From: Roseivirga sp. | GTDB lineage: Bacteria; Bacteroidota; Bacteroidia; Cytophagales; Cyclobacteriaceae | Direction: 5' to 3' | Length of the DNA stretch: 64,000 nucleotides | Assembly: GCA_021404565.1 (NCBI GenBank) | Contig: JAAWWF010000029.1 | Location: forward strand, 1 to 64,000 | In this document: piece by piece, positions 1 through 64,000 of the stretch | Numbering within the stretch: position 1 is the stretch's first letter | Layout: every line of letters begins with the position of its first letter | Notes under the pieces: model-generated | Databases searched by the model: none | What the model saw: the letters and a program-made list of their open reading frames with translations, nothing else | What the model was told of the DNA's origin: nothing | Made by a program: the position numbers and the translations under genes

Positions 1-970
1 GGTTCATAAAGTTGATACATGACAGCAGGAGGGTGAGGATGCCTATGGCCGAGAAAATCTGGATCTGCTGAATATTGCCAACTGATCCTACGGGGTTTCC
101 GGCTTCATATTTGTCCAGGTAGACATCCTTAAGAGGTGTCATATACAGCGGCCAGCCATCTTCTCCGGTAAAGTCGTCAAATGACTGATTGAAGATCGTC
201 TCGGCAGTACGGGCTGCATACTTAGGAGGAATGCTTTGGATTTTTTCGGTCAGGGTTTCAATGTCTGTGCCGGGACTAACCAGGCCATAGGTAGCGAAGC
301 TGGTCCAGATCCATTTCCATTCCTGACTTTTTATATGGGCGTAACTGTCCATGGAAGTGAGAAAATCGAATTGAATATGAGAGTTGGATGGCAGGTCTTC
401 CACAACCCCGCTAATAGTAAACAGATCGCTGTAGACACTGAATTTGGCTTCCATGGTTTTACCAATAGGATCTTCATCGCCAAAGTACTTTTTGGCCATG
501 GACTCTGTAATGACCATTTTGGATGGCCCCTTCAGTACCTCTGCAGGGTTACCTCGTAATAGCTCAAATGAAAAGACATCAAAGAAATTATCTTCAGCAA
601 TGTACAGTCGGTCCTCTTTGAAGGAAATGACCCGGCCATCCTCAGTTTTACGATTAACAATGTAGAAGCCCAAAGCCTGGAGACGAGTTACTTGCTCGAA
701 TTCAGGAGCTTCTGCCCGAAGAGCCAGACCTACATTGGGGCCTAAAGCCGCCATGCGATCATTCCAGTCGCCCCAAATCATGGGCTGCTCTATGCGATAG
801 ATGCGATCAGCCTTCTCGTGAAAGTTGTCATAGCTAAGCTCATCCTGTACGTATAGGCCTATCAGCAGACAGGTGGTAATGCCAATGGACAGCCCCAGTA
901 CATTGAGCAGGGAAAATTGCTTTTGGCGTAACGCTGACCTCCAGGCCATTTTCAACATGTTGTTAAACAT
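1..970 (-). CDS. FtsX/MacB-type ABC transporter permease, C-terminus beyond window edge
   Basis: Translation from the ATG at 970 runs open to base 1, so about 323 residues of a probable ~800-residue protein are present. It begins MFNNMLKMAWRSALRQKQFS, followed by a first membrane helix (LLNVLGLSIGITTCLLIGLY) and then the motif DELSYDNFHEKADRIYRIE, which is the typical start of the Bacteroidota MacB_PCD periplasmic domain. The visible part ends at the beginning of the second helix (IGILTLLLSCINFMN). These proteins are inner-membrane mechanotransmission-type permeases that partner an ABC ATPase; substrate is unknown and no ATPase gene is adjacent. Two full-length relatives lie at 39677-42121 and 42983-45388. 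The family call is secure; the role is not. Confidence 0.9.
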   Translation of the reverse strand, partial: MFNNMLKMAWRSALRQKQFSLLNVLGLSIGITTCLLIGLYVQDELSYDNFHEKADRIYRIEQPMIWGDWNDRMAALGPNVGLALRAEAPEFEQVTRLQALGFYIVNRKTEDGRVISFKEDRLYIAEDNFFDVFSFELLRGNPAEVLKGPSKMVITESMAKKYFGDEDPIGKTMEAKFSVYSDLFTISGVVEDLPSNSHIQFDFLTSMDSYAHIKSQEWKWIWTSFATYGLVSPGTDIETLTEKIQSIPPKYAARTAETIFNQSFDDFTGEDGWPLYMTPLKDVYLDKYEAGNPVGSVGNIQQIQIFSAIGILTLLLSCINFMN

Positions 971-1139
971 CGCAGCGAAATTAAATAATTGTTGCGATGC
1001 CTGTTTCCAAAAGGGGTGCCAAAGTGGAAATGGACTTTAATGGCGTCAGAAGGCCGATTTAATTCCAGAAAGAGTAATGATGATGTTCTCTACAGAACGG
1101 CAGTGTCCGATAACGGATGGTAGATTGAGGGTAGTATTA

Positions 1140-1172
1140 TTTACACCTGCCCTGGAAATGAGCAGGTGTAAA
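1140..1172 (-). terminator. Hairpin downstream of the Gfo/Idh gene
   Basis: An 11-bp perfect inverted repeat (1140-1150 and 1162-1172, TTTACACCTGC/GCAGGTGTAAA) with an 11-nt loop lies about 20 bp past the oxidoreductase stop codon. On the minus strand it is followed by an A/T-rich stretch rather than a clean U-run, so it is a plausible but not classical terminator. It could also protect the 3' end of the transcript. Confidence 0.5.
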
Positions 1173-1192
1173 TGTGCATGATTTGGGTATGC

Positions 1193-2536
1193 TTAAAAAT
1201 CTCTGTAAGGCGCATCCAGAAACTGATTGGCCTCTTCTTCTGCAAAGCGTGCTTTTTCGTTATCCCAGTGCAGGGTTTTGTTTGGGAAACGACCAGCAAT
1301 TACTCCCAGCAAAATGGTCTCGGTAAGTCTCGATGCATAGGAGAATGGAGCAGAACAGGTATCTTTCCCCAGGCAGGCATCTACAAACTGATGGTAGTGC
1401 TTAGGCCCCTCACTTGAGTAGTTCCTGATAGGTTTACCCAATCCCGATGATTGTTCAACCGCTGCAATCTCAGCATCAATGTTCTGATATTTGCCTTTCA
1501 CGATAAGCTTAGGTAACTGCATGAAATGCGGAAGCAGAAGTCTTCCTTTTTCACCGATAAACATAGCTCCCTGATCGGGCAGTGCTTCTTTATCGGGGAG
1601 TCTCAGCTCTTTGTGCTTTTTAGGGGCTCCTTCACCATCATACCACACCCATTTGAATTTTTCGGTAGTGTATTGGGTGCCCGGAAATTGATAGGTAACA
1701 ATGTTGTTTTCAGGAAAGCCAAAGCCATTGGGCTTGCGGCACTTGTTCTTAATGGTTTTAGGCACATCCAGGGCCAGGGCATTGTAGGGCGTGTCAAAGA
1801 TATGAACGCCCATATCACCAAGGGTGCCACAGCCATAGTCCATAAGCTTTCTCCAGTTACCCGGATGATAAACCTTCTCTTTATAATCTCTTTGAGCAGA
1901 GGTTCCAAGCCAGAGGTTCCAGTCCAGTGTATCCGGTACCGGGTCACTTCCTTCGGGCACCGGTCCGTCATAGCCCCAGTTTTTGGGAGACCAGGCTCTT
2001 ACGGTTTTTACTTTTCCGATAATGCCGGACTGAATCAAAAGCGTGGCCAGCTTGTAGTCGTAAAAGGAGTGAACCTGGATGCCCATCTGGGTCACAAGGT
2101 TTTTCTCCTCAGCGAGTTTACGCATGGCACGGGCTTCCGTTACGTGATGCGTCAGTGGTTTTTGGCAGTACACGGCCTTACCCATTTCCATGGCCTTCAT
2201 AGAGGCCGGAGCATGTGTGTGGTCAGGAGTAGATACGATCACGGCATCTATACCATCGCCAAGTTCCTCAAGCATTTTTCTATAGTCCGAAAAGGTCTTG
2301 GCTGAGGGGTGGAGTTTGTGCGCCTTAGCCAACAGGTTTGAGTCCACATCGCAAAGTGCCACAACGTCTACCAGCTCATGCGAAGAGATATCTCTGAGGT
2401 CTTCACCTCCCATATTACCTACGCCAATATGAGCGGTTCTTAATCTGTCATTCTTGGCCAGAGACCAGACTGAGGCTGGTAGCAGAGATGCTGAGGTCAG
2501 CACGGCCGTATCTTTTAAAAAATTTCTTCTGTTCAT
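1193..2536 (-). CDS. Gfo/Idh/MocA family oxidoreductase with twin-arginine-type leader
   Basis: 447 residues. The N-terminus MNRRNFLKDTAVLTSASLLP resembles a Tat signal (RRNFLK), so export of a folded, cofactor-loaded enzyme is likely. The nucleotide-binding region follows (IGVGNMGG, near residue 37), then STPDHTHAP and the family's EKP-like motif as CQKPLTHH. The C-terminal half carries the usual mixed alpha/beta substrate domain (MDYGCGTLGDMGVHIFDTPY). Such enzymes are NAD(P)-dependent dehydrogenases or glycosidase-like redox enzymes acting on sugars and cyclitols; the exact substrate cannot be read. The DUF1080 gene lies 17 bp upstream on the same strand, a pairing frequent in Bacteroidota and linked by recent work to 3-keto-glycoside metabolism. 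Confidence 0.92.
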   Translation of the reverse strand: MNRRNFLKDTAVLTSASLLPASVWSLAKNDRLRTAHIGVGNMGGEDLRDISSHELVDVVALCDVDSNLLAKAHKLHPSAKTFSDYRKMLEELGDGIDAVIVSTPDHTHAPASMKAMEMGKAVYCQKPLTHHVTEARAMRKLAEEKNLVTQMGIQVHSFYDYKLATLLIQSGIIGKVKTVRAWSPKNWGYDGPVPEGSDPVPDTLDWNLWLGTSAQRDYKEKVYHPGNWRKLMDYGCGTLGDMGVHIFDTPYNALALDVPKTIKNKCRKPNGFGFPENNIVTYQFPGTQYTTEKFKWVWYDGEGAPKKHKELRLPDKEALPDQGAMFIGEKGRLLLPHFMQLPKLIVKGKYQNIDAEIAAVEQSSGLGKPIRNYSSEGPKHYHQFVDACLGKDTCSAPFSYASRLTETILLGVIAGRFPNKTLHWDNEKARFAEEEANQFLDAPYRDF

Positions 2537-2553
2537 CTTTGATGTAATTTCTG

Positions 2554-3339
2554 TTAAAGCCTCCTGATTTTAATTTCTCTGAACCACAAGTCGCTGCCAT
2601 GGTCCTGAAACCCGATAAAACCTGTTTTGAACTTGCCATAATCGGGGGCGTTTTTCCATTTGCCGGAATTGCGTCTTTCATACCAGTCGTCAGACCAGGG
2701 AACGAAAGAAACTACCTTTTTACCATTAAGCCAGTGCTCCACTTTTTCGGCAGTGAAGACGATTCTGGCAGAGTTCCATTCACCTGCAGGGTTTAGAGTT
2801 TTTTGAGCAGGGTCAGCCGTATGCATGGCATAGTCCGCTGCGGTTTGCTGCCAGTCTTGCAACTTTGCCGGCTCTTCGGCACCAAAACTCGCATTGTAGG
2901 AGGTAAGGTCGTGTATGGATGCATAATCCGCATCATCAATCAGTTGATATTCAGGAGCTACCTCTGGCGGACCTCCATATCCTTCTTTTATATGATAGAA
3001 AATGCCGCTATTGCCGCCTGCAGGTATTTTCCATTCTACATACAGCTCAAAATTGTCGAATTCTTCTGCTCCGTAGATAATGTCGCGACTCCCTTTGTAT
3101 TCATAGTCTTCTTCCAGAATTTGTTCTGTACTGAAAGTGAGTGTTTTATCCTTTATGGCCCATCCGGGAGGAAGCGATTCCCCGTTATAGGCCCGCCAAC
3201 CTTCGAGGCTGGTACCATCGAAAAGGACGGTCCAGTCGTCAGCTTCTGGTTCGAGCTTGGTGTCTGATTCGGATTTTTTGGCGCTGCCACAGGAGAAGAC
3301 AAGGGCAGCCAGTAATGCGGTTGTAAAAAAATGTTTCAT
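2554..3339 (-). CDS. DUF1080 (3-keto-disaccharide hydrolase type) lipoprotein
   Basis: 261 residues when started at the ATG at 3339; a longer reading frame to 3402 is possible but the 3339 start places a lipoprotein signal (MKHFFTTALLAALVFSCGS, lipobox Cys at about residue 17) at the N-terminus. The body is a single DUF1080 jelly-roll: WTVLFDGTSLEGWRAYNGES, SRDIIYGAEEFDNFELYVEW, GNSGIFYHI, and a terminal FIGFQDHGSDLWFREIKIR. The family is concanavalin-like and includes 3-keto-disaccharide hydrolases; several members bind or cleave oxidised glycosides. It sits just upstream of the Gfo/Idh gene with a 17-bp gap, so the two are probably co-transcribed and could act in sequence on an oxidised sugar. 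Confidence 0.9.
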   Translation of the reverse strand: MKHFFTTALLAALVFSCGSAKKSESDTKLEPEADDWTVLFDGTSLEGWRAYNGESLPPGWAIKDKTLTFSTEQILEEDYEYKGSRDIIYGAEEFDNFELYVEWKIPAGGNSGIFYHIKEGYGGPPEVAPEYQLIDDADYASIHDLTSYNASFGAEEPAKLQDWQQTAADYAMHTADPAQKTLNPAGEWNSARIVFTAEKVEHWLNGKKVVSFVPWSDDWYERRNSGKWKNAPDYGKFKTGFIGFQDHGSDLWFREIKIRRL

Positions 3340-3495
3340 AGCTATAGGTAAGGCTATTAAGATAGTGCTTTTCAGGTATTGAGACCATGAGCTTTCTGCC
3401 AATTTCGCGGTATGGTTAAGAAACGCCCGTCAATGGGGGATATTCCGGGTAATTCTGACTGAAATTTTATACCGATTGATTTACAGACTTGCTGT

Positions 3496-4194
3496 TTAGC
3501 GACAGTTGACCGGACCCAGGATCATTTCCTGATTCTTGAGTTTCGAGATAGTAACCTCCGAATCAGAAGTGGTATTCAGCCATTTGTGAACCTCCCGGGT
3601 GACACCTCCGATATAGCTTTCGCTGGCAGGGCCGGTCTCATAACCCGCTTGTACTACTACACTTTTTCCATTGGCTGAGAGTAGAAACCTTGTTCCTTTA
3701 GCTGGTTTGTTTCCTTTGGCCCACATCATGGTAAGAAACCACATTTCCATTTCCACAGACAACTCATTTAGCTGTGAAGCACCTACGGAACCCTGCCCAA
3801 AATGGCCTCCTTCTTCCGGTGTCCATTCTTTTTGCCAGGTTTTATCATAAAGCTCGACTAAAGTCATTTTCCGGTCATACTTCTTATAGGCTCTGAAAGA
3901 GCGCTGCAGATGTGCTTTGATATGATCATTCTTTTCAGCTGGCCAGGCCTTGTTACCGAAATCATCCTGTGTGGTTATATAGTGACTTTCTTCCACAAAC
4001 TTACCGGTGGCCGGAAGCACCAGGGTTCTGCGCCAGGGATTATTACCACGCGGAAAGGCTTGCTCTAATGATGTTGACACTGTGCTGCAGTCTCCGGATA
4101 AGAGTTTATTTTCTGCCCCCGGTTTTTGGACTGGTTTGGTACTGCAGGCGGTACACATCAGTGCAACGATGATTAGGGAATGGATTGATCTCAT
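3496..4194 (-). CDS. Lipoprotein of unknown function
   Basis: 232 residues from the ATG at 4194, chosen because it gives a lipoprotein leader (MRSIHSLIIVALMCTACSTK) and removes an overlap with the SurE gene. I do not recognise the family. The mature part has a conserved-looking core with TRFLLSANGKSVVVQAGYET and SYIGGVTREVHKWL, and several Trp residues (KTWQKEWTPEEGGHFGQG). It starts 22 bp after the SurE stop on the same strand, so the two may be one transcript. An envelope location is inferred from the leader; no catalytic signature is evident. Confidence 0.75.
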   Translation of the reverse strand: MRSIHSLIIVALMCTACSTKPVQKPGAENKLLSGDCSTVSTSLEQAFPRGNNPWRRTLVLPATGKFVEESHYITTQDDFGNKAWPAEKNDHIKAHLQRSFRAYKKYDRKMTLVELYDKTWQKEWTPEEGGHFGQGSVGASQLNELSVEMEMWFLTMMWAKGNKPAKGTRFLLSANGKSVVVQAGYETGPASESYIGGVTREVHKWLNTTSDSEVTISKLKNQEMILGPVNCR

Positions 4195-4216
4195 TTTAAC
4201 AATGGAGGCTGTAGGT

Positions 4217-5053
4217 TCAGTTCTTTTTGAGAGTAAGACCCCAGGAGTTGATGTCTTCCAGCATTTTATGAGCTGTCCAGTCAAATTTTAAGGGAGTAAT
4301 GGTGATGTAGCCCTGTTGATAGGCATAGGTGTCAGTTTCGGTATTTTTTGATTTTGAAAGGGCTAGTTTTTGCTGATAGACGGCTTTATTGCCTGTTTCG
4401 CTTTTGAGCCCATAATCACCCATATCCAGGTAAGCATCGCCCATAGGTTTTGCCACCACGCCTTTCAGTTCGCCAGCGGGAATGTTGACAGAGATCACCA
4501 CGCCCTCGGGGGCACCATTTTTTTGATATTTACTGACTAGTTGAGAGATAAAGAGGGCAGAGGCTTCGGTATTAACGCCTCTCACCTCCTGCGATACAGC
4601 TATGGCTGGGGTGTTGTAATACAATGCTTCCATGGCGGCTCCCACTGTTCCTGATAAATGCGAAAGCTTACCCACATTGGCACCCCGGTTAATTCCGGAT
4701 ACCACCAGGTCGAAAGGCTTATCTTTTCCCAAAACAGTTAATCCAAATCTCACCGCATCCGCAGGTCTTCCGCTGACGGCATAGCCAAAGAGTTGTTCGT
4801 TTTTAAAGATTTTTTCTACTTCCAGGGTTCTGCCATCGGTAGAATGGCTGCTGCCCGACTGATTTTTGGCTGGTGCGACTATGACCACCTCAACATCAGA
4901 GAGCTTTGAAAGCCCGGTACTCAGGGTTTCGAGTAGGGTAGACTTAATACCGTCATCGTTTGAGATGAGAATTCGGTAGGCTTGTGCAAACGATGTTTGA
5001 ACAAGACAGAAAAGAAGAAGAGAAATAGAAAGAAAACGGCACAGGTGCTTCAT
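4217..5053 (-). CDS. surE: SurE family 5'/3'-nucleotidase with signal peptide
   Basis: 278 residues. SurE signatures are clear: ISNDDG near residue 30 (acidic metal ligands), VVIVAPAKNQSGSSHS, SGRPADAVRFGL, DLVVSGINRGANVG and SGTVGAAMEALYYNTPAIAVS. SurE enzymes dephosphorylate nucleoside mono- and polyphosphates with a divalent metal and are usually cytoplasmic. Here a hydrophobic leader (MKHLCRFLSISLLLFCLVQT, followed by SFAQA) precedes the catalytic domain, so this copy is probably periplasmic and may scavenge phosphate or nucleosides. Length fits the family plus the leader. The symbol denotes family membership; a housekeeping cytoplasmic SurE may exist elsewhere. Confidence 0.92.
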   Translation of the reverse strand: MKHLCRFLSISLLLFCLVQTSFAQAYRILISNDDGIKSTLLETLSTGLSKLSDVEVVIVAPAKNQSGSSHSTDGRTLEVEKIFKNEQLFGYAVSGRPADAVRFGLTVLGKDKPFDLVVSGINRGANVGKLSHLSGTVGAAMEALYYNTPAIAVSQEVRGVNTEASALFISQLVSKYQKNGAPEGVVISVNIPAGELKGVVAKPMGDAYLDMGDYGLKSETGNKAVYQQKLALSKSKNTETDTYAYQQGYITITPLKFDWTAHKMLEDINSWGLTLKKN

Positions 5054-5169
5054 AGTGACTGCTTTGACTGATGTTTCTGACGATCGTAAAACACGATTGT
5101 CTTAAACTCTTGTCAAAATAGTAAAAGCGAATTACATAAGTTCTCTGTTACAGAACTTGACTGAGGTTT

Positions 5170-5382
5170 TCAGGCCTGGAAGGTTTTGGCTACTTCAGTG
5201 GCCAATTCCTGATCACCTGAACTGATATAAACCTTGGATAAGCCAAAGGCCCCGAAGCCGGCTATGGCCGCTGAATTTGCTTCACTTTTTATAAGTGACT
5301 CAATGCCCTTTGCCTGTAATTGATGCTTCAATATTTGTGATTCGGTATCAGTTCCCTGAAATATTAAAATAAGATCGCTCAT
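5170..5382 (-). CDS. Small DUF2007-type putative signal-transducing protein
   Basis: 70 residues from the ATG at 5382 (MSDLILIFQGTDTESQILKH). The pattern of a beta strand, helix with ILKHQLQAKGIESLIKSE, then a strand FGLSKVYISSGDQELATEV matches the DUF2007/PII-like small-domain family, in which short ferredoxin-like folds are found alone or fused to other domains. Function is unknown. The gene stands alone, with noncoding sequence on both sides. Confidence 0.7.
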   Translation of the reverse strand: MSDLILIFQGTDTESQILKHQLQAKGIESLIKSEANSAAIAGFGAFGLSKVYISSGDQELATEVAKTFQA

Positions 5383-5630
5383 GGTTTCTTGTTTAAAGGG
5401 TGAATAATACGGTGTCAATCATAGGGCCAGCCGACACTCTTACTGTAAACGTTGACACACTTGATTGTATATTCAATATAGTTTGATTTTTGATGAGAAC
5501 TGTCATTTCCATCACCAAAGCAGCCCTTTAAGCGGACTATTGAACCGTGCAGCCATCTCTGTCAGGTTACTGTCGGCCTGGTGTCGCCTGGCTGTAGGGG
5601 GACTGTCCATGATAACGCACCCTGATTAAC

Positions 5631-5638
5631 TACTTTTG
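5631..5638 (+). promoter_or_regulatory. Candidate Bacteroidota -7 element
   Basis: TACTTTTG matches the Bacteroidota sigma-ABfr -7 consensus TAnnTTTG and lies 21 bp before the XRE regulator ATG at 5660. No TTTG -33 box is present at the usual distance, so support is from one box only. Confidence 0.3.
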
Positions 5639-5659
5639 TAACATTAATTCAAAAGAGTA

Positions 5660-6124
5660 ATGAGTAATATGGAGAGGGGGACTATGAATTTGGGGGATAT
5701 AAAGAGGTTGAGAGTTGAACGCCACTGGTCTCAGGAGCAATTGGCTGAAATGAGCGGGCTTAGTGTCAGGACCATTCAGCGTATTGAGAATGGAGATAAT
5801 GCGGGGATGGAATCGCTAAAGGCGCTGGCTTCTGTTTTTGAGGTTGATCTGTCTGCCTCGGACAAAGCAAGGGAGGTAGAACAGGCAAGAAAGGAAGAAG
5901 CGTATGTTCAGAGTTTAAAAGGGCTCTATAAGCTTATGGCTGTGGCGGTCTTCAGCCTTTTGTTTCCGTTTATTACCGGCCTTCAGAATTCCGATTGGGG
6001 AGCTTTCGGGTGGATGCTCTTATCCTGGGTCATTATACTCGGAGCCTATTCTATTAATAGCTTCGACCTTTTTGGAGAACGCTGGAGACAAAGAGTGATT
6101 AAGAAGAAGTTTGGAAATGATTAG
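5660..6124 (+). CDS. XRE-family helix-turn-helix regulator with two membrane helices
   Basis: 154 residues. An HTH_3 domain covers roughly residues 10-65 (IKRLRVERHWSQEQLAEMSG, then LSVRTIQRIENGDNAGMESL). A basic linker leads to a C-terminal membrane part with two helices (LMAVAVFSLLFPFITGL and WGAFGWMLLSWVIILGAYSI). This is the common 2TM-XRE layout, suggesting a membrane-tethered DNA-binding protein. An alternative start at the ATG at 5684 is preceded by a purine-rich GGAGAGGGGG stretch and would give MNLGDIKRLR; it is equally plausible. Nothing adjacent indicates the target. Confidence 0.85.
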   Translation: MSNMERGTMNLGDIKRLRVERHWSQEQLAEMSGLSVRTIQRIENGDNAGMESLKALASVFEVDLSASDKAREVEQARKEEAYVQSLKGLYKLMAVAVFSLLFPFITGLQNSDWGAFGWMLLSWVIILGAYSINSFDLFGERWRQRVIKKKFGND

Positions 6125-6174
6125 TGAAGAAATGAGTTAAAGCGCATGGCATTTTGATTTTTGCCTGTGTAAGA

Positions 6175-6729
6175 TCAAAGCTTAGCTACAATTCGGTTGA
6201 TCGTCTTCCAGTTACGCGTAGTGATATCCTTTCCGTACTGCTTTTCCAAAAATTCCATGGCCTGTGGTGTGCCTGAAATGGAAAGGTCCAGAACGCTTAT
6301 AATCGACCTGTTATCATCTGAGAGAATTCTGAAGGATCCATCGTCACTGGACCAGGGAAAGTCCAGGCCGAGCCGTTTATCTTCCTTCAAAAATGACACA
6401 TAAAGCCTGATGTCTTTATGCAGCTCAATATCCTTAAAAGGATCTGTATCGAAGAGCTGCTGTATGGCTTCAGCCGTTCTGATAAGGACAGGAACAGGAA
6501 AACCAAAGGTCTGTTCGAGTTGATCTGAAATACGCCTTTCCAGGTTTTGCTCAGTATCTGGATCCGTATCAAAAATTACATTTCCTGAATTGAGCAGGGT
6601 GACCACATTCTCGTAGCCCATACCAGCAAGCATCTTTTTAAGTTCTGCCATGGGCACCTTTTTATGTCCGCCAACATTGATGCCTCGCAGAAAGACTATG
6701 TATCTTTCAGTTGTACTTTCAGGGCTCAT
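6175..6729 (-). CDS. DUF1697 domain protein
   Basis: 184 residues. The family's N-terminal block is present: RYIVFLRGINVGGHKKVPMA, LKKMLAGMGYENVVTLLNSG and NVIFDTD, followed by a second alpha/beta half ending in GTPQAMEFLEKQYGKDITTR NWKTINRIVAKL (read as two adjoining pieces). DUF1697 proteins are widespread cytoplasmic proteins with a ferredoxin-like fold and no established activity. Full length for the family. Monocistronic by position. Confidence 0.9.
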   Translation of the reverse strand: MSPESTTERYIVFLRGINVGGHKKVPMAELKKMLAGMGYENVVTLLNSGNVIFDTDPDTEQNLERRISDQLEQTFGFPVPVLIRTAEAIQQLFDTDPFKDIELHKDIRLYVSFLKEDKRLGLDFPWSSDDGSFRILSDDNRSIISVLDLSISGTPQAMEFLEKQYGKDITTRNWKTINRIVAKL

Positions 6730-6842
6730 GACATGTGTTTTATATATGGATTAAAAAACATGATAAAGTTACGGGTCAAACTGCTTTCAAACCTGTTTCT
6801 ATGAAAAAACAGTCTTTTAGATTTTGCAGGGATTGAATTGCC

Positions 6843-7442
6843 TTAGAGAATTTCAGGTGGGTGGTTTAATGTTAACAGATGTATAACTAGTAAGAGCAGC
6901 TCATCTTTCGACTCAAAATTGAAACTCTGTGGTATCTGAATGAGTTGACCGTTCATTGAAGGCATATAGTCTCCCATTTCCTTAAAAGTATTACCATAGC
7001 CAGCCAGTTTGTCATGGTTCTTTGTCACTTCAATAAGAAACCTGGCAAACTTCCCATCGTGCCTGGGAGAGAGCACCAGAATATTTTGGACACTATCAAT
7101 TTCGACTGACCTTTGCCATTGATTAAAAGTCCAGATGTCTTCAAATAGCGGTTGGGCAAGTTGATTGAGAAGTGCTTTTTGTTTTGATACAGATAAATTT
7201 GGCTCGATTTCGGCTGAAGCTGCCAAATCTTCGAATTGTTGGAAATAGCCCATAAAGCAATCTGTAATGCTTTGATTACAATCCTTTGATACCTCTTTTA
7301 TCACGAAATCTATGAGTTTGTCCAATTGAGCAATTTCATTATCTGAGTAGTACTTGTGGATAATGTCTTCTTTATTTTGAGAAAGCCCACAAGACGTCAG
7401 TATCAGGATAAACAAAAGGGGTACTCTATATATATTAAGCAC
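6843..7442 (-). CDS. Hypothetical lipoprotein
   Basis: 199 residues starting at a GTG (7442). A lipoprotein leader (MLNIYRVPLLFILILTSCGL, Cys at residue 18) is clear. The mature protein is mostly helical and acidic, with a Cys pair in DCNQSITDCFMGYFQQF. No known domain recognised. Located alone between DUF1697 and DUF3703 genes. Start codon choice is the main uncertainty. Confidence 0.7.
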   Translation of the reverse strand: MLNIYRVPLLFILILTSCGLSQNKEDIIHKYYSDNEIAQLDKLIDFVIKEVSKDCNQSITDCFMGYFQQFEDLAASAEIEPNLSVSKQKALLNQLAQPLFEDIWTFNQWQRSVEIDSVQNILVLSPRHDGKFARFLIEVTKNHDKLAGYGNTFKEMGDYMPSMNGQLIQIPQSFNFESKDELLLLVIHLLTLNHPPEIL

Positions 7443-7599
7443 TGGTTATGAAATTATGGGTTAGGGCATTGTCTTCTTTGTGAAGGTATGTGGAATTTGA
7501 TAACGACCGACCCATATGGACCAAAATAAGAAGAGAGGCAACAACAATGGAGATGAGTTTGCTGAGTATTTTTTGTCATTGACTCGTTATCGACCTTTC

Positions 7600-7986
7600 T
7601 CACGTAGAATGAATCTGACTGATCTCCGTCTCAGCGAATATCTTTTGCAAGTCAGCTTCTATCGGAAATGGTTTCAATGGAGGTACATTGGCTCCACCCG
7701 GATTACCGATCGGTACCTTACCTACAAAAGACTTGATTCCACCAAAGATGAGTCTGGGAATCTGTCCGAAAATTTCTTTCGCGCTTTTGATTTTGAAACC
7801 GAATAGTAACATCTCCCAATGTACATAGCTGTGAGCGTAAGGGTAGCGCTGCCCGATAATATGAGCTCGCTCCAGGTGATTCCAGGCTTCCCGCAGGTCG
7901 CCCTTGGTATAGGCTGTTTGATAGTGTTCTAGCTCCGCTACAAAAAATGGTTTTAGTGGCTTAGGAATGGTTGTATAAAACTTCAT
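7600..7986 (-). CDS. DUF3703 family protein
   Basis: 128 residues. Characteristic segments are HYQTAYTKGDLREAWNHLER, AHIIGQRYPYAHSYVHWEML and IPRLIFGGIKSFVGKVPIGN followed by PGGANV, which match the DUF3703 family seen near metal-resistance and housekeeping genes. Conserved His and Trp residues suggest metal or ligand binding, but function is unknown. An overlapping plus-strand frame (7516-7806) is judged a shadow. Confidence 0.8.
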   Translation of the reverse strand: MKFYTTIPKPLKPFFVAELEHYQTAYTKGDLREAWNHLERAHIIGQRYPYAHSYVHWEMLLFGFKIKSAKEIFGQIPRLIFGGIKSFVGKVPIGNPGGANVPPLKPFPIEADLQKIFAETEISQIHST

Positions 7987-8030
7987 AGCTTTTACACATT
8001 AGGTAAGGCCATGAAGGTACAAAATATGAG

Positions 8031-8519
8031 TTATACCTGCAGCGTGCTTTTTCCCAATAGCTTTATATGAAGCGCTCGAATTCTTTCCAACTCAGCTGTT
8101 GCCAATTCGATTTGCTTGCATTCGAATTTTAAACACCGTTTGCCTTGTAAGGCCTCAGGCCATTCGGAATTGATCAGTTCTGTGGTCCAGGAAAAGGTGC
8201 CAATGCGCTTCGCAAGCTCTTCTATTGAAGTATTCAACTCATCGGACAGCTGTCCGTCAATCTTCAGGCTTAGTTTACCTAACCAGTTGTATTTCGATTT
8301 GATTGAGAATTGTTGCTCAGTTCTGCTATAAATCCTGATTTTACTGCCGTAACCTGAGATGGGTTTGGTATGCCTGATCTCATAGAATATTTCTGAATTC
8401 CCGACCATACGATAGGTAGTGAGTTGACCCTTTGCATAGCTGGTATTCCGTTCTTCTACTTTCAGGTTATGAGCGGCAGCAAAAACCTCGATATCTGTAT
8501 GGAGTTTTTTCCAATCCAT
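8031..8519 (-). CDS. Hypothetical cytoplasmic protein coupled to the amidohydrolase gene
   Basis: 162 residues from the ATG at 8519 (MDWKKLHTDIEVFAAAHNLK), which lies 4 bp after the amidohydrolase stop codon, suggesting translational coupling. No signal peptide or membrane helix. Beta-rich N-terminal half (FYEIRHTKPISGYGSKIRIY) and a helical C-terminus with LATAELERIRALHIKLLGKS. I do not recognise the family. Confidence 0.7.
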   Translation of the reverse strand: MDWKKLHTDIEVFAAAHNLKVEERNTSYAKGQLTTYRMVGNSEIFYEIRHTKPISGYGSKIRIYSRTEQQFSIKSKYNWLGKLSLKIDGQLSDELNTSIEELAKRIGTFSWTTELINSEWPEALQGKRCLKFECKQIELATAELERIRALHIKLLGKSTLQV

Positions 8520-8523
8520 AAAC

Positions 8524-9918
8524 TCAATTGCCTCTACCCACAGCCTTCTTCGCTTGCTCCAGCATAGCATCCAGAGCAGCTCTGTTGTGAACCTTACCTC
8601 GCAAAATGACCTTCTCTATTTCACGGGTATGGTTGATATCATCCACTGGATTGGCGTTGAGCAAAACCAGGCTGGCTGTTTTACCCGAGGTGACTGTGCC
8701 AAATTGGGACTCTTTCTTTTGAAAAATGGCCGCGTTGATGGTGGCTGCCTGAAGTGCCTGAAGAGTGGTCATACCGCCTTCTACCATAAGTTCCAGCTCA
8801 TCGTGCAGGCTGAAGCCCGGAAAGCAGTAAGGGTTGGGGTAGTCCGTTCCTGCTATGATTTTCACACCCTTATTGGCCAGCTTGCCCATCAATGAGAGCT
8901 GTAGCCTGAACTTGGTTTTTGAAGCTTCATAAAACTCAGGGGTACGGGACTTAAAACGGAAGTCATTGGCCGGATTCCAGGTACCGGTCATAAATGCCGG
9001 CAGGTAGCCCAGTCGTTCATCATTGGTAAAACTGCTGTCGGTGAGGTAGGCAATGCTACGCAATACCGTGAGGGTGGGTGAGAGCCACATATCGCTGTTG
9101 GCCATAACAGTAGCGAGTGAATCGAAGATGGCTTCATCAAAATTATCGGTCATCAGCTGCATACTTTTTTTGCTGAACTGACTGGGTTGAGCCCTGAGGG
9201 TCGCCAGGTCTGAATTACTGGCTTCCAGTATGCCATACATATGTTCACTGCTGTACTGACCCGCCTCCATAGCTTCCCAGATGCTCACTGAACCCGGGAT
9301 ATGGCCGGCAAAAGAGATGTCTTTCTCTTTGCTTCTTTGCGCTATGGCCATATAGGCATCTTTGGTCAGTCTACTGTAGACCTTCAGAAAGTCAACACCT
9401 GAAGCTATTTGCTTATCTACTTCAGCAATGGCCTCTTCGGGGTTGGCTACCCCTGATGAGCCCGGCCATATGGGCGGGACTCCATCGATGATGGCCCCGG
9501 CCGTATAGATATCGGGAGCAATCATTTCACCTGCTGTGGTTTGCTGGCGTACTGTATTGATCACATCGGGATTGCCCCACATCTCGCGCACTCCGGTGAT
9601 TCCATTGGCAATCAGCAGGGGATTGGAAAAGGTATAATTCCAGAAATAGTGTGTGTGCATGTCCCAAAGGCCCGGGATAAGAAACTTACCCGTTCCATCA
9701 ATCACTTCTGTTTCCGGTGAAGCCACCACTGATGAGCGATATATCTCGCCTATTTTGTCACCATCGATGGCCACAGTTTGATTGTGAAGAATTTTCCCCT
9801 TCTCTACATCTACAATGTTTACGTTTTGAATGATCAGGTCATGACTAATTTCCTGGGGCTGACAAGCGCAAACAGATAGAAGGAAAAGGAAGGGTAGAGA
9901 ATAGAAAAGGCGTCTCAT
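8524..9918 (-). CDS. Secreted amidohydrolase-family lipoprotein
   Basis: 464 residues from the ATG at 9918; the leader MRRLFYSLPFLFLLSVCACQ has a lipobox-like Cys near residue 19. It is a TIM-barrel amidohydrolase with a small beta domain formed by both ends (IIQNVNIVDVEKGKIL at the start, GKTASLVLLNANPVDDI at the end). Metal-binding signatures: LWDMHTH (HxH), SFAGHIPG, SSEHMYG and AGTDYPNP (final Asp). The lysine in DFLKVYS is at the place of the carbamylated Lys in two-metal members. Related proteins hydrolyse prolyl dipeptides or other cyclic amides, but the substrate cannot be assigned. First gene of a likely two-gene unit with 8031-8519. Confidence 0.9.
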   Translation of the reverse strand: MRRLFYSLPFLFLLSVCACQPQEISHDLIIQNVNIVDVEKGKILHNQTVAIDGDKIGEIYRSSVVASPETEVIDGTGKFLIPGLWDMHTHYFWNYTFSNPLLIANGITGVREMWGNPDVINTVRQQTTAGEMIAPDIYTAGAIIDGVPPIWPGSSGVANPEEAIAEVDKQIASGVDFLKVYSRLTKDAYMAIAQRSKEKDISFAGHIPGSVSIWEAMEAGQYSSEHMYGILEASNSDLATLRAQPSQFSKKSMQLMTDNFDEAIFDSLATVMANSDMWLSPTLTVLRSIAYLTDSSFTNDERLGYLPAFMTGTWNPANDFRFKSRTPEFYEASKTKFRLQLSLMGKLANKGVKIIAGTDYPNPYCFPGFSLHDELELMVEGGMTTLQALQAATINAAIFQKKESQFGTVTSGKTASLVLLNANPVDDINHTREIEKVILRGKVHNRAALDAMLEQAKKAVGRGN

Positions 9919-10060
9919 GAAAAATGGTTTACTGAAGCTAAACACTATACAAGTTAAGCACTTTCCATTTTGGGGGAGCGGAAGATTATGGGATTCAGTG
10001 GGGGAGCCGTTTATGGCTTGAGTAACGATTAACCTTTGATCTCACCAAACGGTGTGTCAC

Positions 10061-10498
10061 TTATAAGTAATTAAAAAACAATTCAACAATAACTCCAAGA
10101 ACAAAGCTCACAAAAACCGTTACTAGAGAGATTTTTTTGAGGCTGAAGCTGTTTGAGAGAGCTATCCACAGTGCGACTATAGCGCAGGCCGAAAAAATGA
10201 CAGTTCCGTAAATGGGCATGTTGCTCACAAAAAACCCGGCAAAATTGAAAAGTGGATCGAGTAAGGCAGTGAAACCAAATAACGCCAGAGCAAAGTTGGT
10301 CTTAGGGTGTTTTCGGTAAAGGTAAAACCCAGCCAACAACAACTCAATGCTTATCGCCAGTGGGCCGAATTGCCCATAATAAGTTTTCTGAAAGTAGGGC
10401 TCCAATCCTACTGGAAAATCGATTTTTAATAAGAAAATTACCCCAAGCACCAAGGCGGTCGCTATAAAGAGCCAGGAGATAATACTGCGTTTATTCAT
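10061..10498 (-). CDS. Small four-helix integral membrane protein
   Basis: 145 residues with about four or five hydrophobic helices (IISWLFIATALVLGVIFLL, LAISIELLLAGFYLY, VIFSACAIVALWIALS, LVTVFVSFVLGVIVELFF). Few charged residues. No family recognised; resembles generic small inner-membrane proteins. Stands alone, divergent from the sensor kinase gene. Confidence 0.75.
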   Translation of the reverse strand: MNKRSIISWLFIATALVLGVIFLLKIDFPVGLEPYFQKTYYGQFGPLAISIELLLAGFYLYRKHPKTNFALALFGFTALLDPLFNFAGFFVSNMPIYGTVIFSACAIVALWIALSNSFSLKKISLVTVFVSFVLGVIVELFFNYL

Positions 10499-10865
10499 TC
10501 CGGGAAGTTAGCAATTCTATAATAATGCCCGGATAGTTCAATTCATATATCAGATCAGAGGCTTTTTTACCTCTCTGAATCGGGCTTTCGAATAAGTGTA
10601 CTGTTGTTTGGATTGGGTTGCCAAATGCCTCACTTCTGTCGTTCATTGATAAGTCAGTTCCTTGTGGCCTTTTTGTAGAGTGAAGCGTTACTTTCTGTAA
10701 GTATAGTCGATTTATTTGTGTGTGAATAGCACATTTTTGCATACTAATGTTTTGTGTTAATTTTATGCAAGTGTCTGATTGTTAATTTGTTATCTATTCG
10801 AGAGGATGCTCCAAAAACATTGAACCTTTCATTTTTCAATATATTGATACAAAACCGGATATTGA
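10499..10865. other. Intergenic region between divergent genes
   Basis: This 367-bp A/T-rich stretch separates the membrane protein gene from the sensor kinase and should hold both promoters. A weak minus-strand frame (10491-10742) has no start context or homology I recognise. No repeat, hairpin or clear promoter box was identified. Confidence 0.5.
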
Positions 10866-12758
10866 GTGAACAGGTCTATACAATATGCTTTCCTTTTACT
10901 ACTTAGCTCAATTTGCTCTATACATGCACAAACCTCTCAGAGGGCAATGCTCGATTTGCGTCAGGTTGATTTTTCCTCACCGGTTTTACTCAGGGGAGAA
11001 TGGGATTTCTACTGGAATGAATTAATAGTAGTGTCTGATGACTTAAAAACCAAGGATTCAAAAAAGGTAAGGGTACCGCATAACTGGACCAATACTAAAC
11101 TGAATATAGCTCCACTGCCTCCTTTCGGTTATGCCACCTATGCTGTGAAGGTATTGTTACCCGAAAATGAGAGTGAATCAGGTTTGTTGATCACTCATGC
11201 CTTTTCCTCATACAAAGTATTCCTCAATGGAATGATGGCCTACGAATCAGGGAGAGTGGCGACTACTGAGGACGAATATAAAATGTACCGTGAGCCGAAG
11301 CTGATACCGCTACACGGAATACCGACAGATACATTAGATCTGGTAATACAAGTAGCAAACTACGATCATTCGGTAGCAGGGTTGGCGATAGATATAGAGT
11401 TGGCTTCTGCGGATAAGCTGATAAGGAGAATAGAGTTGAACAGGGGAGTGAGTATGTTCTTAGCTGGTGGGCTGGGAATTACAGGGTTCATTTTACTCAT
11501 GTTTTGTCTGGGAGCAGATCATCTGTCTCTGTCAGCACTGTTCTACGCCTTCTTTTCTCTCAGTATGATGTACAGAATTATAGGTGCTGATTTCTACCCG
11601 CTGCACGGGATGTTTCGCAATGTCGATGCTATGTTGTCGCTTTGCCTGGAGTATATAAGTATTTACTCTGCAGCACTGTTTGCCGGATTATTCATTTTCA
11701 ATATGTATCCCCGACAAACCAGCAAATGGGTAAAATGGTCTTTTGTACTTATAACCTTAGCCTTCATACTCCAGGTATTGATTCTTCCGGCATATGTATT
11801 TACACAAACCCTTATTTACTACCTCTATGTCCTCATAATCTATGTTTTTGCCTTTGTCATTATTGTCATAAAGGCCCGCCTTGCAGATGAACCCGCGTCT
11901 CGCTATCTGGTCAGTGCTTTATCAGTATTACTTATCTGGGTGGGATTTCAGACACTTGCTTTCAGTGGTGTTTTGGCAGTAAGTTATGATTTGAGATTCA
12001 TACTTCTGACCATTATCATCATCCTGTGCAATCTGGCACTTTACAGAACACTTTTTTATAGAGTTAAGGTCGTGAACCAGGCTGAGGCGGATATGGCCCT
12101 TCAGAAAAACAAACAGACCATGCTGTCTCTGATTTCGCACGAGATAAAAATGCCGGTGGCTACGCTTCAAATGAATATCGAAATGCTTGATCATGCCAGT
12201 GCTTCTCCTCAGAAGTTTATGGAAGTGAAAGATAAATTGATAGGCTTGTCGAAGAAATCGGTAGGTACGATTAAACAAATGCTACACGATTTCATCTATT
12301 TCATGTCTACCCGGCAGGGAAATAGCGATGAGTTAACTCAGGTGCAACTTGAAGAGTTTTGTAAGTACAACTGGACATTAACGGTGCTAAGCCATTCTTT
12401 CGCTCATTCCGATCCACCGATTTTTCTTACTGATAAAATGACCCTAAGATATATCCTGAATACGTTGATTACCAACGCCCGTAAATACTCTCCATCAACA
12501 GTAAAGAAACCTGAAATTCATATTTCGGCAAACCAGGGAATTGCTACCATCGAAATCAGGGATTACGGACCGGGAATTCCGGAAGAAGTTTTGGAAAGAA
12601 TAGGTGAGTCAAGGGCTCATATCAATGAAAATAATGAAATCTCCGGCATGGGACTGTTTCTTGCCATGGACCTGGCAACGCGTTTAGGGCACCATATTGA
12701 TGTGGCTTCCAGACCCGGAGAGGGTACGAGTGTTTATGTTAAAATTAAACGGAAATGA
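10866..12758 (+). CDS. 7TM-DISM sensor histidine kinase
   Basis: 630 residues, starting at a GTG that is directly followed by a signal peptide (NRSIQYAFLLLLSSICSIHA). Order: extracytoplasmic 7TMR-DISMED2-like jelly-roll (about 25-180, WDFYWNELIV, VRVPHNWTN, FGYATYAVKVLLPE), seven membrane helices (about 190-405), then HisKA with SLISHEIKMP (His425 phospho-acceptor) and HATPase_c with N-box NTLITNARKYSP (Asn537), G1 DYGPGIP (Asp566) and G2 GMGLFLAM. It is therefore predicted to sense a ligand, possibly carbohydrate, outside the inner membrane and phosphorylate the response regulator whose ATG overlaps its stop by 4 bp. Confidence 0.95.
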   Translation: MNRSIQYAFLLLLSSICSIHAQTSQRAMLDLRQVDFSSPVLLRGEWDFYWNELIVVSDDLKTKDSKKVRVPHNWTNTKLNIAPLPPFGYATYAVKVLLPENESESGLLITHAFSSYKVFLNGMMAYESGRVATTEDEYKMYREPKLIPLHGIPTDTLDLVIQVANYDHSVAGLAIDIELASADKLIRRIELNRGVSMFLAGGLGITGFILLMFCLGADHLSLSALFYAFFSLSMMYRIIGADFYPLHGMFRNVDAMLSLCLEYISIYSAALFAGLFIFNMYPRQTSKWVKWSFVLITLAFILQVLILPAYVFTQTLIYYLYVLIIYVFAFVIIVIKARLADEPASRYLVSALSVLLIWVGFQTLAFSGVLAVSYDLRFILLTIIIILCNLALYRTLFYRVKVVNQAEADMALQKNKQTMLSLISHEIKMPVATLQMNIEMLDHASASPQKFMEVKDKLIGLSKKSVGTIKQMLHDFIYFMSTRQGNSDELTQVQLEEFCKYNWTLTVLSHSFAHSDPPIFLTDKMTLRYILNTLITNARKYSPSTVKKPEIHISANQGIATIEIRDYGPGIPEEVLERIGESRAHINENNEISGMGLFLAMDLATRLGHHIDVASRPGEGTSVYVKIKRK

Positions 12759-13150
12759 TTAAAATACTTTTAGTAGAAGACGATTTTGGCGTTAGAGATA
12801 ATTTGAAAGATTTTCTCGAATTCTTTTTTGATGATCTGGAAATAGAGCAGGCAATCAATGGAATTGAGGGGATCAAACGAGTAGAAGAAACCAGGTACAA
12901 TATTTTGATTACCGATCAAATGATGCCGGATATGAAAGGCTCTGAGTTTATCAGCACTATAATTGAAAAACTGCGCAGAGACAATACCTGGATATACATC
13001 TACAGTGGTCAACTGATGAATGAACTTCATAGTGAGTTAAAGGGTTTTGAGGAGGTAAGAGTAATTGATAAGCTCACCAATCCGATATTTTTTAAGGAGC
13101 TGGTAGAAGAGTACAGAAGCAGTCAGGTGGTAATTAATCCCGGAACTTAA
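12755..13150 (+). CDS. Stand-alone receiver-domain response regulator
   Basis: 131 residues, a lone REC domain with no output domain. Acidic pair VEDD near residues 7-10, phospho-acceptor Asp in ILITDQMMPDMKG (about residue 53), and the switch Ser in WIYIYSGQL. The conserved Lys is present in VIDKLTNP but lacks the usual following Pro. It overlaps the kinase gene by the ATGA tetranucleotide, so the two are co-translated. A single-domain regulator implies protein-protein output or a phosphorelay rather than direct DNA binding. Confidence 0.92.
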   Translation: MIKILLVEDDFGVRDNLKDFLEFFFDDLEIEQAINGIEGIKRVEETRYNILITDQMMPDMKGSEFISTIIEKLRRDNTWIYIYSGQLMNELHSELKGFEEVRVIDKLTNPIFFKELVEEYRSSQVVINPGT

Positions 13151-13163
13151 GCATTCGGAGATA

Positions 13164-13364
13164 CTAAGACCTTCTCATCTTTACAAGAATAGCACCAATA
13201 ATAAGGGAGGCAATACCAGAAAAAGCCAGGAGTAGCATTGCCAGGAGCATTGAGTCTGCATCTAATTCCTCTGGTGTCTTGGCCACATACACGATGCTGA
13301 CGGTCAACAAAAAGAGGGTAAGTACCAGTGCCGCTTTGAGAAAACGGGAGATCGCTTGCTTCAT
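13164..13364 (-). CDS. Small two-helix membrane protein
   Basis: 66 residues with two hydrophobic helices (ALVLTLFLLTVSIVYVA and LLAMLLLAFSGIASLIIGAI) separated by a short acidic loop and ending KMRRS, so both ends are probably cytoplasmic. No family recognised. Convergent with the response regulator with 13 bp between the two stops. Confidence 0.6.
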   Translation of the reverse strand: MKQAISRFLKAALVLTLFLLTVSIVYVAKTPEELDADSMLLAMLLLAFSGIASLIIGAILVKMRRS

Positions 13365-13428
13365 ACTCTAAAACAATTATATGACTTTTTTGACAGGTCT
13401 GACATGCTGGTCCACTCCGGTACTTCCA

Positions 13429-15795
13429 TTAAAAATCAATAACCACACCAATACTCGGTAATACACTCGAGCTTTCCAGCTCGGTGATTTGCATCAACAT
13501 GCGGGGAGCGAGTTCCAGGCCCTGGGCATCCCTTGCCAGGCCGTATTGGGGCACATCAGGGATTTGCTGACTGAAAAAATTCTGAATTTCCAGGAAGATG
13601 TCAAGCGTCCATTTTTCAAAATTCCATTTTTTATCGATTCGGATATCCGTCTGGCTGAAAGCATCGAGCCTTTGCTCGCCTATTCGGCTGTAGTCGGTGA
13701 TGATAGAAGGGTAATTGGCCAAAGTGGCGACCTCATCTACGGGAGCAAAAGGAGTGGTGCCCAGGTAGCGGGTACGTGCGCTGAGCTCCCAGTTTTTGCC
13801 CCACTTATAACCACCGGTAAAGGTGAGGAGGTGGCGACTGTCCCATGAGCTGGGCAGGTATACATCCGGGTCAAAAGCAGTATACTCACTGTGGTACCAG
13901 GTATAGGCCAGTATGGCGTAGTAGTTATTCGTGAATTTTTTCTGATAGAGAAATTCCATGCCGTAAGTACGTCCCAGGCCTACACTGGCGATGGGTTCAT
14001 TGCCCAGCACACTAAAGTCAGCACCCAGGTTGGCCAGTGAAACGCCATCGGTGATGGAAACAGGGTAGTTGTTATACTTTTTGTAGAAACCTTCCAGGGT
14101 AAATCGGGCGGAAGGAGTGACCAGGTATTCGAAACCCAGCACTGCATGGTCGCTGCGAATGTATTTGGCATTTTGATTCACGAAGTTTCCGTTGTCCGTA
14201 AAACCCAGAATGGTATAAGGGGGTATTTTATAGTACCGACCTATTGAGGCGTTTAAGGACCATTTCCGGGCTTCATCAAAGGTATAGGAGCCTGAAATGC
14301 GCGGGCTCAAGGTTTCGAAAATGTTGTTTCCGTCTTCGGTGAATGTGTTACCGTCAAAGCGCAGGCCCAGAGAGAGGCTCAGGCGATCATCATTGAAAGT
14401 ACGGTTGGCTTGCCCGAACAGACCATAGCGGAAGAAGTTGATTGAATTGTCGAACTGGAAGTTGTTGACATTGTCGATGGTGTTATTGCTGTAGTCTGCA
14501 TTTTGAAAACTGGTACCTGCGCTGATGGTCCAGTTGCTTAAGAACCTGGTATAGTTAAACCGGAGCTTGGTTTCCATTTCGGTAGATTCATTCCGGAAGA
14601 ATAATCCCGTCTGGTTCAGGTTGTCTGTAAAGCGTCTGAAGTCATTGCTCAGGATATTATTACTTAAGCTCAGACGGGTAAAACCAGTACCATCTTTAAA
14701 ACGACTTTTCCAACTGGCCCCAATGGTATTGCTTTTTTGTTTGATGATCGGCACCTGATCCTGCGTAGCCTGTCGCTCTGCGTCAAATTCGTCCAGTTCA
14801 TTTACCCTGAAGTCGTCTACCGACCCGAGGCCGGTAATAATTAACTCATTATAGTCATCGAATTTGTGAGTGATTTTGTATTGGTAATCCCAATAATCGG
14901 GGAGGATGGGTAGTCCGATCAGCTCAAAAATCAGCTGCAGGTAGGAGCGCCTGGCTGATACGATAAAGGAAGTGTTACTCGATTCCTGATCTTTCTTAAA
15001 AAGCGGACCTTCAAAGGTCAACGCTGTTTCGCTGCTACCGATTCTGATGTTCTTTTTAAGCTCACGGTTATTACCATTGCGCTGGTCGAACTGTAGTACT
15101 CCGGAGAGCACATTGTCGTACTGAGAGCCAAAGGCCGAAGTCGCCAGGGTCACTCCTTCAAAGAAGCTCACATTGAGTAGTCCTACCGGGCCTCCGGCAC
15201 TTCCCTGGGTTGAAAAGTGATTGATATTCGGTATTTCGATACCGTCCAGGTAATAGACGTTTTCGTTAGGGGCACCACCTCGAATGATCACATCATTGCG
15301 AAAACCACCTACCGAACCGGATACTCCCGGTAGCGACTGCACCACCTTGGCGATATCATTGTTACCCCCAGGATAGGTGGCTATTTCCTCTGCAGATAGC
15401 TTTTGTATGGAAAGAGGCGTTTCCTCGATTTTTTCAAAGGGGTTGGCCGTTACCACTACTTCACCCAGCTCCGAAACAGATTCCTTCAGCTCAAAATTCA
15501 AATCAGGGATACCACCAGATTTAATCACAATATTGTACTTAATCACCGTTTCGTAGCCGATAAAGGAAGCCTGAACGCTGTAGGTTTTGGCAGGGATGTT
15601 TTTGACCGTATAAAAACCATTGTCATCTGTAATTGCACCGAGAGTGGTTTCCAGAATTTGCACGGTAGCTCCGGGAATGGTCTCTCCGGTTTTGGCATCT
15701 TTTACAGAGCCAGAGAGTTCTCCCTTGCCCTGAAAGGCGATGGCAAAATGAGATAACAATAAGGCAATACAGCAGATGAACAGTCTCACAGTCAT
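13429..15795 (-). CDS. TonB-dependent outer-membrane receptor with carboxypeptidase-regulatory-like N-domain
   Basis: 788 residues from the ATG at 15795, preceded by an AAGGAAAC purine stretch; the leader MTVRLFICCIALLLSHFAIA fits a signal peptide. Next comes a CarboxypepD_reg-like beta sandwich (LSGSVKDAKTGETIPGATVQ, GFYTVKNIPAKTYSVQASFI), then a plug (TPLSIQKLSAEEI, VVQSLPGVSGSVGGFRNDVI, VYYLDGIEIPN) and a 22-strand-type barrel ending in VLPSIGVVIDF with a terminal Phe. Such receptors import large or scarce ligands using TonB energy. No SusD-like partner follows, so it is not a SusCD glycan pair; ligand is unknown. Its plug wording (YLDGIEIPNINHFSTQGSAG) resembles the DUF4974-independent group of receptors seen in Cytophagales. 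Confidence 0.93.
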   Translation of the reverse strand: MTVRLFICCIALLLSHFAIAFQGKGELSGSVKDAKTGETIPGATVQILETTLGAITDDNGFYTVKNIPAKTYSVQASFIGYETVIKYNIVIKSGGIPDLNFELKESVSELGEVVVTANPFEKIEETPLSIQKLSAEEIATYPGGNNDIAKVVQSLPGVSGSVGGFRNDVIIRGGAPNENVYYLDGIEIPNINHFSTQGSAGGPVGLLNVSFFEGVTLATSAFGSQYDNVLSGVLQFDQRNGNNRELKKNIRIGSSETALTFEGPLFKKDQESSNTSFIVSARRSYLQLIFELIGLPILPDYWDYQYKITHKFDDYNELIITGLGSVDDFRVNELDEFDAERQATQDQVPIIKQKSNTIGASWKSRFKDGTGFTRLSLSNNILSNDFRRFTDNLNQTGLFFRNESTEMETKLRFNYTRFLSNWTISAGTSFQNADYSNNTIDNVNNFQFDNSINFFRYGLFGQANRTFNDDRLSLSLGLRFDGNTFTEDGNNIFETLSPRISGSYTFDEARKWSLNASIGRYYKIPPYTILGFTDNGNFVNQNAKYIRSDHAVLGFEYLVTPSARFTLEGFYKKYNNYPVSITDGVSLANLGADFSVLGNEPIASVGLGRTYGMEFLYQKKFTNNYYAILAYTWYHSEYTAFDPDVYLPSSWDSRHLLTFTGGYKWGKNWELSARTRYLGTTPFAPVDEVATLANYPSIITDYSRIGEQRLDAFSQTDIRIDKKWNFEKWTLDIFLEIQNFFSQQIPDVPQYGLARDAQGLELAPRMLMQITELESSSVLPSIGVVIDF

Positions 15796-15970
15796 GTTTC
15801 CTTTTTCTTTACGCTGGTAAATACGAAACAATAACACATTTACCTGTCAACTGTTTAAAGCTTTTGAGAGGAAGGTGTGAGGTTTTTTATAAAGCTTTGA
15901 TGGTCAGATAAATGTAAGCTTCAATCACCCGTCCATTGAGCTATAAAACCGCGGAAAATCGACTAAGCAT

Positions 15971-16762
15971 TTACCTCCAGATTCTGCGTGAGATAAAGCC
16001 TGGGAGCAAGGGCTCTATCAATTGGCCAAAGTAGGTTTTTGGCGTTTTCTCATCAATACCAAAGGATTCAGGTTCGTGATCGGGACAGGTATAGGTACCA
16101 AAGAGGATGTCCATTAAGGGAGATATGTTCGCATAGTTTCCTGCTTTCCTGTCCTTGTCATGATGCCAGTGATGCAGCTCAGGAGCCCCGATGAGTTTGC
16201 GCACAGCACCTATGGGCAGCCTTACATTTGAGTGAATATAAATGGCCCAAATACCTCTGAAAGCCACAAAACCAGCCAATGCCTCCAGTTGGAAACCCAG
16301 GACGAAGGCCGGGATGTTTATGAGCCCTATAGTATAGATTGAGTCCAGAGGGTGCTCGCGATGAGCCGCCAGCCAGTCGAGGTGTTCAGTACTGTGATGT
16401 ACCTTATGAAAGCGCCAGAGGAACCCCACACTATGCTGTAGGCGATGCCCCCAGTAAATTAAGAAGTCACTCAGTGCCACCACCCAAATCATCTGTAGCC
16501 ACAAAGGCATGCCGCTAAAGAAGGAGGTAATTTCACCAGGAACTAAATCTCTGAACCAATGACCAAAGTCACTCAATAACCACAGCACCAATCCACCCCA
16601 GAAAAGGTACTGCCCCAGGAAGAAGCAAAAGTCCATAAACCAGCGTGGGCGAAAGATCTTTTGCCCCGGCTTGGCCGGAAATACCTTCTCCATTGGCAGA
16701 AAGACCAAGGACATAAAGAGAAAACTCAATGCCGTGTCCTGAAGAAGCTTGAGTGCTGCCAT
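15971..16762 (-). CDS. Sterol desaturase/fatty acid hydroxylase superfamily protein
   Basis: 263 residues, several membrane helices. The three histidine clusters that bind the di-iron centre are present: HRLQHSVGFLWRFHKVHHS, EHLDWLAAHREHP and HHWHHDKDRK. These enzymes hydroxylate or desaturate lipids (sterol-like, carotenoid or fatty acyl chains) in the membrane using O2. The precise substrate is not readable. The unknown anchored-protein gene ends 3 bp before its start codon, so they probably form one operon. Confidence 0.9.
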   Translation of the reverse strand: MAALKLLQDTALSFLFMSLVFLPMEKVFPAKPGQKIFRPRWFMDFCFFLGQYLFWGGLVLWLLSDFGHWFRDLVPGEITSFFSGMPLWLQMIWVVALSDFLIYWGHRLQHSVGFLWRFHKVHHSTEHLDWLAAHREHPLDSIYTIGLINIPAFVLGFQLEALAGFVAFRGIWAIYIHSNVRLPIGAVRKLIGAPELHHWHHDKDRKAGNYANISPLMDILFGTYTCPDHEPESFGIDEKTPKTYFGQLIEPLLPGFISRRIWR

Positions 16763-16765
16763 AGG

Positions 16766-17302
16766 CTATTGGCGAGGTTTATTTTCAAGACTGTCCATTC
16801 TAATCCGTAGGGCCTTCTTCATCATCCTCATCAGGCTATCAGATAAATGCGTCTGATTAACACTGACCAATGACTTGGAAGAAACCATCAACATGAATCT
16901 CTTTTTAGCCAGGCTATCAATTTGTCTTACCATATCCATGGATATAGAATCCAGGGCATTTAACCGGTCACTATTGACAGAGTCCTGAAGATCAAAAGCT
17001 ATTCGCCAGTCTTTGAACAGATTGAGGCTGAGTTTTTTGGCAATACCAGGTCCATCCACGGCTAATATAGACTTTGAAGAAGAAGCCAGGATGTTTTGAC
17101 CCTCATATTCCTCAAGACTCAGGAGGGAATCGCTGTTATACTTAATTACAGGATCATCAGACTTGAATGACTCAAGGGCTATTAGCTGTGTCGCATTGAC
17201 TGGTGCTTTCTGTGAGAAGTATCCGGATTTGTAGGCCACAAAGACTCCAATCAGGCCAGAGAAAAGACAGATAGTAAGAATACGGACATACTTTGAAGAC
17301 AT
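16766..17302 (-). CDS. Membrane-anchored hypothetical protein
   Basis: 178 residues from the ATG at 17302 (an upstream GTG at 17311 would add three residues). One N-terminal helix (YVRILTICLFSGLIGVFVAY) then a hydrophilic, mostly helical domain rich in Ser, Asp and Lys. No family recognised. Lies directly upstream of the desaturase-type gene with a 3-bp gap, suggesting co-expression. Confidence 0.7.
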   Translation of the reverse strand: MSSKYVRILTICLFSGLIGVFVAYKSGYFSQKAPVNATQLIALESFKSDDPVIKYNSDSLLSLEEYEGQNILASSSKSILAVDGPGIAKKLSLNLFKDWRIAFDLQDSVNSDRLNALDSISMDMVRQIDSLAKKRFMLMVSSKSLVSVNQTHLSDSLMRMMKKALRIRMDSLENKPRQ

Positions 17303-17437
17303 GAACGACACGCTGTTGACAAGTATTAGTGCTTCTAATCACGAAAAGGTAAGCACTAAAGTTGTGAGCGAACCTACTAAGTCACATTTCTTAAAGCAGT
17401 CTGCTCTCTGTTAACAAGCGTTTGTTGGCTTCACAGC

Positions 17438-18148
17438 TCAATTACCGTATTTAGTTTTGACTACTACAGTTCTGGCAATGAAATCATGTATGGCTCTTGA
17501 TTTTTTGTTAGTCAACATGGATAAGATCTCAATAATGGTCCATATCAGTGGCAGGGAGCCCACGAAGGTCATTACCATCAGCCATTCAAATGTGTAATTA
17601 GCCATATCCATGGACATAAGGCTCCAATCCATCAGGTGTATTGCCAGTGTAAGGCCCAGTGGTACAATGTCTCGCATAAGTGCCTGCTTATAGGTGATGT
17701 CGGATTCATCTCGGTGGTTGACCACTTTAATGTCCATGACCATTTTACCCAGGGTTTGTCCACGATACCCATGCATGAGTATGGAGTAGGCATAGACCAA
17801 TACTCAATCCAAAAGGGCATGCAGGTACCCGTAAGTGTCTATAGTGAATATCAGGACTACAGAAATGGGTATAAGTACAAAGCCATCAATAATGGCCGCG
17901 ACAAACCGGGCACCGAAAGTCCTGTATTTGTCATTTCCCGGTGGCTCAGTGTACTTTAAGCGGTTTCTCAGTTTTGCTTTTTCCAGTATTTCCTCTGGTG
18001 TACCTTCTCCTCTTTTTTCAAGCTCCCGTGCTGCTGCAATTCTGGCTTCCTCCTCAAAGTTATGATCTCCTATCATTGCGGCCAGTTCCTCTGATTTCCT
18101 TCTTGTAAATCGTTCACTAAACCTATTGTAGCCGTTTGTGTCTTCCAT
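17438..18148 (-). pseudogene. RDD family membrane protein interrupted by an in-frame TGA
   Basis: The ATG at 18148 gives 114 residues ending at a TGA at 17804-17806; the same frame continues without shift for another 121 codons. Joined, the product reads as one RDD protein: a basic cytoplasmic head (ELAAMIGDHNFEEEARIAAA), helix 1 beginning FGARFVAAIIDGFVLIPISV, then after the stop YSILMHGYRGQTLGKMVMDI (the RDD family's GxTxGK motif) and two more helices, ending AIHDFIARTVVVKTKY. The break falls inside the domain, at ALLD*VLVYAYS, so a TGG to TGA change would explain it. Either the gene is inactivated or the base is an error. RDD proteins are of uncertain function, some are ion antiporters. 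Confidence 0.8.
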
Positions 18149-18149
18149 A

Positions 18150-18443
18150 TCAAGCTTCAACCTCTTTCAGAAATATCTTCTTGTCAGCCACAAAAGTGCC
18201 AAAGGGTAACAACGAAGCTACACCCGCCAGCATCATGGTACCAAAAGACCATTTCTTCTGCAGGGTGACGATCAGCACCCAAACACAATAAGCAACAAAC
18301 AATACACCATGAGCGAGCCCCACAGGGTAGGTTGGTTCAGGGATCTCCCAGATATACTTTAAAGGGACACAAATGCCCATCAATAGTAAGTAGCTTATGC
18401 CCTCAAGCAGGGCCAGTAGTCTGAGAAATTTAATATGGTTCAT
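18150..18443 (-). CDS. DUF3817 small membrane protein
   Basis: 97 residues, three helices. Family features: FLRLLALLEGISYLLLMGIC, PLKYIWEIPEPTYPVGLAHG (conserved His facing the membrane) and VASLLPFGTFVADKKIF. DUF3817 proteins are small inner-membrane proteins resembling YdzA, function unknown. The RDD start codon lies one base after this gene's stop, so the two were translationally coupled. Confidence 0.88.
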   Translation of the reverse strand: MNHIKFLRLLALLEGISYLLLMGICVPLKYIWEIPEPTYPVGLAHGVLFVAYCVWVLIVTLQKKWSFGTMMLAGVASLLPFGTFVADKKIFLKEVEA

Positions 18444-18515
18444 GATGGGCTGCTGTTTGGGGCGAAGATAGACTTAGAAGTCTGACTCCTCAAACAATTG
18501 CCGATGGTTTTACAA

Positions 18516-18666
18516 GAGGATGTCTAAAAAGTAAACTTTCCGTCATGCTGAACTTGCCTGCCTGACTGCAAGCAGGTTTCAGTGTCTATATATGACTGAA
18601 TATCAAGTAGAAGAGATTCTGAAATAAATTCAGAATGACTGGTTTTATGACTTTTGAGACATCCTC
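18516..18666. repeat. MITE-like inverted-repeat element
   Basis: A 151-bp element bounded by 17-bp terminal inverted repeats (18516-18532 and 18650-18666) that agree at 16 of 17 positions. A second, nested pair lies inside (GTCATGCTGAA near 18542 and TTCAGAATGAC near 18630). No coding capacity. It sits 100 bp upstream of the sortilin-like gene, between divergent genes, so could influence either promoter. The nested GTCATGCTGAA/TTCAGAATGAC pattern is the kind of short dispersed palindrome common in Cytophagales intergenic DNA. Confidence 0.75.
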
Positions 18667-18768
18667 AAATGCTGATAAACAGCATTTTCGTCAATTGTTT
18701 ATTTTTCTATGAATAATTCGGGTTTAACTGACATTATCGGTAAACTCATGAAACTATTAGAATCCACC

Positions 18769-21700
18769 ATGTTCAACCGAATTTTTTCCCTTACCCTATT
18801 ACTGCTGACCAGTCTTTCTCTGTCAGCCCAACAAATTCCTCAAACTGATTATCAAGATCTTAGGTATCGCATGATTGGTCCTTTCAGAGCCAGTCGTACT
18901 GTGGGAGGCGTAGGCGTTCCCTCACAACCGAATGTGTTTTATATGGGCGTCAACAATGGTGGCGTTTGGAAAACCGATGACTTTGGCCGTACCTGGAATC
19001 CGATTTTTGACAGCGCCCCTACGGGTTCTGTGGGTGATATTGCCGTATCAGCTACCAATCCCGACATACTGTATGTGGGCAGTGGGGAAGGCCTGCACCG
19101 ACCAGACCTTGGGGTAGGAGATGGTATTTTTAAATCCACAAACGGAGGTAAGACCTGGGAGCATATTGGCCTGAACGATGTACAGCAGGTGGGGCGCCTG
19201 GTGATTCATCCTACCAACCCGGATATTGTATTTGTGGCTGGCTTGGGGCACCCTTATGGTGCCAACGAAGAGCGTGGTGTCTTCAAGACTATCGATGGTG
19301 GTAAAACCTGGAAAAAGGTATTGTATATCAATCATAATACCGGAGCCATTCAGGTAGAGTTTGATCCGAATAATCCTCAGGTGCTGTTTGCGGACATGTG
19401 GGAGCATCAGGAAGGACCCTGGGAGAATGCCCGTTTCTCAGGTCCCAACAGTGGATTGTATAAGTCGACCGATGGGGGAGAAAACTGGCGAAAGATCACC
19501 CGGGGACTGCCCACCGCAGCAGACGGGCTGGGCAGAATAGGGGTAGGCATTGCTCCCTCAAATTCCAATATCCTGTTTGCTACGGTAGATGCCAGAAAAA
19601 ACGGAGGGATTTACAAAAGTGAAGATGCGGGAGAAAACTGGAAGCTCGTCAATACACAGCGCAGACTTTGGGGCAGGGGCGGTGATTTTGCTGAGATCAA
19701 AATCCACCCCCAAAACCCTGACAAGCTTTATGTAGGCAATGTCGCTTCCTACACTTCTGACGATGGAGGCAAAACCTGGATGTCGCTCAAAGGTGCCCCC
19801 GGAGGGGATGATTATCACCGTATCTGGATCAACCCAAACAATCCGGATATCATGCTTTTTGTGGCTGATCAGGGAGCGGTAGTCACCGTGAACGGGGGAA
19901 GAACCTGGAGCTCCTGGTATAATCAGCCCACTTCTCAACTCTATCATGTGGCTACCGACAATCAGTTTCCATACTGGGTTTATGGTGGACAGCAGGAGAG
20001 TGGTGCCATTGGAATGGCCAGCAGGGGCAATGGAGGGCAGACTACTTTCAGAGAGTTTTTGGGAGTAGGTTCCGATGAGTATGCTTATGTAGCACCGGAC
20101 CCTAAAGATCCCAATATCATCTATGGTGGCCGGGTGATGAAATTCAACAAAAAGACGGGCCAGTCACAGAATGTGGCCCCTGAGGCTTTGCGTTCGGGTA
20201 AGTACCGCTTTGTGCGTACCATGCCTCTTATGTTTCATCCTGCCGATGATAATATGCTGCTCTTTGCGACCAATGTACTCTGGAAAACCATGAATGGAGG
20301 ACAAAGCTGGGATGTTATCAGCCCTGACCTGACCTATGAGCAGCCTGAGGTACCGCCTAGCGTGGGTGACTTCAAAACTGCTGAAATGGAGAACATGGCG
20401 CGAAGGGGAGTGATTTATGCGGTAGGGCCCTCAGCTCTTGATGTAAAGACCATTTGGGCCGGTACGGACGATGGCCGGGTTCATCTGACAAAGAATGGTG
20501 GTAAAGACTGGACGGAAGTCACGCCTCCAGCGATGAAGTCATGGGAAAAAGTATCGCAGATTGATGCTAGTCATTTTAATGCTCAGAGTGCCTACATCGC
20601 TATCAATGCCATCAGGAGAGATGACATGAAGCCCTATATCTACCGCACAAAAGACGGAGGTAAAACCTGGGATTTGATCACCAGGGGCCTGAACCCGAAT
20701 GGTCCGGTGAATGTGGTGCGGGAAGACCCGCAGCAACCCGGACTACTCTATGCCGGTACAGAACGGGAGGTGTACTTTTCAGTGGATGATGGTGAAAACT
20801 GGCAATCGCTCAGAAACAATATGCCTGCGACCTCTATCCGTGATTTGGTGATTCATGAGAATGATTTGGTAGTCGGAACCCATGGTCGCTCTATCTGGAT
20901 ACTGGATAATGTGGCGCCTCTAAGACAAATGAGTAACCGAGGAAACTCGGGTTTCTACCTTTTTAAGCCCTCTACGGCCATCAGGGTAAGGGATAATATG
21001 TTTTCGGATACTCCATTGCCTCCGGAAGAACCTACCGGTGAGAACCCTCCGGATGGCGCTATACTGGATTATTACCTGGGCAAGGCGATGAGCTCTGTGA
21101 AAGTAGAAATCCTTGATAAGGATTTTAAGGTCATTCGAACATACTCCAGTGCTGATCAGCCAGAAGTGGTAGATACGACCTCATTGGCGCATCCGACTTA
21201 TTGGATCAAACCGGAACAGAAACCAGGTACTTCAGGTGGGCATCATCGATTTGTCTGGGACCTTAGGCATGAGCCTCCGCAAGGCGCCCGAAGGCAGTTT
21301 GCAATTGCCGCAGTATATAAGAGCACCCCAAGCGGCCCTCTTGGCCCCTTTGTTCAACCTGGAGTATATCGCGTCAGAGTAAGTGCTGAAGATCATGTAA
21401 TGGTGCAATCATTTTTTGTAACCATGGACCCTCGCGTGAGTATTAGCGATCAGGCCCTGCAGCAGCAGACAGATTTGAGTATGGCCTGTTATACTGCATA
21501 TCATGAACTTGAGGCAATGCGTGTTGCGATTGACAGGATGGGTACAACAACGGACGCACAAAAAGCTTTTCGGGGGAATGGCAGGGTAGGTAATCCTGAT
21601 ACCATGTACGGAAGCATTCGCAGTACTCCGGCAGATAGTGAAACGGTTGTGGGCCTTCAGCAGAAATTTCTGTTTATGATGAACCTCCTGCAGGCTGCTG

Positions 21701-21792
21701 ATATGGAGCCTACTAGTCAATCTAAGGATGCTGTAACGATCCTACAGCAAACACTGGCAGCTATGAAGAAAAGATGGGAGGGGTTGAAGTGA
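18769..21792 (+). CDS. Secreted sortilin/VPS10-like beta-propeller protein (BNR repeats)
   Basis: 1007 residues from the ATG at 18769, which places the signal peptide (MFNRIFSLTLLLLTSLSLSA) first; an upstream ATG at 18709 is also in frame. Repeated BNR/Asp-box units of the form GGVWKTDDFGRTW, KSTNGGKTWEHIG, KTIDGGKTWKKVL and RTKDGGKTWDLIT form two predicted beta-propellers, followed by a C-terminal Ig-like region (HHRFVWDLRHEPPQG). The group is annotated as glycosyl-hydrolase-like or sortilin-like and is usually predicted extracellular; no catalytic residues for a glycosidase are evident. A 904-residue paralogue lies at 33282-35996. Confidence 0.92.
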   Translation: MFNRIFSLTLLLLTSLSLSAQQIPQTDYQDLRYRMIGPFRASRTVGGVGVPSQPNVFYMGVNNGGVWKTDDFGRTWNPIFDSAPTGSVGDIAVSATNPDILYVGSGEGLHRPDLGVGDGIFKSTNGGKTWEHIGLNDVQQVGRLVIHPTNPDIVFVAGLGHPYGANEERGVFKTIDGGKTWKKVLYINHNTGAIQVEFDPNNPQVLFADMWEHQEGPWENARFSGPNSGLYKSTDGGENWRKITRGLPTAADGLGRIGVGIAPSNSNILFATVDARKNGGIYKSEDAGENWKLVNTQRRLWGRGGDFAEIKIHPQNPDKLYVGNVASYTSDDGGKTWMSLKGAPGGDDYHRIWINPNNPDIMLFVADQGAVVTVNGGRTWSSWYNQPTSQLYHVATDNQFPYWVYGGQQESGAIGMASRGNGGQTTFREFLGVGSDEYAYVAPDPKDPNIIYGGRVMKFNKKTGQSQNVAPEALRSGKYRFVRTMPLMFHPADDNMLLFATNVLWKTMNGGQSWDVISPDLTYEQPEVPPSVGDFKTAEMENMARRGVIYAVGPSALDVKTIWAGTDDGRVHLTKNGGKDWTEVTPPAMKSWEKVSQIDASHFNAQSAYIAINAIRRDDMKPYIYRTKDGGKTWDLITRGLNPNGPVNVVREDPQQPGLLYAGTEREVYFSVDDGENWQSLRNNMPATSIRDLVIHENDLVVGTHGRSIWILDNVAPLRQMSNRGNSGFYLFKPSTAIRVRDNMFSDTPLPPEEPTGENPPDGAILDYYLGKAMSSVKVEILDKDFKVIRTYSSADQPEVVDTTSLAHPTYWIKPEQKPGTSGGHHRFVWDLRHEPPQGARRQFAIAAVYKSTPSGPLGPFVQPGVYRVRVSAEDHVMVQSFFVTMDPRVSISDQALQQQTDLSMACYTAYHELEAMRVAIDRMGTTTDAQKAFRGNGRVGNPDTMYGSIRSTPADSETVVGLQQKFLFMMNLLQAADMEPTSQSKDAVTILQQTLAAMKKRWEGLK

Positions 21793-21817
21793 AGATATAG
21801 TCGTTGGAGGCTGGGTT

Positions 21818-21894
21818 AGATAGGGCACGCTTTAGAAAAGCGCGTCACTGTAATTTTTTTTGACGTGGCGCGCTTCTCTGAAGCGTGCCGATCT
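21818..21894. repeat. Large hairpin, REP-like, downstream of the propeller gene
   Basis: Arms at about 21818-21848 and 21865-21894 pair over roughly 27 bp with three mismatches (GGCACGCTT...AAGCGCG against CGCGCTT...AAGCGTGCC), with a T-rich loop. It begins 26 bp after the stop codon and may act as a transcription terminator or mRNA-stabilising structure. A partial copy of its core, CGCTTCTCCGAAGCG, recurs at 21972-21986. Confidence 0.65.
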
Positions 21895-22144
21895 ACATGC
21901 CTACAGACATACGAGTATGGCAATTCTATTTCGATAAGACACTTGTCCCTATCCTCGTAAAAGCCAGCCCCGCTTCTCCGAAGCGTTCTTATCTATCTAT
22001 GCAGTTCTATTCTCGCTGCATGCCGATCTGGTGAATTGTTGCTAAAAAGCCCATCCGCCCACTACACTGACTAACCGCATATAAAGTCAGGTTATTCTTT
22101 TCGGCATGAAAGTAGTAGTATTGAAGACCTAATTATAAACTTCT
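21895..22144. other. Intergenic region before the S9 peptidase gene
   Basis: Noncoding. Besides the second REP-like core at 21972-21986 and a short ATGCAG/CTGCAT inverted pair near 22000-22022, nothing is seen; the promoter of the peptidase gene should be here but no clear boxes were found. Confidence 0.4.
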
Positions 22145-24238
22145 ATGAAACTCAGATTTTTATCGGTGTTGATGATGTCGGCAATGCTGTCATCTACAAT
22201 CACCAACTCACAAGCCCAGGACAAGCTCAAGAACATGCCGGGCTATGATCAATACAGCAAGATTGCCCCTCAAATCCGTACCTCCGTGAAGTCAGGGCAG
22301 ATCTTTGCTACCTGGAGTGAAGACGGCAAGTCTTTTACCTATAACCAGGACGGGAGGCAGTGGCGTTATGATGTGAGATCAAAAAAGGCCTCCGACATCG
22401 GGAAAGCTGAAAGACCTCAAAGAAGAAGATTCAACCGTCCTGCCAGAGGGAGACAGTATGCCTCAGCGGATTCACCTGATGGTACGATGAAGGCCTTTAC
22501 CAAAGACCGCAATATGTACGTCAGCAACCTTGATGGCAGCAATGTACGGGCCCTTACTACTGATGGTAATAGCGACAATCAAATCAAATATGGCATTGCC
22601 ACCTGGGTATATGGAGAAGAACTGCGCCAGACGACTGCCATGTGGTGGTCTCCTGACAGCAAGAAAGTTGCCTTCTATCGCTTTGAAGAAAAGCATGTAG
22701 ATAAATACTATGTTTTGCTCAATCAGGTAGAGCTCTATGATTCACTGGAGGTGATGTCTTACCCAAAGGTAGGTGCTCCCAATCTTCCGGTAGACCTGAT
22801 GGTTTATGACCTGGAAACTAAGAAAATGACAAAAATGGATACCAGGGATGGTAAGCCATTTGAAGACGGTGCAATCGGTACCTACCTCTATGGCATGGAC
22901 TGGACTCCTGACGGCAAAGAGCTGCTTTTTCACAGCACCAACCGCAAGCAAGACATCATGGAGTACAAAGCTGCCGACCCAGGCACGGGTAAAACCCGCG
23001 TGGTGGTGAGAGAAGAATGGTTGCCAAGCTTTACCCGTAACACGCCTGAAATCAGAATTCTTGAAGATGGGCAACGCTTTGTATGGGCCTCTGAAAGAAC
23101 CGGTTTTAACAACTACTACCTCTACAACTTCGATGGCACGTTAGTCACTCCATTAACACAGCATGGAGTGGAGGTGTCGAATATTGTGGAAATAGACGAG
23201 GATGCCGGCTATATGTACTATATGGCACGTACCGGTGAGAATCATATGAAAATGCAGCTGCACCGAGTTAAGCTGGATGGCACACAGGATACCCGTATGA
23301 CCGACCCGGCTTATAACCACAGAGTGAGCATAGCTCCTGGTGGAAAGCATTTCATTGATATTGCACAAACACATGATATCCCCCCGTTTACCAACCTGGT
23401 GGACAGAAAAGGTAAGGTAGTAGCGGAATTGGTGAAGAGCGACATGTCAAAGTTTGAAAAGCTCGGTCTGAAAAAGGTAGAGGCTTTTACCTTTACTGCA
23501 GCAGATGGTAAAACAGAGCTGCATGGCCTGTTGCATTTCCCATCCAACTTTGACCCCAATAAAAAGTATCCACTCATTCTGGCAAACTATGGTGGCCCGG
23601 CTACCAACGAATTCAGAGAAACTTTTACACTGCCTAGTTCCCTGACTGAGTATGGTTTTCTGGTAGTAGACATTGACGGACGTAATGTGCGTGGACGCGG
23701 TAAGAAACTACTCGATGAGATTTATGGAAAGATGAGTGTCGTGGAGCAAGATGACTTTGCAGAAGGAGTAAAATCACTCTATAACCGACCTTATTTTGAC
23801 AAGGAGCGGGTAGGCGTATATGGTACTTCTTATGGAGGAACTACCTCCGCAGCCAGTATTTTCAGACACCCTGATGTATACCACGCTGCCGTTGTGAATT
23901 CAGCCGTGACGGATTGGACCAACTATGACAATATCTACACCGAGCGATTCATGAATACCATTGAAAATAACCCTGAAGGCTATGCTGATGCGAACCTGAT
24001 GCGTTATGCCAAGGATTTCCAGGGAGAGATGATGATCTATTTTGGTACAGCAGATAACAATGTGCATCCTTCCAATTCACTACAGTTGATTCAGGCCCTG
24101 CAAAGAGCCGGTAAGAGTATTGAGGTTCAGGTAGGACCAGACAGAGGTCACACTGCCGTGAATACAGACCGTATGATGGAGTTCTTTATTCAGCACCTGG
24201 TGCTCGATAATGGAATGCCCATCAATATCAAGAGATAA
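22145..24238 (+). CDS. S9 family (dipeptidyl peptidase IV-like) secreted serine peptidase
   Basis: 697 residues with an N-terminal leader (MKLRFLSVLMMSAMLSSTIT). Residues ~60-430 form the DPP IV N-terminal beta-propeller (MWWSPDSKKVAFYRFEEKHV, the region that holds the substrate-anchoring Glu residues, and DWTPDGKELLFHST). The alpha/beta-hydrolase domain follows: nucleophile in YGTSYGGT (Ser562), Asp in FGTADNNVHP, His in DRGHTAV. It is expected to cleave dipeptides, typically after Pro or Ala, in the periplasm or outside. Full length for the family. Transcribed alone; a strong terminator follows. Confidence 0.94.
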   Translation: MKLRFLSVLMMSAMLSSTITNSQAQDKLKNMPGYDQYSKIAPQIRTSVKSGQIFATWSEDGKSFTYNQDGRQWRYDVRSKKASDIGKAERPQRRRFNRPARGRQYASADSPDGTMKAFTKDRNMYVSNLDGSNVRALTTDGNSDNQIKYGIATWVYGEELRQTTAMWWSPDSKKVAFYRFEEKHVDKYYVLLNQVELYDSLEVMSYPKVGAPNLPVDLMVYDLETKKMTKMDTRDGKPFEDGAIGTYLYGMDWTPDGKELLFHSTNRKQDIMEYKAADPGTGKTRVVVREEWLPSFTRNTPEIRILEDGQRFVWASERTGFNNYYLYNFDGTLVTPLTQHGVEVSNIVEIDEDAGYMYYMARTGENHMKMQLHRVKLDGTQDTRMTDPAYNHRVSIAPGGKHFIDIAQTHDIPPFTNLVDRKGKVVAELVKSDMSKFEKLGLKKVEAFTFTAADGKTELHGLLHFPSNFDPNKKYPLILANYGGPATNEFRETFTLPSSLTEYGFLVVDIDGRNVRGRGKKLLDEIYGKMSVVEQDDFAEGVKSLYNRPYFDKERVGVYGTSYGGTTSAASIFRHPDVYHAAVVNSAVTDWTNYDNIYTERFMNTIENNPEGYADANLMRYAKDFQGEMMIYFGTADNNVHPSNSLQLIQALQRAGKSIEVQVGPDRGHTAVNTDRMMEFFIQHLVLDNGMPINIKR

Positions 24239-24303
24239 GACAGGTTCGTCTATAGCTGAACTTCTGTATTGGTAATTGAGAAATGATTGCCTTCAATAAT
24301 ATC

Positions 24304-24330
24304 AAATCCCTGCTGAGCGGGGATTTTTTT
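24304..24330 (+). terminator. Rho-independent terminator after the S9 peptidase gene
   Basis: Stem AAATCCC/GGGATTT (24304-24310 and 24320-24326) with a 9-nt loop, followed by a run of seven T. It lies 66 bp beyond the peptidase stop codon. Confidence 0.85.
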
Positions 24331-24453
24331 ATGAACTGAAGGTTGTTATTGGCGTCCGCAAAGACTTTCCGTCAAACTTATGTTAAACCTCTTTGGATAG
24401 GTTGAAAATTCTCTTCCAGACTTTCTGCAATTGAGCGGTGACTTGCGTTCAAC

Positions 24454-24486
24454 CCTAAACACCTAAACACCTAAACACCTAAACAC
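24454..24486. repeat. Four tandem copies of an 8-bp unit
   Basis: CCTAAACA is repeated exactly four times (24454-24485) just downstream of the helicase stop codon (24496). A simple-sequence tract; copy number may vary between isolates. Confidence 0.85.
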
Positions 24487-24495
24487 TTTTTAACC

Positions 24496-26925
24496 TCAAT
24501 CAAAGTCAAGCTGCATCTTTTCTATTCTGTCTGATAGCTTCTCGTTGGTATATTTTTCCCTGAGCCTGTCTACCATGATAGGGAAGCAGAGTGGCGTGGG
24601 TTTTAGTAGTTTTTTCACAACAATTTCCTGTTCATTGATGCGCTCAAGAGACTCAGTCAATCGGGATTTCTCAAACTGAAGAGATAGTACCTCTTCTTGT
24701 GCCTGCTGCATCAACAGGTTCTCCGGGTCATAGTCCTTAAATACCTTAAAGATCATGCTGGAGGATGCCTGCAGGTGCTTGCTGGTAATGCCTTTGCCGG
24801 GGTATCCCTGAAAGATTAGTCCCGCAATGGTGGCTATGTCGCGGAATTTACGCTTGGCCAGTTCGGTGTTATTAATGCTGGCATAGATGTCATCCAACAG
24901 GTTTTCCTGCGAAAAAAGATCCAGTTCCAAAAAGTCCTCAATCTCAATCTCCTGATCAGTCAGCAACTCCAGACCATAGTCATTGGAGGCGATAGAAAAG
25001 CTGATGGGCTGGCTGACGCTAATGCGATAAGCAAGCAGGGCCGCCAGTACTTCGTGAATGTATTTGCCCTCTAAAGGGTAGATGTAGATGTGAGTGCCTT
25101 CATCAGATCGCAGTTGCTCTACCAAAAGCTGATTCGATTTCGGGATTAGCGAAAACTCCTGCTGTTTTTCAAGCAGTGGTTTCAGAGCCTGCATTTCCGG
25201 TCCTTCATATATGCCTTTGGAGGCATCTTCGAGCTTCAGTCTCAGCCCTACCGAAAGGAGAGAGGTAAATGACGCCTTGCCACCGCCCCAGCGAGGAATG
25301 GGCCCTGTTTTTTTCTTTGACTTTCTTACCTGGGCGGTCATGTCCTTTACCCGGATCAGTTCCAGGTTCCTGCCTGCAAACCAAAAAGTATCACCCGGCT
25401 TCAGCCCTGCGATAAAAATCTCTTCCACCGTACCGATGTACCCGCCTGTTTGGTAGCGTACCTTAATCATCGGGTCTGAAACAATGGTGCCCATTGACAT
25501 ACGATGCCGCATGGCCGTTTTGCGGCTGTTGACCTTGTATTGGCCATTCGGTTCTATTTCTACCTTGGCATATTCGTCATAAGCACTCAGTGAGTTCCCT
25601 CCGGTGGTGATAAACTCGAGGCACCACTGCCATTCCTTCAGGGTCAGCTCATGATAGGCGTGCGTGGTTTTAACATGAGCAAATGTTTCCTGTTCATAAA
25701 AGCCAGGACCTACGGCCAGGGTAATGAGATATTGTACCAGTACATCGATGGACTTGGTCAGGGGAATACGATTCTCAAACTGCTTTTTGGCAATGGTTTC
25801 TTTCAATACAGCAGCCTCGATTAGTTCCAGGGAATGGGTGGGGAGAAAATATATTTTGCTGGTAGCTCCCGGCTGATGACCACTTCGGCCTGCCCGCTGA
25901 AAGAAACGGGCGATTCCTTTGGGGCCGCCCACCTGTATGACCATATCCACGGGTCTGAAGTCTACCCCCAAATCCAGGCTGGATGTACATACCACGCATT
26001 TGAGTTTGCCGGCATGCAATGCCTCTTCTACCCATTGCCTTACCTTGGTATCCAAAGAACCATGGTGCATGGCTACCAGACCGGCATATTCGGGCATCTT
26101 GTCCATCATTTTCTGATACCAGATTTCCGTTTGCGACCGCACATTGGTAAACATCAGGGTAGAGGTGTTCTCCTCGATAATCGGCTTGATCCGATGCATA
26201 AGGTTAATGCCCAGATGACCAGCCCAGGGAAGCGATTTTACTGACCTGGGGATGATGGATTCAATCTCAATCTGCTTGTCTACATTGGCACGGATAATAG
26301 CCGCTTCTTCGAAAAGATCGCCCAGTAACACCTTAGCAGCCTGCTGTAGATTGCCGATGGTGGCTGATACAGCCCAGGTTTTAATAGGAGTTTCCTGCAG
26401 GTGACGCATATAGGCCATAGCCAGCTCCATTTGTACCCCTCGCTTACCACCAATCAGCTCATGCCATTCATCTACAATCACGGCCTTTACATTGCCAAAG
26501 GTCTTTGGAGCGTCCTTTTGGCTTAGCAATACATGAATACTTTCTGGCGTAGTCACGATGGTTTGTGGCATACTACGCTTTTGCTTTTGCCGCTCGCTTT
26601 GTGAAGTGTCACCCGTGCGTAAACCGATGTTCCAGCCCAGGTTGAGGTCATCATTTACCTCATTCATAGCGGCACAAATGTCCTTGGCGAGTGCCCGAAG
26701 GGGGGTGACCCAGATGATTTGAAGACCTTTGGCCTTTTTTGGGTTAGCCAGTGCTTCCAAAACACAGCCGAGCCATATAGCATAAGTTTTGCCACTACCC
26801 GTAGGCGCATTCAGCAAGCCACTCTTACCGTTTAGGTAGGCACGCCAGGTCTCTTTCTGAAAAGAAAAGGCCGTCCAGCCATTATCCTTAAACCAACCCT
26901 CGGCAATGCTGATGTCCTGACTCAT
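24496..26925 (-). CDS. Ligase-associated DEXH-box helicase (Lhr type)
   Basis: 809 residues. Superfamily 2 motifs in order: Q-like FQKETW, Walker A NAPTGSGKT (about residue 40), TPLRALAKD, TTPESIHVLLS, DExH box VDEWHEL, motif III SATIGN, motif IV TNVRSQ, SSLDLGVDF, and motif VI QRAGRSGHQPG. The C-terminal winged-helix and beta domain of Lhr-core proteins follows. Such 3'-5' helicases accompany an ATP-dependent DNA ligase in a damage-response operon; here the ATG overlaps the ligase stop by 4 bp, so co-translation is expected. The Lhr/ligase partner genes for an MBL-fold exonuclease and a PdeM-type phosphoesterase are not adjacent. Confidence 0.95.
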   Translation of the reverse strand: MSQDISIAEGWFKDNGWTAFSFQKETWRAYLNGKSGLLNAPTGSGKTYAIWLGCVLEALANPKKAKGLQIIWVTPLRALAKDICAAMNEVNDDLNLGWNIGLRTGDTSQSERQKQKRSMPQTIVTTPESIHVLLSQKDAPKTFGNVKAVIVDEWHELIGGKRGVQMELAMAYMRHLQETPIKTWAVSATIGNLQQAAKVLLGDLFEEAAIIRANVDKQIEIESIIPRSVKSLPWAGHLGINLMHRIKPIIEENTSTLMFTNVRSQTEIWYQKMMDKMPEYAGLVAMHHGSLDTKVRQWVEEALHAGKLKCVVCTSSLDLGVDFRPVDMVIQVGGPKGIARFFQRAGRSGHQPGATSKIYFLPTHSLELIEAAVLKETIAKKQFENRIPLTKSIDVLVQYLITLAVGPGFYEQETFAHVKTTHAYHELTLKEWQWCLEFITTGGNSLSAYDEYAKVEIEPNGQYKVNSRKTAMRHRMSMGTIVSDPMIKVRYQTGGYIGTVEEIFIAGLKPGDTFWFAGRNLELIRVKDMTAQVRKSKKKTGPIPRWGGGKASFTSLLSVGLRLKLEDASKGIYEGPEMQALKPLLEKQQEFSLIPKSNQLLVEQLRSDEGTHIYIYPLEGKYIHEVLAALLAYRISVSQPISFSIASNDYGLELLTDQEIEIEDFLELDLFSQENLLDDIYASINNTELAKRKFRDIATIAGLIFQGYPGKGITSKHLQASSSMIFKVFKDYDPENLLMQQAQEEVLSLQFEKSRLTESLERINEQEIVVKKLLKPTPLCFPIMVDRLREKYTNEKLSDRIEKMQLDFD

Positions 26926-28520
26926 GTTTCTTGTAAGCCATACAATTTGAGTAAATCCTTCAATTCCTCCAAGGTGTTGGCATCCTCAGACTTCTTATCT
27001 TCTCTCCAGCTTGCTATTCTCGGTAAACGCAGGACCACCCCTGATTTATGTCTGGAAGATTCATTGATGCCCTCAAAGGCGAGTTCAAACACCAATTCCG
27101 CTCTAACTGTTCGTACCGGACCAAATCGTTCCAGGGTGTTTTGTTTTACAAATTCGTCTACCCTTCGGATTTCGTCATCTGTCAGGCCTGAATTGGCCTT
27201 GGCAAATGGAACCAGCAGGTCTCCCTGCCATACCCCAAAGGTGTAGTTCGTATAAAGGTTGACTTTCCGGTCCTGTCCCTTTTGCGCATAAAGCATCACT
27301 CCATCAATGGTTAAAGGGGTAGTTTTCCATTTCCACCAATCTCCGGGCCCAGGACATTCCTCATAGGTAGACGATTTGCGTTTAAGCATAAAACCCTCTG
27401 CGAATCGCTGGCGTGCTGTTTCTTTCAGTTCAGACAGTTTATCCCAGTTTTTGGACACCACCAGGGGGGAAAGCATGGTCCCTGGTATGGTTTCTTTGAA
27501 AAGTGTTTCCAGCAGTACTCGTCTTTCCTGCATTGGCCGTTGGCGATAGTCCTCCCCACCAAACTCCATGATGTCATAGACCATCAGGTGAACAGGCGCT
27601 TTTTGGATGATGTTTTTGGTCAGGTTCTTCCGTCCGATCCGACTTTGTAACAATGCAAAGGGAAGTGGTTTTCCATCCCTGAAAGGAAGAATCTCACCAT
27701 CCAGTACGGTACCTGATGGCAGGTGATCTTTCAGGATATGGAGTTCAGGGAATTTTTCAGTGAGAAGCTCCTCTCCACGCAACCAGATATAGATATTATT
27801 GTTGCGAATAACCACCTGTCCGCGAATTCCGTCCCATTTCCATTCCACCTGCCAGTCATCCAGTGGACCAAGCTCCTCAGGAGACCTTTCCAGAGGGTGG
27901 GCTAGCTGAAACGGGTAGGGTTTAGAGTCATCATCATGATCATCCTTGTCAAGAATCAGCTCCTGGAAAGTAGTGCTGAGCGGTGTCCAGTTACGGGTGA
28001 TGCGATGGGCAATTACGACTTTGTCGATATCAAACTGCTCCGCAATAGTTCTTACAACCAGGTTTTGAGAAACATCAATGCGAAAACCACCGGTGATAAG
28101 CTTGTTGAAAACCAGTCGTTCCTCCCTGCTTAACCTTGTCCAGGCATCCAGAACAAAGGCTTTTTTATGATCCTCATCTTTATTTTGCAGGTTATTCAGG
28201 TCTGCAATCCATTGGCTTAAGCCTAAGTTATGTTCTTCTGTGGGGTCAGGCAGGAGCAAGGCAATTGTCTCTGCCAAATCACCCACCATGTCATAAGATT
28301 CCTGAAAGAGCCAGTCCGGTAGTTGAGCAATTTCACCAGCCCAGTTCCGGATCAGGGTGGTGTTGACTTGCCTTTTCGGTCTTCTATCTGTAAAGAGAGC
28401 CAGTGTCCAGAGCTTGTCCTCATCACTCACTCCAGCAAAGTAATCCTTCAGTATGGCCACTTTATCGTTGGCCTTGTTGGTTTGATCAAGCGCAGAAAAC
28501 AGTTGGGCGAATGCCTTCAA
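26922..28520 (-). CDS. ATP-dependent DNA ligase (ligase-associated damage-response type)
   Basis: 532 residues, TTG start at 28520 (KAFAQLFSALDQTN follows; this is the family's usual N-terminus and no ATG is nearby). An N-terminal helical DNA-binding domain (1-200) is followed by the nucleotidyltransferase domain with the adenylated lysine in VEWKWDGIRG (Lys228), motif III LDGEILPF, motif IV EGFMLKRKSS and motif V WWKWKTTPL, then an OB-fold. It seals nicks using ATP, in contrast to the NAD-dependent replicative LigA. The helicase follows with a 4-bp overlap. Confidence 0.94.
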   Translation of the reverse strand: MKAFAQLFSALDQTNKANDKVAILKDYFAGVSDEDKLWTLALFTDRRPKRQVNTTLIRNWAGEIAQLPDWLFQESYDMVGDLAETIALLLPDPTEEHNLGLSQWIADLNNLQNKDEDHKKAFVLDAWTRLSREERLVFNKLITGGFRIDVSQNLVVRTIAEQFDIDKVVIAHRITRNWTPLSTTFQELILDKDDHDDDSKPYPFQLAHPLERSPEELGPLDDWQVEWKWDGIRGQVVIRNNNIYIWLRGEELLTEKFPELHILKDHLPSGTVLDGEILPFRDGKPLPFALLQSRIGRKNLTKNIIQKAPVHLMVYDIMEFGGEDYRQRPMQERRVLLETLFKETIPGTMLSPLVVSKNWDKLSELKETARQRFAEGFMLKRKSSTYEECPGPGDWWKWKTTPLTIDGVMLYAQKGQDRKVNLYTNYTFGVWQGDLLVPFAKANSGLTDDEIRRVDEFVKQNTLERFGPVRTVRAELVFELAFEGINESSRHKSGVVLRLPRIASWREDKKSEDANTLEELKDLLKLYGLQET

Positions 28521-28526
28521 AACATA

Positions 28527-29060
28527 TTAGAAACTTGCTTTATAGTCTATACGCATTTGCTGCTCTTTAAGCTCACCGGCAACCGTAGTGATGGTCTGAA
28601 CGCCACCATTTATATAGGCCCGGTTCTTTTTAAGACGAATCAAAAAGCAATATTCTCCAGCTCCCAGGTCCATTTGATAGAAACCACTCTTATTGGGTTT
28701 TACAATATATTTAGGGGCAACATTCTCCTTTTTGAGCTTCTTCAGGTTATAAAAGGTGATGCCATCTTCCTGATAGGCAGTAGCTTCTATTTTTTCCTTA
28801 AAATCAGCAGTATAAACAAGAATCTCATTTCTTGCTACTTCCGGTTCTCTGGGCTCTACTCCGGGTGAAGGCATAAAGTCCCCTTCATACTTCAGCACCT
28901 TGCCATAAAAGCCTGATATGATGGTGGGTTCAACAATGTTCTTCTTAATACGAACTTGATATGTAAAGTAAAAATCCTCCTTTTGAGGAGTGTTCTTCTT
29001 TTTACAGCTTCCCAGCGCAAATATTGCGATGAGTACCAGTGAGAGAGTCTTTAGTTTCAT
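28527..29060 (-). CDS. Hypothetical lipoprotein
   Basis: 177 residues with lipoprotein leader MKLKTLSLVLIAIFALGSCK (Cys at residue 19). The rest is beta-rich (FYFTYQVRIKKNIVEPTIIS, YCFLIRLKKNRAYINGGVQT) and carries no recognised domain. It ends 6 bp before the ligase start on the same strand, so it may be in the same transcript, although its content gives no link to DNA repair. Confidence 0.7.
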   Translation of the reverse strand: MKLKTLSLVLIAIFALGSCKKKNTPQKEDFYFTYQVRIKKNIVEPTIISGFYGKVLKYEGDFMPSPGVEPREPEVARNEILVYTADFKEKIEATAYQEDGITFYNLKKLKKENVAPKYIVKPNKSGFYQMDLGAGEYCFLIRLKKNRAYINGGVQTITTVAGELKEQQMRIDYKASF

Positions 29061-29265
29061 AGAATCGTTCAGTTGTGACTGATACAGACAGCGAATTAAG
29101 TAAAAAAAAAGCTATCCACGTTTAGTCGGGTGACTTTTGATTTCAAAGAGAGGAGCTTCTAAGCGGATTTTACGATTCTTAACCTCATTTAACCAGCTTT
29201 AACCCTTTTTAAGAGCCCTTTTCGATGGTGACAATCTAATTTTATTGAAACCAAAATTGAGCCTT

Positions 29266-29790
29266 ATGAAGAAGCGTTTACTCCTCAGTATTATTGTTAT
29301 GTCTTGCATTTACTGTGCCAATGTAAATGGCCAGTCTCAAAAGGTCGGATATCTGGCCGTAGATCGTGTACTGATATTGATGCCTGAAATGGATGCCATC
29401 AGATCTGAATTGCAGGATTTTCAGGGAAAGATCAATAGCCAGATTCAAGTGAAATATGAAACCATTCAAAATAAGGTAAAAGATTACGAGACTCTGGTTG
29501 GAGGTCTTGATCAGGAAGCCATACTTGCGCGTGAAAGAGAATTAGAAAGTCTGGATCGGGATCTTCAAAAATACCGACTTGATGCACAACAGGCTTCAGC
29601 TCAAAAAGAGAATAAGTTGATGGAACCGGTTTATAAGAGAATTCAGGAGGCCATAGATGCTGTGGCCAAAGATGAAGGCTTTGGGCGAGTGTTCAGAGCT
29701 GAAACCATGCTTTATATTGGAAATGCAGTGGATATTTTTGAATCAGTGCTTAAGAAGCTGGAAATTGATTTACCGAAGGAAGAGAACTGA
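29266..29790 (+). CDS. OmpH/Skp-like periplasmic chaperone
   Basis: 174 residues from the ATG at 29266. Signal peptide MKKRLLLSIIVMSCIYCANV, then the OmpH start strand KVGYLAVDRVLILMPEMDAI, a long charged coiled coil (about 55-135, with ARERELESLDRDLQKYRLDA) and closing strands (FGRVFRAETMLYIGNAVDIF). Skp-type chaperones hold unfolded outer-membrane proteins during transit across the periplasm. Full length; not next to bamA here, so it is one of the additional OmpH paralogues common in Bacteroidota. Confidence 0.9.
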   Translation: MKKRLLLSIIVMSCIYCANVNGQSQKVGYLAVDRVLILMPEMDAIRSELQDFQGKINSQIQVKYETIQNKVKDYETLVGGLDQEAILARERELESLDRDLQKYRLDAQQASAQKENKLMEPVYKRIQEAIDAVAKDEGFGRVFRAETMLYIGNAVDIFESVLKKLEIDLPKEEN

Positions 29791-29860
29791 AAAAGCAATT
29801 GTACTATAAAAAGTGTTAGTGTCCTTTATCAAGTCAGGTCACTGATTAAAGAGGTCCCTG

Positions 29861-30271
29861 TCAGGCCGGCAATCCTTCAGCGAGCCGTTTTTCAGCAATA
29901 AAACTCTTATCGAAGGAGAGTTTCTTTAGCGTATTTGACTTTCGATCGATAGCTCTCCAAAAAGGGGGCACCTCTGCCAGGTCTTTGCCTGCTTCAATTT
30001 GCTCATGAGCAAATTCTGCCACAGTACGTAGAAATATCCCCGTGGTAACCGGGCAAGTATATTCGGCACCATATTCATTGGCCAGGTCTGTTCTTATCTT
30101 CTTTACATCAGTTCCATAACCTTGCGGTATTTGCCTGAGATAATCAGCGATAATATGCGGAGTGGCAATAAGCATTTGCGCACCAGCCGGGATATCAGCG
30201 AAGTCTTTATCGATTTGCTTTATCAGATGGGGCTTGTCTGAATTGTATTTTTCTTCCCAGGATTTGGTCAT
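29861..30271 (-). CDS. Hypothetical protein, possibly alkyltransferase-fold related
   Basis: 136 residues, cytoplasmic. It contains MLIATPHIIADYLRQIPQGY, then EYTCPVTTGIFLRTVAEF and VPPFWRAIDRKSNTL ending in AEKRLAEGLP. The pattern P-x-W-R-x-I followed by a RL-x-x-EG tail recalls the C-terminus of methylguanine-methyltransferase/ATL proteins, and a single Cys sits in TCPVTTG, but the canonical PCHR active site is absent. I therefore treat this as a weak resemblance. Located alone, convergent with the OmpH gene. Confidence 0.6.
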   Translation of the reverse strand: MTKSWEEKYNSDKPHLIKQIDKDFADIPAGAQMLIATPHIIADYLRQIPQGYGTDVKKIRTDLANEYGAEYTCPVTTGIFLRTVAEFAHEQIEAGKDLAEVPPFWRAIDRKSNTLKKLSFDKSFIAEKRLAEGLPA

Positions 30272-30476
30272 GTCCCAATTTACTCACATTTGATTGAAGC
30301 ACAATTGCTAATCAGTTGACGGCTTTTCAAAAGATTATGGACCCGGTTTTGAGCATTTATGCCTCTGGTTCTGAGTTTTTTTGTATAAACTGAAAAATAT
30401 GGGCTTGTTTTTTATGAAAAACTTAACAAAAACGTAATAATTAGCTTTTAAGGGTTAATATTTTGGTTATTGTGGA

Positions 30477-30484
30477 TACGTTTG
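30477..30484 (+). promoter_or_regulatory. Candidate -7 element before mpgS
   Basis: TACGTTTG fits the Bacteroidota TAnnTTTG -7 box and lies 56 bp before the ATG at 30541. No TTTG box is found 19 bp upstream, so the site is tentative. Confidence 0.3.
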
Positions 30485-30540
30485 CGTAAAAATAGAGAGA
30501 ATAGGGTGTTTTGAAAATTGCTTTCAATTACTTTTACGGT

Positions 30541-31851
30541 ATGAGAATTGAGATACCCAGGGAAGTAGAACGTTTTGGACATGTAATGTTCCATGATGTG
30601 CAGAAAGTATATGAATTGGATGCGGGATTGAAGCATAAACGCAACGAATCTAAGGACAGTGACAGGAGGGTGATTCGGAGGATTTCCTACGAATCTTTGC
30701 AGCATGTTCAGGAGCAAATGGCCGTTGTCGTGCCGATCAAAGATGAAAAAATCAAGCTGATTGAAGGAGTCCTTTCAGGAATTCCTCACCATTGCCTGGT
30801 CATCATAGTTTCTAATAGCAAGAGGGAGGGTATAGATCGCTATAAGATTGAGAAAGAAGCGCTGGAACACATTGGCAGGTTTACCAAGAAAGACATGTTT
30901 GTGGTGCATCAGAAAGACCCCAAATTGGCCAAAGCCTGTAAAGATGCAGGTTATGACCACATTTTAGGCGATGATGGTCTGGTGAGAAATGGAAAAGCTG
31001 AGGGAATGATTTTGAGTACTATACTGGCCAATCTCTGTGGTAAGAAGTATATCGGCTTTATTGACTCAGATAACTACTTTCCGGGAGCCGTACATGAATA
31101 TGTACAGGAATACAGTGCCGGTTTCAGGCATGCCAAGTCAGATTTCTCCATGGTGAGAATTGCCTGGCACAGCAAGCCTAAGATCGTAGAGTCTCACTTG
31201 TTTTTTGCCAAACGAGGCCGTGCTTCTGAACATACCAATAAAATGCTCAATAACCTCTTGAGTAGCTATACCGGCTATGGAACGGAGATTATCAAAACGG
31301 GCAATGCCGGAGAACATGCCATGAGTATGAAACTGGCTTTGAACATCGATTACTCCTCAGGTTACTCTATTGAACCCTTCCACTATATCAATGTATTGGA
31401 GCGTTTTGGAGGTATTGTGGAGAGTCCTATGCCGGAAGCAGCTACCAAAAAGGGGATAGAATTCTTTCAGATAGAATCGCGTAACCCACACTTACATGAG
31501 GTGAAGGGAGAGGAGCACGTGAAGTCTATGAGCCGTGAAGCCATGGAATGTATTTATCGATCACCTATTTGTCCTGAAGAGCTAAAACAGGAAATTCTGG
31601 AAGATTTGAGAAACCGGGGCGTATTGAAGAAGACTGAAAAAATGTCTGAAACCATTCGCTACTATCCGGCCCTGACAAAGGTGGATATGCGCAAGTTCAG
31701 AAAGGTGATAGAAAATGAGCCTTATGCCGAGTATTTACAGCTTGACCTGAAGGGCTATAAACACCTGAATGGAGTGAATGGACTTATGCGGGAAAAGGTG
31801 GTCACTACAGACCACCTGCCCAAGGGAGATAATTTCCTGGAGGTGAAGTGA
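30541..31851 (+). CDS. mpgS: Mannosyl-3-phosphoglycerate synthase
   Basis: 436 residues from the ATG at 30541; an in-frame TTG at 30511 is possible, but the family begins MRIEIPREVERFGHVMFHDV. It transfers mannose from GDP-mannose to D-3-phosphoglycerate, the first step of mannosylglycerate synthesis. The glycosyltransferase family 55 features are visible: MAVVVPIKDEKIKLIEGVLS, the metal-binding IGFIDSDNYFPGAVHEYV, and GNAGEHAMSMKLAL. The phosphatase gene follows 76 bp downstream. Mannosylglycerate is a compatible solute that builds up under salt or heat stress. Confidence 0.94.
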   Translation: MRIEIPREVERFGHVMFHDVQKVYELDAGLKHKRNESKDSDRRVIRRISYESLQHVQEQMAVVVPIKDEKIKLIEGVLSGIPHHCLVIIVSNSKREGIDRYKIEKEALEHIGRFTKKDMFVVHQKDPKLAKACKDAGYDHILGDDGLVRNGKAEGMILSTILANLCGKKYIGFIDSDNYFPGAVHEYVQEYSAGFRHAKSDFSMVRIAWHSKPKIVESHLFFAKRGRASEHTNKMLNNLLSSYTGYGTEIIKTGNAGEHAMSMKLALNIDYSSGYSIEPFHYINVLERFGGIVESPMPEAATKKGIEFFQIESRNPHLHEVKGEEHVKSMSREAMECIYRSPICPEELKQEILEDLRNRGVLKKTEKMSETIRYYPALTKVDMRKFRKVIENEPYAEYLQLDLKGYKHLNGVNGLMREKVVTTDHLPKGDNFLEVK

Positions 31852-31927
31852 CTCAAAGGATAGATGTTGAACGATCAAATTTTAAGTGTTGATAAACAGG
31901 TGTGAGCACCCTGTCTGATTAAAAAAA

Positions 31928-32731
31928 ATGACTAAGAAAAAGATACTTTTTACTGACTTGGACGGCACGCTGCTGTCTCTGAATAATTACTCATTTCAGC
32001 AATCGTTGAGCGCAATCGAGGATTTGAAAGCAGCTGGTATTTCAGTGGTTTTCTGTAGCTCTAAGACAAGAGCGGAGCAGGAGTATTATCAGGAGGCACT
32101 CGGGCTGAATGAGCCTTTTATTGTTGAAAATGGCTCCGGGGTATTTATACCGCGGGGGTATTTTCAAAAACCCATTGCATGGAATACCTATGTTACTGAC
32201 AGGTATGAGGTCATTCCATTTGGCAAGAGCATTTCGCATGTAAGAAAAGCCATATCCAGCAAGCGAGAAGAGCATGCCCTGGATTTTGTGGTGTATGCAG
32301 ACTTACCTGTGAGGGCTGTGGCTGATCTTACCGGCTTGGATGAAGAAGGTTCGGTAAGGGCCATGCAACGGGATTTTTCAGAAACTATTCTGAAAGGCGA
32401 GGTAACAAGCCGCTTTATAGAGCAACTGGATGTTGAGGGATACCATAATATCCCAGGCAGTAAGTTCCAGACGATTGTAAGCAAAACTGCTGATAAGGGC
32501 AGGGCAGTGAATGTACTTAGTGCACTCTATAAGACAGAATTTGGGGATATACTCACCTATGGACTGGGTGACAGCCAAAACGATGAAGCCATGCTGGCAG
32601 CTGTGGATCACCCGTATCTTGTTCAGCGTCCTGATAACTCATGGATCGATCTAAACAATGTACAAGCCAAGGGCCTTGCGGGGGTTGGGCCCGAAGGTTT
32701 TTCCAGGCTGGTAAAGGAGATATTGGAATAA
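31928..32731 (+). CDS. mpgP: Mannosyl-3-phosphoglycerate phosphatase (HAD-IIB)
   Basis: 267 residues. HAD motif I FTDLDGTLL (nucleophile Asp), motif II VVFCSSKTRAE, the family's PFIVENGSGVFIPRGYF, and motif IV YGLGDSQNDEAML with the metal-binding Asp residues. The cap is the Cof/IIB type. It removes the phosphate from mannosyl-3-phosphoglycerate to release mannosylglycerate. Immediately downstream of mpgS on the same strand, making a two-step pathway unit. Confidence 0.94.
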   Translation: MTKKKILFTDLDGTLLSLNNYSFQQSLSAIEDLKAAGISVVFCSSKTRAEQEYYQEALGLNEPFIVENGSGVFIPRGYFQKPIAWNTYVTDRYEVIPFGKSISHVRKAISSKREEHALDFVVYADLPVRAVADLTGLDEEGSVRAMQRDFSETILKGEVTSRFIEQLDVEGYHNIPGSKFQTIVSKTADKGRAVNVLSALYKTEFGDILTYGLGDSQNDEAMLAAVDHPYLVQRPDNSWIDLNNVQAKGLAGVGPEGFSRLVKEILE

Positions 32732-32790
32732 AGAAACTAAGCGTACCGAATTATCAATACCAATACTATTACAACTATAATTAACTATGC

Positions 32791-32816
32791 TGCCCGGGAG
32801 TGAAGACCCGGGCAGG
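32791..32816 (+). terminator. GC-rich hairpin after mpgP
   Basis: CTGCCCGGG/CCCGGGCAG (9-bp perfect stem, 8-nt loop) 59 bp past the mpgP stop. No T-run follows, so it may be a 3'-end-stabilising hairpin or part of the repeat that adjoins it rather than a classical terminator. Confidence 0.5.
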
Positions 32817-33026
32817 GCTCTTTGACTTCAATAGAGGAGGAAGTCTCTGTATGCAGGAAGCCGGCCCCAGGGGTCGGCTTCTTCAGTTTAAGTAAGTGAT
32901 TGCGAAGGAGCCGCCAGGCGACTGCGGCAATCTCCCAAAGGAAGTTCGGGTATTTAGCACAGAGGTCGTGACCATAAGATCGCCTGCCTGGGGTAGACGG
33001 GTCGCGCTGCGCTCGCAATGACTATC
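32817..33026. repeat. Dispersed intergenic repeat with GCGAGCGCAGCGCGAC core
   Basis: Noncoding. On the minus strand it starts GTCATTGCGAGCGCAGCGCG and passes through GCAGGCGATCT, AGATTGCCGCAGTCGCC and a GCCGGCCCCAGGGGTCGGC hairpin. This type of short interspersed repeat is frequent between genes in Cytophagales and other bacteria. Only one copy is in the window, so the repeat nature rests on its recognisable wording. Confidence 0.6.
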
Positions 33027-33078
33027 TATAACAGGTATAAAAAAAGAGGTTTAACATCCCGGGCCCTAAGACCTGAAA

Positions 33079-33258
33079 TATTAAACCCGGATTATGCGTT
33101 GGAACTTTGTTATGAGTAGATAAGTCACACAGAATCAGGGAGTTTTATTGATTTATGCATAGCACCGCTATGGTTAAATCAAAAAACTCATTCATTTTAT
33201 TGATTCACAGTGAGTTATCTACGGAATAGATTTTCTAATGCATATTCCGGATTAAACC
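33079..33258. repeat. Long imperfect palindrome at the 3' end of the second propeller gene
   Basis: About 180 bp that pair with themselves. The best part is 33117-33137 against 33201-33221 (21 bp, four mismatches); outside it ATTAAACCCGGATTATGCGTT (from about 33080) pairs with AATGCATATTCCGGATTAAA-type sequence ending at 33258, and inside it a stem around GCATAGC-ACC-GCTATGG closes the loop. It ends 24 bp from the propeller-gene stop codon (33282) and could form one long RNA hairpin that ends transcription from either side. Confidence 0.65.
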
Positions 33259-33281
33259 TCCAAATGAAACCGGCTATCGCC

Positions 33282-35996
33282 TTAGTTCCAGAAATCTTTA
33301 AGTATGGTGGCCTTTTGCGTAATCTCCACACCGCCCATTTCAAACTTCACCGTGTAGTCACCCGGTCCGACAGGAGAGAAGACATATTTGGACTGAGCCA
33401 CCCTCGCCTTAATGGCTTCCTCTGAGAAACCGAAACGTTTGAAACGCTCTGCCATTCTTTCCAGCTCTCGTTTGGTGCGCTCTCTTACAATCTTGTTCAT
33501 ACCCCAGATCTGGTGGTTCAACCCGGCCTTGGCCTCAATTTCAAACTTGTTGATCTCGCGGGTGCCCTGATAAACAGTGATATTAGCAGTTCCTGCTGCC
33601 TGAGCATAAAAATGCATATGCACTCCGGGAGCACGGCTTTCGCCATTGTAGTTGGTATAAGCTGAGTTACTGCTCATGCCTCGGTTCCACTTAACTGCCG
33701 GCTGAATGGCCATCATATGGGCTGCTTTGCCCATTACGTCCGAGGTCAGCTCCTGAAGAGGGCTGATGTCAGCAATATAGATACCTCGGCCGTGAGTGGC
33801 TACTACGAGTTCGTTCTCTCTTGGATGAATCACCATGTCGTACATAGGATTGCTCGGCAGGTTGTTCGTTAGTTTGGTCCAGTTACTACCGGCATCCAGA
33901 CTGGCATATACTGCCATATCAGTACCTAAAAAGAGCAGGTTTGGATTTTTGTGATCTTCACGGATTACGTTCACAGGCTCATCAGGCAGGCCGTTGGTGA
34001 TGGATGTCCAGGTCTTGCCAAAATCGATAGTCTTGTAGGCATAGGCTTTGAAATCATCCCTTCTCATGGCCGTATAAGTCAAATAGGCTGTGCCCGGGTA
34101 GTGAGCAGAGGCTTCAATACGGCTCACCCAGGCACCGGGGTTATTTGGAATGTTGTCATTCAATAGCTTCCAGGTACGGCCACCATTAGTGGTTACCTGT
34201 ACATTGCCATCATCTGTACCAGCCCATAGTTCTCTTGGATCAATCGGTGATTCTTCCAGGGCTGTAATCGTACAATACTGGATATTACCCGTTCCTCCAA
34301 TCTTCACAGAATCCTGGGTGGTCAGGTCATCACTGATCGCTTCCCAGTTTTCTCCACGATAAGTCGACTTCAGTACCTTGTTACCGGCATGATAGATCAC
34401 ATCTGAATCGTGCTGTGATACAATAATAGGAGAGTTCCAATTCCAGCGCATGCCTCTGTGCAGCGAACTCACAAGACTGGTGGTTTCACCGGTTTCCATA
34501 TCTACTCTTTGAATAGGAGCAAACTGAAATTCATTGTACAAAAAGCGGTTGTTAGACTTGTCAGGCACATTGTACATGCCGTCACCACCACCTACGCGCA
34601 TCCAGTGCTCCATTCTGATAGGGCCGCCAGTTCTGGTGGTGCTTGGTCCTCTAACGGAACCGTTGTCTTGCAGACCTCCATAAACATTATAGGGATAAGC
34701 CATATCTACATCTACCTGATAGAACTGTGCCAAAGGCAATTCATCAGGGTGATACCAGTTTTTACCACCATCATAAGTAATGCCCATTCCGTGGTCGTAG
34801 CCGAGCAGCATATGCTTTGAATCGGCAGGGTCTATCCACATGGCGTGGTTATCACCTCCGAAGTTAAAAGGACGAACCCAGGTTTTACCACCATCGGTGG
34901 TTTCCCATACGCGAATACCGAGCACATATACATGGTCAGCATCATTCGGGTCTACGCGCACCTGCTGGTAGTAGTAAGAAGGGTATCCACCTACATCTTC
35001 ACCATCAGGGTTGATTTTTTTCCAGGTCTTGCCTCCGTCACCAGAGCGATACATCTCTGTACCTACCACTTCCTGTCCTCTTTTGAGTGGAATACCCACT
35101 TCCAGCATGCGTTTTCTTTCTTCGAAATCCATGCCCGGTACATTCACATTCTCCACATTGGCATACACCACTTTAGAGTTGCCCGGAGCATAGGCTACAC
35201 CAATTCTTCCCAGAAAACCACCGGGAAGTCCGCCTCCAAGCTTGGTCCAGCTTTTACCACCATTCGTAGACTGGTAAATGCCACTGCCATGTCCACCTTC
35301 GTTGAAGGTCCATGGAGTTCTGATTTTATCGTAAGCTGCGGCAATAAGTGTATTAGGGTTGCCTGGACTCATGGTCACATCAACCACACCGATGAATTTG
35401 CCATCGTCACGTTTCACTTCCAGCACCTTATTCCAGGTACGGCCACCATTGGTCGTTTTATAAAGTCCTCTTTCGGGGTTGTCCGAGTAGAGGTGTCCCA
35501 GAACAGCTGCATAGACTGTATTGGAGTTTTTTGGATCGATCAGAATCCGGCCGATATGACCAGATTGAGGGAGCCCCATATTTTTCCAGGATTTACCTCC
35601 GTCAGTAGACTTGTAAATGCCATTTCCCCAATAAGAACTACGCGAGTTATTGGCTTCGCCAGTACCCACCCACACTGTGGCAGTATCACGCTGGTCTACA
35701 GCTACCGCACCGATGGAAACAATGCTCTCCTTATCGAAAAGTGCCTCCCATGAAATACCATTATTGACAGTTTTCCACAGGCCCCCTGAGGCAGTGGCGG
35801 CATAGAATACTTTGTTAGCTTTCTCTACCACGGCAAAGTCGACATAGCGTCCACCCTGACGTGTTGGGCCAATAGATCGGAAATGGACATTATCGGCAAC
35901 ATTGGCCGGTATTTGCTGTGCATTGAGGTCCATCACAGCTACTGCTATAACCACTACAAACAGGAGTGATCGCTTGATGCTTTTAGTTAGATTCAT
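33282..35996 (-). CDS. Secreted sortilin/VPS10-like beta-propeller protein, second copy
   Basis: 904 residues with signal peptide (MNLTKSIKRSLLFVVVIAVA). At least eight Asp-box units, for example GGLWKTVNNGISW, YKSTDGGKSWKNMG, YKTTNGGRTWNKVL, YQSTNGGKSWTKLG and YKTIDFGKTWTSI, build two predicted propellers. The later ETTDGGKTWVRPFNFGGDNH and a C-terminal RELERMAERFKRFGF helix and FSPVGPGDYTVKFEMGG Ig-like domain follow. It is clearly related to the 1007-residue protein at 18769 but shorter. Predicted extracellular; catalytic function is not established, and the glycosidase label commonly given is not supported by visible active-site residues. Confidence 0.92.
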   Translation of the reverse strand: MNLTKSIKRSLLFVVVIAVAVMDLNAQQIPANVADNVHFRSIGPTRQGGRYVDFAVVEKANKVFYAATASGGLWKTVNNGISWEALFDKESIVSIGAVAVDQRDTATVWVGTGEANNSRSSYWGNGIYKSTDGGKSWKNMGLPQSGHIGRILIDPKNSNTVYAAVLGHLYSDNPERGLYKTTNGGRTWNKVLEVKRDDGKFIGVVDVTMSPGNPNTLIAAAYDKIRTPWTFNEGGHGSGIYQSTNGGKSWTKLGGGLPGGFLGRIGVAYAPGNSKVVYANVENVNVPGMDFEERKRMLEVGIPLKRGQEVVGTEMYRSGDGGKTWKKINPDGEDVGGYPSYYYQQVRVDPNDADHVYVLGIRVWETTDGGKTWVRPFNFGGDNHAMWIDPADSKHMLLGYDHGMGITYDGGKNWYHPDELPLAQFYQVDVDMAYPYNVYGGLQDNGSVRGPSTTRTGGPIRMEHWMRVGGGDGMYNVPDKSNNRFLYNEFQFAPIQRVDMETGETTSLVSSLHRGMRWNWNSPIIVSQHDSDVIYHAGNKVLKSTYRGENWEAISDDLTTQDSVKIGGTGNIQYCTITALEESPIDPRELWAGTDDGNVQVTTNGGRTWKLLNDNIPNNPGAWVSRIEASAHYPGTAYLTYTAMRRDDFKAYAYKTIDFGKTWTSITNGLPDEPVNVIREDHKNPNLLFLGTDMAVYASLDAGSNWTKLTNNLPSNPMYDMVIHPRENELVVATHGRGIYIADISPLQELTSDVMGKAAHMMAIQPAVKWNRGMSSNSAYTNYNGESRAPGVHMHFYAQAAGTANITVYQGTREINKFEIEAKAGLNHQIWGMNKIVRERTKRELERMAERFKRFGFSEEAIKARVAQSKYVFSPVGPGDYTVKFEMGGVEITQKATILKDFWN

Positions 35997-36292
35997 TGTT
36001 GGAATTAAGGGTTTGAAGCGTTCGAAAATACTTCAAAACAGATGGAGAACAAAAGTGCTGAGGGAAGATTATATGAATGGTCACCTGCGCTGAAGCTTCG
36101 GTAACCAAAGGTCACTTGGAGAGATCGGAGGGAAATATATTTGCCTGTTTGGGGCGAAGGGGGGAGTTACTATTAGAATCCACGGAAAGGGACAAAATCA
36201 GGAGATATGATTTTAATCAGGTTTATATCAGAACTCTATCAGCTACAGCTTGTTATTTAAGCAGCTATTTTGTGCTAACAAAACAGATCAAA

Positions 36293-37567
36293 ATGTCAGA
36301 ATATATACCAGCCGCTGAGGCGGTCAAAATCATTCAATCTGAAGATAGTGTGTTTATACACACCGCTGCGGCCACTCCCAATACCTTGGTGGATGCCATG
36401 GTTGATCGAGCAGATGAATTAAGAGGTGTTGAGATTTTTCACCTGCATACGGAAGGAGAAGCAGGCTATACCAAACCGGAGTATTCAAAAAGCTTCCATA
36501 CCAACTCGCTCTTTATCGGTGGCAATTGCCGTAATGCCGTGGGAGATGGAGGAGCAGATTTTATTCCGTGCTTTCTCAGCGAGGTGCCCATCATGTTTCG
36601 CAGAAAGGTAATCCCTATCAATGTGGCCCTGATTCAGGTTTCTCCACCTGACCGGCATGGTTTTACCTCATTGGGAGTTTCCGTAGATGCAGCACTGGCG
36701 GCCGTGGAGATGGCTGATAAGGTGATTGCCCAGGTAAATCCTAATATGCCGCGCACTCATGGAGATGGCTTGGTACATGTGAGAAACTTCAACGCCATGG
36801 TGTGGAGTGAAGAGCCCATTTTTGAAATGGCCGCGCACGCCCTTACCGAAACAGAAAAAAGCATAGGTGAGCATATTGCCACCATGATTGATGATGGTTC
36901 GACCCTGCAAATGGGGATTGGTGCCATACCCGATGCAGTATTAAGCTGTCTGAGTAATCATAAAGACCTGGGAGTTCATACGGAGATGTTCTCTGATGGT
37001 GTTATTCCACTAATAGAAAGTGGTGTAATCAACAATCGACTTAAGAAAAAGCATCCGTACACGCTCGTGTCGGGCTTTATGATTGGTAGCAGAAAACTCT
37101 ATGATTTTGTGGACGACAACCCTTCCATCCGGATGTTGGATATTGAATATGTGAACGATACCAAGGTGATCCGCCAAAATCCCAAGGTGGTAAGCATTAA
37201 CAGCGCCATTGAGGTAGATCTCACTGGGCAGGTTTGTGCCGATTCTATTGGCACCCGCATGTATTCCGGAGTTGGAGGACAAATGGACTTTATCAGAGGG
37301 GCATCGTTGTCAGAAGGAGGGAAACCGATCATTGCACTGCCTTCCGTCACCAGGCGGGGTGAGAGCCGGATCAGCTCCTTTCTTAAGCAGGGAGCAGGTG
37401 TGGTGACGACACGAGCTCACGTTCACTATGTAGCTACAGAGTATGGTATTGCCGATTTATATGGAAAAAGCCTGCGCAGACGTGCCAGGGCCTTAATCGA
37501 AATTGCTCACCCTGATCACAGAGAGCAATTGGAACGTGAAGCCTACAAAAGATTCAAAGTGCTTTAA
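36293..37567 (+). CDS. Acetyl-CoA hydrolase/transferase family CoA-transferase
   Basis: 424 residues from the ATG at 36293, which fits the family N-terminus (MSEYIPAAEAVKIIQSEDSV); the open frame upstream has no homology. Motifs: GTGA-like block IGIGAIPDAVLSCL, the catalytic Glu in GVHTEMFSDGVIPL (Glu231), and ARVHY-like TTRAHVHYVATEYGIADLYG. Class I CoA-transferases of this group move CoA between acetate and 4-hydroxybutyrate, succinate or propionate, so the exact acid is uncertain. Transcribed alone with a strong terminator downstream. Confidence 0.92.
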   Translation: MSEYIPAAEAVKIIQSEDSVFIHTAAATPNTLVDAMVDRADELRGVEIFHLHTEGEAGYTKPEYSKSFHTNSLFIGGNCRNAVGDGGADFIPCFLSEVPIMFRRKVIPINVALIQVSPPDRHGFTSLGVSVDAALAAVEMADKVIAQVNPNMPRTHGDGLVHVRNFNAMVWSEEPIFEMAAHALTETEKSIGEHIATMIDDGSTLQMGIGAIPDAVLSCLSNHKDLGVHTEMFSDGVIPLIESGVINNRLKKKHPYTLVSGFMIGSRKLYDFVDDNPSIRMLDIEYVNDTKVIRQNPKVVSINSAIEVDLTGQVCADSIGTRMYSGVGGQMDFIRGASLSEGGKPIIALPSVTRRGESRISSFLKQGAGVVTTRAHVHYVATEYGIADLYGKSLRRRARALIEIAHPDHREQLEREAYKRFKVL

Positions 37568-37643
37568 GGGTGTTTTCTCTTCCGGTTGTTAATAAGGCAA
37601 CAGACATTTCGAGGAATAATATTCTTCGCTTAAACTACCTATC

Positions 37644-37678
37644 GAATTCCAGCTTATGGCTGGAATTCTTATTTTTAG
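37644..37678 (+). terminator. Rho-independent terminator after the CoA-transferase gene
   Basis: Perfect 10-bp stem GAATTCCAGC/GCTGGAATTC (37644-37653 and 37659-37668), 5-nt loop, then TTATTTTTA. It lies 77 bp beyond the stop codon. Confidence 0.85.
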
Positions 37679-37963
37679 ACTAACAACCTGAATTCGCTTA
37701 TTCTTAGTAGGTTCAGAATTTCATAAATTTTGAATAGTCAAGGCATCTTTATGCTGATATAGCCTTCTATATGGAATAAAGATAACGCAGGATATTAGAA
37801 TTTATGGAATAGCTTTTATAGGAAACCACCTCTAAACAGCCATTTTCTCCCTAAAAATCACTTGCCGTAGTCCGCTATGGCTACTTGCTTTTTAGTTGAA
37901 ACTAACCGTTTATTGGCGGTCTGAACACTAAATAATAACCGAACTCAGGTTGAACTATAGTTT
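37679..37963. other. Intergenic region before the propeller/TPR gene
   Basis: A/T-rich noncoding sequence with several short TAGTTTA-like stretches; no repeat or clear promoter box recognised. The promoter of the gene at 37964 must lie here. Confidence 0.4.
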
Positions 37964-39229
37964 ATGAGGGTCTTAACCATTTTCGTATTTCTCTTTATAG
38001 CCTTGTCCGCAGCAGGGCAGGCACCACAGAAAAGCCTGAGACAATTGCTCAATGAGAGCACTACTGCCTACGAGAAAAAGGATTTCAAAGCCTATCTGGA
38101 GCTACTCAGAGAGTTTGATGAGCGCAGGCCCAACTATCCTGACGTGGTGTACAAGCTGGCCGGAGCCTATTCTTTGAACAAGCGGAAAACGCGCAGTATC
38201 CAGACCTTGCAAAAGGTGCTTTTGATGGATGCCACCTTTGATTTTGAAAATGACAGAGATTTTAAAAACATCAGAAAATATAAGGGCTATGACCGCCTGG
38301 TAGCGTTAAAAGACAGACTGGGTAAAAAGGAGGTGCACGATGAGGTATTTCTTACAGTGGATGTGGGGCTCATCCATCCCGAGAGCATGGTTTTGCTGGA
38401 TAATGGTACCATTTTGCTGGGCAGTGTTCGCGAAAAGAAGATCGTACGCATTGATCCGCAGGGAGAAGTCAGCGATTGGCTCGATACAGATCTCTCCGTG
38501 CTGGGGATGGAGGTGCATTACGGTACCCTTTGGGTATCCACTGCCGCCATGCCGGAGATGGAAGGGTATGAACCAAACATGAGGGGCAGATCTATCATAC
38601 TTCAGGTAAGCCTGACCAATGGCGCTATACTGCAAGGCATTGAATTTGATGACGAATCCCTGATTGGTGATATCGAACTGGACAAAGAATCACGAATCTG
38701 GCTTTCTAACAGCATGATACCTTACCTGAGTCGTGATGTCACCGATTCCACTATCTATGCCGGAGCCTTTATCAGAAAGCAATACGATCTGGGAATGAGC
38801 CATTTCAATCTTCAGGGCCTGACCTTAAACAAGGACGAAACAGCACTCTATTTTGCCGATTATGTCTCAGGTATTCACAAGTTGAATGTAAAAACAGATG
38901 ATATAACCCCTGTATTGGCTCCCACTACCTCTCTACTCAAGGGAATCGATGGACTTTACCATTATAATACCAGCCTGATTGCCATTCACAACGGAGTGAA
39001 ACCCTACCGTATCATGCAGTATTTTCTGGATGAAACGGGAGATAATATACTGATGGAGAGAGTAATCAACCGGGGTGGGGAGTCGCTTGGAGAGCCTACT
39101 AATGGTCTGGTGAAGGATGGTTACTTCTACTATATCGCCAACAGTCCCTGGGGTGCTTATGATGATGATAGGGAGATAGACTCGACCAAGGTAAAGCCAC
39201 TTGAGATCAGAAGAATTAAGCTGGACTGA
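37964..39229 (+). CDS. Secreted SMP-30/NHL-like propeller protein with N-terminal TPR-like helices
   Basis: 421 residues. Signal peptide MRVLTIFVFLFIALSAAGQA, then helix pairs resembling TPR (YEKKDFKAYLELLREFDERR, YKLAGAYSLNKRKTRSIQTL) to about residue 110. The C-terminal part has propeller-type strands (ESMVLLDNGTILLGSVREKK, LTLNKDETALYFADYVSGIH, SLIAIHNGVKP) as in SMP-30/gluconolactonase-like and strictosidine-synthase-like proteins. Periplasmic location is inferred; ligand and activity unknown. Confidence 0.75.
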   Translation: MRVLTIFVFLFIALSAAGQAPQKSLRQLLNESTTAYEKKDFKAYLELLREFDERRPNYPDVVYKLAGAYSLNKRKTRSIQTLQKVLLMDATFDFENDRDFKNIRKYKGYDRLVALKDRLGKKEVHDEVFLTVDVGLIHPESMVLLDNGTILLGSVREKKIVRIDPQGEVSDWLDTDLSVLGMEVHYGTLWVSTAAMPEMEGYEPNMRGRSIILQVSLTNGAILQGIEFDDESLIGDIELDKESRIWLSNSMIPYLSRDVTDSTIYAGAFIRKQYDLGMSHFNLQGLTLNKDETALYFADYVSGIHKLNVKTDDITPVLAPTTSLLKGIDGLYHYNTSLIAIHNGVKPYRIMQYFLDETGDNILMERVINRGGESLGEPTNGLVKDGYFYYIANSPWGAYDDDREIDSTKVKPLEIRRIKLD

Positions 39230-39676
39230 CAGACCGGAGTGGATTAGGGGATTGGTAAACAAACCCCGTCAGCACCGCAGACGGTCTAAAGAACAAAAAT
39301 TGCTCTGGCCCAAAAATGTGGGGATTAGAGTCATGGCTTAGGGACATATTACAATGACTAACCAATCCCATCCATCAAGGAGGGGCCTGCCTGCTGCAGG
39401 CAGGTGGCCTTGATAAATGGCCGAAATTGAAAGTAAATTGGGTGGCCGGGGTGGTTAGTATGACCTGGGTAGGTTTGTAAAGAGTACATTGGGAAATTGC
39501 TGAAGTGATAGAGTGGGCAGATAAACCCGTTGACCAAAGGACAGCTTAGAAAACACTTCCACTAATTAGCAATAATCCACCTTCCACTGATCAACGTATA
39601 GTGCAACTTCACGTTTTTTAGCTTGTCTTTGGGCTGACTAAATGACGATCTTCCCTAAGGTCATAAACCCACTGTC
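39230..39676. other. Intergenic region with one GC-rich palindrome
   Basis: 447 bp without a gene. It contains a hairpin at 39374-39414 (ATCAAGG-GGCCTGCCTG against CAGGCAGGTGGCC-TTGAT), which may terminate the upstream gene, and otherwise no feature I can name. The promoter of the permease gene at 39677 should be near its right end. Confidence 0.5.
39374..39414 (+). terminator. Palindromic hairpin downstream of the propeller/TPR gene
   Basis: An imperfect stem of about 18 bp with a short CTG loop, 145 bp past the stop codon. There is no U-run, so a terminator role is tentative; it could be a REP-like palindrome. Confidence 0.4.
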
Positions 39677-42121
39677 ATGCTATTCAATCATATCAAAACG
39701 GCCTTCAGAAGCCTGATCAAGCAAAAGTCCTTCACCTTTATCAATATCATTGGCCTGGCCATTGGTTTGGCTGGCTGTCTGTTGATTTTGCAGTTCGTCT
39801 CTTTTGAAACCAGCTATGACGAATTTCATGACAATGCCGATGAAATCTTCAGGGTTACCTACTCCAAGGAAAAAGACGGGGTTGAGTCCTTTCATACCGT
39901 ACTCAGCTATGTGGGGGTAGGACCTGCTCTGAAAGAAAACTTCCCGGAAGTACTTGATTATGCGCGACTCAGACCTGTCGCTACCCTCAATGCCAGCACA
40001 GTGATCACTGTGGGAGATGAAACCTTTGAGGAAAAAAGGGTTTACTATGCAGACCCTTCTTATCTGCAGATCTTCTCTTTCAATATGTTGCAAGGAAACC
40101 CGGAAACGGCCCTGGAGCGACAATTCACAGCCGTGATTACCGAATCTACTGCCAAACGCTATTATGGCAATGAGAACCCGATTGGTAAGGGCTTCAGAAG
40201 AGGCCGAAATCAGGAGTATGTCGTAACGGGTGTTATTGAAGATACCCCATTGAATGCTCATCTGAAATTTGATTTTCTGCTCTCACATGAAACCCTGAGT
40301 GCCCTTTCAAGGAATTATTCCCCCACCAATATGACCTCCTTTCATGGCCATTTGTACCTGCTGACACAGCCTGGCACGACTGCCGAAGGCTTGTCTGCTA
40401 AATTCCCCCAGTTTGTAGATGATTTTATCTGGTCTACTCAAAGCCAGCCTGAAGGGACCGAGCTTTTCTTGTACCCCATGGCTCTGAAAGACATCCACCT
40501 GAAATCAAACATTCAGCATGAAGCTGAAATAAATGGAGACGAGAGCATTGTGACCTATCTCACCATAATAGCAGGCATGATCCTGCTGATTGCCTGGGTC
40601 AATTATATTAACCTTTCTACCGCCAGGGCAGCGCAAAGGGCCCGAGAAGTAGGAGTAAGGAAGGTTTTAGGCTCCTTAAAAGGACAGCTGATCTGGCAGT
40701 TTATGGTCGAGTCTGCCATTATGAATTTGATTTCCATTCTGGTAGCCCTGGGCATTGTTATGATCTCTCAGAGCTTGTTTGTGCAGTTTGGGGCGGCAGA
40801 AATGCTCAGTATAAAACCCTGGCGCAATAGTGAGTTCTGGCAGGTAGTGGCCATCCTATGGGGCTTTGGAACCGTCTTCTCAGGTATTTATCCTGCACTT
40901 ACCCTTTCTTCATACAAACCCTTATCGGTATTAAGGGGGAGTTTTTATGGCAATAAGCGGGGGATTCTACTGAGAAAGATGTTGGTAGTTTTCCAGTTTA
41001 CCGCCTCAGTAGCCTTGTTGATCGGAACAGCTGTGGTTTTTCTCCAAATCAGCCATATGCGTAATAAAGACCTGGGCATCAACATCGACCAGGCCATCGC
41101 CCTAAAAGGTCCTGTATTGGCCGATTCAACCTATGTTTCCCGAATTCAGAATTTCAAAACGGAGCTGAAGCGAAGTCCCTTCATTGAGAATGTGGTAGCC
41201 GCATCGGATGTACCCGGTAGAGAGGTTAATGGGGCTACCTGGTTTCGCAGAATAGCCCAGACAAGAGAAGAGGGCATCTTTTGCCTACGATCCAGGGCCG
41301 ACCATGACTTTGTTGAGGCCATGGAAGTAAAACTACTGGCCGGTAGAAATTTTAATTCAGAAGACCGAGGTCAATCGATCTTCATCAATGAGGAGGCAGC
41401 AAAACAGTTTGGTTTCAACAGCCCTGAAGAGGCGGTGAACAAGGAAATTACCTTTGCCGGTGGAGATGGCAGCAACAGAATGACCATTGTGGGGGTGCTG
41501 GAGAATTACCACCAGCTTTCTCCCAAGCTGGATCATACGCCTATTATCACAAGCTATGATCCTTTTGTAAGGGGATATTATGTGGTGAAGTTTAATAGTG
41601 GTGCCAACCCTGGTAACACCATAAAAGAAGTATTGACCACCTCAGAAGGAACCTTCAAAAGGCTTTTTCCCGGCAATCCCTTCAGCTACTTTTTCTTAGA
41701 TGAGGAATTTGAAAAACAGTATGAAGCCGATCAACAGTTTGGTGATATGTTCGGCATCTTCAGCCTGCTGGCAATCTTTGTCGCTTGTTTAGGACTTTTC
41801 GGACTGGCTGCTCATACCGTTATTCAGAAAACGAAGGAGATAGGAATTCGTAAAGTATTGGGTTCCTCTATTCCGAATATCCTCAGAAACCTCTCCTGGG
41901 AGTATATCAAGCTGATTATCGTGGCCAATGTACTTGCCTGGCCGCTCATCTACTATATGATGAACCAATGGCTCGACTCGTTTGTAGATCGCATTGCCAT
42001 CGACCTTTGGCTTTTTCCGGCCGCTTGCCTTGTGGTGACCTTTATAGCCCTGTTCACAGTGAGCTTTCATACCGTTAAGGCTGCCAGGGCCAATCCCGTG
42101 AAATCTTTGCGATATGAGTAA
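39677..42121 (+). CDS. FtsX/MacB-type ABC transporter permease
   Basis: 814 residues. N-terminal helix after FRSLIKQKSFTFINIIGLAI, periplasmic MacB_PCD domain (SYDEFHDNADEIFRVTYSKE onward), three helices and FtsX motif REVGVRKVLGSLKGQLIWQF around residues 325-345, second periplasmic segment, and a repeated EIGIRKVLGSSIPNILRNLS before the last helices, ending ARANPVKSLRYE. The duplicated FtsX halves give eight helices. The substrate (lipid, peptide or signal) is unknown and no ATPase gene is nearby. It is followed by the TonB-domain gene after 59 bp. Confidence 0.93.
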   Translation: MLFNHIKTAFRSLIKQKSFTFINIIGLAIGLAGCLLILQFVSFETSYDEFHDNADEIFRVTYSKEKDGVESFHTVLSYVGVGPALKENFPEVLDYARLRPVATLNASTVITVGDETFEEKRVYYADPSYLQIFSFNMLQGNPETALERQFTAVITESTAKRYYGNENPIGKGFRRGRNQEYVVTGVIEDTPLNAHLKFDFLLSHETLSALSRNYSPTNMTSFHGHLYLLTQPGTTAEGLSAKFPQFVDDFIWSTQSQPEGTELFLYPMALKDIHLKSNIQHEAEINGDESIVTYLTIIAGMILLIAWVNYINLSTARAAQRAREVGVRKVLGSLKGQLIWQFMVESAIMNLISILVALGIVMISQSLFVQFGAAEMLSIKPWRNSEFWQVVAILWGFGTVFSGIYPALTLSSYKPLSVLRGSFYGNKRGILLRKMLVVFQFTASVALLIGTAVVFLQISHMRNKDLGINIDQAIALKGPVLADSTYVSRIQNFKTELKRSPFIENVVAASDVPGREVNGATWFRRIAQTREEGIFCLRSRADHDFVEAMEVKLLAGRNFNSEDRGQSIFINEEAAKQFGFNSPEEAVNKEITFAGGDGSNRMTIVGVLENYHQLSPKLDHTPIITSYDPFVRGYYVVKFNSGANPGNTIKEVLTTSEGTFKRLFPGNPFSYFFLDEEFEKQYEADQQFGDMFGIFSLLAIFVACLGLFGLAAHTVIQKTKEIGIRKVLGSSIPNILRNLSWEYIKLIIVANVLAWPLIYYMMNQWLDSFVDRIAIDLWLFPAACLVVTFIALFTVSFHTVKAARANPVKSLRYE

Positions 42122-42180
42122 TACCAATTCGCTGATAGATGACAAATTATGACGGATTTGGTATAACTTAACGGACGTAT

Positions 42181-42633
42181 ATGTCCAAACCCAGAAAAGA
42201 TCAGCCACTCAAACTCCCGCGGTATAAAGGAGGTATGGAGGCCCTCAAAACCTTTATAACCTCCAATCTGAAATACCCGGAAGAAGCCCTGAAGCATAGG
42301 ATTGAAGGCGCGGTGGAGGTGGCCTATGATGTAGATGGTCTGGGGCGCATCAGAAATGTGAAGATTACTTCAGGGCTTGGTTATGGTTGTAATGAAGAAG
42401 TGATCAGGCTTGTGAATATGCTAGTCTATGAAAAGGCGACCAACCCGGGCCGGCATACCATGTCGCATAAGAAGCTGAAGATTGATTTTAAACTGCCCAC
42501 ACCAAAGCCGAAACCTAAGGCCAGCACCACTAAAATTCAGTACCATCTTACCCCGGCAAAGAAAACTGCTGAAACCAAACCTGAACCTAAAAAGGCTAAG
42601 TCTTATACCATCACGATTAAGAAGAACGCTTGA
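42181..42633 (+). CDS. TonB C-terminal-domain protein with a Lys/Pro-rich tail and no membrane anchor
   Basis: 150 residues. Residues ~10-100 match the TonB C-terminal fold of Bacteroidota: YKGGMEALKTFITSNLKYPE, IEGAVEVAYDVDGLGRIRNV, KITSGLGYGCNEEVIRLVNM. After it comes a Pro/Lys-rich tail (PTPKPKPKASTTK, KKTAETKPEPKKAK). Ordinary TonB has a membrane helix, then the Pro-rich linker, then this domain; here the order is reversed and neither a signal peptide nor a membrane helix is visible. It is 4 bp upstream of the small membrane protein gene at 42638. Confidence 0.82.
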   Translation: MSKPRKDQPLKLPRYKGGMEALKTFITSNLKYPEEALKHRIEGAVEVAYDVDGLGRIRNVKITSGLGYGCNEEVIRLVNMLVYEKATNPGRHTMSHKKLKIDFKLPTPKPKPKASTTKIQYHLTPAKKTAETKPEPKKAKSYTITIKKNA

Positions 42634-42637
42634 TTGA

Positions 42638-42940
42638 ATGGGCAGAAATAAGCCGTATAGCATTTTTAATCTGATTGTCGGGGCATTGATTATGTTCGTT
42701 AATCTCTATTGGATTAAAGAGAACTTGAGAATCTATTGGCTTTATAATACGACAACTGACGTTCTGTTGTTTTTGCCTGATTGGGCCTTGCTGGTTAGTG
42801 CTGCATTTGGTTTGCTGGGGATGACCTTGGCCGTTCAGGTGATCGAGAACAAAATGGGGCCGTTAATTGGTCTCTTCCTGGAATTGATTCTTTTTGTTTT
42901 CGGGGTTTTCTTTGAAACCTTCTCTATCATGCTGGGTTGA
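42638..42940 (+). CDS. 100-residue membrane protein, paralogue A
   Basis: Four predicted helices in 100 residues (SIFNLIVGALIMFVNLYWIK, WALLVSAAFGLLGMTLAVQV, GPLIGLFLELILFVFGVFF). The order and wording NLIxGxxxxxxxLxWxxxN ... VIENKMGPLIG match the gene at 45748-46050, which is also exactly 100 residues. Start is 4 bp after the TonB-domain stop, so it is in that operon. No known family. Confidence 0.72.
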   Translation: MGRNKPYSIFNLIVGALIMFVNLYWIKENLRIYWLYNTTTDVLLFLPDWALLVSAAFGLLGMTLAVQVIENKMGPLIGLFLELILFVFGVFFETFSIMLG

Positions 42941-42982
42941 ATCCTTCTTCGGTTAATGGTATCGTGGTTAAAACTCAAAAAA

Positions 42983-45388
42983 TTATTCATACTTCAGCGA
43001 CTTCACCGGATTACTGGAAGCTGCTTTTATAGATTGATAACTGATCGTGAGAATGGCAATCAACAAGGTCGCTGACCCCACCAGTACAAAAACGCTCCAG
43101 TTCACCTCAATCTGATAGGCAAAGCTTCTGAGCCAGTTTCGTGTAAAGACGAAGGCAAGGGGAGTAGCAATGACAAATGCCAGCATGATCAGCCTGGTAA
43201 AGTCCTTGGATAGCAACATCACAATGCCCATCACTGAGCCTCCCATCACTTTGCGTACCGCTATCTCTTTCTTGCGCTGCTCTGTCATAAAAGAGGCAAG
43301 AGCGAAGAGTCCCAGGCAGGCCACGATAATGGCGAGACCTGAAAACATGCCCGCCACCTTACTCAGCTTATCCTCGGCCACATACTGTTTGTTCAGTTCA
43401 TCGTCCAGAAAGAAGTAATCAAATGGATGGCTGGGTACAAAGGCGTTCCACTTATCCTCCAGGTGTCTTAGCGTTTCCGGAAGGTTCTCTCCATTCACTT
43501 TCACAGCGATATACTTAATCAGCAGGTTAAAGGCACCCGGATTGGTGCGCAGCTGTAATACCAGCGGGTTAACAGCCCGATGCTTGGGCACAAAATTGAA
43601 ATCCTTCACAACGCCTACCACACTACCATTGAATTGGTTGTACTGGTAGCGCTTGCCTACAGCCGCTTCTGTTTCCCAGTTGAGCTGTCTGGCCATCGCT
43701 TCGTTGATAATGATGGCAGAGGTATCATCTGTGGTAATATGTTCCTTAAAACCCCGGCCGGCTACCATTTCCAGGTCAAAGGTTTCTACAAAATCATGCC
43801 TCATCCAGAAGACTGAAAAGAGCTTGGATTGCTCCATCCCCTCAAAGCGGAAATTATCTCCCTGGTGAAAAGCTCCCAGTACATCTTGTACGGCAGTTAC
43901 ATTGGTCACATTGGTATGTGTGAGTATATCGTTTTTAAAGGCCTTATAATTCTGGCTAATGGGCGTTCGCAGGGCGGAGATATAAACAATGTTCTCTTTG
44001 TCGAAGCCTGTGTCACTCTTTCTTAAAAAATCCAGCTGGTTGATGGCCACTACCGTACCTATGATCATGACAATGGACAGTGAGAACTGCAAGACAACCA
44101 GCGCCTTTCTGAGTTGGGTACCCTTGCCTTTTACATCCGTTCCTTTCAATCCCTTGATCGGGCTGAAAGAGGAGAGCACGAGTGCAGGGTAGATACCTGA
44201 GCCAAGACCTACCAGCAACAGTATCAGGCCCAATCCGCCAAGTACAGTAGGGCTTACCAGTACGGCCATGGTTACCCCTTTGCTGGCGAAGGCGTTAAAG
44301 GCCGGAAGACTTAGTGCAACGATTAAGACTGACAGCAGCATGGCCGCCAGGGTAATGAGCATCGATTCGGTCAAAAACTGGGTGATAAGCTGGCTGCGAA
44401 GTCCTCCCAGGGTTTTGCGCATGCCCACTTCCTTAGCCCTTCTTACCGATTTCGCTGTTGACAGATTCATATAATTGATGCTGGCTATAAAGAGGATGAA
44501 AATGCCTATCACGGTAAAGACGTAGATATTGCTTTCACTGCTGTTTTTCTGAATCTCAAACTCGAGTTCAGACTTCAGGTGAATATCAGTCATCGGCTGT
44601 AGCACCATGCGCGTATCATTGGCAATAAAAGGAGGGAAGTACTTTTGAATAAAGTCCGGGAATGCAGCGGCCAGATCATCCGGGTTTACATTCTCTTTAA
44701 GCACTACATAGGTCCAGCAGGGGTTCCAATACCAGGTACGGGGATAATTGCCACCATAGTAGTCTTTAAGCGAGGTAAAGGAAACCAGGAAGTCAAACTC
44801 GAAGTGAGCGTTTTTAGCGGCATCTTTCATCACGCCTGTTATGACGAGGTCCTGCTGATCTTGCATTCTCAGCACCTTCCCGACAGGGTCCTGGCCCTGA
44901 TAGTACTTTTCGGCCATGGTTTCAGTAATCAGCACTGATCTGGGTTCGCTCAGGGCAGTGGCACGATTGCCCCGTACCATTTCGTAGTCGAAGACCTCAA
45001 GAAAGGTACTGTCTACGAAGAGCACTCTCTTTTCATTGAACTCCAGGTTGTTCTCCGTATTGGTTACAAGTAGGTGAGGAGACTGGAAGTTGAACATGCG
45101 CAACTGTGCCTCTACAAAGTCAGGGTAGTCCTGCTGCAGGGTAGGACCTACCGGAAAGGGCATGCTGGATGATTTTTCTCCAGAGCCTTCCGTCTCTATC
45201 ATTTCTGTGAGTCGAAACGTGCGATCTGATTTATTGTGAAAGCGGTCGTAGCTCAGCTCGTCTGTGACATAGATCAATATCAGCAGGCAACAGCCAATGC
45301 CCATGGCCAGTCCGAAAATGTTGATAAAAGAATAGAATTTATCCCGGAGGAGACTTCGCAGAGCAACCTTGATATAGTTCTTGATCAT
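42983..45388 (-). CDS. FtsX/MacB-type ABC transporter permease
   Basis: 801 residues, same layout as 39677-42121: ALRSLLRDKFYSFINIFGLA, first periplasmic domain with SYDRFHNKSDRTFRLTEMIE, FtsX motif RAKEVGMRKTLGGLRSQLIT, second domain with FDLEMVAGRGFKEHITTDD, and EIAVRKVMGGSVMGIVMLLS before the last helices, ending SSNPVKSLKYE. Convergent with the other cluster: the three genes 39677-42940 run toward it and it runs back, with paralogues of the 100-residue gene on either side. No ATPase gene adjacent; substrate unknown. Confidence 0.93.
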   Translation of the reverse strand: MIKNYIKVALRSLLRDKFYSFINIFGLAMGIGCCLLILIYVTDELSYDRFHNKSDRTFRLTEMIETEGSGEKSSSMPFPVGPTLQQDYPDFVEAQLRMFNFQSPHLLVTNTENNLEFNEKRVLFVDSTFLEVFDYEMVRGNRATALSEPRSVLITETMAEKYYQGQDPVGKVLRMQDQQDLVITGVMKDAAKNAHFEFDFLVSFTSLKDYYGGNYPRTWYWNPCWTYVVLKENVNPDDLAAAFPDFIQKYFPPFIANDTRMVLQPMTDIHLKSELEFEIQKNSSESNIYVFTVIGIFILFIASINYMNLSTAKSVRRAKEVGMRKTLGGLRSQLITQFLTESMLITLAAMLLSVLIVALSLPAFNAFASKGVTMAVLVSPTVLGGLGLILLLVGLGSGIYPALVLSSFSPIKGLKGTDVKGKGTQLRKALVVLQFSLSIVMIIGTVVAINQLDFLRKSDTGFDKENIVYISALRTPISQNYKAFKNDILTHTNVTNVTAVQDVLGAFHQGDNFRFEGMEQSKLFSVFWMRHDFVETFDLEMVAGRGFKEHITTDDTSAIIINEAMARQLNWETEAAVGKRYQYNQFNGSVVGVVKDFNFVPKHRAVNPLVLQLRTNPGAFNLLIKYIAVKVNGENLPETLRHLEDKWNAFVPSHPFDYFFLDDELNKQYVAEDKLSKVAGMFSGLAIIVACLGLFALASFMTEQRKKEIAVRKVMGGSVMGIVMLLSKDFTRLIMLAFVIATPLAFVFTRNWLRSFAYQIEVNWSVFVLVGSATLLIAILTISYQSIKAASSNPVKSLKYE

Positions 45389-45556
45389 AACGCGTGGCTT
45401 GAAAGGAGATCAATAAAAAGTTGTTATAACAAACGTTGGCTGATAGGTCAGGTTGGTAAATACAGCGATGTTTTCTCGCTATATTATGATACAGGTGATG
45501 ATTTTATGTAAGCGGTTACAAGTTGATGTGTAAGACAAAAAACCAGAGCCTTATAT

Positions 45557-45684
45557 ACGGACGGTGTCCTTTGAGTATGATATAAACATTCGTACATCCT
45601 GGGAGCCACTGCCATTGGTTGTTCCATGTAGCGAAGGACACCGTCCCTGTATGCTCAGAGATTTCGAAGAATAACTCAGAGCGA
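45557..45684. repeat. 128-bp repeat, copy 1
   Basis: Aligns without gaps to 46086-46213 with roughly 85% identity by eye. It holds an inverted pair GGACGGTGTCCTT (45559-45571) and AAGGACACCGTCC (45634-45646), 13 bp each, and shares the central GCCATTGGTTGTTCCATG exactly with the other copy. No coding role is likely. With the second copy it brackets the membrane protein gene 45748-46050. Confidence 0.85.
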
Positions 45685-45747
45685 GGTTTGAGGTAACGAT
45701 TCACACCTGTGTTCGTATGACTCATGTACGCGCATCAGTGCATCTTT

Positions 45748-46050
45748 ATGTTCTTTAAACCTACAAAATATCGCATATCGAACCTTATAACAGGGACCAT
45801 AGTCCTTATGATGAGTCTAAATTGGACTTATCAAAATGCCCATCAATACCATTACTGGAACTTTGCTCCTGGATGGAAATGTGGTACAGGAGCGCCATCG
45901 AACGAACAATTATGGGTCCAGATGCTCTTAGGCTTGGCAGGAGTTGTTACGAGTGTCTTGATTATTGAGAACAGGCTCAAACCTTTTATTGGGGGCGTAT
46001 TTCAATTTATGCTGATTTGTCTCGGGGTTCATGTAATACTCCTCTATTAA
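45748..46050 (+). CDS. 100-residue membrane protein, paralogue B
   Basis: 100 residues from the ATG at 45748; an upstream ATG at 45724 would add eight residues but breaks the alignment with paralogue A. Three or four helices: ISNLITGTIVLMMSLNWTYQ, LWVQMLLGLAGVVTSVLIIE, FIGGVFQFMLICLGVHVILL. NLITGxxxxxxSLNW and IIENRLKPFIGG match the counterpart segments at 42638-42940. No family recognised. It sits between two copies of a 128-bp repeat. Confidence 0.72.
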   Translation: MFFKPTKYRISNLITGTIVLMMSLNWTYQNAHQYHYWNFAPGWKCGTGAPSNEQLWVQMLLGLAGVVTSVLIIENRLKPFIGGVFQFMLICLGVHVILLY

Positions 46051-46085
46051 AATCCCTCAGAGCTATCCGTTCGCTTGCGGCATTG

Positions 46086-46213
46086 ACGGACGGTGTCCTT
46101 TGAGCAAACTATAAATATTTGTATATCATGGGAGCCCCTGCCATTGGTTGTTCCATGCAGTCAAGGACACCGTCCATTTATGCTCAGAGTTTTCAAAGAA
46201 TAACTCTGAGCGA
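46086..46213. repeat. 128-bp repeat, copy 2
   Basis: Second copy of the repeat at 45557, same orientation and length. Here a second hairpin, GCTCAGAG...CTCTGAGC, is intact at its right end (about 46182-46211), whereas in copy 1 those arms run in the same direction. Confidence 0.85.
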
Positions 46214-46303
46214 TCTTAGTATAAGATCAGAGAGAATGCACACAAAAAACCAGAACCCTATCCGGGCCCTGGCTTCAGTTCATAGTTTATTTGTTAAGCT
46301 AAT

Positions 46304-46879
46304 TTACCAGCCGTTATAAGCCGGTGGGGTAATACCATTCATTCTCAGGTAAATAATCGATTGAGAGTTGTGATGTCCGGTGTGATTTTTAAGCCATACC
46401 AAAAGTTCTTCCTTGGTCACTTCCTTGTTGTCAAAGAAGGGCAGGACCACCGTTGACTGTAAGTCCTTCTTGCTCATTCCGGCTACCAATTGGTCGATGG
46501 CATCGAAGCGCTGCTTCAACAGCAGAATGATCGCGTCCTTTGATCCGCCCACCAGGGCAGCATTGTCGGTATAGTTAGGGTCAAACGGCAGGTCCTTGCC
46601 TTCAATAAATACACCAGGCATATAGTAAATTGAAAAAGAGATATGCTTTAGCTGTCCTCCGAAATCACGGATTTCGTCTGTCGGCTTGTACGTAAACTTA
46701 CTGGCAGGCATCGCCTCAGCAACTTGCAGGGTATAGGCTTTCATATTCGCCCAGGTGGCTCTGAACTCTTCTTTAAAGGCTGCTGCCTCTTCACGGGGCT
46801 CCACAAATGTGAAGGATGCCATCAGCGTGATAAAGGCTATGGCTGACAAAAAATGGGGTAATGCTTTTCTTGCTTTCAT
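46304..46879 (-). CDS. Secreted DinB-family protein
   Basis: 191 residues with a signal peptide or lipoprotein-like leader (KARKALPHFLSAIAFITLMA). The four-helix DinB/YfiT fold follows; metal-binding His residues are likely in GGQLKHISFS and LKNHTGHHNSQS. DinB-like proteins are metal-dependent thiol transferases or of unknown function, usually cytoplasmic, so the leader is unusual. A cytoplasmic DinB relative lies at 49164-49661. Confidence 0.83.
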   Translation of the reverse strand: MKARKALPHFLSAIAFITLMASFTFVEPREEAAAFKEEFRATWANMKAYTLQVAEAMPASKFTYKPTDEIRDFGGQLKHISFSIYYMPGVFIEGKDLPFDPNYTDNAALVGGSKDAIILLLKQRFDAIDQLVAGMSKKDLQSTVVLPFFDNKEVTKEELLVWLKNHTGHHNSQSIIYLRMNGITPPAYNGW

Positions 46880-47238
46880 GATCGTTGATTTTTGACCGTT
46901 TTTACGCCCTGCCAGGGCTGATGGCTAACAGACATCAGCGAATCGATCAAATAAGCTGGCGAACAGGCCGGAGGTATTTTTGAGCAGGCCTGAAGACGGC
47001 TCTGAACTGAATGTTCGGGTAGATTGACAGCTCAGCCCGACCTTTGACCCGTTCAGATTTATATCTGGCTTCTTCACCGAGGCATCATATCGAAATAGAG
47101 TCTGAGGCAGTTAATGGAAGTGATGTGAATTGAAGCCCGGTGAGGCATTATCCCGTATTTCATGGTTGGCGTGCGTGTTTTCAGACTCCGGGTTTCTTTT
47201 TCCGTATAACGATTGGTTCCAACCGAAAAGTGGCCTTT
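46880..47238. other. Intergenic region between divergent genes
   Basis: 359 bp separating the secreted DinB gene from the LytS-type kinase gene. It should hold both promoters. A short ACAGGCC...GGCCTG inverted pair is near 46964-46992. No clear box or repeat otherwise. Confidence 0.4.
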
Positions 47239-48264
47239 ATGGATAATAGAAAAATGATCAACCGCATTGCCATGCTCCTGGTAGGGCTGGGCATGCCGGT
47301 ATATTATAAAATCCGCTATTTCCTGGCGGGAGAGCTCACACTGGACCAAATCTTCAGTGTCTACCTCATTGCCGATATCTTCTTTCCTCTTAGTCTGGCA
47401 GCCAGCATGGTATATGGCTATCAGTTTATGGAAAGACGATTTTTGAAGAGCTCTACCATGTGGATGCTGACCTCAAAAGTGATGATACTGATTGTGTTGG
47501 CCACGGCTGTCAGTATCAGTTATTCCTGGTTCTTCTTTACTTATATCGTGCCTTATCCCATCGGCTCCGAATTCTATTTTGATTTCGTATTAATGTCACT
47601 CCTGGTGCCGCTGTTTGTCAATGGTGTGGGCATGACCCTTCACTATTATCAACAATGGAAATCAGAGAGCTCGCAGCGACAGAATCTGGAAGAAGAAAAC
47701 CTGAAAGCGCAGTTCGAAATCCTGAAAAATCAGGTTAATCCTCATTTCCTTTTCAATTGCTTCAATGCCCTGTCCGTACTTATCAAAGAAAGCCAGTCTA
47801 GGGCTGATGAGTTTTTGAAGCACCTCGCCAGGGTATACCGATTTGTGCTGGAGGTTAAGGAAAAGGAGCTTATTAAAGTAAAGGAAGAACTGGAAGTGAT
47901 GCAGTCTTATGTGCATTTGATGAAAGGAAGACTGGGGGATAAGCTGAATGTTAGCCTCAATATCCCGGAGGCACAACAGGAATATTATATACCACCACTC
48001 ACCTTGCAGATATTGATGGAGAATGCTTTAAAGCATAATAAGGCCACCAAAGACGAGCCCTTGCGTATTGATATTGATATGAACGAGCGCAATGAGATCA
48101 GCTTTAGAAATAACCTGAACCTGGTGAAGGACGTGCAGTCCACCAATATCGGGCTCAAAAATGTGATAGAGCGGTATGAGTACCTGTCCGATTCCGGTAT
48201 TCAGGTGGAGAAGAGTGCAGAAAGCTTTGCAGTGAATGTGCCCCTAATCAAGATGGAGTCATGA
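47239..48264 (+). CDS. LytS-like sensor histidine kinase (His_kinase family)
   Basis: 341 residues from the ATG at 47239 (MDNRKMINRIAMLLVGLGMP); the frame upstream is open but lacks a signal. Four membrane helices (residues ~10-140) are followed by a coiled linker, the phosphorylation motif NQVNPHFLFNCFNALSVLIK (His169), and an ATP-binding domain with MENALKHN and NIGLKNVIERYEYL. These kinases are paired with LytTR regulators; here the next ATG overlaps the stop by four bases (ATGA). Confidence 0.94.
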   Translation: MDNRKMINRIAMLLVGLGMPVYYKIRYFLAGELTLDQIFSVYLIADIFFPLSLAASMVYGYQFMERRFLKSSTMWMLTSKVMILIVLATAVSISYSWFFFTYIVPYPIGSEFYFDFVLMSLLVPLFVNGVGMTLHYYQQWKSESSQRQNLEEENLKAQFEILKNQVNPHFLFNCFNALSVLIKESQSRADEFLKHLARVYRFVLEVKEKELIKVKEELEVMQSYVHLMKGRLGDKLNVSLNIPEAQQEYYIPPLTLQILMENALKHNKATKDEPLRIDIDMNERNEISFRNNLNLVKDVQSTNIGLKNVIERYEYLSDSGIQVEKSAESFAVNVPLIKMES

Positions 48265-49025
48265 AGGTGCTGATTATAGAAGATGAGGATGCAGCCGCCA
48301 GAGGTTTGATCTCATCGCTTGAAGCGCAGCATCTCTATGATATTGAGGTGTTGATGGTGATTGATAGTGTAGACTGTAGTATCAAATACCTGAAAAACAA
48401 CCCTCCGCCCGACCTCATCTTTATGGATATCCAGCTGTCAGACGGACTTAGTTTCAAGATTTTTGAAAAAGTGGAGGTAAGCTCACCCATTATCTTTTGT
48501 ACGGCTTACGATCAGTATGCCATTCAGGCGTTCAAGGTAAACGGATTGGATTATCTGCTGAAACCAGTCGATGCCGATGACGTGCTCAAAAGCCTCCAAA
48601 AGCTAAAGGACTGGCAGAACCGGGTACTTAATCAGTTTAATCTGAGCGAGCTGGGGAGCGTATTTGAAAGCCTTAAAGCCAAACCGGCCTATAAGAACCG
48701 ATTCCTCGTCAAGGCGGGGCAGAAGTTCTCTTATAAAAACACAGAAGACATCGCCTCCTTTTATACTTCAGAAGGTATCCACTACCTCAAAACTTTTGCA
48801 GGCCGCAATTTTCAGATTGATAAAACCATCGAGGAAGTAGAACGCCTGATTGATCCTGCCACCTTCTTTCGAATCAACCGGCAGTGTCTGATCAATATCA
48901 GGGCTGTAAAATCGGTGGAGCAGGAATACCGCAGACTTCTCATTCATACCGATCCGGTGATGGAAGAAGAACAGTTTGTAAGTCGTCAGCGGGCGCAGGC
49001 TTTTAAGAGTTGGCTAGATGATTGA
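48261..49025 (+). CDS. LytTR-family response regulator
   Basis: 254 residues. Receiver domain 1-125: MKVLIIEDEDAAARGLI, phospho-acceptor Asp in LIFMDIQLSDG (near residue 55), LLKPVDADD with the conserved Lys-Pro. LytTR DNA-binding domain ~145-250: FLVKAGQKFSYKNTEDIASF, FFRINRQCLINIRAVKSVEQ. It should bind direct-repeat operators upstream of its targets after activation by the kinase encoded with it. Confidence 0.94.
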   Translation: MKVLIIEDEDAAARGLISSLEAQHLYDIEVLMVIDSVDCSIKYLKNNPPPDLIFMDIQLSDGLSFKIFEKVEVSSPIIFCTAYDQYAIQAFKVNGLDYLLKPVDADDVLKSLQKLKDWQNRVLNQFNLSELGSVFESLKAKPAYKNRFLVKAGQKFSYKNTEDIASFYTSEGIHYLKTFAGRNFQIDKTIEEVERLIDPATFFRINRQCLINIRAVKSVEQEYRRLLIHTDPVMEEEQFVSRQRAQAFKSWLDD

Positions 49026-49052
49026 AATGATTGGTTATATGAACTCAAATCC

Positions 49053-49082
49053 CTCAGAGTCATTGCCTGGCAAGACTCTGAG
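49053..49082. terminator. Hairpin after the LytTR gene
   Basis: CTCAGAGT/ACTCTGAG stem (8 bp, 14-nt loop) 28 bp beyond the stop codon. The leading AAATCCCTCAGAG also occurs right after the gene at 45748, so this may be a partial copy of the 128-bp repeat family. Confidence 0.5.
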
Positions 49083-49163
49083 ATAGTTATTCGAAGCGGA
49101 TGGATCCTGGTACCCATTGTAGTCACAGGGCCAGAGGCCCTGCGACAGGGGGAAGGTGAATAA

Positions 49164-49661
49164 TTAAGCAAATGGATTTTCATCTGCAGAGGGGCCATAA
49201 ATTGAAGGAATTAAAACGTCCAGCGTTCTTAAATAAGTTACAAGCTCCCCTCTGTGATGATACCAATGATTCAGCATTAAGAACCGGAGTAAAACCGGAC
49301 GCGGCCAGTTTATTATTTCCTTTCCATCAAGCGTACAGCTCCAGTTTTCAGCATCCCAGGTGTCATCCGTATTGTTTAATACAGAAAGTGCCTCATTGAA
49401 CTTCGTATCAAAAACCTCTAATATTTCATTCTTGTCGGTACATAATGGGTGATCGGTTAATACTTCTGCGGTAGTAGTGCCATCATTAGCAAAGATGGCA
49501 ATGCGGCCCGGAATCGTGGCGACATGGAAGGCAAGCTGACCCAGGGTCAGGGCTTTTGGATGAGGCTTCCAGCTTAATTTATCTTCTGGAAGACGTTCTA
49601 ATAGTTTTTGAGTGGATGTTCTTTCAAACTCCAGTTCGGGGATAAGATTTTTTGAACTCAT
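49164..49661 (-). CDS. DinB-family metalloprotein
   Basis: 165 residues, no signal peptide. Four-helix DinB fold; metal ligands His in LGQLAFHVATIPG and two His in LNHWYHHRGELVTYLRTLDV. The GELVTYLR signature matches well. DinB/YfiT proteins include thiol-dependent transferases in Firmicutes; for Bacteroidota the substrate is unknown. Convergent with the LytTR gene. Confidence 0.88.
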   Translation of the reverse strand: MSSKNLIPELEFERTSTQKLLERLPEDKLSWKPHPKALTLGQLAFHVATIPGRIAIFANDGTTTAEVLTDHPLCTDKNEILEVFDTKFNEALSVLNNTDDTWDAENWSCTLDGKEIINWPRPVLLRFLMLNHWYHHRGELVTYLRTLDVLIPSIYGPSADENPFA

Positions 49662-49742
49662 TTTGTATTGCTTTAAAAGTACAATACAAATAGAGCACCC
49701 TTATTAACTTCAAAACGGTATCAAAAGATACATAGGGCAAAG

Positions 49743-50372
49743 TCAATTGAGTTCTATCATTCCTCTGTGCAAAACGACCTTGTTTTCAATCTCAAATTGC
49801 TTGAGTATTCGGGATACAACCACCCGGGTGGTGCCCAGTTCATTGGCAAGTTGTTGGTGTGATACTTTAATCTTATCAGTCTTTTGTCTGGAGGACTCAC
49901 ATCGAAGGTAATCCCATAAACGTTTATCAATATGATCAAAGGCCACACTCTCGAATGTGTTTAACAGTTCATCATATCTGGATCTAAAAGTTTTGATTAC
50001 AAAACTATTCCAGGAATCGTATTCTCTTTGCCATTGGTTGATGAACCTGGTGGGGATAATCAAAACCTCTGTTTTTTCAGTCGCTACAGCTTGTGAAGGA
50101 CTTTCGTTATTAAAGAAACAAGCGGAAAGTGACATCATACAGGTTTGTTTTGGTTCAACATGGTACAAGAGAATTTCCCTGTCTTCCTTTGTTTGGAAAA
50201 CCCTGATATCGCCTGAAATTACAATAGGAACTACTTTGACATATTGTCCTTCCCTTACCACAACATCTCCCTTTTCAAAGGTTTTCAGCTCGCAATGCTG
50301 AAGAATTTTTTCCTGAAGTTCTGGTTCGGAAAACAATCGGGTTTGTCTTAGAATTTCTTGAGTCAGCGCCAT
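49743..50372 (-). CDS. Crp/Fnr-family transcriptional regulator
   Basis: 209 residues. Cyclic-nucleotide-binding beta-roll (residues 15-115: ILQHCELKTFEKGDVVVREG), dimerisation helix, then HTH_Crp (KIKVSHQQLANELGTTRVVV SRILKQFEIENKVVLHRGMI, in two pieces). No CxxC-type cysteine cluster, so it is not an FNR-like iron-sulphur sensor. It lies upstream of the aldehyde dehydrogenase operon and divergent from it, with 378 bp between them, so it could regulate that operon. Confidence 0.92.
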   Translation of the reverse strand: MALTQEILRQTRLFSEPELQEKILQHCELKTFEKGDVVVREGQYVKVVPIVISGDIRVFQTKEDREILLYHVEPKQTCMMSLSACFFNNESPSQAVATEKTEVLIIPTRFINQWQREYDSWNSFVIKTFRSRYDELLNTFESVAFDHIDKRLWDYLRCESSRQKTDKIKVSHQQLANELGTTRVVVSRILKQFEIENKVVLHRGMIELN

Positions 50373-50750
50373 GGGTTAAATCGAATATAAATCGTTCGTA
50401 CGATGAAGTTGTCTAAATGTTCCTGTCTAATCTATCTTGCGGCTCAATTAGCAGGCCTTGAGATATCGGAATAAATAACTCTCAGCAAAACCTTTGCCCA
50501 CCCATCGACTGTGAGACTTATCGTGTACATAAAGTGTCCTTGGAAGTAAACCTGCCCAATCCCCTGATTTTCATCTGTATAATTCCTTTAAAAATCATTA
50601 AGTTTATATCAAAGGCATAGTGCACTAAAGTCAGATTAAATACTGCTTAGTTAAGCCTTTTTCCACCCCTTAGGGTTTGAGGTGAGATGGAGTTTTGAAC
50701 TTCTGAACCCTGAATTTAATAGTATTGATACTGAGATAAACCTGCAGCTA
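50373..50750. other. Intergenic region between divergent regulator and dehydrogenase genes
   Basis: 378 bp with the Crp-family promoter at the left and the mmsA promoter at the right. A short palindrome TCGTACGA (near 50398) sits right upstream of the regulator start codon and could be an autoregulatory site. No other feature recognised. Confidence 0.45.
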
Positions 50751-52220
50751 ATGGAAACTGAAACTATAAAATACCCTGAAGTAAAGAACTATGTAGATGG
50801 CCATTTTCTCTCCAATGGTCATCAAAATCTGGAAGTGTTTTCACCTATTGACGGGAAGGTGATCTCTCATGTTCCGCTATCAGGTATGAAAGATGTAGAT
50901 GCTGCTGTAGCGGCAGGTGAGAAAGCTTTTCCCGCCTGGTCTGCTATGCCTATCAAGGAGAGGGTCCAGATCTTTTACAGGTACAGAACACTGCTGGAAA
51001 AGCACAGGGAGGAGCTGGCCACACTGGTACATAAGGAGAATGGTAAGACCATGGGAGAGTCTTATGCCGAGGTGGATAAGAGTATCGAGTTGACAGAGTT
51101 TGCCTGTTCATTACCGCAACTGGTGGCGGGTGAAACCATGGAAGTGAGCAAGGGTGTGGAGTGCAGAATAGAACGCGCACCCCTGGGGGTGGTGGGCTTT
51201 ATCACCCCTTTCAACTTTCCTAATATGGTACCGCACTGGGCGGTTCCCAATGCTATCGTATTGGGGAATTCCATGATCCTGAAACCCTCAGAAATTGTGC
51301 CTATCAGTGCCATTCGCATGGCCGAACTATTGAAAGAGGCAGGTCTGCCCGATGGTGTTTTTAACCTGGTGCACGGAGACAGGGAAGTGGTGGAAGCCAT
51401 GTGTGACCATCCCGGTATCAAAGCCCTGGCTTTTGTGGGATCTACCCGTGTGGCGAAAATAGTGTATAAAAGAGCCACATCCAGTTTAAAAAGATGTCTG
51501 GCCCTGGGAGGGGCCAAGAACCACCTGATTGTTTTACCGGATGCCCATACGGAAATGACTGCCTCCAATGTGGCAGCTTCAATGTCAGGTTGTGCGGGGC
51601 AGCGCTGTATGGCTGCTGCGGCCATGGTGGGGGTAGGCGATATCGACCATATTGTAGACAAGCTCTGTGAGGAGGCTAAGAAAATAGTGGTCGGAGAAAA
51701 CCTGGGTTCCGTGATTTCCAAAGAAGCCAAAGAAAGAATCGAAGCTTATATCAACGAGGCAGAAAAAGCCGGAGCTAAAATTCTGGTAGACGGCCGAAAT
51801 GCCACTGTCGAGGGAAATGAAGGCGGTTATTATGTAGGCTCAACGGTAATAGATTATGTCACCCCTGATATGGCCATAGCCAAAGAAGAAGTATTCGGTC
51901 CCGTGATCTCGATTATTCGGGCCAAAGACCTGGATGAAGCCATAGACATTGAAAACAGCTCTGATTATGGAAATGCTGCTGCTGTATTTACGCAGAGTGG
52001 TGGTCTCGCCAGGTATGTGATGGAAAAAGCCAGTGCGGGTATGATTGGTGTGAATATAGGGGTGCCTGTACCGCGAGAACCCTTTTCTTTCGGAGGTTGG
52101 AACGAATCGAAATTCGGTACCTGTGACATTACCGGTAAGAGCTCCATCGAGTTCTGGACTCAGCTGAAGAAAACCACAACCAAGTGGAACCCGGAGGCAA
52201 GAACAAACTGGATGAGCTAG
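50751..52220 (+). CDS. mmsA: CoA-acylating (methyl)malonate-semialdehyde dehydrogenase
   Basis: 489 residues from the ATG at 50751. It oxidises malonate semialdehyde or methylmalonate semialdehyde to acetyl- or propionyl-CoA with NAD and CoA. Aldehyde dehydrogenase features: GFITPFNFPNMVPHWAVPNA (NAD site), ALAFVGSTRVAKIVYK, LGGAKNHLIVLPDA, the catalytic Cys in CAGQRCMAAAAMV (Cys286), and KEEVFGPVISIIRA. The QRCMA context and the absence of the usual active-site Glu are typical of this CoA-dependent branch. It is followed 60 bp later by an aminotransferase, so beta-alanine or a similar amino acid is the likely carbon source. Confidence 0.93.
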   Translation: METETIKYPEVKNYVDGHFLSNGHQNLEVFSPIDGKVISHVPLSGMKDVDAAVAAGEKAFPAWSAMPIKERVQIFYRYRTLLEKHREELATLVHKENGKTMGESYAEVDKSIELTEFACSLPQLVAGETMEVSKGVECRIERAPLGVVGFITPFNFPNMVPHWAVPNAIVLGNSMILKPSEIVPISAIRMAELLKEAGLPDGVFNLVHGDREVVEAMCDHPGIKALAFVGSTRVAKIVYKRATSSLKRCLALGGAKNHLIVLPDAHTEMTASNVAASMSGCAGQRCMAAAAMVGVGDIDHIVDKLCEEAKKIVVGENLGSVISKEAKERIEAYINEAEKAGAKILVDGRNATVEGNEGGYYVGSTVIDYVTPDMAIAKEEVFGPVISIIRAKDLDEAIDIENSSDYGNAAAVFTQSGGLARYVMEKASAGMIGVNIGVPVPREPFSFGGWNESKFGTCDITGKSSIEFWTQLKKTTTKWNPEARTNWMS

Positions 52221-52280
52221 TCCTGGTTCACACATTTACCTGAAATTCCCACCCGACCCGAGGTCGCTAAACAATCGACT

Positions 52281-53618
52281 ATGACTGAGAACGAACAAAT
52301 CATAAAGAATAACCTGGACCACACCATCTTCTCCTGGACGAAGCAGGGAGGGCTGAATCCCATGAATATAGAAAGGGCAGAAGGCGTCTACTTATATGAC
52401 AGAGATGGCAAGCGTTATCTGGATTTCTCTTCTCAGCTGATGAATGTCAATATTGGACATGGTGATTCCCGGGTGCGGGATGCTGTGGTTAAGCAGATGG
52501 ATGAAATCAGCTATATCTATCCGGGTGCGGCTACCAAAGTGCGTGGAGAACTGGGCAAGAAACTGGCAGAAATTGCCCCGGGCAGTCTGAACAAGACCTT
52601 TTTTACGCTGGGAGGAGCAGAGGCCATAGAAAATGCCATCAAGCTGGCCAGAACCTATACGGGCCGGCATAAGATCATAGCCACCTACCGCTCTTATCAC
52701 GGGGCAACCTATGGTGCCATGTCGGCAGGGGGTGATCCCCGGAAGCTGGCCGTAGACAGCCAGCAGGTACCGAATATTGTGCATATAGAAAATCCATATG
52801 CTTACCGTTGCCCATGGCATAGCGACACACCAGAGGAGTGCGCCCAAAGAGCAGCTGATCACCTGGAATGGGTGGTCAAGTATGAAGGTCCTGGTAACGT
52901 GGCCGCCATTTTACTGGAAGGAGAATCCGGCTCATCAGGTTGTATCAAATACCCTCCCGGTTACTGGGAAAGGGTGAAAGAGATTGCCGCCAAATATGGT
53001 ATTCTGATCATTGCTGACGAGGTAATGAGTGGCTTTGGCCGAACGGGTAAATGGTTTGGAGTAGATAACTATGATGTAGTGCCTGATATCTTATGCATGG
53101 CGAAAGGGCTCACCTCGGGTTATCTACCCCTGGGTGGCATTATGGTCAAAGATGAGATCATTAACCATTTTAATGACAAGGCTATTCCCCTGGGGCTAAC
53201 CTACTCAGGTCACGCAACAGCCTGCGCTGCGGCTTTAGCGGTACTCAACATTTATGAGGAAGACAACCTGATAGAGAATGCCGTGGCCATGGGCCGGTAT
53301 ATGGATGAGCAGGTAGCACTACTGATAGAAAAACACCCTTCCATTGGCGATTATCGAAATACAGGTTTGCTCGGTTGTATTGAGCTGGTAAAGAACCGGG
53401 AAACCAAAGAACCCATGGCGCCCTGGAATGCCAAACCTGATGAAATGGTCATTATGAATCATGTAGCTGCTAAAATCAGAGAGCTCGGTATGTTCACCTT
53501 TGTGCGCTGGAACTTTGTTTTCACGGTACCACCGCTTACGGTCACCAAAGCACAGATTGACGAAGGGCTGGCCATTATTTCAGAAGCGATCAGTATTGCA
53601 GATGGCTATTGTGAGTAA
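52281..53618 (+). CDS. Class III omega-aminotransferase (beta-alanine or taurine type)
   Basis: 445 residues. PLP lysine in MAKGLTSGYLPLGG (Lys275), PLP-binding ADEVMSGFGRTG, and substrate/phosphate sites FFTLGGAEAIENAIKLARTY and TYRSYHGATYGAMSAGG. The overall wording matches taurine/beta-alanine to pyruvate aminotransferases. With MmsA it would form beta-alanine -> malonate semialdehyde -> acetyl-CoA. The last 163 bp (53455-53617) are repeated at 55589-55751. Specific amino donor is an inference. Confidence 0.9.
   Translation: MTENEQIIKNNLDHTIFSWTKQGGLNPMNIERAEGVYLYDRDGKRYLDFSSQLMNVNIGHGDSRVRDAVVKQMDEISYIYPGAATKVRGELGKKLAEIAPGSLNKTFFTLGGAEAIENAIKLARTYTGRHKIIATYRSYHGATYGAMSAGGDPRKLAVDSQQVPNIVHIENPYAYRCPWHSDTPEECAQRAADHLEWVVKYEGPGNVAAILLEGESGSSGCIKYPPGYWERVKEIAAKYGILIIADEVMSGFGRTGKWFGVDNYDVVPDILCMAKGLTSGYLPLGGIMVKDEIINHFNDKAIPLGLTYSGHATACAAALAVLNIYEEDNLIENAVAMGRYMDEQVALLIEKHPSIGDYRNTGLLGCIELVKNRETKEPMAPWNAKPDEMVIMNHVAAKIRELGMFTFVRWNFVFTVPPLTVTKAQIDEGLAIISEAISIADGYCE
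53455..53617 (+). repeat. 163-bp direct repeat, copy 1 (end of the aminotransferase gene)
   Basis: Identical to 55589-55751 except for four bases, all in the last 50 bp, all synonymous (TCA/TCG, GCG/GCT, ATC/ATT, ATT/ATC). Copy 1 is the functional gene end here. Confidence 0.93.
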
Positions 53619-53728
53619 GGGGGATATCGTTTGTAGCTGATCCGAACAGTCAGTTTTAGACTCTAAATGGTCCTTACCCTTTACCAGCAATTACTTGGTT
53701 CTGATTTTGCTGCGTTTTGTTCAGGCTC

Positions 53729-55414
53729 TCAACTTTTATTAAGTCTGATAAAATCTTTGGCTTCCTTAGTTTCGGGTCTTTCACTTTGAGAGTTTTCAGT
53801 CAACCTGAGCAATTTTTCAAAATACATGGCGGTTTTCTTTCGATCACCCAACGCTTTTGCCGCTCTGGCTGCTCCATAAATACCGTTAAATCTGTTGGGG
53901 CTTAGCTCATTACTAACCTCGTAGGCGGTCAAAGCTTCAGCTGGTCGGTTTATGGCCATTAGAAGATCACCCAACAGTTCCCGGGCCGGTAGTACCTCTC
54001 CTGGTGTGACCGGATGTTTTTCCGTTTCGTTTTCCATATCCGCGGATGCCTTCATGAGGGTTAATGCCTCTTCATTATTGCCTTTGGCAACTTGTATCCA
54101 GGCTTGAGATGCCTTAACCTGAATGGCTACTTGATTGGCTTTGTATTGTTCATCGAGCTGTACGAGTTCCTTATGCAGAGCTACCATAATGGCCAAATCC
54201 TTTTCGGCTGAACTCAAATCTCCTACCCTCGAAGCTCCAAGCACCCTTGCAAAGTGATAAATCGATTTTTCCCATGGGAATTGATCCCATTGCATTTCTA
54301 CTTGATGGAGTTTGAGTTTGGCAGCTTTTGACCATTCTTTATTCTCCAAGACCATCCTTGCAGGAATGGCGGCAAAAGGGTAGGAAATCGAAGCATTGTT
54401 TCCCGATACCTTCTCTATTTTCTTAAAATACTCAAAAAGTTCGTTCGCACTTTCATTGTCTCCTTTTTGCAAATGGGCATAGAATAAGTAATCCAGTGCA
54501 TGAATTTCACTAGTCCAATTACCTTCCAGTTCAGTTTGTTCTGCATAACACATCGCTGAAGAGGCAGAATTTAAATTAGATTGGATGGATTCATCCCACA
54601 GACCTAGGCGCGTAAAAATATGGGAAGGCATGTGTTGTGCATGTGCTGAAGAGGGTGCGATCTGGGCATACTTTCTTGCCGTGGGAAGCGCCAAATTCGC
54701 TAATTTCGGGTTATCATAATTGTGAATGATATAGTGTGCAATCCCCGGGTGATTAGGCTGATCGGGAAAAATAGCCTCCAAAATGGCACCTGCTTTCCTT
54801 CGGTTTTTATATGTTTTATCCTTGGGGTCTGCTGTTGAATTCAGTGCCAGGGCATAAAAAATAGCAGCTTCTTTGTCATCGGGAAAATTTCGATAAATCT
54901 TGCCCATTTTTTCCTCCATCATAAGAGCCCTCTTTTGATGGGGTATTTCCTCCCATTTATTATAATATGCTCCTATGGCTTCCAGGTATTTATTTTCTCT
55001 TTCAGTTTTCTGAAGAGATTTAGCAATCATCAAAACCTTAGAGCCTTTTTCGAGCTCTTCTGAGGTAGGGGCTTTCCAAAGAGTATGATAGATGCTCATG
55101 GCTACTCCCCAGTATGCCATTGCACAATTGGGATCTTGGTCTATCACTTTTACAAATGCTTTTTCAGCCTCAGCATATTCGAAAGAGTGCAACAGTGAAA
55201 TGGCTAAATCGAATGATTCCTGAGTAGATGCACTACAAGAGGAAGCAAAACTCACATTACCGAATTGATTGCTACCGCATAGCGTTATGTTCCCCCGGAG
55301 TAGTTCAATGGATGCTAATTCCGGAACCTTTGACTTGTTACTTTTACAGCCAATGACCAATAGGTACACTAGAAAAACAAAAAGAAGATTAGGTACATAG
55401 GAAGACTTTATCAT
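53729..55414 (-). CDS. TPR lipoprotein
   Basis: 561 residues with lipoprotein leader (IKSSYVPNLLFVFLVYLLVIG then Cys). Then a TPR superhelix: AEAEKAFVKVIDQDPNCAMA, GIAHYIIHNYDNPKLANLAL, HAQHMPSHIFTRLGLWDESI, ALTAYEVSNELSPNRFNGIY. The HxxHxPSHIF segment is a recurring motif of an uncharacterised TPR family. The gene is enclosed between the two copies of the aminotransferase 3' end, so was probably acquired with that DNA. Function unknown. Confidence 0.85.
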   Translation of the reverse strand: MIKSSYVPNLLFVFLVYLLVIGCKSNKSKVPELASIELLRGNITLCGSNQFGNVSFASSCSASTQESFDLAISLLHSFEYAEAEKAFVKVIDQDPNCAMAYWGVAMSIYHTLWKAPTSEELEKGSKVLMIAKSLQKTERENKYLEAIGAYYNKWEEIPHQKRALMMEEKMGKIYRNFPDDKEAAIFYALALNSTADPKDKTYKNRRKAGAILEAIFPDQPNHPGIAHYIIHNYDNPKLANLALPTARKYAQIAPSSAHAQHMPSHIFTRLGLWDESIQSNLNSASSAMCYAEQTELEGNWTSEIHALDYLFYAHLQKGDNESANELFEYFKKIEKVSGNNASISYPFAAIPARMVLENKEWSKAAKLKLHQVEMQWDQFPWEKSIYHFARVLGASRVGDLSSAEKDLAIMVALHKELVQLDEQYKANQVAIQVKASQAWIQVAKGNNEEALTLMKASADMENETEKHPVTPGEVLPARELLGDLLMAINRPAEALTAYEVSNELSPNRFNGIYGAARAAKALGDRKKTAMYFEKLLRLTENSQSERPETKEAKDFIRLNKS

Positions 55415-55588
55415 GCTAAGAGATCTTAGTAGTTTAGCTATTTTGAAATCAAAGGTTTCAGCTAAAGTACAATAACGAAAAATGACCCCATTACCTAATG
55501 GGTTAAGCGATGTTTTCGAAGGTTTACGATATCTGTTTGATCCTTCAAAGCGTTTATTTCCAGAGAGATATGCCGAATTGGACCGATG

Positions 55589-55752
55589 TGAATCATGTAG
55601 CTGCTAAAATCAGAGAGCTCGGTATGTTCACCTTTGTGCGCTGGAACTTTGTTTTCACGGTACCACCGCTTACGGTCACCAAAGCACAGATTGACGAAGG
55701 GCTGGCCATTATTTCGGAAGCTATTAGTATCGCAGATGGCTATTGTGAGTAG
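55589..55752 (+). pseudogene. Truncated duplicate of the aminotransferase 3' end
   Basis: The last 53 codons of the aminotransferase (NHVAAKIRELGMFTFVRWNF onward to DGYCE and its stop) recur here in frame with 26 unrelated upstream codons (an ATG at 55510 opens the frame). PLP-binding and substrate residues are absent, so no function is expected. It is direct-repeat copy 2 of 53455-53617. The four differences are synonymous, which shows that this copy was under protein-level selection before it was placed here, as expected if it came from another strain's intact gene. Confidence 0.92.
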
Positions 55753-55759
55753 GGGAGGG

Positions 55760-56200
55760 TTAACCTTTGTAATCTGATTCAATAGCTTTTGCGAGCTTGA
55801 CAAGCCCCTGAGGAGCACTTGTTTCGAACATTTGCATGCCTTTTGTAAAACTGGAAGCTTTCGGCCCTTCCAGACTCAAGCGTTGGATGATGAGGGTCCG
55901 ACCTGAAGTGACAGACTCGAACATCATAACATTATAAAACACAGCACCATCCAACGGCATTTCGATTGTTGCTGAGCTTTCAGATTCAAGTTGTGTTATT
56001 CTCCATTGGGTTGGAGCCTGATCTGGAAGTTTAGTAGCGCCTGCCGTGTCTACAGCAAATGGACCATCGAGTTTGATCCACTCTACCGCTTTTCCCTCAA
56101 TGCGTTCCCAATTAGATACATCGGTCCAAAAAGACCACACAAAAGACTTGTGTGCACTGCATTCAACAGAGTGTTCAAATTGCCAGACATTTTCGTTCAT
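55760..56200 (-). CDS. SRPBCC (polyketide cyclase-like) protein
   Basis: 146 residues, START/Bet v1-like fold: WQFEHSVECSAHKSFVWSFW, VSNWERIEGKAVEWIKLDG, ATIEMPLDGAVFYNVMMFES and a long C-terminal helix (SAPQGLVKLAKAIESDYKG). Cytoplasmic, likely to bind a hydrophobic ligand. Starts the same-strand run of accessory genes and ends 8 bp from the duplicated aminotransferase fragment. Confidence 0.8.
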   Translation of the reverse strand: MNENVWQFEHSVECSAHKSFVWSFWTDVSNWERIEGKAVEWIKLDGPFAVDTAGATKLPDQAPTQWRITQLESESSATIEMPLDGAVFYNVMMFESVTSGRTLIIQRLSLEGPKASSFTKGMQMFETSAPQGLVKLAKAIESDYKG

Positions 56201-56454
56201 AAGCCAAGTTTCATTTGCCGCATTAAGACATTAGATCTGAATTTTTATTAGCCCCTTTCCTTACCCTCGTTTGTAACGAGGGTTCGAGAGTTTCGCGTTT
56301 TCAACGCAGTATTAACCTGATATTAGTGGTTTTTGGAGCATAATCATATTGTTCTTGCAGAAGAGCAATAGCATTGCAAACCTGTCTGCCGATAGGTAGA
56401 TGCTGATTTCGAATCTACTCGTTGCAAACGAGTAGGAGGGATATTGTCAACCTC
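56201..56454. other. Intergenic region with several short palindromes
   Basis: 254 bp. Short inverted pairs: CCCTCGTTTGTAACGAGGG near 56264, GCGTTTTCAACGC near 56295, and CTACTCGTTGCAAACGAGTAG at about 56415-56435. The last is inside a 40-bp unit that recurs at 61329. Confidence 0.6.
56399..56438. repeat. 40-bp dispersed repeat, copy 1
   Basis: GATGCTGATTTCGAATCTAC continues into a CTCGTTGCAAACGAG palindrome and a GTAGGAG end. It aligns over 40 bp with 61329-61368 with five differences. Both lie between accessory genes. Confidence 0.75.
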
Positions 56455-57345
56455 TTATTCATCTACAACTATCGCTACAGGGTACTTTTGATATCCGAAT
56501 GCTTTGATTTGCTCATTCAGCCTTAGAAGTATTTCGTTAAATCCCTCGTAAGAGTCTTCGTAGGCCAACGACCCTGTTTCCTTGAGTCCGTCCAAGATGT
56601 TCAATTCTCCAATTTTTTCGAATTGGTCTTTTATTTTGAGTAAATCCCCGTGTTCAATCCCATGGACTGAGAAACCGAATTGTAAATTTTGCTGTCTTTT
56701 CAGGTAATTCCAGATGTTTTCAATTCCTGGTTGTGAAGCCTTGATTTGTTCCGGGCTAAACCCACTCGCTATTGCCCTGCCTAAAATTTCAGATTGCTTA
56801 ATATCGTTTAGAGTCGGTTTGATTGGCGATTTGTAAGTAAAGGGTACAAGCCAGTAATCGCAGCTCCCTCTGTATTGATCAACTTTTACACAAGTTACAG
56901 CGCCATATTCACCATTTGAAAGTTTGCAGGTCAGGACGGAATTCTCGTTAAAAATAAGATGGCTTATTTTTCTGAACTTTTTCCGTTTTCGTATTTTCTC
57001 GTTTGTCTTTTCAATTTTGGACAGATACCTTTTTAGCACCGCTTTCCTTGATTTTCCATCTTTTTCGGAATACTTCGACCATTCTTTTACACAAGCATCT
57101 CTGCTAATTATTTCTTTAATGTAAGCCAGTCTTTCCGAATTCATGAGCCCTATTTCCCAATAGGCGAGTCCACAACTTGTTATGTATATTTCGTTGTCGA
57201 ATGTGTCAGGGTTGTTCTCCTGAAAAATAGGGAATTCGTTAACGATAAAGTCTAAATCAGCGCCACGATCATATAAATCCATGATGCCCCAGTAAGTATC
57301 ATGGGCTCTGTCTCCATCAATTATTTTAGTTCCATCAGTTGCCAT
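56455..57345 (-). CDS. Hypothetical protein
   Basis: 296 residues, cytoplasmic. N-terminal helical part (AHDTYWGIMDLYDRGADLDF), a basic helix (KIEKTNEKIRKRKKFRKISH), then a beta segment VLTCKLSNGEYGAVTCVKVD, which loosely resembles the start of Imm26-type immunity proteins, and a helical C-terminus. The Imm26 idea is weak. Gene lies alone in the accessory island; the next gene upstream is 41 bp away on the same strand. Confidence 0.6.
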   Translation of the reverse strand: MATDGTKIIDGDRAHDTYWGIMDLYDRGADLDFIVNEFPIFQENNPDTFDNEIYITSCGLAYWEIGLMNSERLAYIKEIISRDACVKEWSKYSEKDGKSRKAVLKRYLSKIEKTNEKIRKRKKFRKISHLIFNENSVLTCKLSNGEYGAVTCVKVDQYRGSCDYWLVPFTYKSPIKPTLNDIKQSEILGRAIASGFSPEQIKASQPGIENIWNYLKRQQNLQFGFSVHGIEHGDLLKIKDQFEKIGELNILDGLKETGSLAYEDSYEGFNEILLRLNEQIKAFGYQKYPVAIVVDE

Positions 57346-57386
57346 TCAGCTTTCTTGACGTCAAGTCTGTTCTTTGTATCACCGGT

Positions 57387-57953
57387 CTATTCGAGCATCC
57401 TGTAAATGGACATAATCGCACCATTTGGGCTGGATTCGGATTTAAGGAGAGATAGTTTCTTGTTTGCTACACCTTCTGTAAACAGTCGTTTTCCGGAGCC
57501 GATGATTACTGGAAAGGTCCAAAGCCGCAATTCGTCCACCAGGTCGTTTTTTAGCAGTTCCTGAATCAGTTGCCAGCTGCCGTGAACTTGTAACAAAGGT
57601 CCATCTTGGGCCTTAAGCTTAGATATCTCCCTGGCAACATTTCCACTGATGACAATCGAGTTTTGCCAGTCCAATTCCGAGAGGCTGTTAGTTATGACAT
57701 ACTTAGTCATATCATTGAGAGGAGAATCTACTGATGAATTGTGCTCGCTAAAAAGCTCATAAGTCTTGCGTCCAAGAAGAAGGTCATATGGCTCTGACAT
57801 GGCTTCTAGTGCAACCTGTTCCATCACTTCATCCCAGTGACTCCTGGCCCAGCCACCCTTGGTAAAGCCTCCTGAAGTATCCTCTTCCGGTATACTCGGA
57901 GCTTGCATCACACCATCCAGTGATTGAAATACCAGTATCGCTAATTTTCTCAT
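57387..57953 (-). CDS. Dihydrofolate reductase/RibD C-domain family protein
   Basis: 188 residues. Features: LAILVFQSLDGVMQAP, LLLGRKTYELFSEH, KYVITNSLSELDWQNSIVIS, LLQVHGSWQLIQELLKNDLV and ELRLWTFPVIIGSGKRLF. This is the RibD_C/YwjB-type NADPH-dependent reductase fold, often annotated dihydrofolate reductase family. Substrate unknown. ATGA overlap of 4 bp with the upstream gene. Confidence 0.88.
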   Translation of the reverse strand: MRKLAILVFQSLDGVMQAPSIPEEDTSGGFTKGGWARSHWDEVMEQVALEAMSEPYDLLLGRKTYELFSEHNSSVDSPLNDMTKYVITNSLSELDWQNSIVISGNVAREISKLKAQDGPLLQVHGSWQLIQELLKNDLVDELRLWTFPVIIGSGKRLFTEGVANKKLSLLKSESSPNGAIMSIYRMLE

Positions 57954-58552
57954 TTAGTCGATTTAGCTTTCATTTTGGCCAGATAGGCTTTTGTTTTCTC
58001 TGGTAACTCAATAGCCTCATGTTCAAAGTCCGATGCCCAGTCAAATTCATAAACAGTGAAGCCATTGTAGCATTCAGTAGACATTAGTCCAAAGGCTTTT
58101 AATACCATTAAGAAACGCTCCATACCGCCATATGGATAGTTGCCCGTAGAAAATTCGACCTGGCCAGAGCTCTCATCGATCTTGTCAAGATTGTCCATAT
58201 CTACCTCAAAGCCATATTCCAGATAATTCAAAATGGAAAGCGTCTCCAGCATGCCCAGGACACCTGCTTTATCATTATCCACTTGCAGGTACCTTTTCAA
58301 AAAAGCATTGGCATAGTCTGGTATTAGTTCTTTGTATCTCTTCAGTTCCTGTTCATCCTCATCTAAAAGGCTATGTAGCTCTTTTACTCCCTTATCTACC
58401 TCTTCAGGAGTCATATTATCCCAGTCAAATTCAGGCACTTCCTCTTCCTCAAATTCAAAACCGGGTTGCCTTACCTTTACCATATGTGCATAGAGCTTTT
58501 CAAAGGCCATAAACTTAGATGAGTCTTGTATGTCGAATTTGATATAGAGCAT
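57950..58552 (-). CDS. Acidic hypothetical protein co-translated with the RibD-like gene
   Basis: 200 residues. Strongly acidic middle (FEFEEEEVPEFDWDNMTPEE), helical, ending KTKAYLAKMKAKSTK. No signal or helix for the membrane. No family recognised. Overlaps 57387-57953 by ATGA, which makes an operon. Confidence 0.7.
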   Translation of the reverse strand: MLYIKFDIQDSSKFMAFEKLYAHMVKVRQPGFEFEEEEVPEFDWDNMTPEEVDKGVKELHSLLDEDEQELKRYKELIPDYANAFLKRYLQVDNDKAGVLGMLETLSILNYLEYGFEVDMDNLDKIDESSGQVEFSTGNYPYGGMERFLMVLKAFGLMSTECYNGFTVYEFDWASDFEHEAIELPEKTKAYLAKMKAKSTK

Positions 58553-58604
58553 TTAGTTTGTTTTCCTGGTATCGATAAAAAGGCAATCTAAGAGTGTTTC
58601 ACTC

Positions 58605-59468
58605 TCAATAAGAATTTTTGGGTTCATATATTCTTCGAACCACAGGTCGGTTTTGTTCATCAAACTCGGTGAGTGTAAGGATACTGAAAGCATCCAAAAT
58701 GTGGAGTTCCGATATGACATTTCCTCGATCATCGTATTCAGATGTTATGGTGCTTGTTCCAAGATCCAGTGAGGCCATCACTGATTTTATTTCACGATCG
58801 AGTTCATCATATTCAGTCATGGAGACTGAGGTTGTATCTCTATTGGATATACTAACTCTCTGAATGATATTTCCCCGCTCATCAAATTGGTTATAAGTGA
58901 ATGTCGTATCAAATTTGGTTACTCTGGCAAGTTGAAATGAAAGCTCATCCCGCTCCAGGGTCATTGCGTTGATAAGTCTGTTGTTACCATCGTAGTAATA
59001 GTGATTAACAGATTTGAGGGTATCATACCCGGTTATTTCTCCCTGATCGTTATAGCCCGGAATCATGGCCAGAGATTCTTGTTTTTGTAAAAGACTGTTC
59101 TCATAGAAAGAGAGAAAGTGACTTCTCAATGTACCATTGACAGAATCAATTTCTTCAATGAGCAATCCCTCGGAACTAAACTTGTTAATGGCATGTGACC
59201 ATTTGATTGTATCTCCATCCGTCAGGTTATACCAAACTTCATCTAAAAGCAGTGTATCCATATATTGTTGTGCGATTATCGAGGTATCCGTATAACTGGA
59301 GACTCCCATATGTTGGGTTGAATAAACAATCTGAATTTTTTCATTCCCATTTTCTGAATGAAAAATATTTTCCGTACTACGAAGCGCCCAATCACCATCC
59401 TGATCCTGCGTATTCGATGTACAGGAAAAGACAGACAGCAGGATGATTGGTAGAATGTATCGGGTCAT
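58605..59468 (-). CDS. Lipoprotein with YD/RHS-like repeat strands
   Basis: 287 residues; lipoprotein leader MTRYILPIILLSVFSCTSNT (Cys at residue 16). The C-terminal half shows short units of the RHS/YD type: YNQFDERGNIIQRVSIS, YDELDREIKSVMAS and YDDRGNVISELHIL. Likely extracytoplasmic. Too short to be an RHS toxin; no toxic tip domain. Function unknown. Confidence 0.7.
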   Translation of the reverse strand: MTRYILPIILLSVFSCTSNTQDQDGDWALRSTENIFHSENGNEKIQIVYSTQHMGVSSYTDTSIIAQQYMDTLLLDEVWYNLTDGDTIKWSHAINKFSSEGLLIEEIDSVNGTLRSHFLSFYENSLLQKQESLAMIPGYNDQGEITGYDTLKSVNHYYYDGNNRLINAMTLERDELSFQLARVTKFDTTFTYNQFDERGNIIQRVSISNRDTTSVSMTEYDELDREIKSVMASLDLGTSTITSEYDDRGNVISELHILDAFSILTLTEFDEQNRPVVRRIYEPKNSY

Positions 59469-59614
59469 GTCTTAGAGAAGAAGTATTTCTGCTGGTGGTT
59501 AGTGTGTCAATGATATCGAAAAAGGATGGTTTGACCTATTGATAAAAGGGTAGAAATCACACCTTAGTTTAAAGTACGTTTTATAAAAACTATCGAACCT
59601 GTTCTTACAAAGCT

Positions 59615-59944
59615 TCACTCGACTAGTTCTTTAAACAGTGACTGGAACAAATTCAGCGATTCTAATTTTTCCTTTAGTTCAGCCGAAGTCAGAAGTTTCA
59701 GATGAACCATATCAGCACCTTCTTCACCATCATAGGCAAGGCTTAATTCAATTTCATATTGTTGACATTTTAGCACATAGTGACTCCAGACTCCTTTTTC
59801 ATCATTAGTGGTTGCCAGTTCTTCTTTGATGAGGTCTCTTTCTTCTGCGCTTAACTGATAGTCGGCCAAATGAGAAAGCATGCTTAGAACCGGGTTGAGT
59901 TTATTGCTCCATATCCAAAAACCATATTTGAAATCCTTATTCAT
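59615..59944 (-). CDS. Hypothetical protein, second in a pair
   Basis: 109 residues. All-helical, no signal; contains FWIWSNKLNPVLSMLSHLAD and a beta strand FEIELSLAYDGEEGADMVHL-like region (read as YEIELSLAYDGEEGADMVHL). No family recognised. Overlaps the upstream gene by 8 bp, so both are co-translated. Confidence 0.6.
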   Translation of the reverse strand: MNKDFKYGFWIWSNKLNPVLSMLSHLADYQLSAEERDLIKEELATTNDEKGVWSHYVLKCQQYEIELSLAYDGEEGADMVHLKLLTSAELKEKLESLNLFQSLFKELVE

Positions 59945-60284
59945 GTTTCAATTCCGGGTTTTCAAAATCAATCAGTTCTTTTTCGAATATGGGGTTTTCG
60001 TTGAGGAGGGAGTCAATTCGATTTATTAGTCTCGGATTTCCCCTGGCTATCAAAAAAGCTAAACCCCAATGATCTATTGATATTTCAAATGCTCCCAAAT
60101 CACATTTTGCCTGGACAAGGACTTCATCGTTCATCCACAAATCCTCGGAACCAGTGAATACCGTATTCAGAGGTGCGAGAGCCGCTTCAAGATTTGAAAT
60201 GAAGTTATCGTTTTCAAGTCTCGAAGTGAACTTGATTAAGAGTTCTTTGCTTTCATATGCCGGTCGGAGGTGGTATTTGGTCAT
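59937..60284 (-). CDS. Hypothetical protein, first in a pair
   Basis: 115 residues from the ATG at 60284 (MTKYHLRPAYESKELLIKFT), chosen because the longer frame has no recognisable start. An alpha/beta protein with ISNLEAALAPLNTVFTGSED and KCDLGAFEISIDHWGLAFLI. Unknown family; resembles small immunity-type proteins in size and composition only. Confidence 0.6.
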   Translation of the reverse strand: MTKYHLRPAYESKELLIKFTSRLENDNFISNLEAALAPLNTVFTGSEDLWMNDEVLVQAKCDLGAFEISIDHWGLAFLIARGNPRLINRIDSLLNENPIFEKELIDFENPELKHE

Positions 60285-60396
60285 TTTTATTTGAAGGGGA
60301 TTGGATGTACGGATATTAAAGAAAATGGAGGTTTTAACCAATTCAAGCCCAAATTATTCCATGCATTTCCTCGTCCTCATTTCAAGCGAGGTAGTC

Positions 60397-61239
60397 TCAA
60401 TTCTGTTTATTCTGTACAACTTCTTTTTTATCTATTACTTCGAGTATAAAATTCACCAAAGGGCTATCTGTTTGCCCTAATTTATGCGCTATTTCGTAAT
60501 GATTTAGTCGTTCATACTCATAGTATTCTATGTGGGCCAGGGGCTTATTTTTAGCATACATAGACCGGGATTGCTCAATAAAGAAACTTGTCTCATGAGA
60601 TCCCACACTCAACAGGACAGGGCATTTTACAACAGATAAATCCTGGTTGGAGGCACTATACTCCTCCACGTCCTTTTCATTTAATCGCAGGACCTCGTTG
60701 AGGTAGCTGTTTTTGATAGGTGCTAAATCAAATATGCCACTGAGGCTACAAATGGCCCGAATGCCGGATCTTAAATTTTCATTCATTAAATAAGTCATTA
60801 AAGCCAAATGACCACCCGCTGAATGTCCGGAAAGAATGATTTGATCCGGGTTGCCATTATAACGGTGAGCCTCTTTCGTGATCCAGGCTATCCCATCTCA
60901 TATGTCGTTTAAAAGCGTACCCATATTGACCGATGGAATAAGCCTGTAGTTCAATACACATACAGTTATGTTATTCTCTAAAAAGGGTTCAGCTATAAAA
61001 CTGTAACTCTTCTTATCCAGTGCGCGCCAATAACCACCATGGATAAATACCAGAACAGGGGCGTTGCTAACACTTGCGGGGAAGATGTCCACAGTTTGTA
61101 ATGGGGCTGATCCGTATTTTTGATCTGAATAGCAAGGGTAGGAATGTTTTACTCTTTGGGATTCCTTCTCATTAATATCTAAGAACTTTTGATAGTCAGG
61201 ATGACGTAACCGAAAGTTTAACTGGTTTTCTGGGGTCAT
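60397..61239 (-). pseudogene. Alpha/beta hydrolase (kynurenine formamidase-like) with in-frame TGA
   Basis: From the ATG at 61239 the frame runs 113 codons to a TGA at 60898-60900 and continues in the same frame for 167 more. Joined, it is a 280-residue hydrolase: oxyanion-hole motif VFIHGGYWRALDKKS, then after the stop DGIAWITKEAHRYNGN, nucleophile elbow SGHSAGGHLALMTY and catalytic His in ERLNHYEIAHKLG. The length and motifs fit the kynurenine formamidase/BD-FAE-like group. The break reads LLNDI*DGIAW where Arg is usual, consistent with CGA to TGA. Not translated as one protein unless read through. Confidence 0.82.
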
Positions 61240-61328
61240 TACTTTTATCTACTTGGCTAGAGCCCCTCAATATACGGATGATAAGAAAAACAGGTACACA
61301 ACATTTTGAAACTGATTACCGAAAGAGA

Positions 61329-61368
61329 GACGCTGATTTCAAATCTGCTCGTTGCAAACGATCAGGAG
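61329..61368. repeat. 40-bp dispersed repeat, copy 2
   Basis: GACGCTGATTTCAAATCTGC then a CTCGTTGCAAACGATCAG core and GGAG end. Same orientation as 56399-56438. Confidence 0.75.
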
Positions 61369-61384
61369 AATGGCAGGGGAAGTT

Positions 61385-61505
61385 TTGTACAGTGAAAAAA
61401 ACCAAAGAGATTTTCTTGTACAGACCTTGTACAAGAAAATTATATAGAAAAAAAGCTTGTACAGTATGTGTACAAAGAAATTTTTGGAGCGAAAAAACTT
61501 GTACA
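61385..61505. repeat. Cluster of six TTGTACA motifs
   Basis: Motif TTGTACA or its complement occurs at 61385, 61416, 61427, 61457, 61469 (complement) and 61499, in about 120 bp. Two positions extend to the palindrome TTGTACAA. No gene lies here; the nearest is the hypothetical gene ending at 61528. Confidence 0.75.
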
Positions 61506-61527
61506 AAATTGCTCGTCAGTTCGCACA

Positions 61528-61992
61528 TCAAATTGCGACCTGTTGAACCTTTCGTTTTGATTCAATTTTGGCGGTTAACAAGTCGAAATCTACAGTTTTG
61601 GTTTTGTGGATTGGACTGTCGTACCCATAGACCCTGTTGTTCGAAAAAGATCTTAGATCAAGGACATCAAAAAACTGTTCGTAAGTCGTTAGTCCGAGCG
61701 TTTCAATATTGAGAACGGCTAACCTTTGTAGAGTTCCTTCCCCAAAAGTCCGGACCCAAAGAGGAATCACAGCCATTGTTCCTTCGAAATTCCAAAGTGC
61801 TGGACCCCCACACCAAGTCCCCAGGTTGACGTTCTGTCCTGCCTCGTTTGTCCAGTGGCAATGTCCACCAAGTGGCGCTCCCATTGCTATTTCACCTAGT
61901 TTGGAATATACAAGTTTGTCCCTTCCGTTAGATGCTGTTAACTGTAAGTCTGAGTTGTTAAAATTCCAGGGATTTGGGTAGTGGTTTGTCAT
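61528..61992 (-). CDS. Hypothetical protein
   Basis: 154 residues, cytoplasmic by prediction. MTNHYPNPWNFNNSDLQLTA start, HCHWTNEAGQNVNLGTWCGG (two His and Cys residues in a turn-rich segment), then IPLWVRTFGEGTLQRLAVL and TTYEQFFDVLDLRSFSNNRV. No family recognised. Confidence 0.65.
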   Translation of the reverse strand: MTNHYPNPWNFNNSDLQLTASNGRDKLVYSKLGEIAMGAPLGGHCHWTNEAGQNVNLGTWCGGPALWNFEGTMAVIPLWVRTFGEGTLQRLAVLNIETLGLTTYEQFFDVLDLRSFSNNRVYGYDSPIHKTKTVDFDLLTAKIESKRKVQQVAI

Positions 61993-62061
61993 TATGCGAT
62001 TTAAGGACTAAGGATGGTAACTTACGGCTAAAAGCCATTCAATATATGGGAGAGCATTTGA

Positions 62062-62691
62062 TCAATAGGACAGGCTTAGAATGCTTTCCCCTTTTTTATA
62101 TTGATCAACAAAGGTCTTTTTGAATAGAAGTTTTCTTTTCTCCACTTCCTCTTGGGTATCACCTTCCCAGTAAAAATCCACACAAGTTAGAGCGTATTCA
62201 AAATCTTGCCTCGAAGTGAAATTATAAATGTGTTCTAATTCCCCAAAATGCTCCCAAAACATTGCATTCATTCCTTTTCTTTGGTAACCAACTTCGTCAG
62301 TGTAGAATCCTACCCTTTGTTCCAGCTCGTAGTAATCAATCACTTTCCAGTGAAGCCCTCTCCATGTATGTTGTAAGAGTTTGTCAAAGCCTTGCTTCAC
62401 GGCCCATTGCTTAACTTTGATTTCTGGCTGATCACCATCTTCCAACATAATGATGGCCACATCACTATTTTTGAACCAATCTCGTGCCTTATCCAGCTTT
62501 GAAGGATCGTCTACGATTATTGCTGATTGTATTCTCTTACCACAATCAATCTTCTGGATAAACTTGTCGAAATAACTGAAGGGTACATCAAAGCCTGAGA
62601 ATTCATCCTCTATAATGCCCGGAGTTTCACCAGGACCAATAAACCGGGGCCTCAATAGGGTAGCTTTTTCGTGATAAATATCTAATCCCAT
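62062..62691 (-). CDS. Hypothetical protein
   Basis: 209 residues beginning MGLDIYHEKATLLRPRFIGP, then an alpha/beta core (RIQSAIIVDDPSKLDKARDW, SDVAIIMLEDGDQPEIKVKQ) and a helical C-terminus (FTSRQDFEYALTCVDFYWEG). MGLDIY-type starts are found in other uncharacterised bacterial proteins. No function assigned. Confidence 0.65.
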   Translation of the reverse strand: MGLDIYHEKATLLRPRFIGPGETPGIIEDEFSGFDVPFSYFDKFIQKIDCGKRIQSAIIVDDPSKLDKARDWFKNSDVAIIMLEDGDQPEIKVKQWAVKQGFDKLLQHTWRGLHWKVIDYYELEQRVGFYTDEVGYQRKGMNAMFWEHFGELEHIYNFTSRQDFEYALTCVDFYWEGDTQEEVEKRKLLFKKTFVDQYKKGESILSLSY

Positions 62692-62949
62692 TTCATTCTG
62701 ATTTCAACAAGATCTGTGTTACACTGATAATTGTAAATATCCCATTTTCCGAAGAGCCGAGCACTAGTTATATAAAGTGTTTTCTGGCTTCTGTTTTATC
62801 CGATAAAATTCCTGTAATGAGTATCGCCTTTACTTAGAGTTCCAACAGTCCCCGCTTTGTCCCGGCCCCGTTACCTCAATTTTTTGTAGCTTATGGAATG
62901 TGCCTTTTTTAAAAGGAGGCGCCATTTTTTTAACAAACCTCAGATTTTT

Positions 62950-64000
62950 ATGAATGAAGAGATCATTGAGTTGACCGAAGATGTTTCTGCTTCACCGCTC
63001 TATAGCGAAGATTTTGCCCCGGTACCTGCGGCAAAGCGCACCTGGAACCGCACCAACATTGCTGCCATCTGGGTAGGAATGGCCGTCTGTATCCCTACCT
63101 ATATGCTGGCCTCCAGCCTGATCGACCAGGGAATGAACTGGTGGCAGGCTTTACTGACCATCCTTTTGGGGAATTTGATTGTGCTGGCCCCGATGATTCT
63201 CAATGCCCATGTGGGCACTAAGTACGGCATTCCCTTGCCTGTTTTCCTCAGAATGAATTTTGGTATTGATGGGGCCGTATTGGCTTCTCTATTAAGAGGA
63301 CTGGTAGCCTGTGGCTGGTTTGGCATTCAAACCTGGATTGGCGGAGCGGCCATCTATCAGCTGGTATTGGTATTTATACCCGGTCTCGCCAATAGCCCCT
63401 TTCTGGGAAGTTTTATGGGCATCAACCTGGCTCAGCTCGTTTGCTTTCTGCTCTTCTGGGCCATGAATATCTATATCATTTATAAGGGCATCGATTCCAT
63501 CAAAGTATTTGAAACCTGGGCAGCTCCCTTTCTACTGGTGATCGGGGCCTTTATGCTGGGCTGGGCCTGGTGGGAGGTAGGTTCTATGGGTGCCATCCTC
63601 GATGCGTCCTACACGCTTTCTCAAAATGCTGATGTGAACTTCTGGAAGATTTTCTGGCCTAATCTCACAGCCATGGTAGGTTTCTGGGCAACCCTCTCCC
63701 TCAACATTCCCGACTTTACGCGCTATGCCAAATCTCAAAAAGATCAGATGGCAGGGCAGGCCCTGGGCTTACCCACCACCATGGTGTTCTATAGCTTTAT
63801 CGGTATAGCCGTGACCAGCGCCAGTGTGCTGATTTTCGGAGAAGCCATTTGGGACCCTGTAGTGCTGCTTGGCAAATTTGATTCAGCCTTCGTGGTCATC
63901 CTGTCCATGCTGGGACTGACCATTGCGACACTTTCTACCAACATTGCCGCGAATGTAGTGGCCCCGGCCAATGGCTTTGCCAACATAGCACCCAAGAAGA
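62950..64000 (+). CDS. NCS1 family nucleobase/hydantoin-type cation symporter, 3' end beyond window
   Basis: The ATG at 62950 opens a frame that reaches the window edge (350 codons). It starts MNEEIIELTEDVSASPLYSE, followed by RTWNRTNIAAIWVGMAVCIP (the family's first helix), helices with VFLRMNFGIDGAVLASLLRG, LVACGWFGIQTWIGGAAIYQ, MVGFWATLSLNIPDFTRYAK and LSTNIAANVVAPANGFANI (helix 8-10 region). NCS1 carriers bring in uracil, cytosine, thiamine, allantoin or hydantoins with Na+ or H+. Its place beyond the beta-alanine genes makes a pyrimidine-type substrate reasonable. The substrate-specific residues cannot be judged alone. Confidence 0.93.
   Translation, partial: MNEEIIELTEDVSASPLYSEDFAPVPAAKRTWNRTNIAAIWVGMAVCIPTYMLASSLIDQGMNWWQALLTILLGNLIVLAPMILNAHVGTKYGIPLPVFLRMNFGIDGAVLASLLRGLVACGWFGIQTWIGGAAIYQLVLVFIPGLANSPFLGSFMGINLAQLVCFLLFWAMNIYIIYKGIDSIKVFETWAAPFLLVIGAFMLGWAWWEVGSMGAILDASYTLSQNADVNFWKIFWPNLTAMVGFWATLSLNIPDFTRYAKSQKDQMAGQALGLPTTMVFYSFIGIAVTSASVLIFGEAIWDPVVLLGKFDSAFVVILSMLGLTIATLSTNIAANVVAPANGFANIAPKK

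Follow-up and report, generated by a model that had tools for sequence, protein, structure and literature searches.

An apparently stranded aminotransferase gene end behind a TPR lipoprotein gene in a Roseivirga genome, with similar arrangements at three other genes

How accessory genes, including defence systems, settle behind core genes without an integrase is, to our knowledge, seldom visible. The question is raised by a stretch of 64,000 nucleotides of Roseivirga sp. DNA (hereafter the window; positions 1 to 64,000 of contig JAAWWF010000029.1, here C14), in which the 3' end of a class III aminotransferase gene occurs for a second time behind a gene for a TPR lipoprotein. A stranded gene end that differs from the intact one mainly by synonymous changes records the event that displaced it, namely its site, probably the older of the two ends and roughly the distance of the donor.

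The duplicated gene end and its neighbourhood

The features discussed below are as follows; L022, L023 and L024 are the loci of the three closest relatives and G009 is a genome of the same genus.

50682-52220, plus strand: aldehyde dehydrogenase of the methylmalonate-semialdehyde dehydrogenase family, preceding the aminotransferase in the operon (TIGR01722, 518.9 bits against a cut-off of 448.5; 83-86% identical in L022-L024)
52281-53618, plus strand: intact class III aminotransferase, 445 aa (PF00202; orthologues about 80% identical in L022-L024)
53455-53618, plus strand: copy 1, the 3' end of the intact aminotransferase, of which at least the last 37 bp are read, from the repeat comparison, as the incoming allele
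53619-53728, no strand: spacer after copy 1, weakly similar, perhaps by homology, to the SRPBCC 3' end beyond copy 2
53619-62949, no strand: block parting the aminotransferase from the NCS1 transporter, its ORFs taken as genes lying on the minus strand; absent in L022-L024
53729-55414, minus strand: TPR lipoprotein, 561 aa, the cargo (Pfam TPR families; lipobox-like VIGC near the N terminus, by eye; patchy in the order)
55415-55588, no strand: stretch upstream of the TPR gene, including the left junction with copy 2 (GC 36.8%)
55589-55752, plus strand: copy 2, the stranded aminotransferase 3' end, from the repeat comparison read as the native end
55760-56200, minus strand: SRPBCC/polyketide-cyclase-like protein, convergent with copy 2 (PF10604, 21.1 bits, below the cut-off of 27.4; 61% identical homologue in G009)
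62950-64000, plus strand: NCS1 nucleobase:cation symporter, running on to about C14:64392 (from profile and relative comparison)

The segment 53455-53618 is repeated directly at 55589-55752 with a start-to-start spacing of 2,134 bp, and the first 127 bp of both copies are identical. Four synonymous differences follow (copy 1/copy 2: 53582/55716, A/G, TCA/TCG; 53588/55722, G/T, GCG/GCT; 53591/55725, C/T, ATC/ATT; 53597/55731, T/C, ATT/ATC), and the fifth difference, at 53618/55752, is the stop codon, TAA in copy 1 versus TAG in copy 2. The initial annotation had reported a same-orientation repeat of 163 bp with four synonymous differences, both of which are confirmed, but had missed the stop codon. 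All five differences fall within the last 37 of 164 positions; the probability of such clustering is about 0.0005, and 0.0016 for four differences when the stop is disregarded. The span common to both copies comprises two bases of codon 392, codons 393-445 and the stop; residues 393-445 are the same in both translations, the displaced end brings no alternative C-terminal domain, and an aminotransferase joined in silico to the end of copy 2 yields the same protein. The codons of L022-L024 at the four differing sites are, judged by eye, mixed. Copy 2 starts abruptly at 55589, and there is no extended or strong similarity to the aminotransferase upstream of 53455. When 19 genomes of the genus, with the own one among them, were searched at the DNA level, the 167-bp aminotransferase end gave two matches in the own genome and none in the other 18. 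The next best match inside the window is 22 bp long, and no third copy was found in the block 53619-62949 or just before the NCS1 gene.

The interval between the copies (53619-55588, 1,970 bp) contains 53729-55414 as its only ORF of at least 80 aa lying wholly inside, in agreement with the annotated single minus-strand TPR gene in about 2 kb. Of 390 genomes of the order, 25, counting the own one, have a match to this gene at an E value of at most 1e-60; the other 18 genomes of the genus gave only two weak matches and no close relative. A phage origin of the protein was also considered, and a scan of viral contigs gave no relative. Beyond both stop codons a weak similarity extends for about 100 bp (score 71, reached by one of 4,974 random window pairs). 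As a sign of a decayed SRPBCC 3' end it is suggestive but not secure, since the stretch after copy 1 did not exceed background against the SRPBCC 3' end of G009. One other position in the window scored 96 against the stretch after copy 2, probably by self-overlap.

In the three closest relatives the aminotransferase is apparently a member of a pyrimidine-catabolism operon. Comparison of the genes downstream of it, made for L022, L023 and L024 only, found zero, two and one genes, respectively, between aminotransferase and NCS1. After NCS1 our contig continues with homologues of the L024 genes for an SSS transporter and for dihydropyrimidinase-like and beta-ureidopropionase-like proteins, the latter two names being assigned by us from the L024 translations. 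The 9.3-kb block 53619-62949 thus splits the operon in this genome, and the TPR segment is just its left end. The TPR gene has no match in the examined loci of L022, L023 and L024. It had been predicted that relatives without it would show one aminotransferase end followed directly by the DNA found after copy 2. A single end is indeed present in the three relatives, however, NCS1 follows it after zero to two genes, and the DNA downstream of copy 2 is missing there because the whole block up to 62949 is absent. The intermediate state, an aminotransferase followed by the DNA after copy 2 in absence of the TPR gene, was found in no genome examined. Likewise, tblastn detected no second aminotransferase copy in the 80 loci L022-L101, several of which end near the gene. 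In self-comparisons of these loci, no match confined to the coding part exceeded 28 bp, and longer ones lay mainly in spacers; L055, in which the locus ends at the aminotransferase and only its own self-match appears, was set apart.

Stranded ends at other genes

The pattern described in the initial annotation is not unique to the aminotransferase locus, as three further genes with stranded ends were observed. Among 1,839 ORFs (2.47 Mb, 29% of this genome) four have a direct downstream fragment of their own 3' end, i.e. the genes for the aminotransferase, phosphatidylserine decarboxylase, threonine synthase and a MacB-like permease, with repeats of 91 to 455 bp and three of the four loci on contig C14; this count was not blind, because two of the three further loci had been noticed before the systematic count was set up. 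The geometry is one-sided, since neither 5'-end fragments nor inverted fragments meeting the same criteria were found among the 1,839 ORFs. Ten matches reaching the 5' end were excluded because the ORF holding the partner has 60% of the length or more. Other partial matches in the own genome likewise stayed out of the count: five were internal to very long ORFs, one joined a pair of giant ORFs at the 3' end, one was the reverse hit from the ORF of the threonine synthase fragment itself, and 35 internal ones were classed, like the ten at 5' ends, as paralogues. The 654 ORFs of 80 control loci contained no 3'-end fragment, where the rate of the own genome would give only about 1.4, but five internal fragments and one 5' fragment at 75% identity; 112 ORFs (141 kb) of G009 contained no 3'-end fragment either. 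These controls are too small to prove enrichment over other genomes. Four scars in 29% of one genome, all of them direct and downstream, make the process countable in other genomes.

At the decarboxylase locus 17 of 330 bp differ inside the gene, and the 40 bp that follow contain 11 substitutions and a gap of one base, so that divergence climbs at the stop codon. Between the threonine synthase gene and its fragment lies a Septu-like pair. The threonine synthase match as aligned stops 29 bp short of the stop codon, and when both copies were compared with G009 as outgroup, 29 positions matched the intact copy, 21 the fragment and 12 neither, which clearly favours neither copy. The DNA from about 320 bp after the fragment is found downstream of thrC in G009 as well, at a distance of about 9 kb from thrC, and because of this synteny past the fragment, the fragment is probably the native end. 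The inserts have a GC content of 35-42% versus 45-50% in the four genes, a measure already put forward with the initial annotation, which we count, along with the scattered occurrence of the TPR gene, toward foreign cargo. No integrase families were found among the insert proteins scanned, two at threonine synthase, one at the decarboxylase and one at the permease; the scan left out one plus-strand ORF overlapping the decarboxylase fragment and the insert.

Coding differences between the copies, the stop difference excluded, are synonymous in four of four cases at the aminotransferase and in 14 of 17, 9 of 14 and 32 of 43 cases at the other three loci. Pooled, 59 of 78 are synonymous, where absence of constraint would give about 25% (P about 1e-20, assuming independent substitutions), to which total the aminotransferase locus contributes only four; its synonymous-only divergence has a P of 0.004 without constraint. 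The excess fits the joining of two coding alleles better than the decay of one copy where it stands. Hence, the earlier view that copy 2 probably does not stem from a recent local tandem duplication is supported by both values, and the ends probably did not diverge in place.

Origin of the arrangement

We favour, with a probability of roughly 0.6, that acquired DNA recombined at the 3' end of the gene, brought in cargo together with a fresh end for the gene, and left the native end stranded. The TPR gene would have arrived on horizontally acquired DNA together with the aminotransferase 3' end of a related strain or species, possibly taken up by transformation or a similar route; a ComEC-type competence protein is present, a family that 10 of 14 control genomes, including E. 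coli, have as well. Homologous recombination in the last part of the gene would join the resident 5' part to the incoming 3' end, and the aminotransferase would therefore stay intact. The other end of the incoming DNA would join within codon 392 of the resident gene, so that its last 53 codons become stranded beyond the cargo. With these joins, the last 37 bp of copy 1 would represent the incoming allele and copy 2 the native end. As for the identical 127 bp, either both came from one parent or conversion took place afterwards, because a single crossover with a divergent donor does not yield them. Similar events may account for the scars at the three other genes within the examined part of the genome, and RecA-dependent recombination across the remaining direct repeat of 127 identical bp could loop the cargo out again, leaving the aminotransferase protein unchanged. 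An origin from incoming DNA had already been proposed in the initial annotation; constraint on both ends and the synteny at threonine synthase speak for it, whereas the empty site it predicted was not seen in the three closest relatives.

Among the alternatives, site-specific integration of a mobile element at the 3' end of the gene, as known for e14 in icd, with an att site carrying the substitute end and an integrase gene lost since, is unlikely. The product comes close to e14/icd, with 164 bp, 53 full codons and four synonymous differences here, but no integrase gene was found, the TPR gene being the only ORF of at least 80 aa wholly in the insert, and the four distinct target genes, whose repeats measure 91 to 455 bp, would call for different integrases. 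Quite unlikely is also a local duplication, in which a copy of a 3'-end segment arose downstream, the TPR gene inserted between the two and later gene conversion made the first 127 bp identical. An identical tract of this length followed by clustered differences (P about 0.0005) does resemble a conversion tract; however, a functionless fragment should not gather synonymous changes only, and, unlike in a tandem duplication, the adjacent downstream DNA has no second copy, apart from the weak post-stop similarity of about 100 bp. An assembly artefact is very improbable. An empty site with the aminotransferase beside the SRPBCC gene, and a 2.1-kb circle or another locus, might have been misjoined via the 127-bp identity, and short reads could confuse the two states as both would share all k-mers below the length of the identical tract. 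Against this, five sites distinguish the copies and their flanks differ on either side, and at the three further loci the repeats in this arrangement are more diverged and harder to confuse.

Returning to acquisition by recombination at the gene end, the same arrangement at three other genes suggests that incoming DNA here sometimes carries its own copy of the gene tail and therefore lands without breaking the host gene. It is a speculative and rather doubtful extension that this represents a general, integrase-independent mode of gene gain, in which accessory genes travel beside the 3' ends of core metabolic genes as homology arms, insertion and possible excision are silent for the host gene, defence systems and lipoproteins spread in this way, and stranded ends are insertion scars of different ages.

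Comparison with known systems

A literature search returned, apart from the type VI secretion (T6SS) arrays below, no description of duplicated gene ends beside inserts or islands, although the pattern may still be published. Among the orphan rhs genes of Salmonella, a full-length gene is followed by a downstream fragment sharing 522 bp at 95% identity with it, which was described as resembling a displaced fragment (PMC3967940). The likeness lies in an intact gene with its own fragment downstream; orphan rhs fragments, however, encode alternative C-terminal domains, whereas here both ends encode the same residues. For the T6SS immunity-gene arrays of Vibrio cholerae, homology-facilitated illegitimate recombination has been proposed, in which homology anchors the incoming module at one end, its other end is joined illegitimately, and older genes and 3' ends are pushed downstream (PMC5361080). 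The shared 163-bp gene end here and such ends at three other loci agree with a homologous anchor, as far as the recipient sequence alone can tell. The V. cholerae arrays, as presented there, shift effector ends and immunity genes, whereas here it is the end of the same metabolic gene with the same protein sequence.

The prophage e14 in icd of Escherichia coli K-12 duplicates a 165-bp segment with 54 C-terminal residues and 12 exchanges, ten of them synonymous (PMC11148124, PMC2973815). As in our case, the insert lies near the 3' end of a metabolic gene, the end is restored by the incoming DNA, the duplicate stands on the far side, and the exchanges are mostly synonymous. In contrast, e14 is described there as a 15-kb prophage with a putative integrase gene, while the insert here comprises 2 kb with a single lipoprotein gene and no integrase was found in it. 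Moreover, judged against the same accounts of e14, the Roseivirga genome differs in that similar arrangements occur at three other genes.

The aminotransferase repeat and the gene between its copies

The direct repeat of the class III aminotransferase end reported in the initial annotation was confirmed at its coordinates and consists of the following features:

52281-53618, intact aminotransferase of 445 residues, its 3' end (53455-53618) being copy 1
between the copies, minus strand, TPR lipoprotein of 561 aa (lipobox read by eye)
55589-55752, copy 2, in the same orientation as copy 1 and 2,134 bp further on

Both copies span codons 393-445 plus the stop, preceded by two bases of codon 392, and according to the translation the same 445 residues are encoded with either end. 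All differences follow an identical stretch of 127 bp at the start, whose identity suggests that this part of both copies stems from the same parent or underwent conversion. The four synonymous differences claimed initially were found in codons 434, 436, 437 and 439, but a fifth, TAA versus TAG as stop, was absent from that list; by chance, all five would cluster towards the end with a probability of about 0.0005. Weak similarity extends past both stops but failed a second test; if real, it would strengthen the reading of the copies as alleles.

The interval between the copies (1,970 bp) wholly includes only one ORF of at least 80 aa, the TPR lipoprotein, as had been claimed. The GC content of this gene is 42% versus 49% in the aminotransferase. 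TPR matches at E 0.001 were obtained in 10 of 39 genomes (own included), among them only two of the 18 other genomes of the genus, both weak, with best matches of 24% and 29% identity. Order-wide, 25 of 390 genomes (own included) have a match with an E value no higher than 1e-60. Two of these genomes are from the same family outside the genus; the best match, 58% identical, belongs to another family. Most simply, the TPR gene was horizontally gained.

A block within an apparent pyrimidine-catabolism operon

The insertion had initially been placed in the 2 kb between the copies, but it was found to be larger. In the three closest relatives (loci L022, L023 and L024), orthologues of the aminotransferase are about 80% identical, and the order is aldehyde dehydrogenase, aminotransferase and then NCS1 transporter with 0, 2 and 1 genes between, respectively. 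In the window the NCS1 gene starts at 62950, followed on the contig by homologues of the SSS transporter, dihydropyrimidinase-like and beta-ureidopropionase-like genes of L024 (the latter two names are ours, from translations); NCS1 and these three genes are 76-86% identical to L024. The gene set seems to form an operon that serves the reductive breakdown of pyrimidines, nearly contiguous in the relatives and split here by 9.3 kb of mainly minus-strand accessory genes:

53619-62949, minus strand, likely genes for TPR, SRPBCC and RibD_C-domain proteins, an esterase-like frame split between two ORFs, and some unknowns

An empty site had been predicted in relatives, with a single gene end followed directly by the DNA found after copy 2. 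The single end is present in all three, but they have no DNA from after copy 2, hence the predicted site was not seen.

The esterase-like frame (60397-61239) consists of ORFs 60397-60807 and 60898-61239 and is probably a broken gene; a weak match to an esterase family was obtained with the second ORF but not with the first. A direct repeat at 56372-56438 and 61302-61368 (78% alike), whose first copy contains the palindromic core CTCGTTGCAAACGAG, is perhaps a dispersed repeat element. Several TGTACA-type motifs, read by eye, cluster at 61380-61510, and a 128-bp direct repeat of 87% identity lies at 45557-45684 and 46086-46213, outside ORFs of at least 80 aa.

Stranded gene ends elsewhere in the genome

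Partial gene copies (at least 90 bp, at least 75% identity, within 15 kb) were searched in 2.47 Mb of the 8.57 Mb genome, using 1,839 ORFs (minimum length 120 aa, longest picked first). Fragments reaching to within 45 bp of the 3' end were found for 4 of the 1,839 ORFs, a count that was not blind, because the decarboxylase and threonine synthase pairs were known from a rawer earlier scan. All four are direct and downstream, and the window's contig, C14, carries three of them.

Genes with a downstream 3'-end fragment: position; fragment; insert; synonymous/all coding differences
Aminotransferase; C14, window; 163 bp, 97.5% identity; TPR lipoprotein; 4/4
Phosphatidylserine decarboxylase; C14:76960-78360; 330 bp, 94.8%; 132-aa protein without family; 14/17
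MacB/FtsX-like permease; C14:80983-83382; 91 bp, 84.6%; TPR protein; 9/14
Threonine synthase; C15:3971-5251; 455 bp, 89.7%, stopping 29 bp short of the stop codon; HNH protein and AAA ATPase; 32/43

The scan gave no 5'-end fragments among these ORFs, ten 5'-end matches being excluded as paralogues (the ORF holding the partner has 60% or more of the length). No 3'-end fragments occurred among 654 ORFs in 80 control loci of other Bacteroidota (one 5' fragment of 75% identity, five internal matches), and none of any kind among 112 ORFs in 141 kb of the same-genus genome G009. At the own-genome rate only about 1.4 3'-end fragments would be expected in the 80 loci versus the 0 found, hence the controls are no proof of enrichment. 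An assembly error at the aminotransferase is unlikely, given three further loci of the same shape.

The HNH protein and AAA ATPase gave PtuB- and PtuA-like PADLOC matches and form a probable Septu-type defence pair; together with threonine synthase and the stranded end they occupy 3971-9058 of L144 (G000:C15:1-20000). In L123 (G000:C14:69901-89800) the decarboxylase repeat lies at 5405-5775 and 7020-7389, and nearby 3799-4074, 4693-4968 and 6865-7007 are mutual repeats. No integrase family was matched by the scanned insert proteins, excluding one plus-strand ORF that overlaps the decarboxylase fragment.

Divergence, native copies and a possible route of insertion

Pooled over the four loci, 59 of 78 coding differences are synonymous versus about 25% under random substitution (P about 1e-20, assuming independent substitutions), each difference being scored on its own with the codon of the intact gene as reference, and the expectation using a transition weight of 2. 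In the decarboxylase 17 of 330 bp differ up to the stop, while the next 40 bp contain 11 substitutions and one gap. Decay of a fragment in place should not produce such divergence, whereas two alleles, each still coding in separate lineages, should. Three single-base gaps in the threonine synthase alignment are as expected if this pair is an older scar.

The threonine synthase fragment probably sits on the native flank, the intact gene's end having arrived with the cargo, because G009 has the same downstream DNA behind thrC. The shared DNA starts about 320 bp after the fragment and includes an ankyrin-like gene (our name, from translation) in the same relative orientation, which in G009 lies about 9 kb from thrC with a different gene set between; the G009 sequence of threonine synthase alone favours neither copy clearly. 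Copy 2 of the aminotransferase is on the NCS1 side with 7.2 kb of the block between; its native copy and the date of insertion are points that we infer.

The four loci probably represent insertions of acquired DNA in which cargo adjoined an allele of the target gene's 3' end. Recombination within the common gene end would leave the host gene intact, while the far end of the acquired DNA would join inside the resident gene and strand its last part. The same arrangement would also result if a circular intermediate were integrated by a single crossover. ComEC is present in the own genome but says little on DNA uptake, because the family is widespread.

The proposed joining would be close to the homology-facilitated illegitimate recombination that, in the excerpts available, is proposed for V. 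cholerae arrays (PMC5361080). Prophage e14 has a putative integrase, while none was found in the aminotransferase insert. The outcome at the aminotransferase nevertheless closely resembles e14 in icd, for which the published excerpts describe a duplication of 165 bp and 54 C-terminal residues with mostly synonymous exchanges (PMC2973815, PMC11148124).
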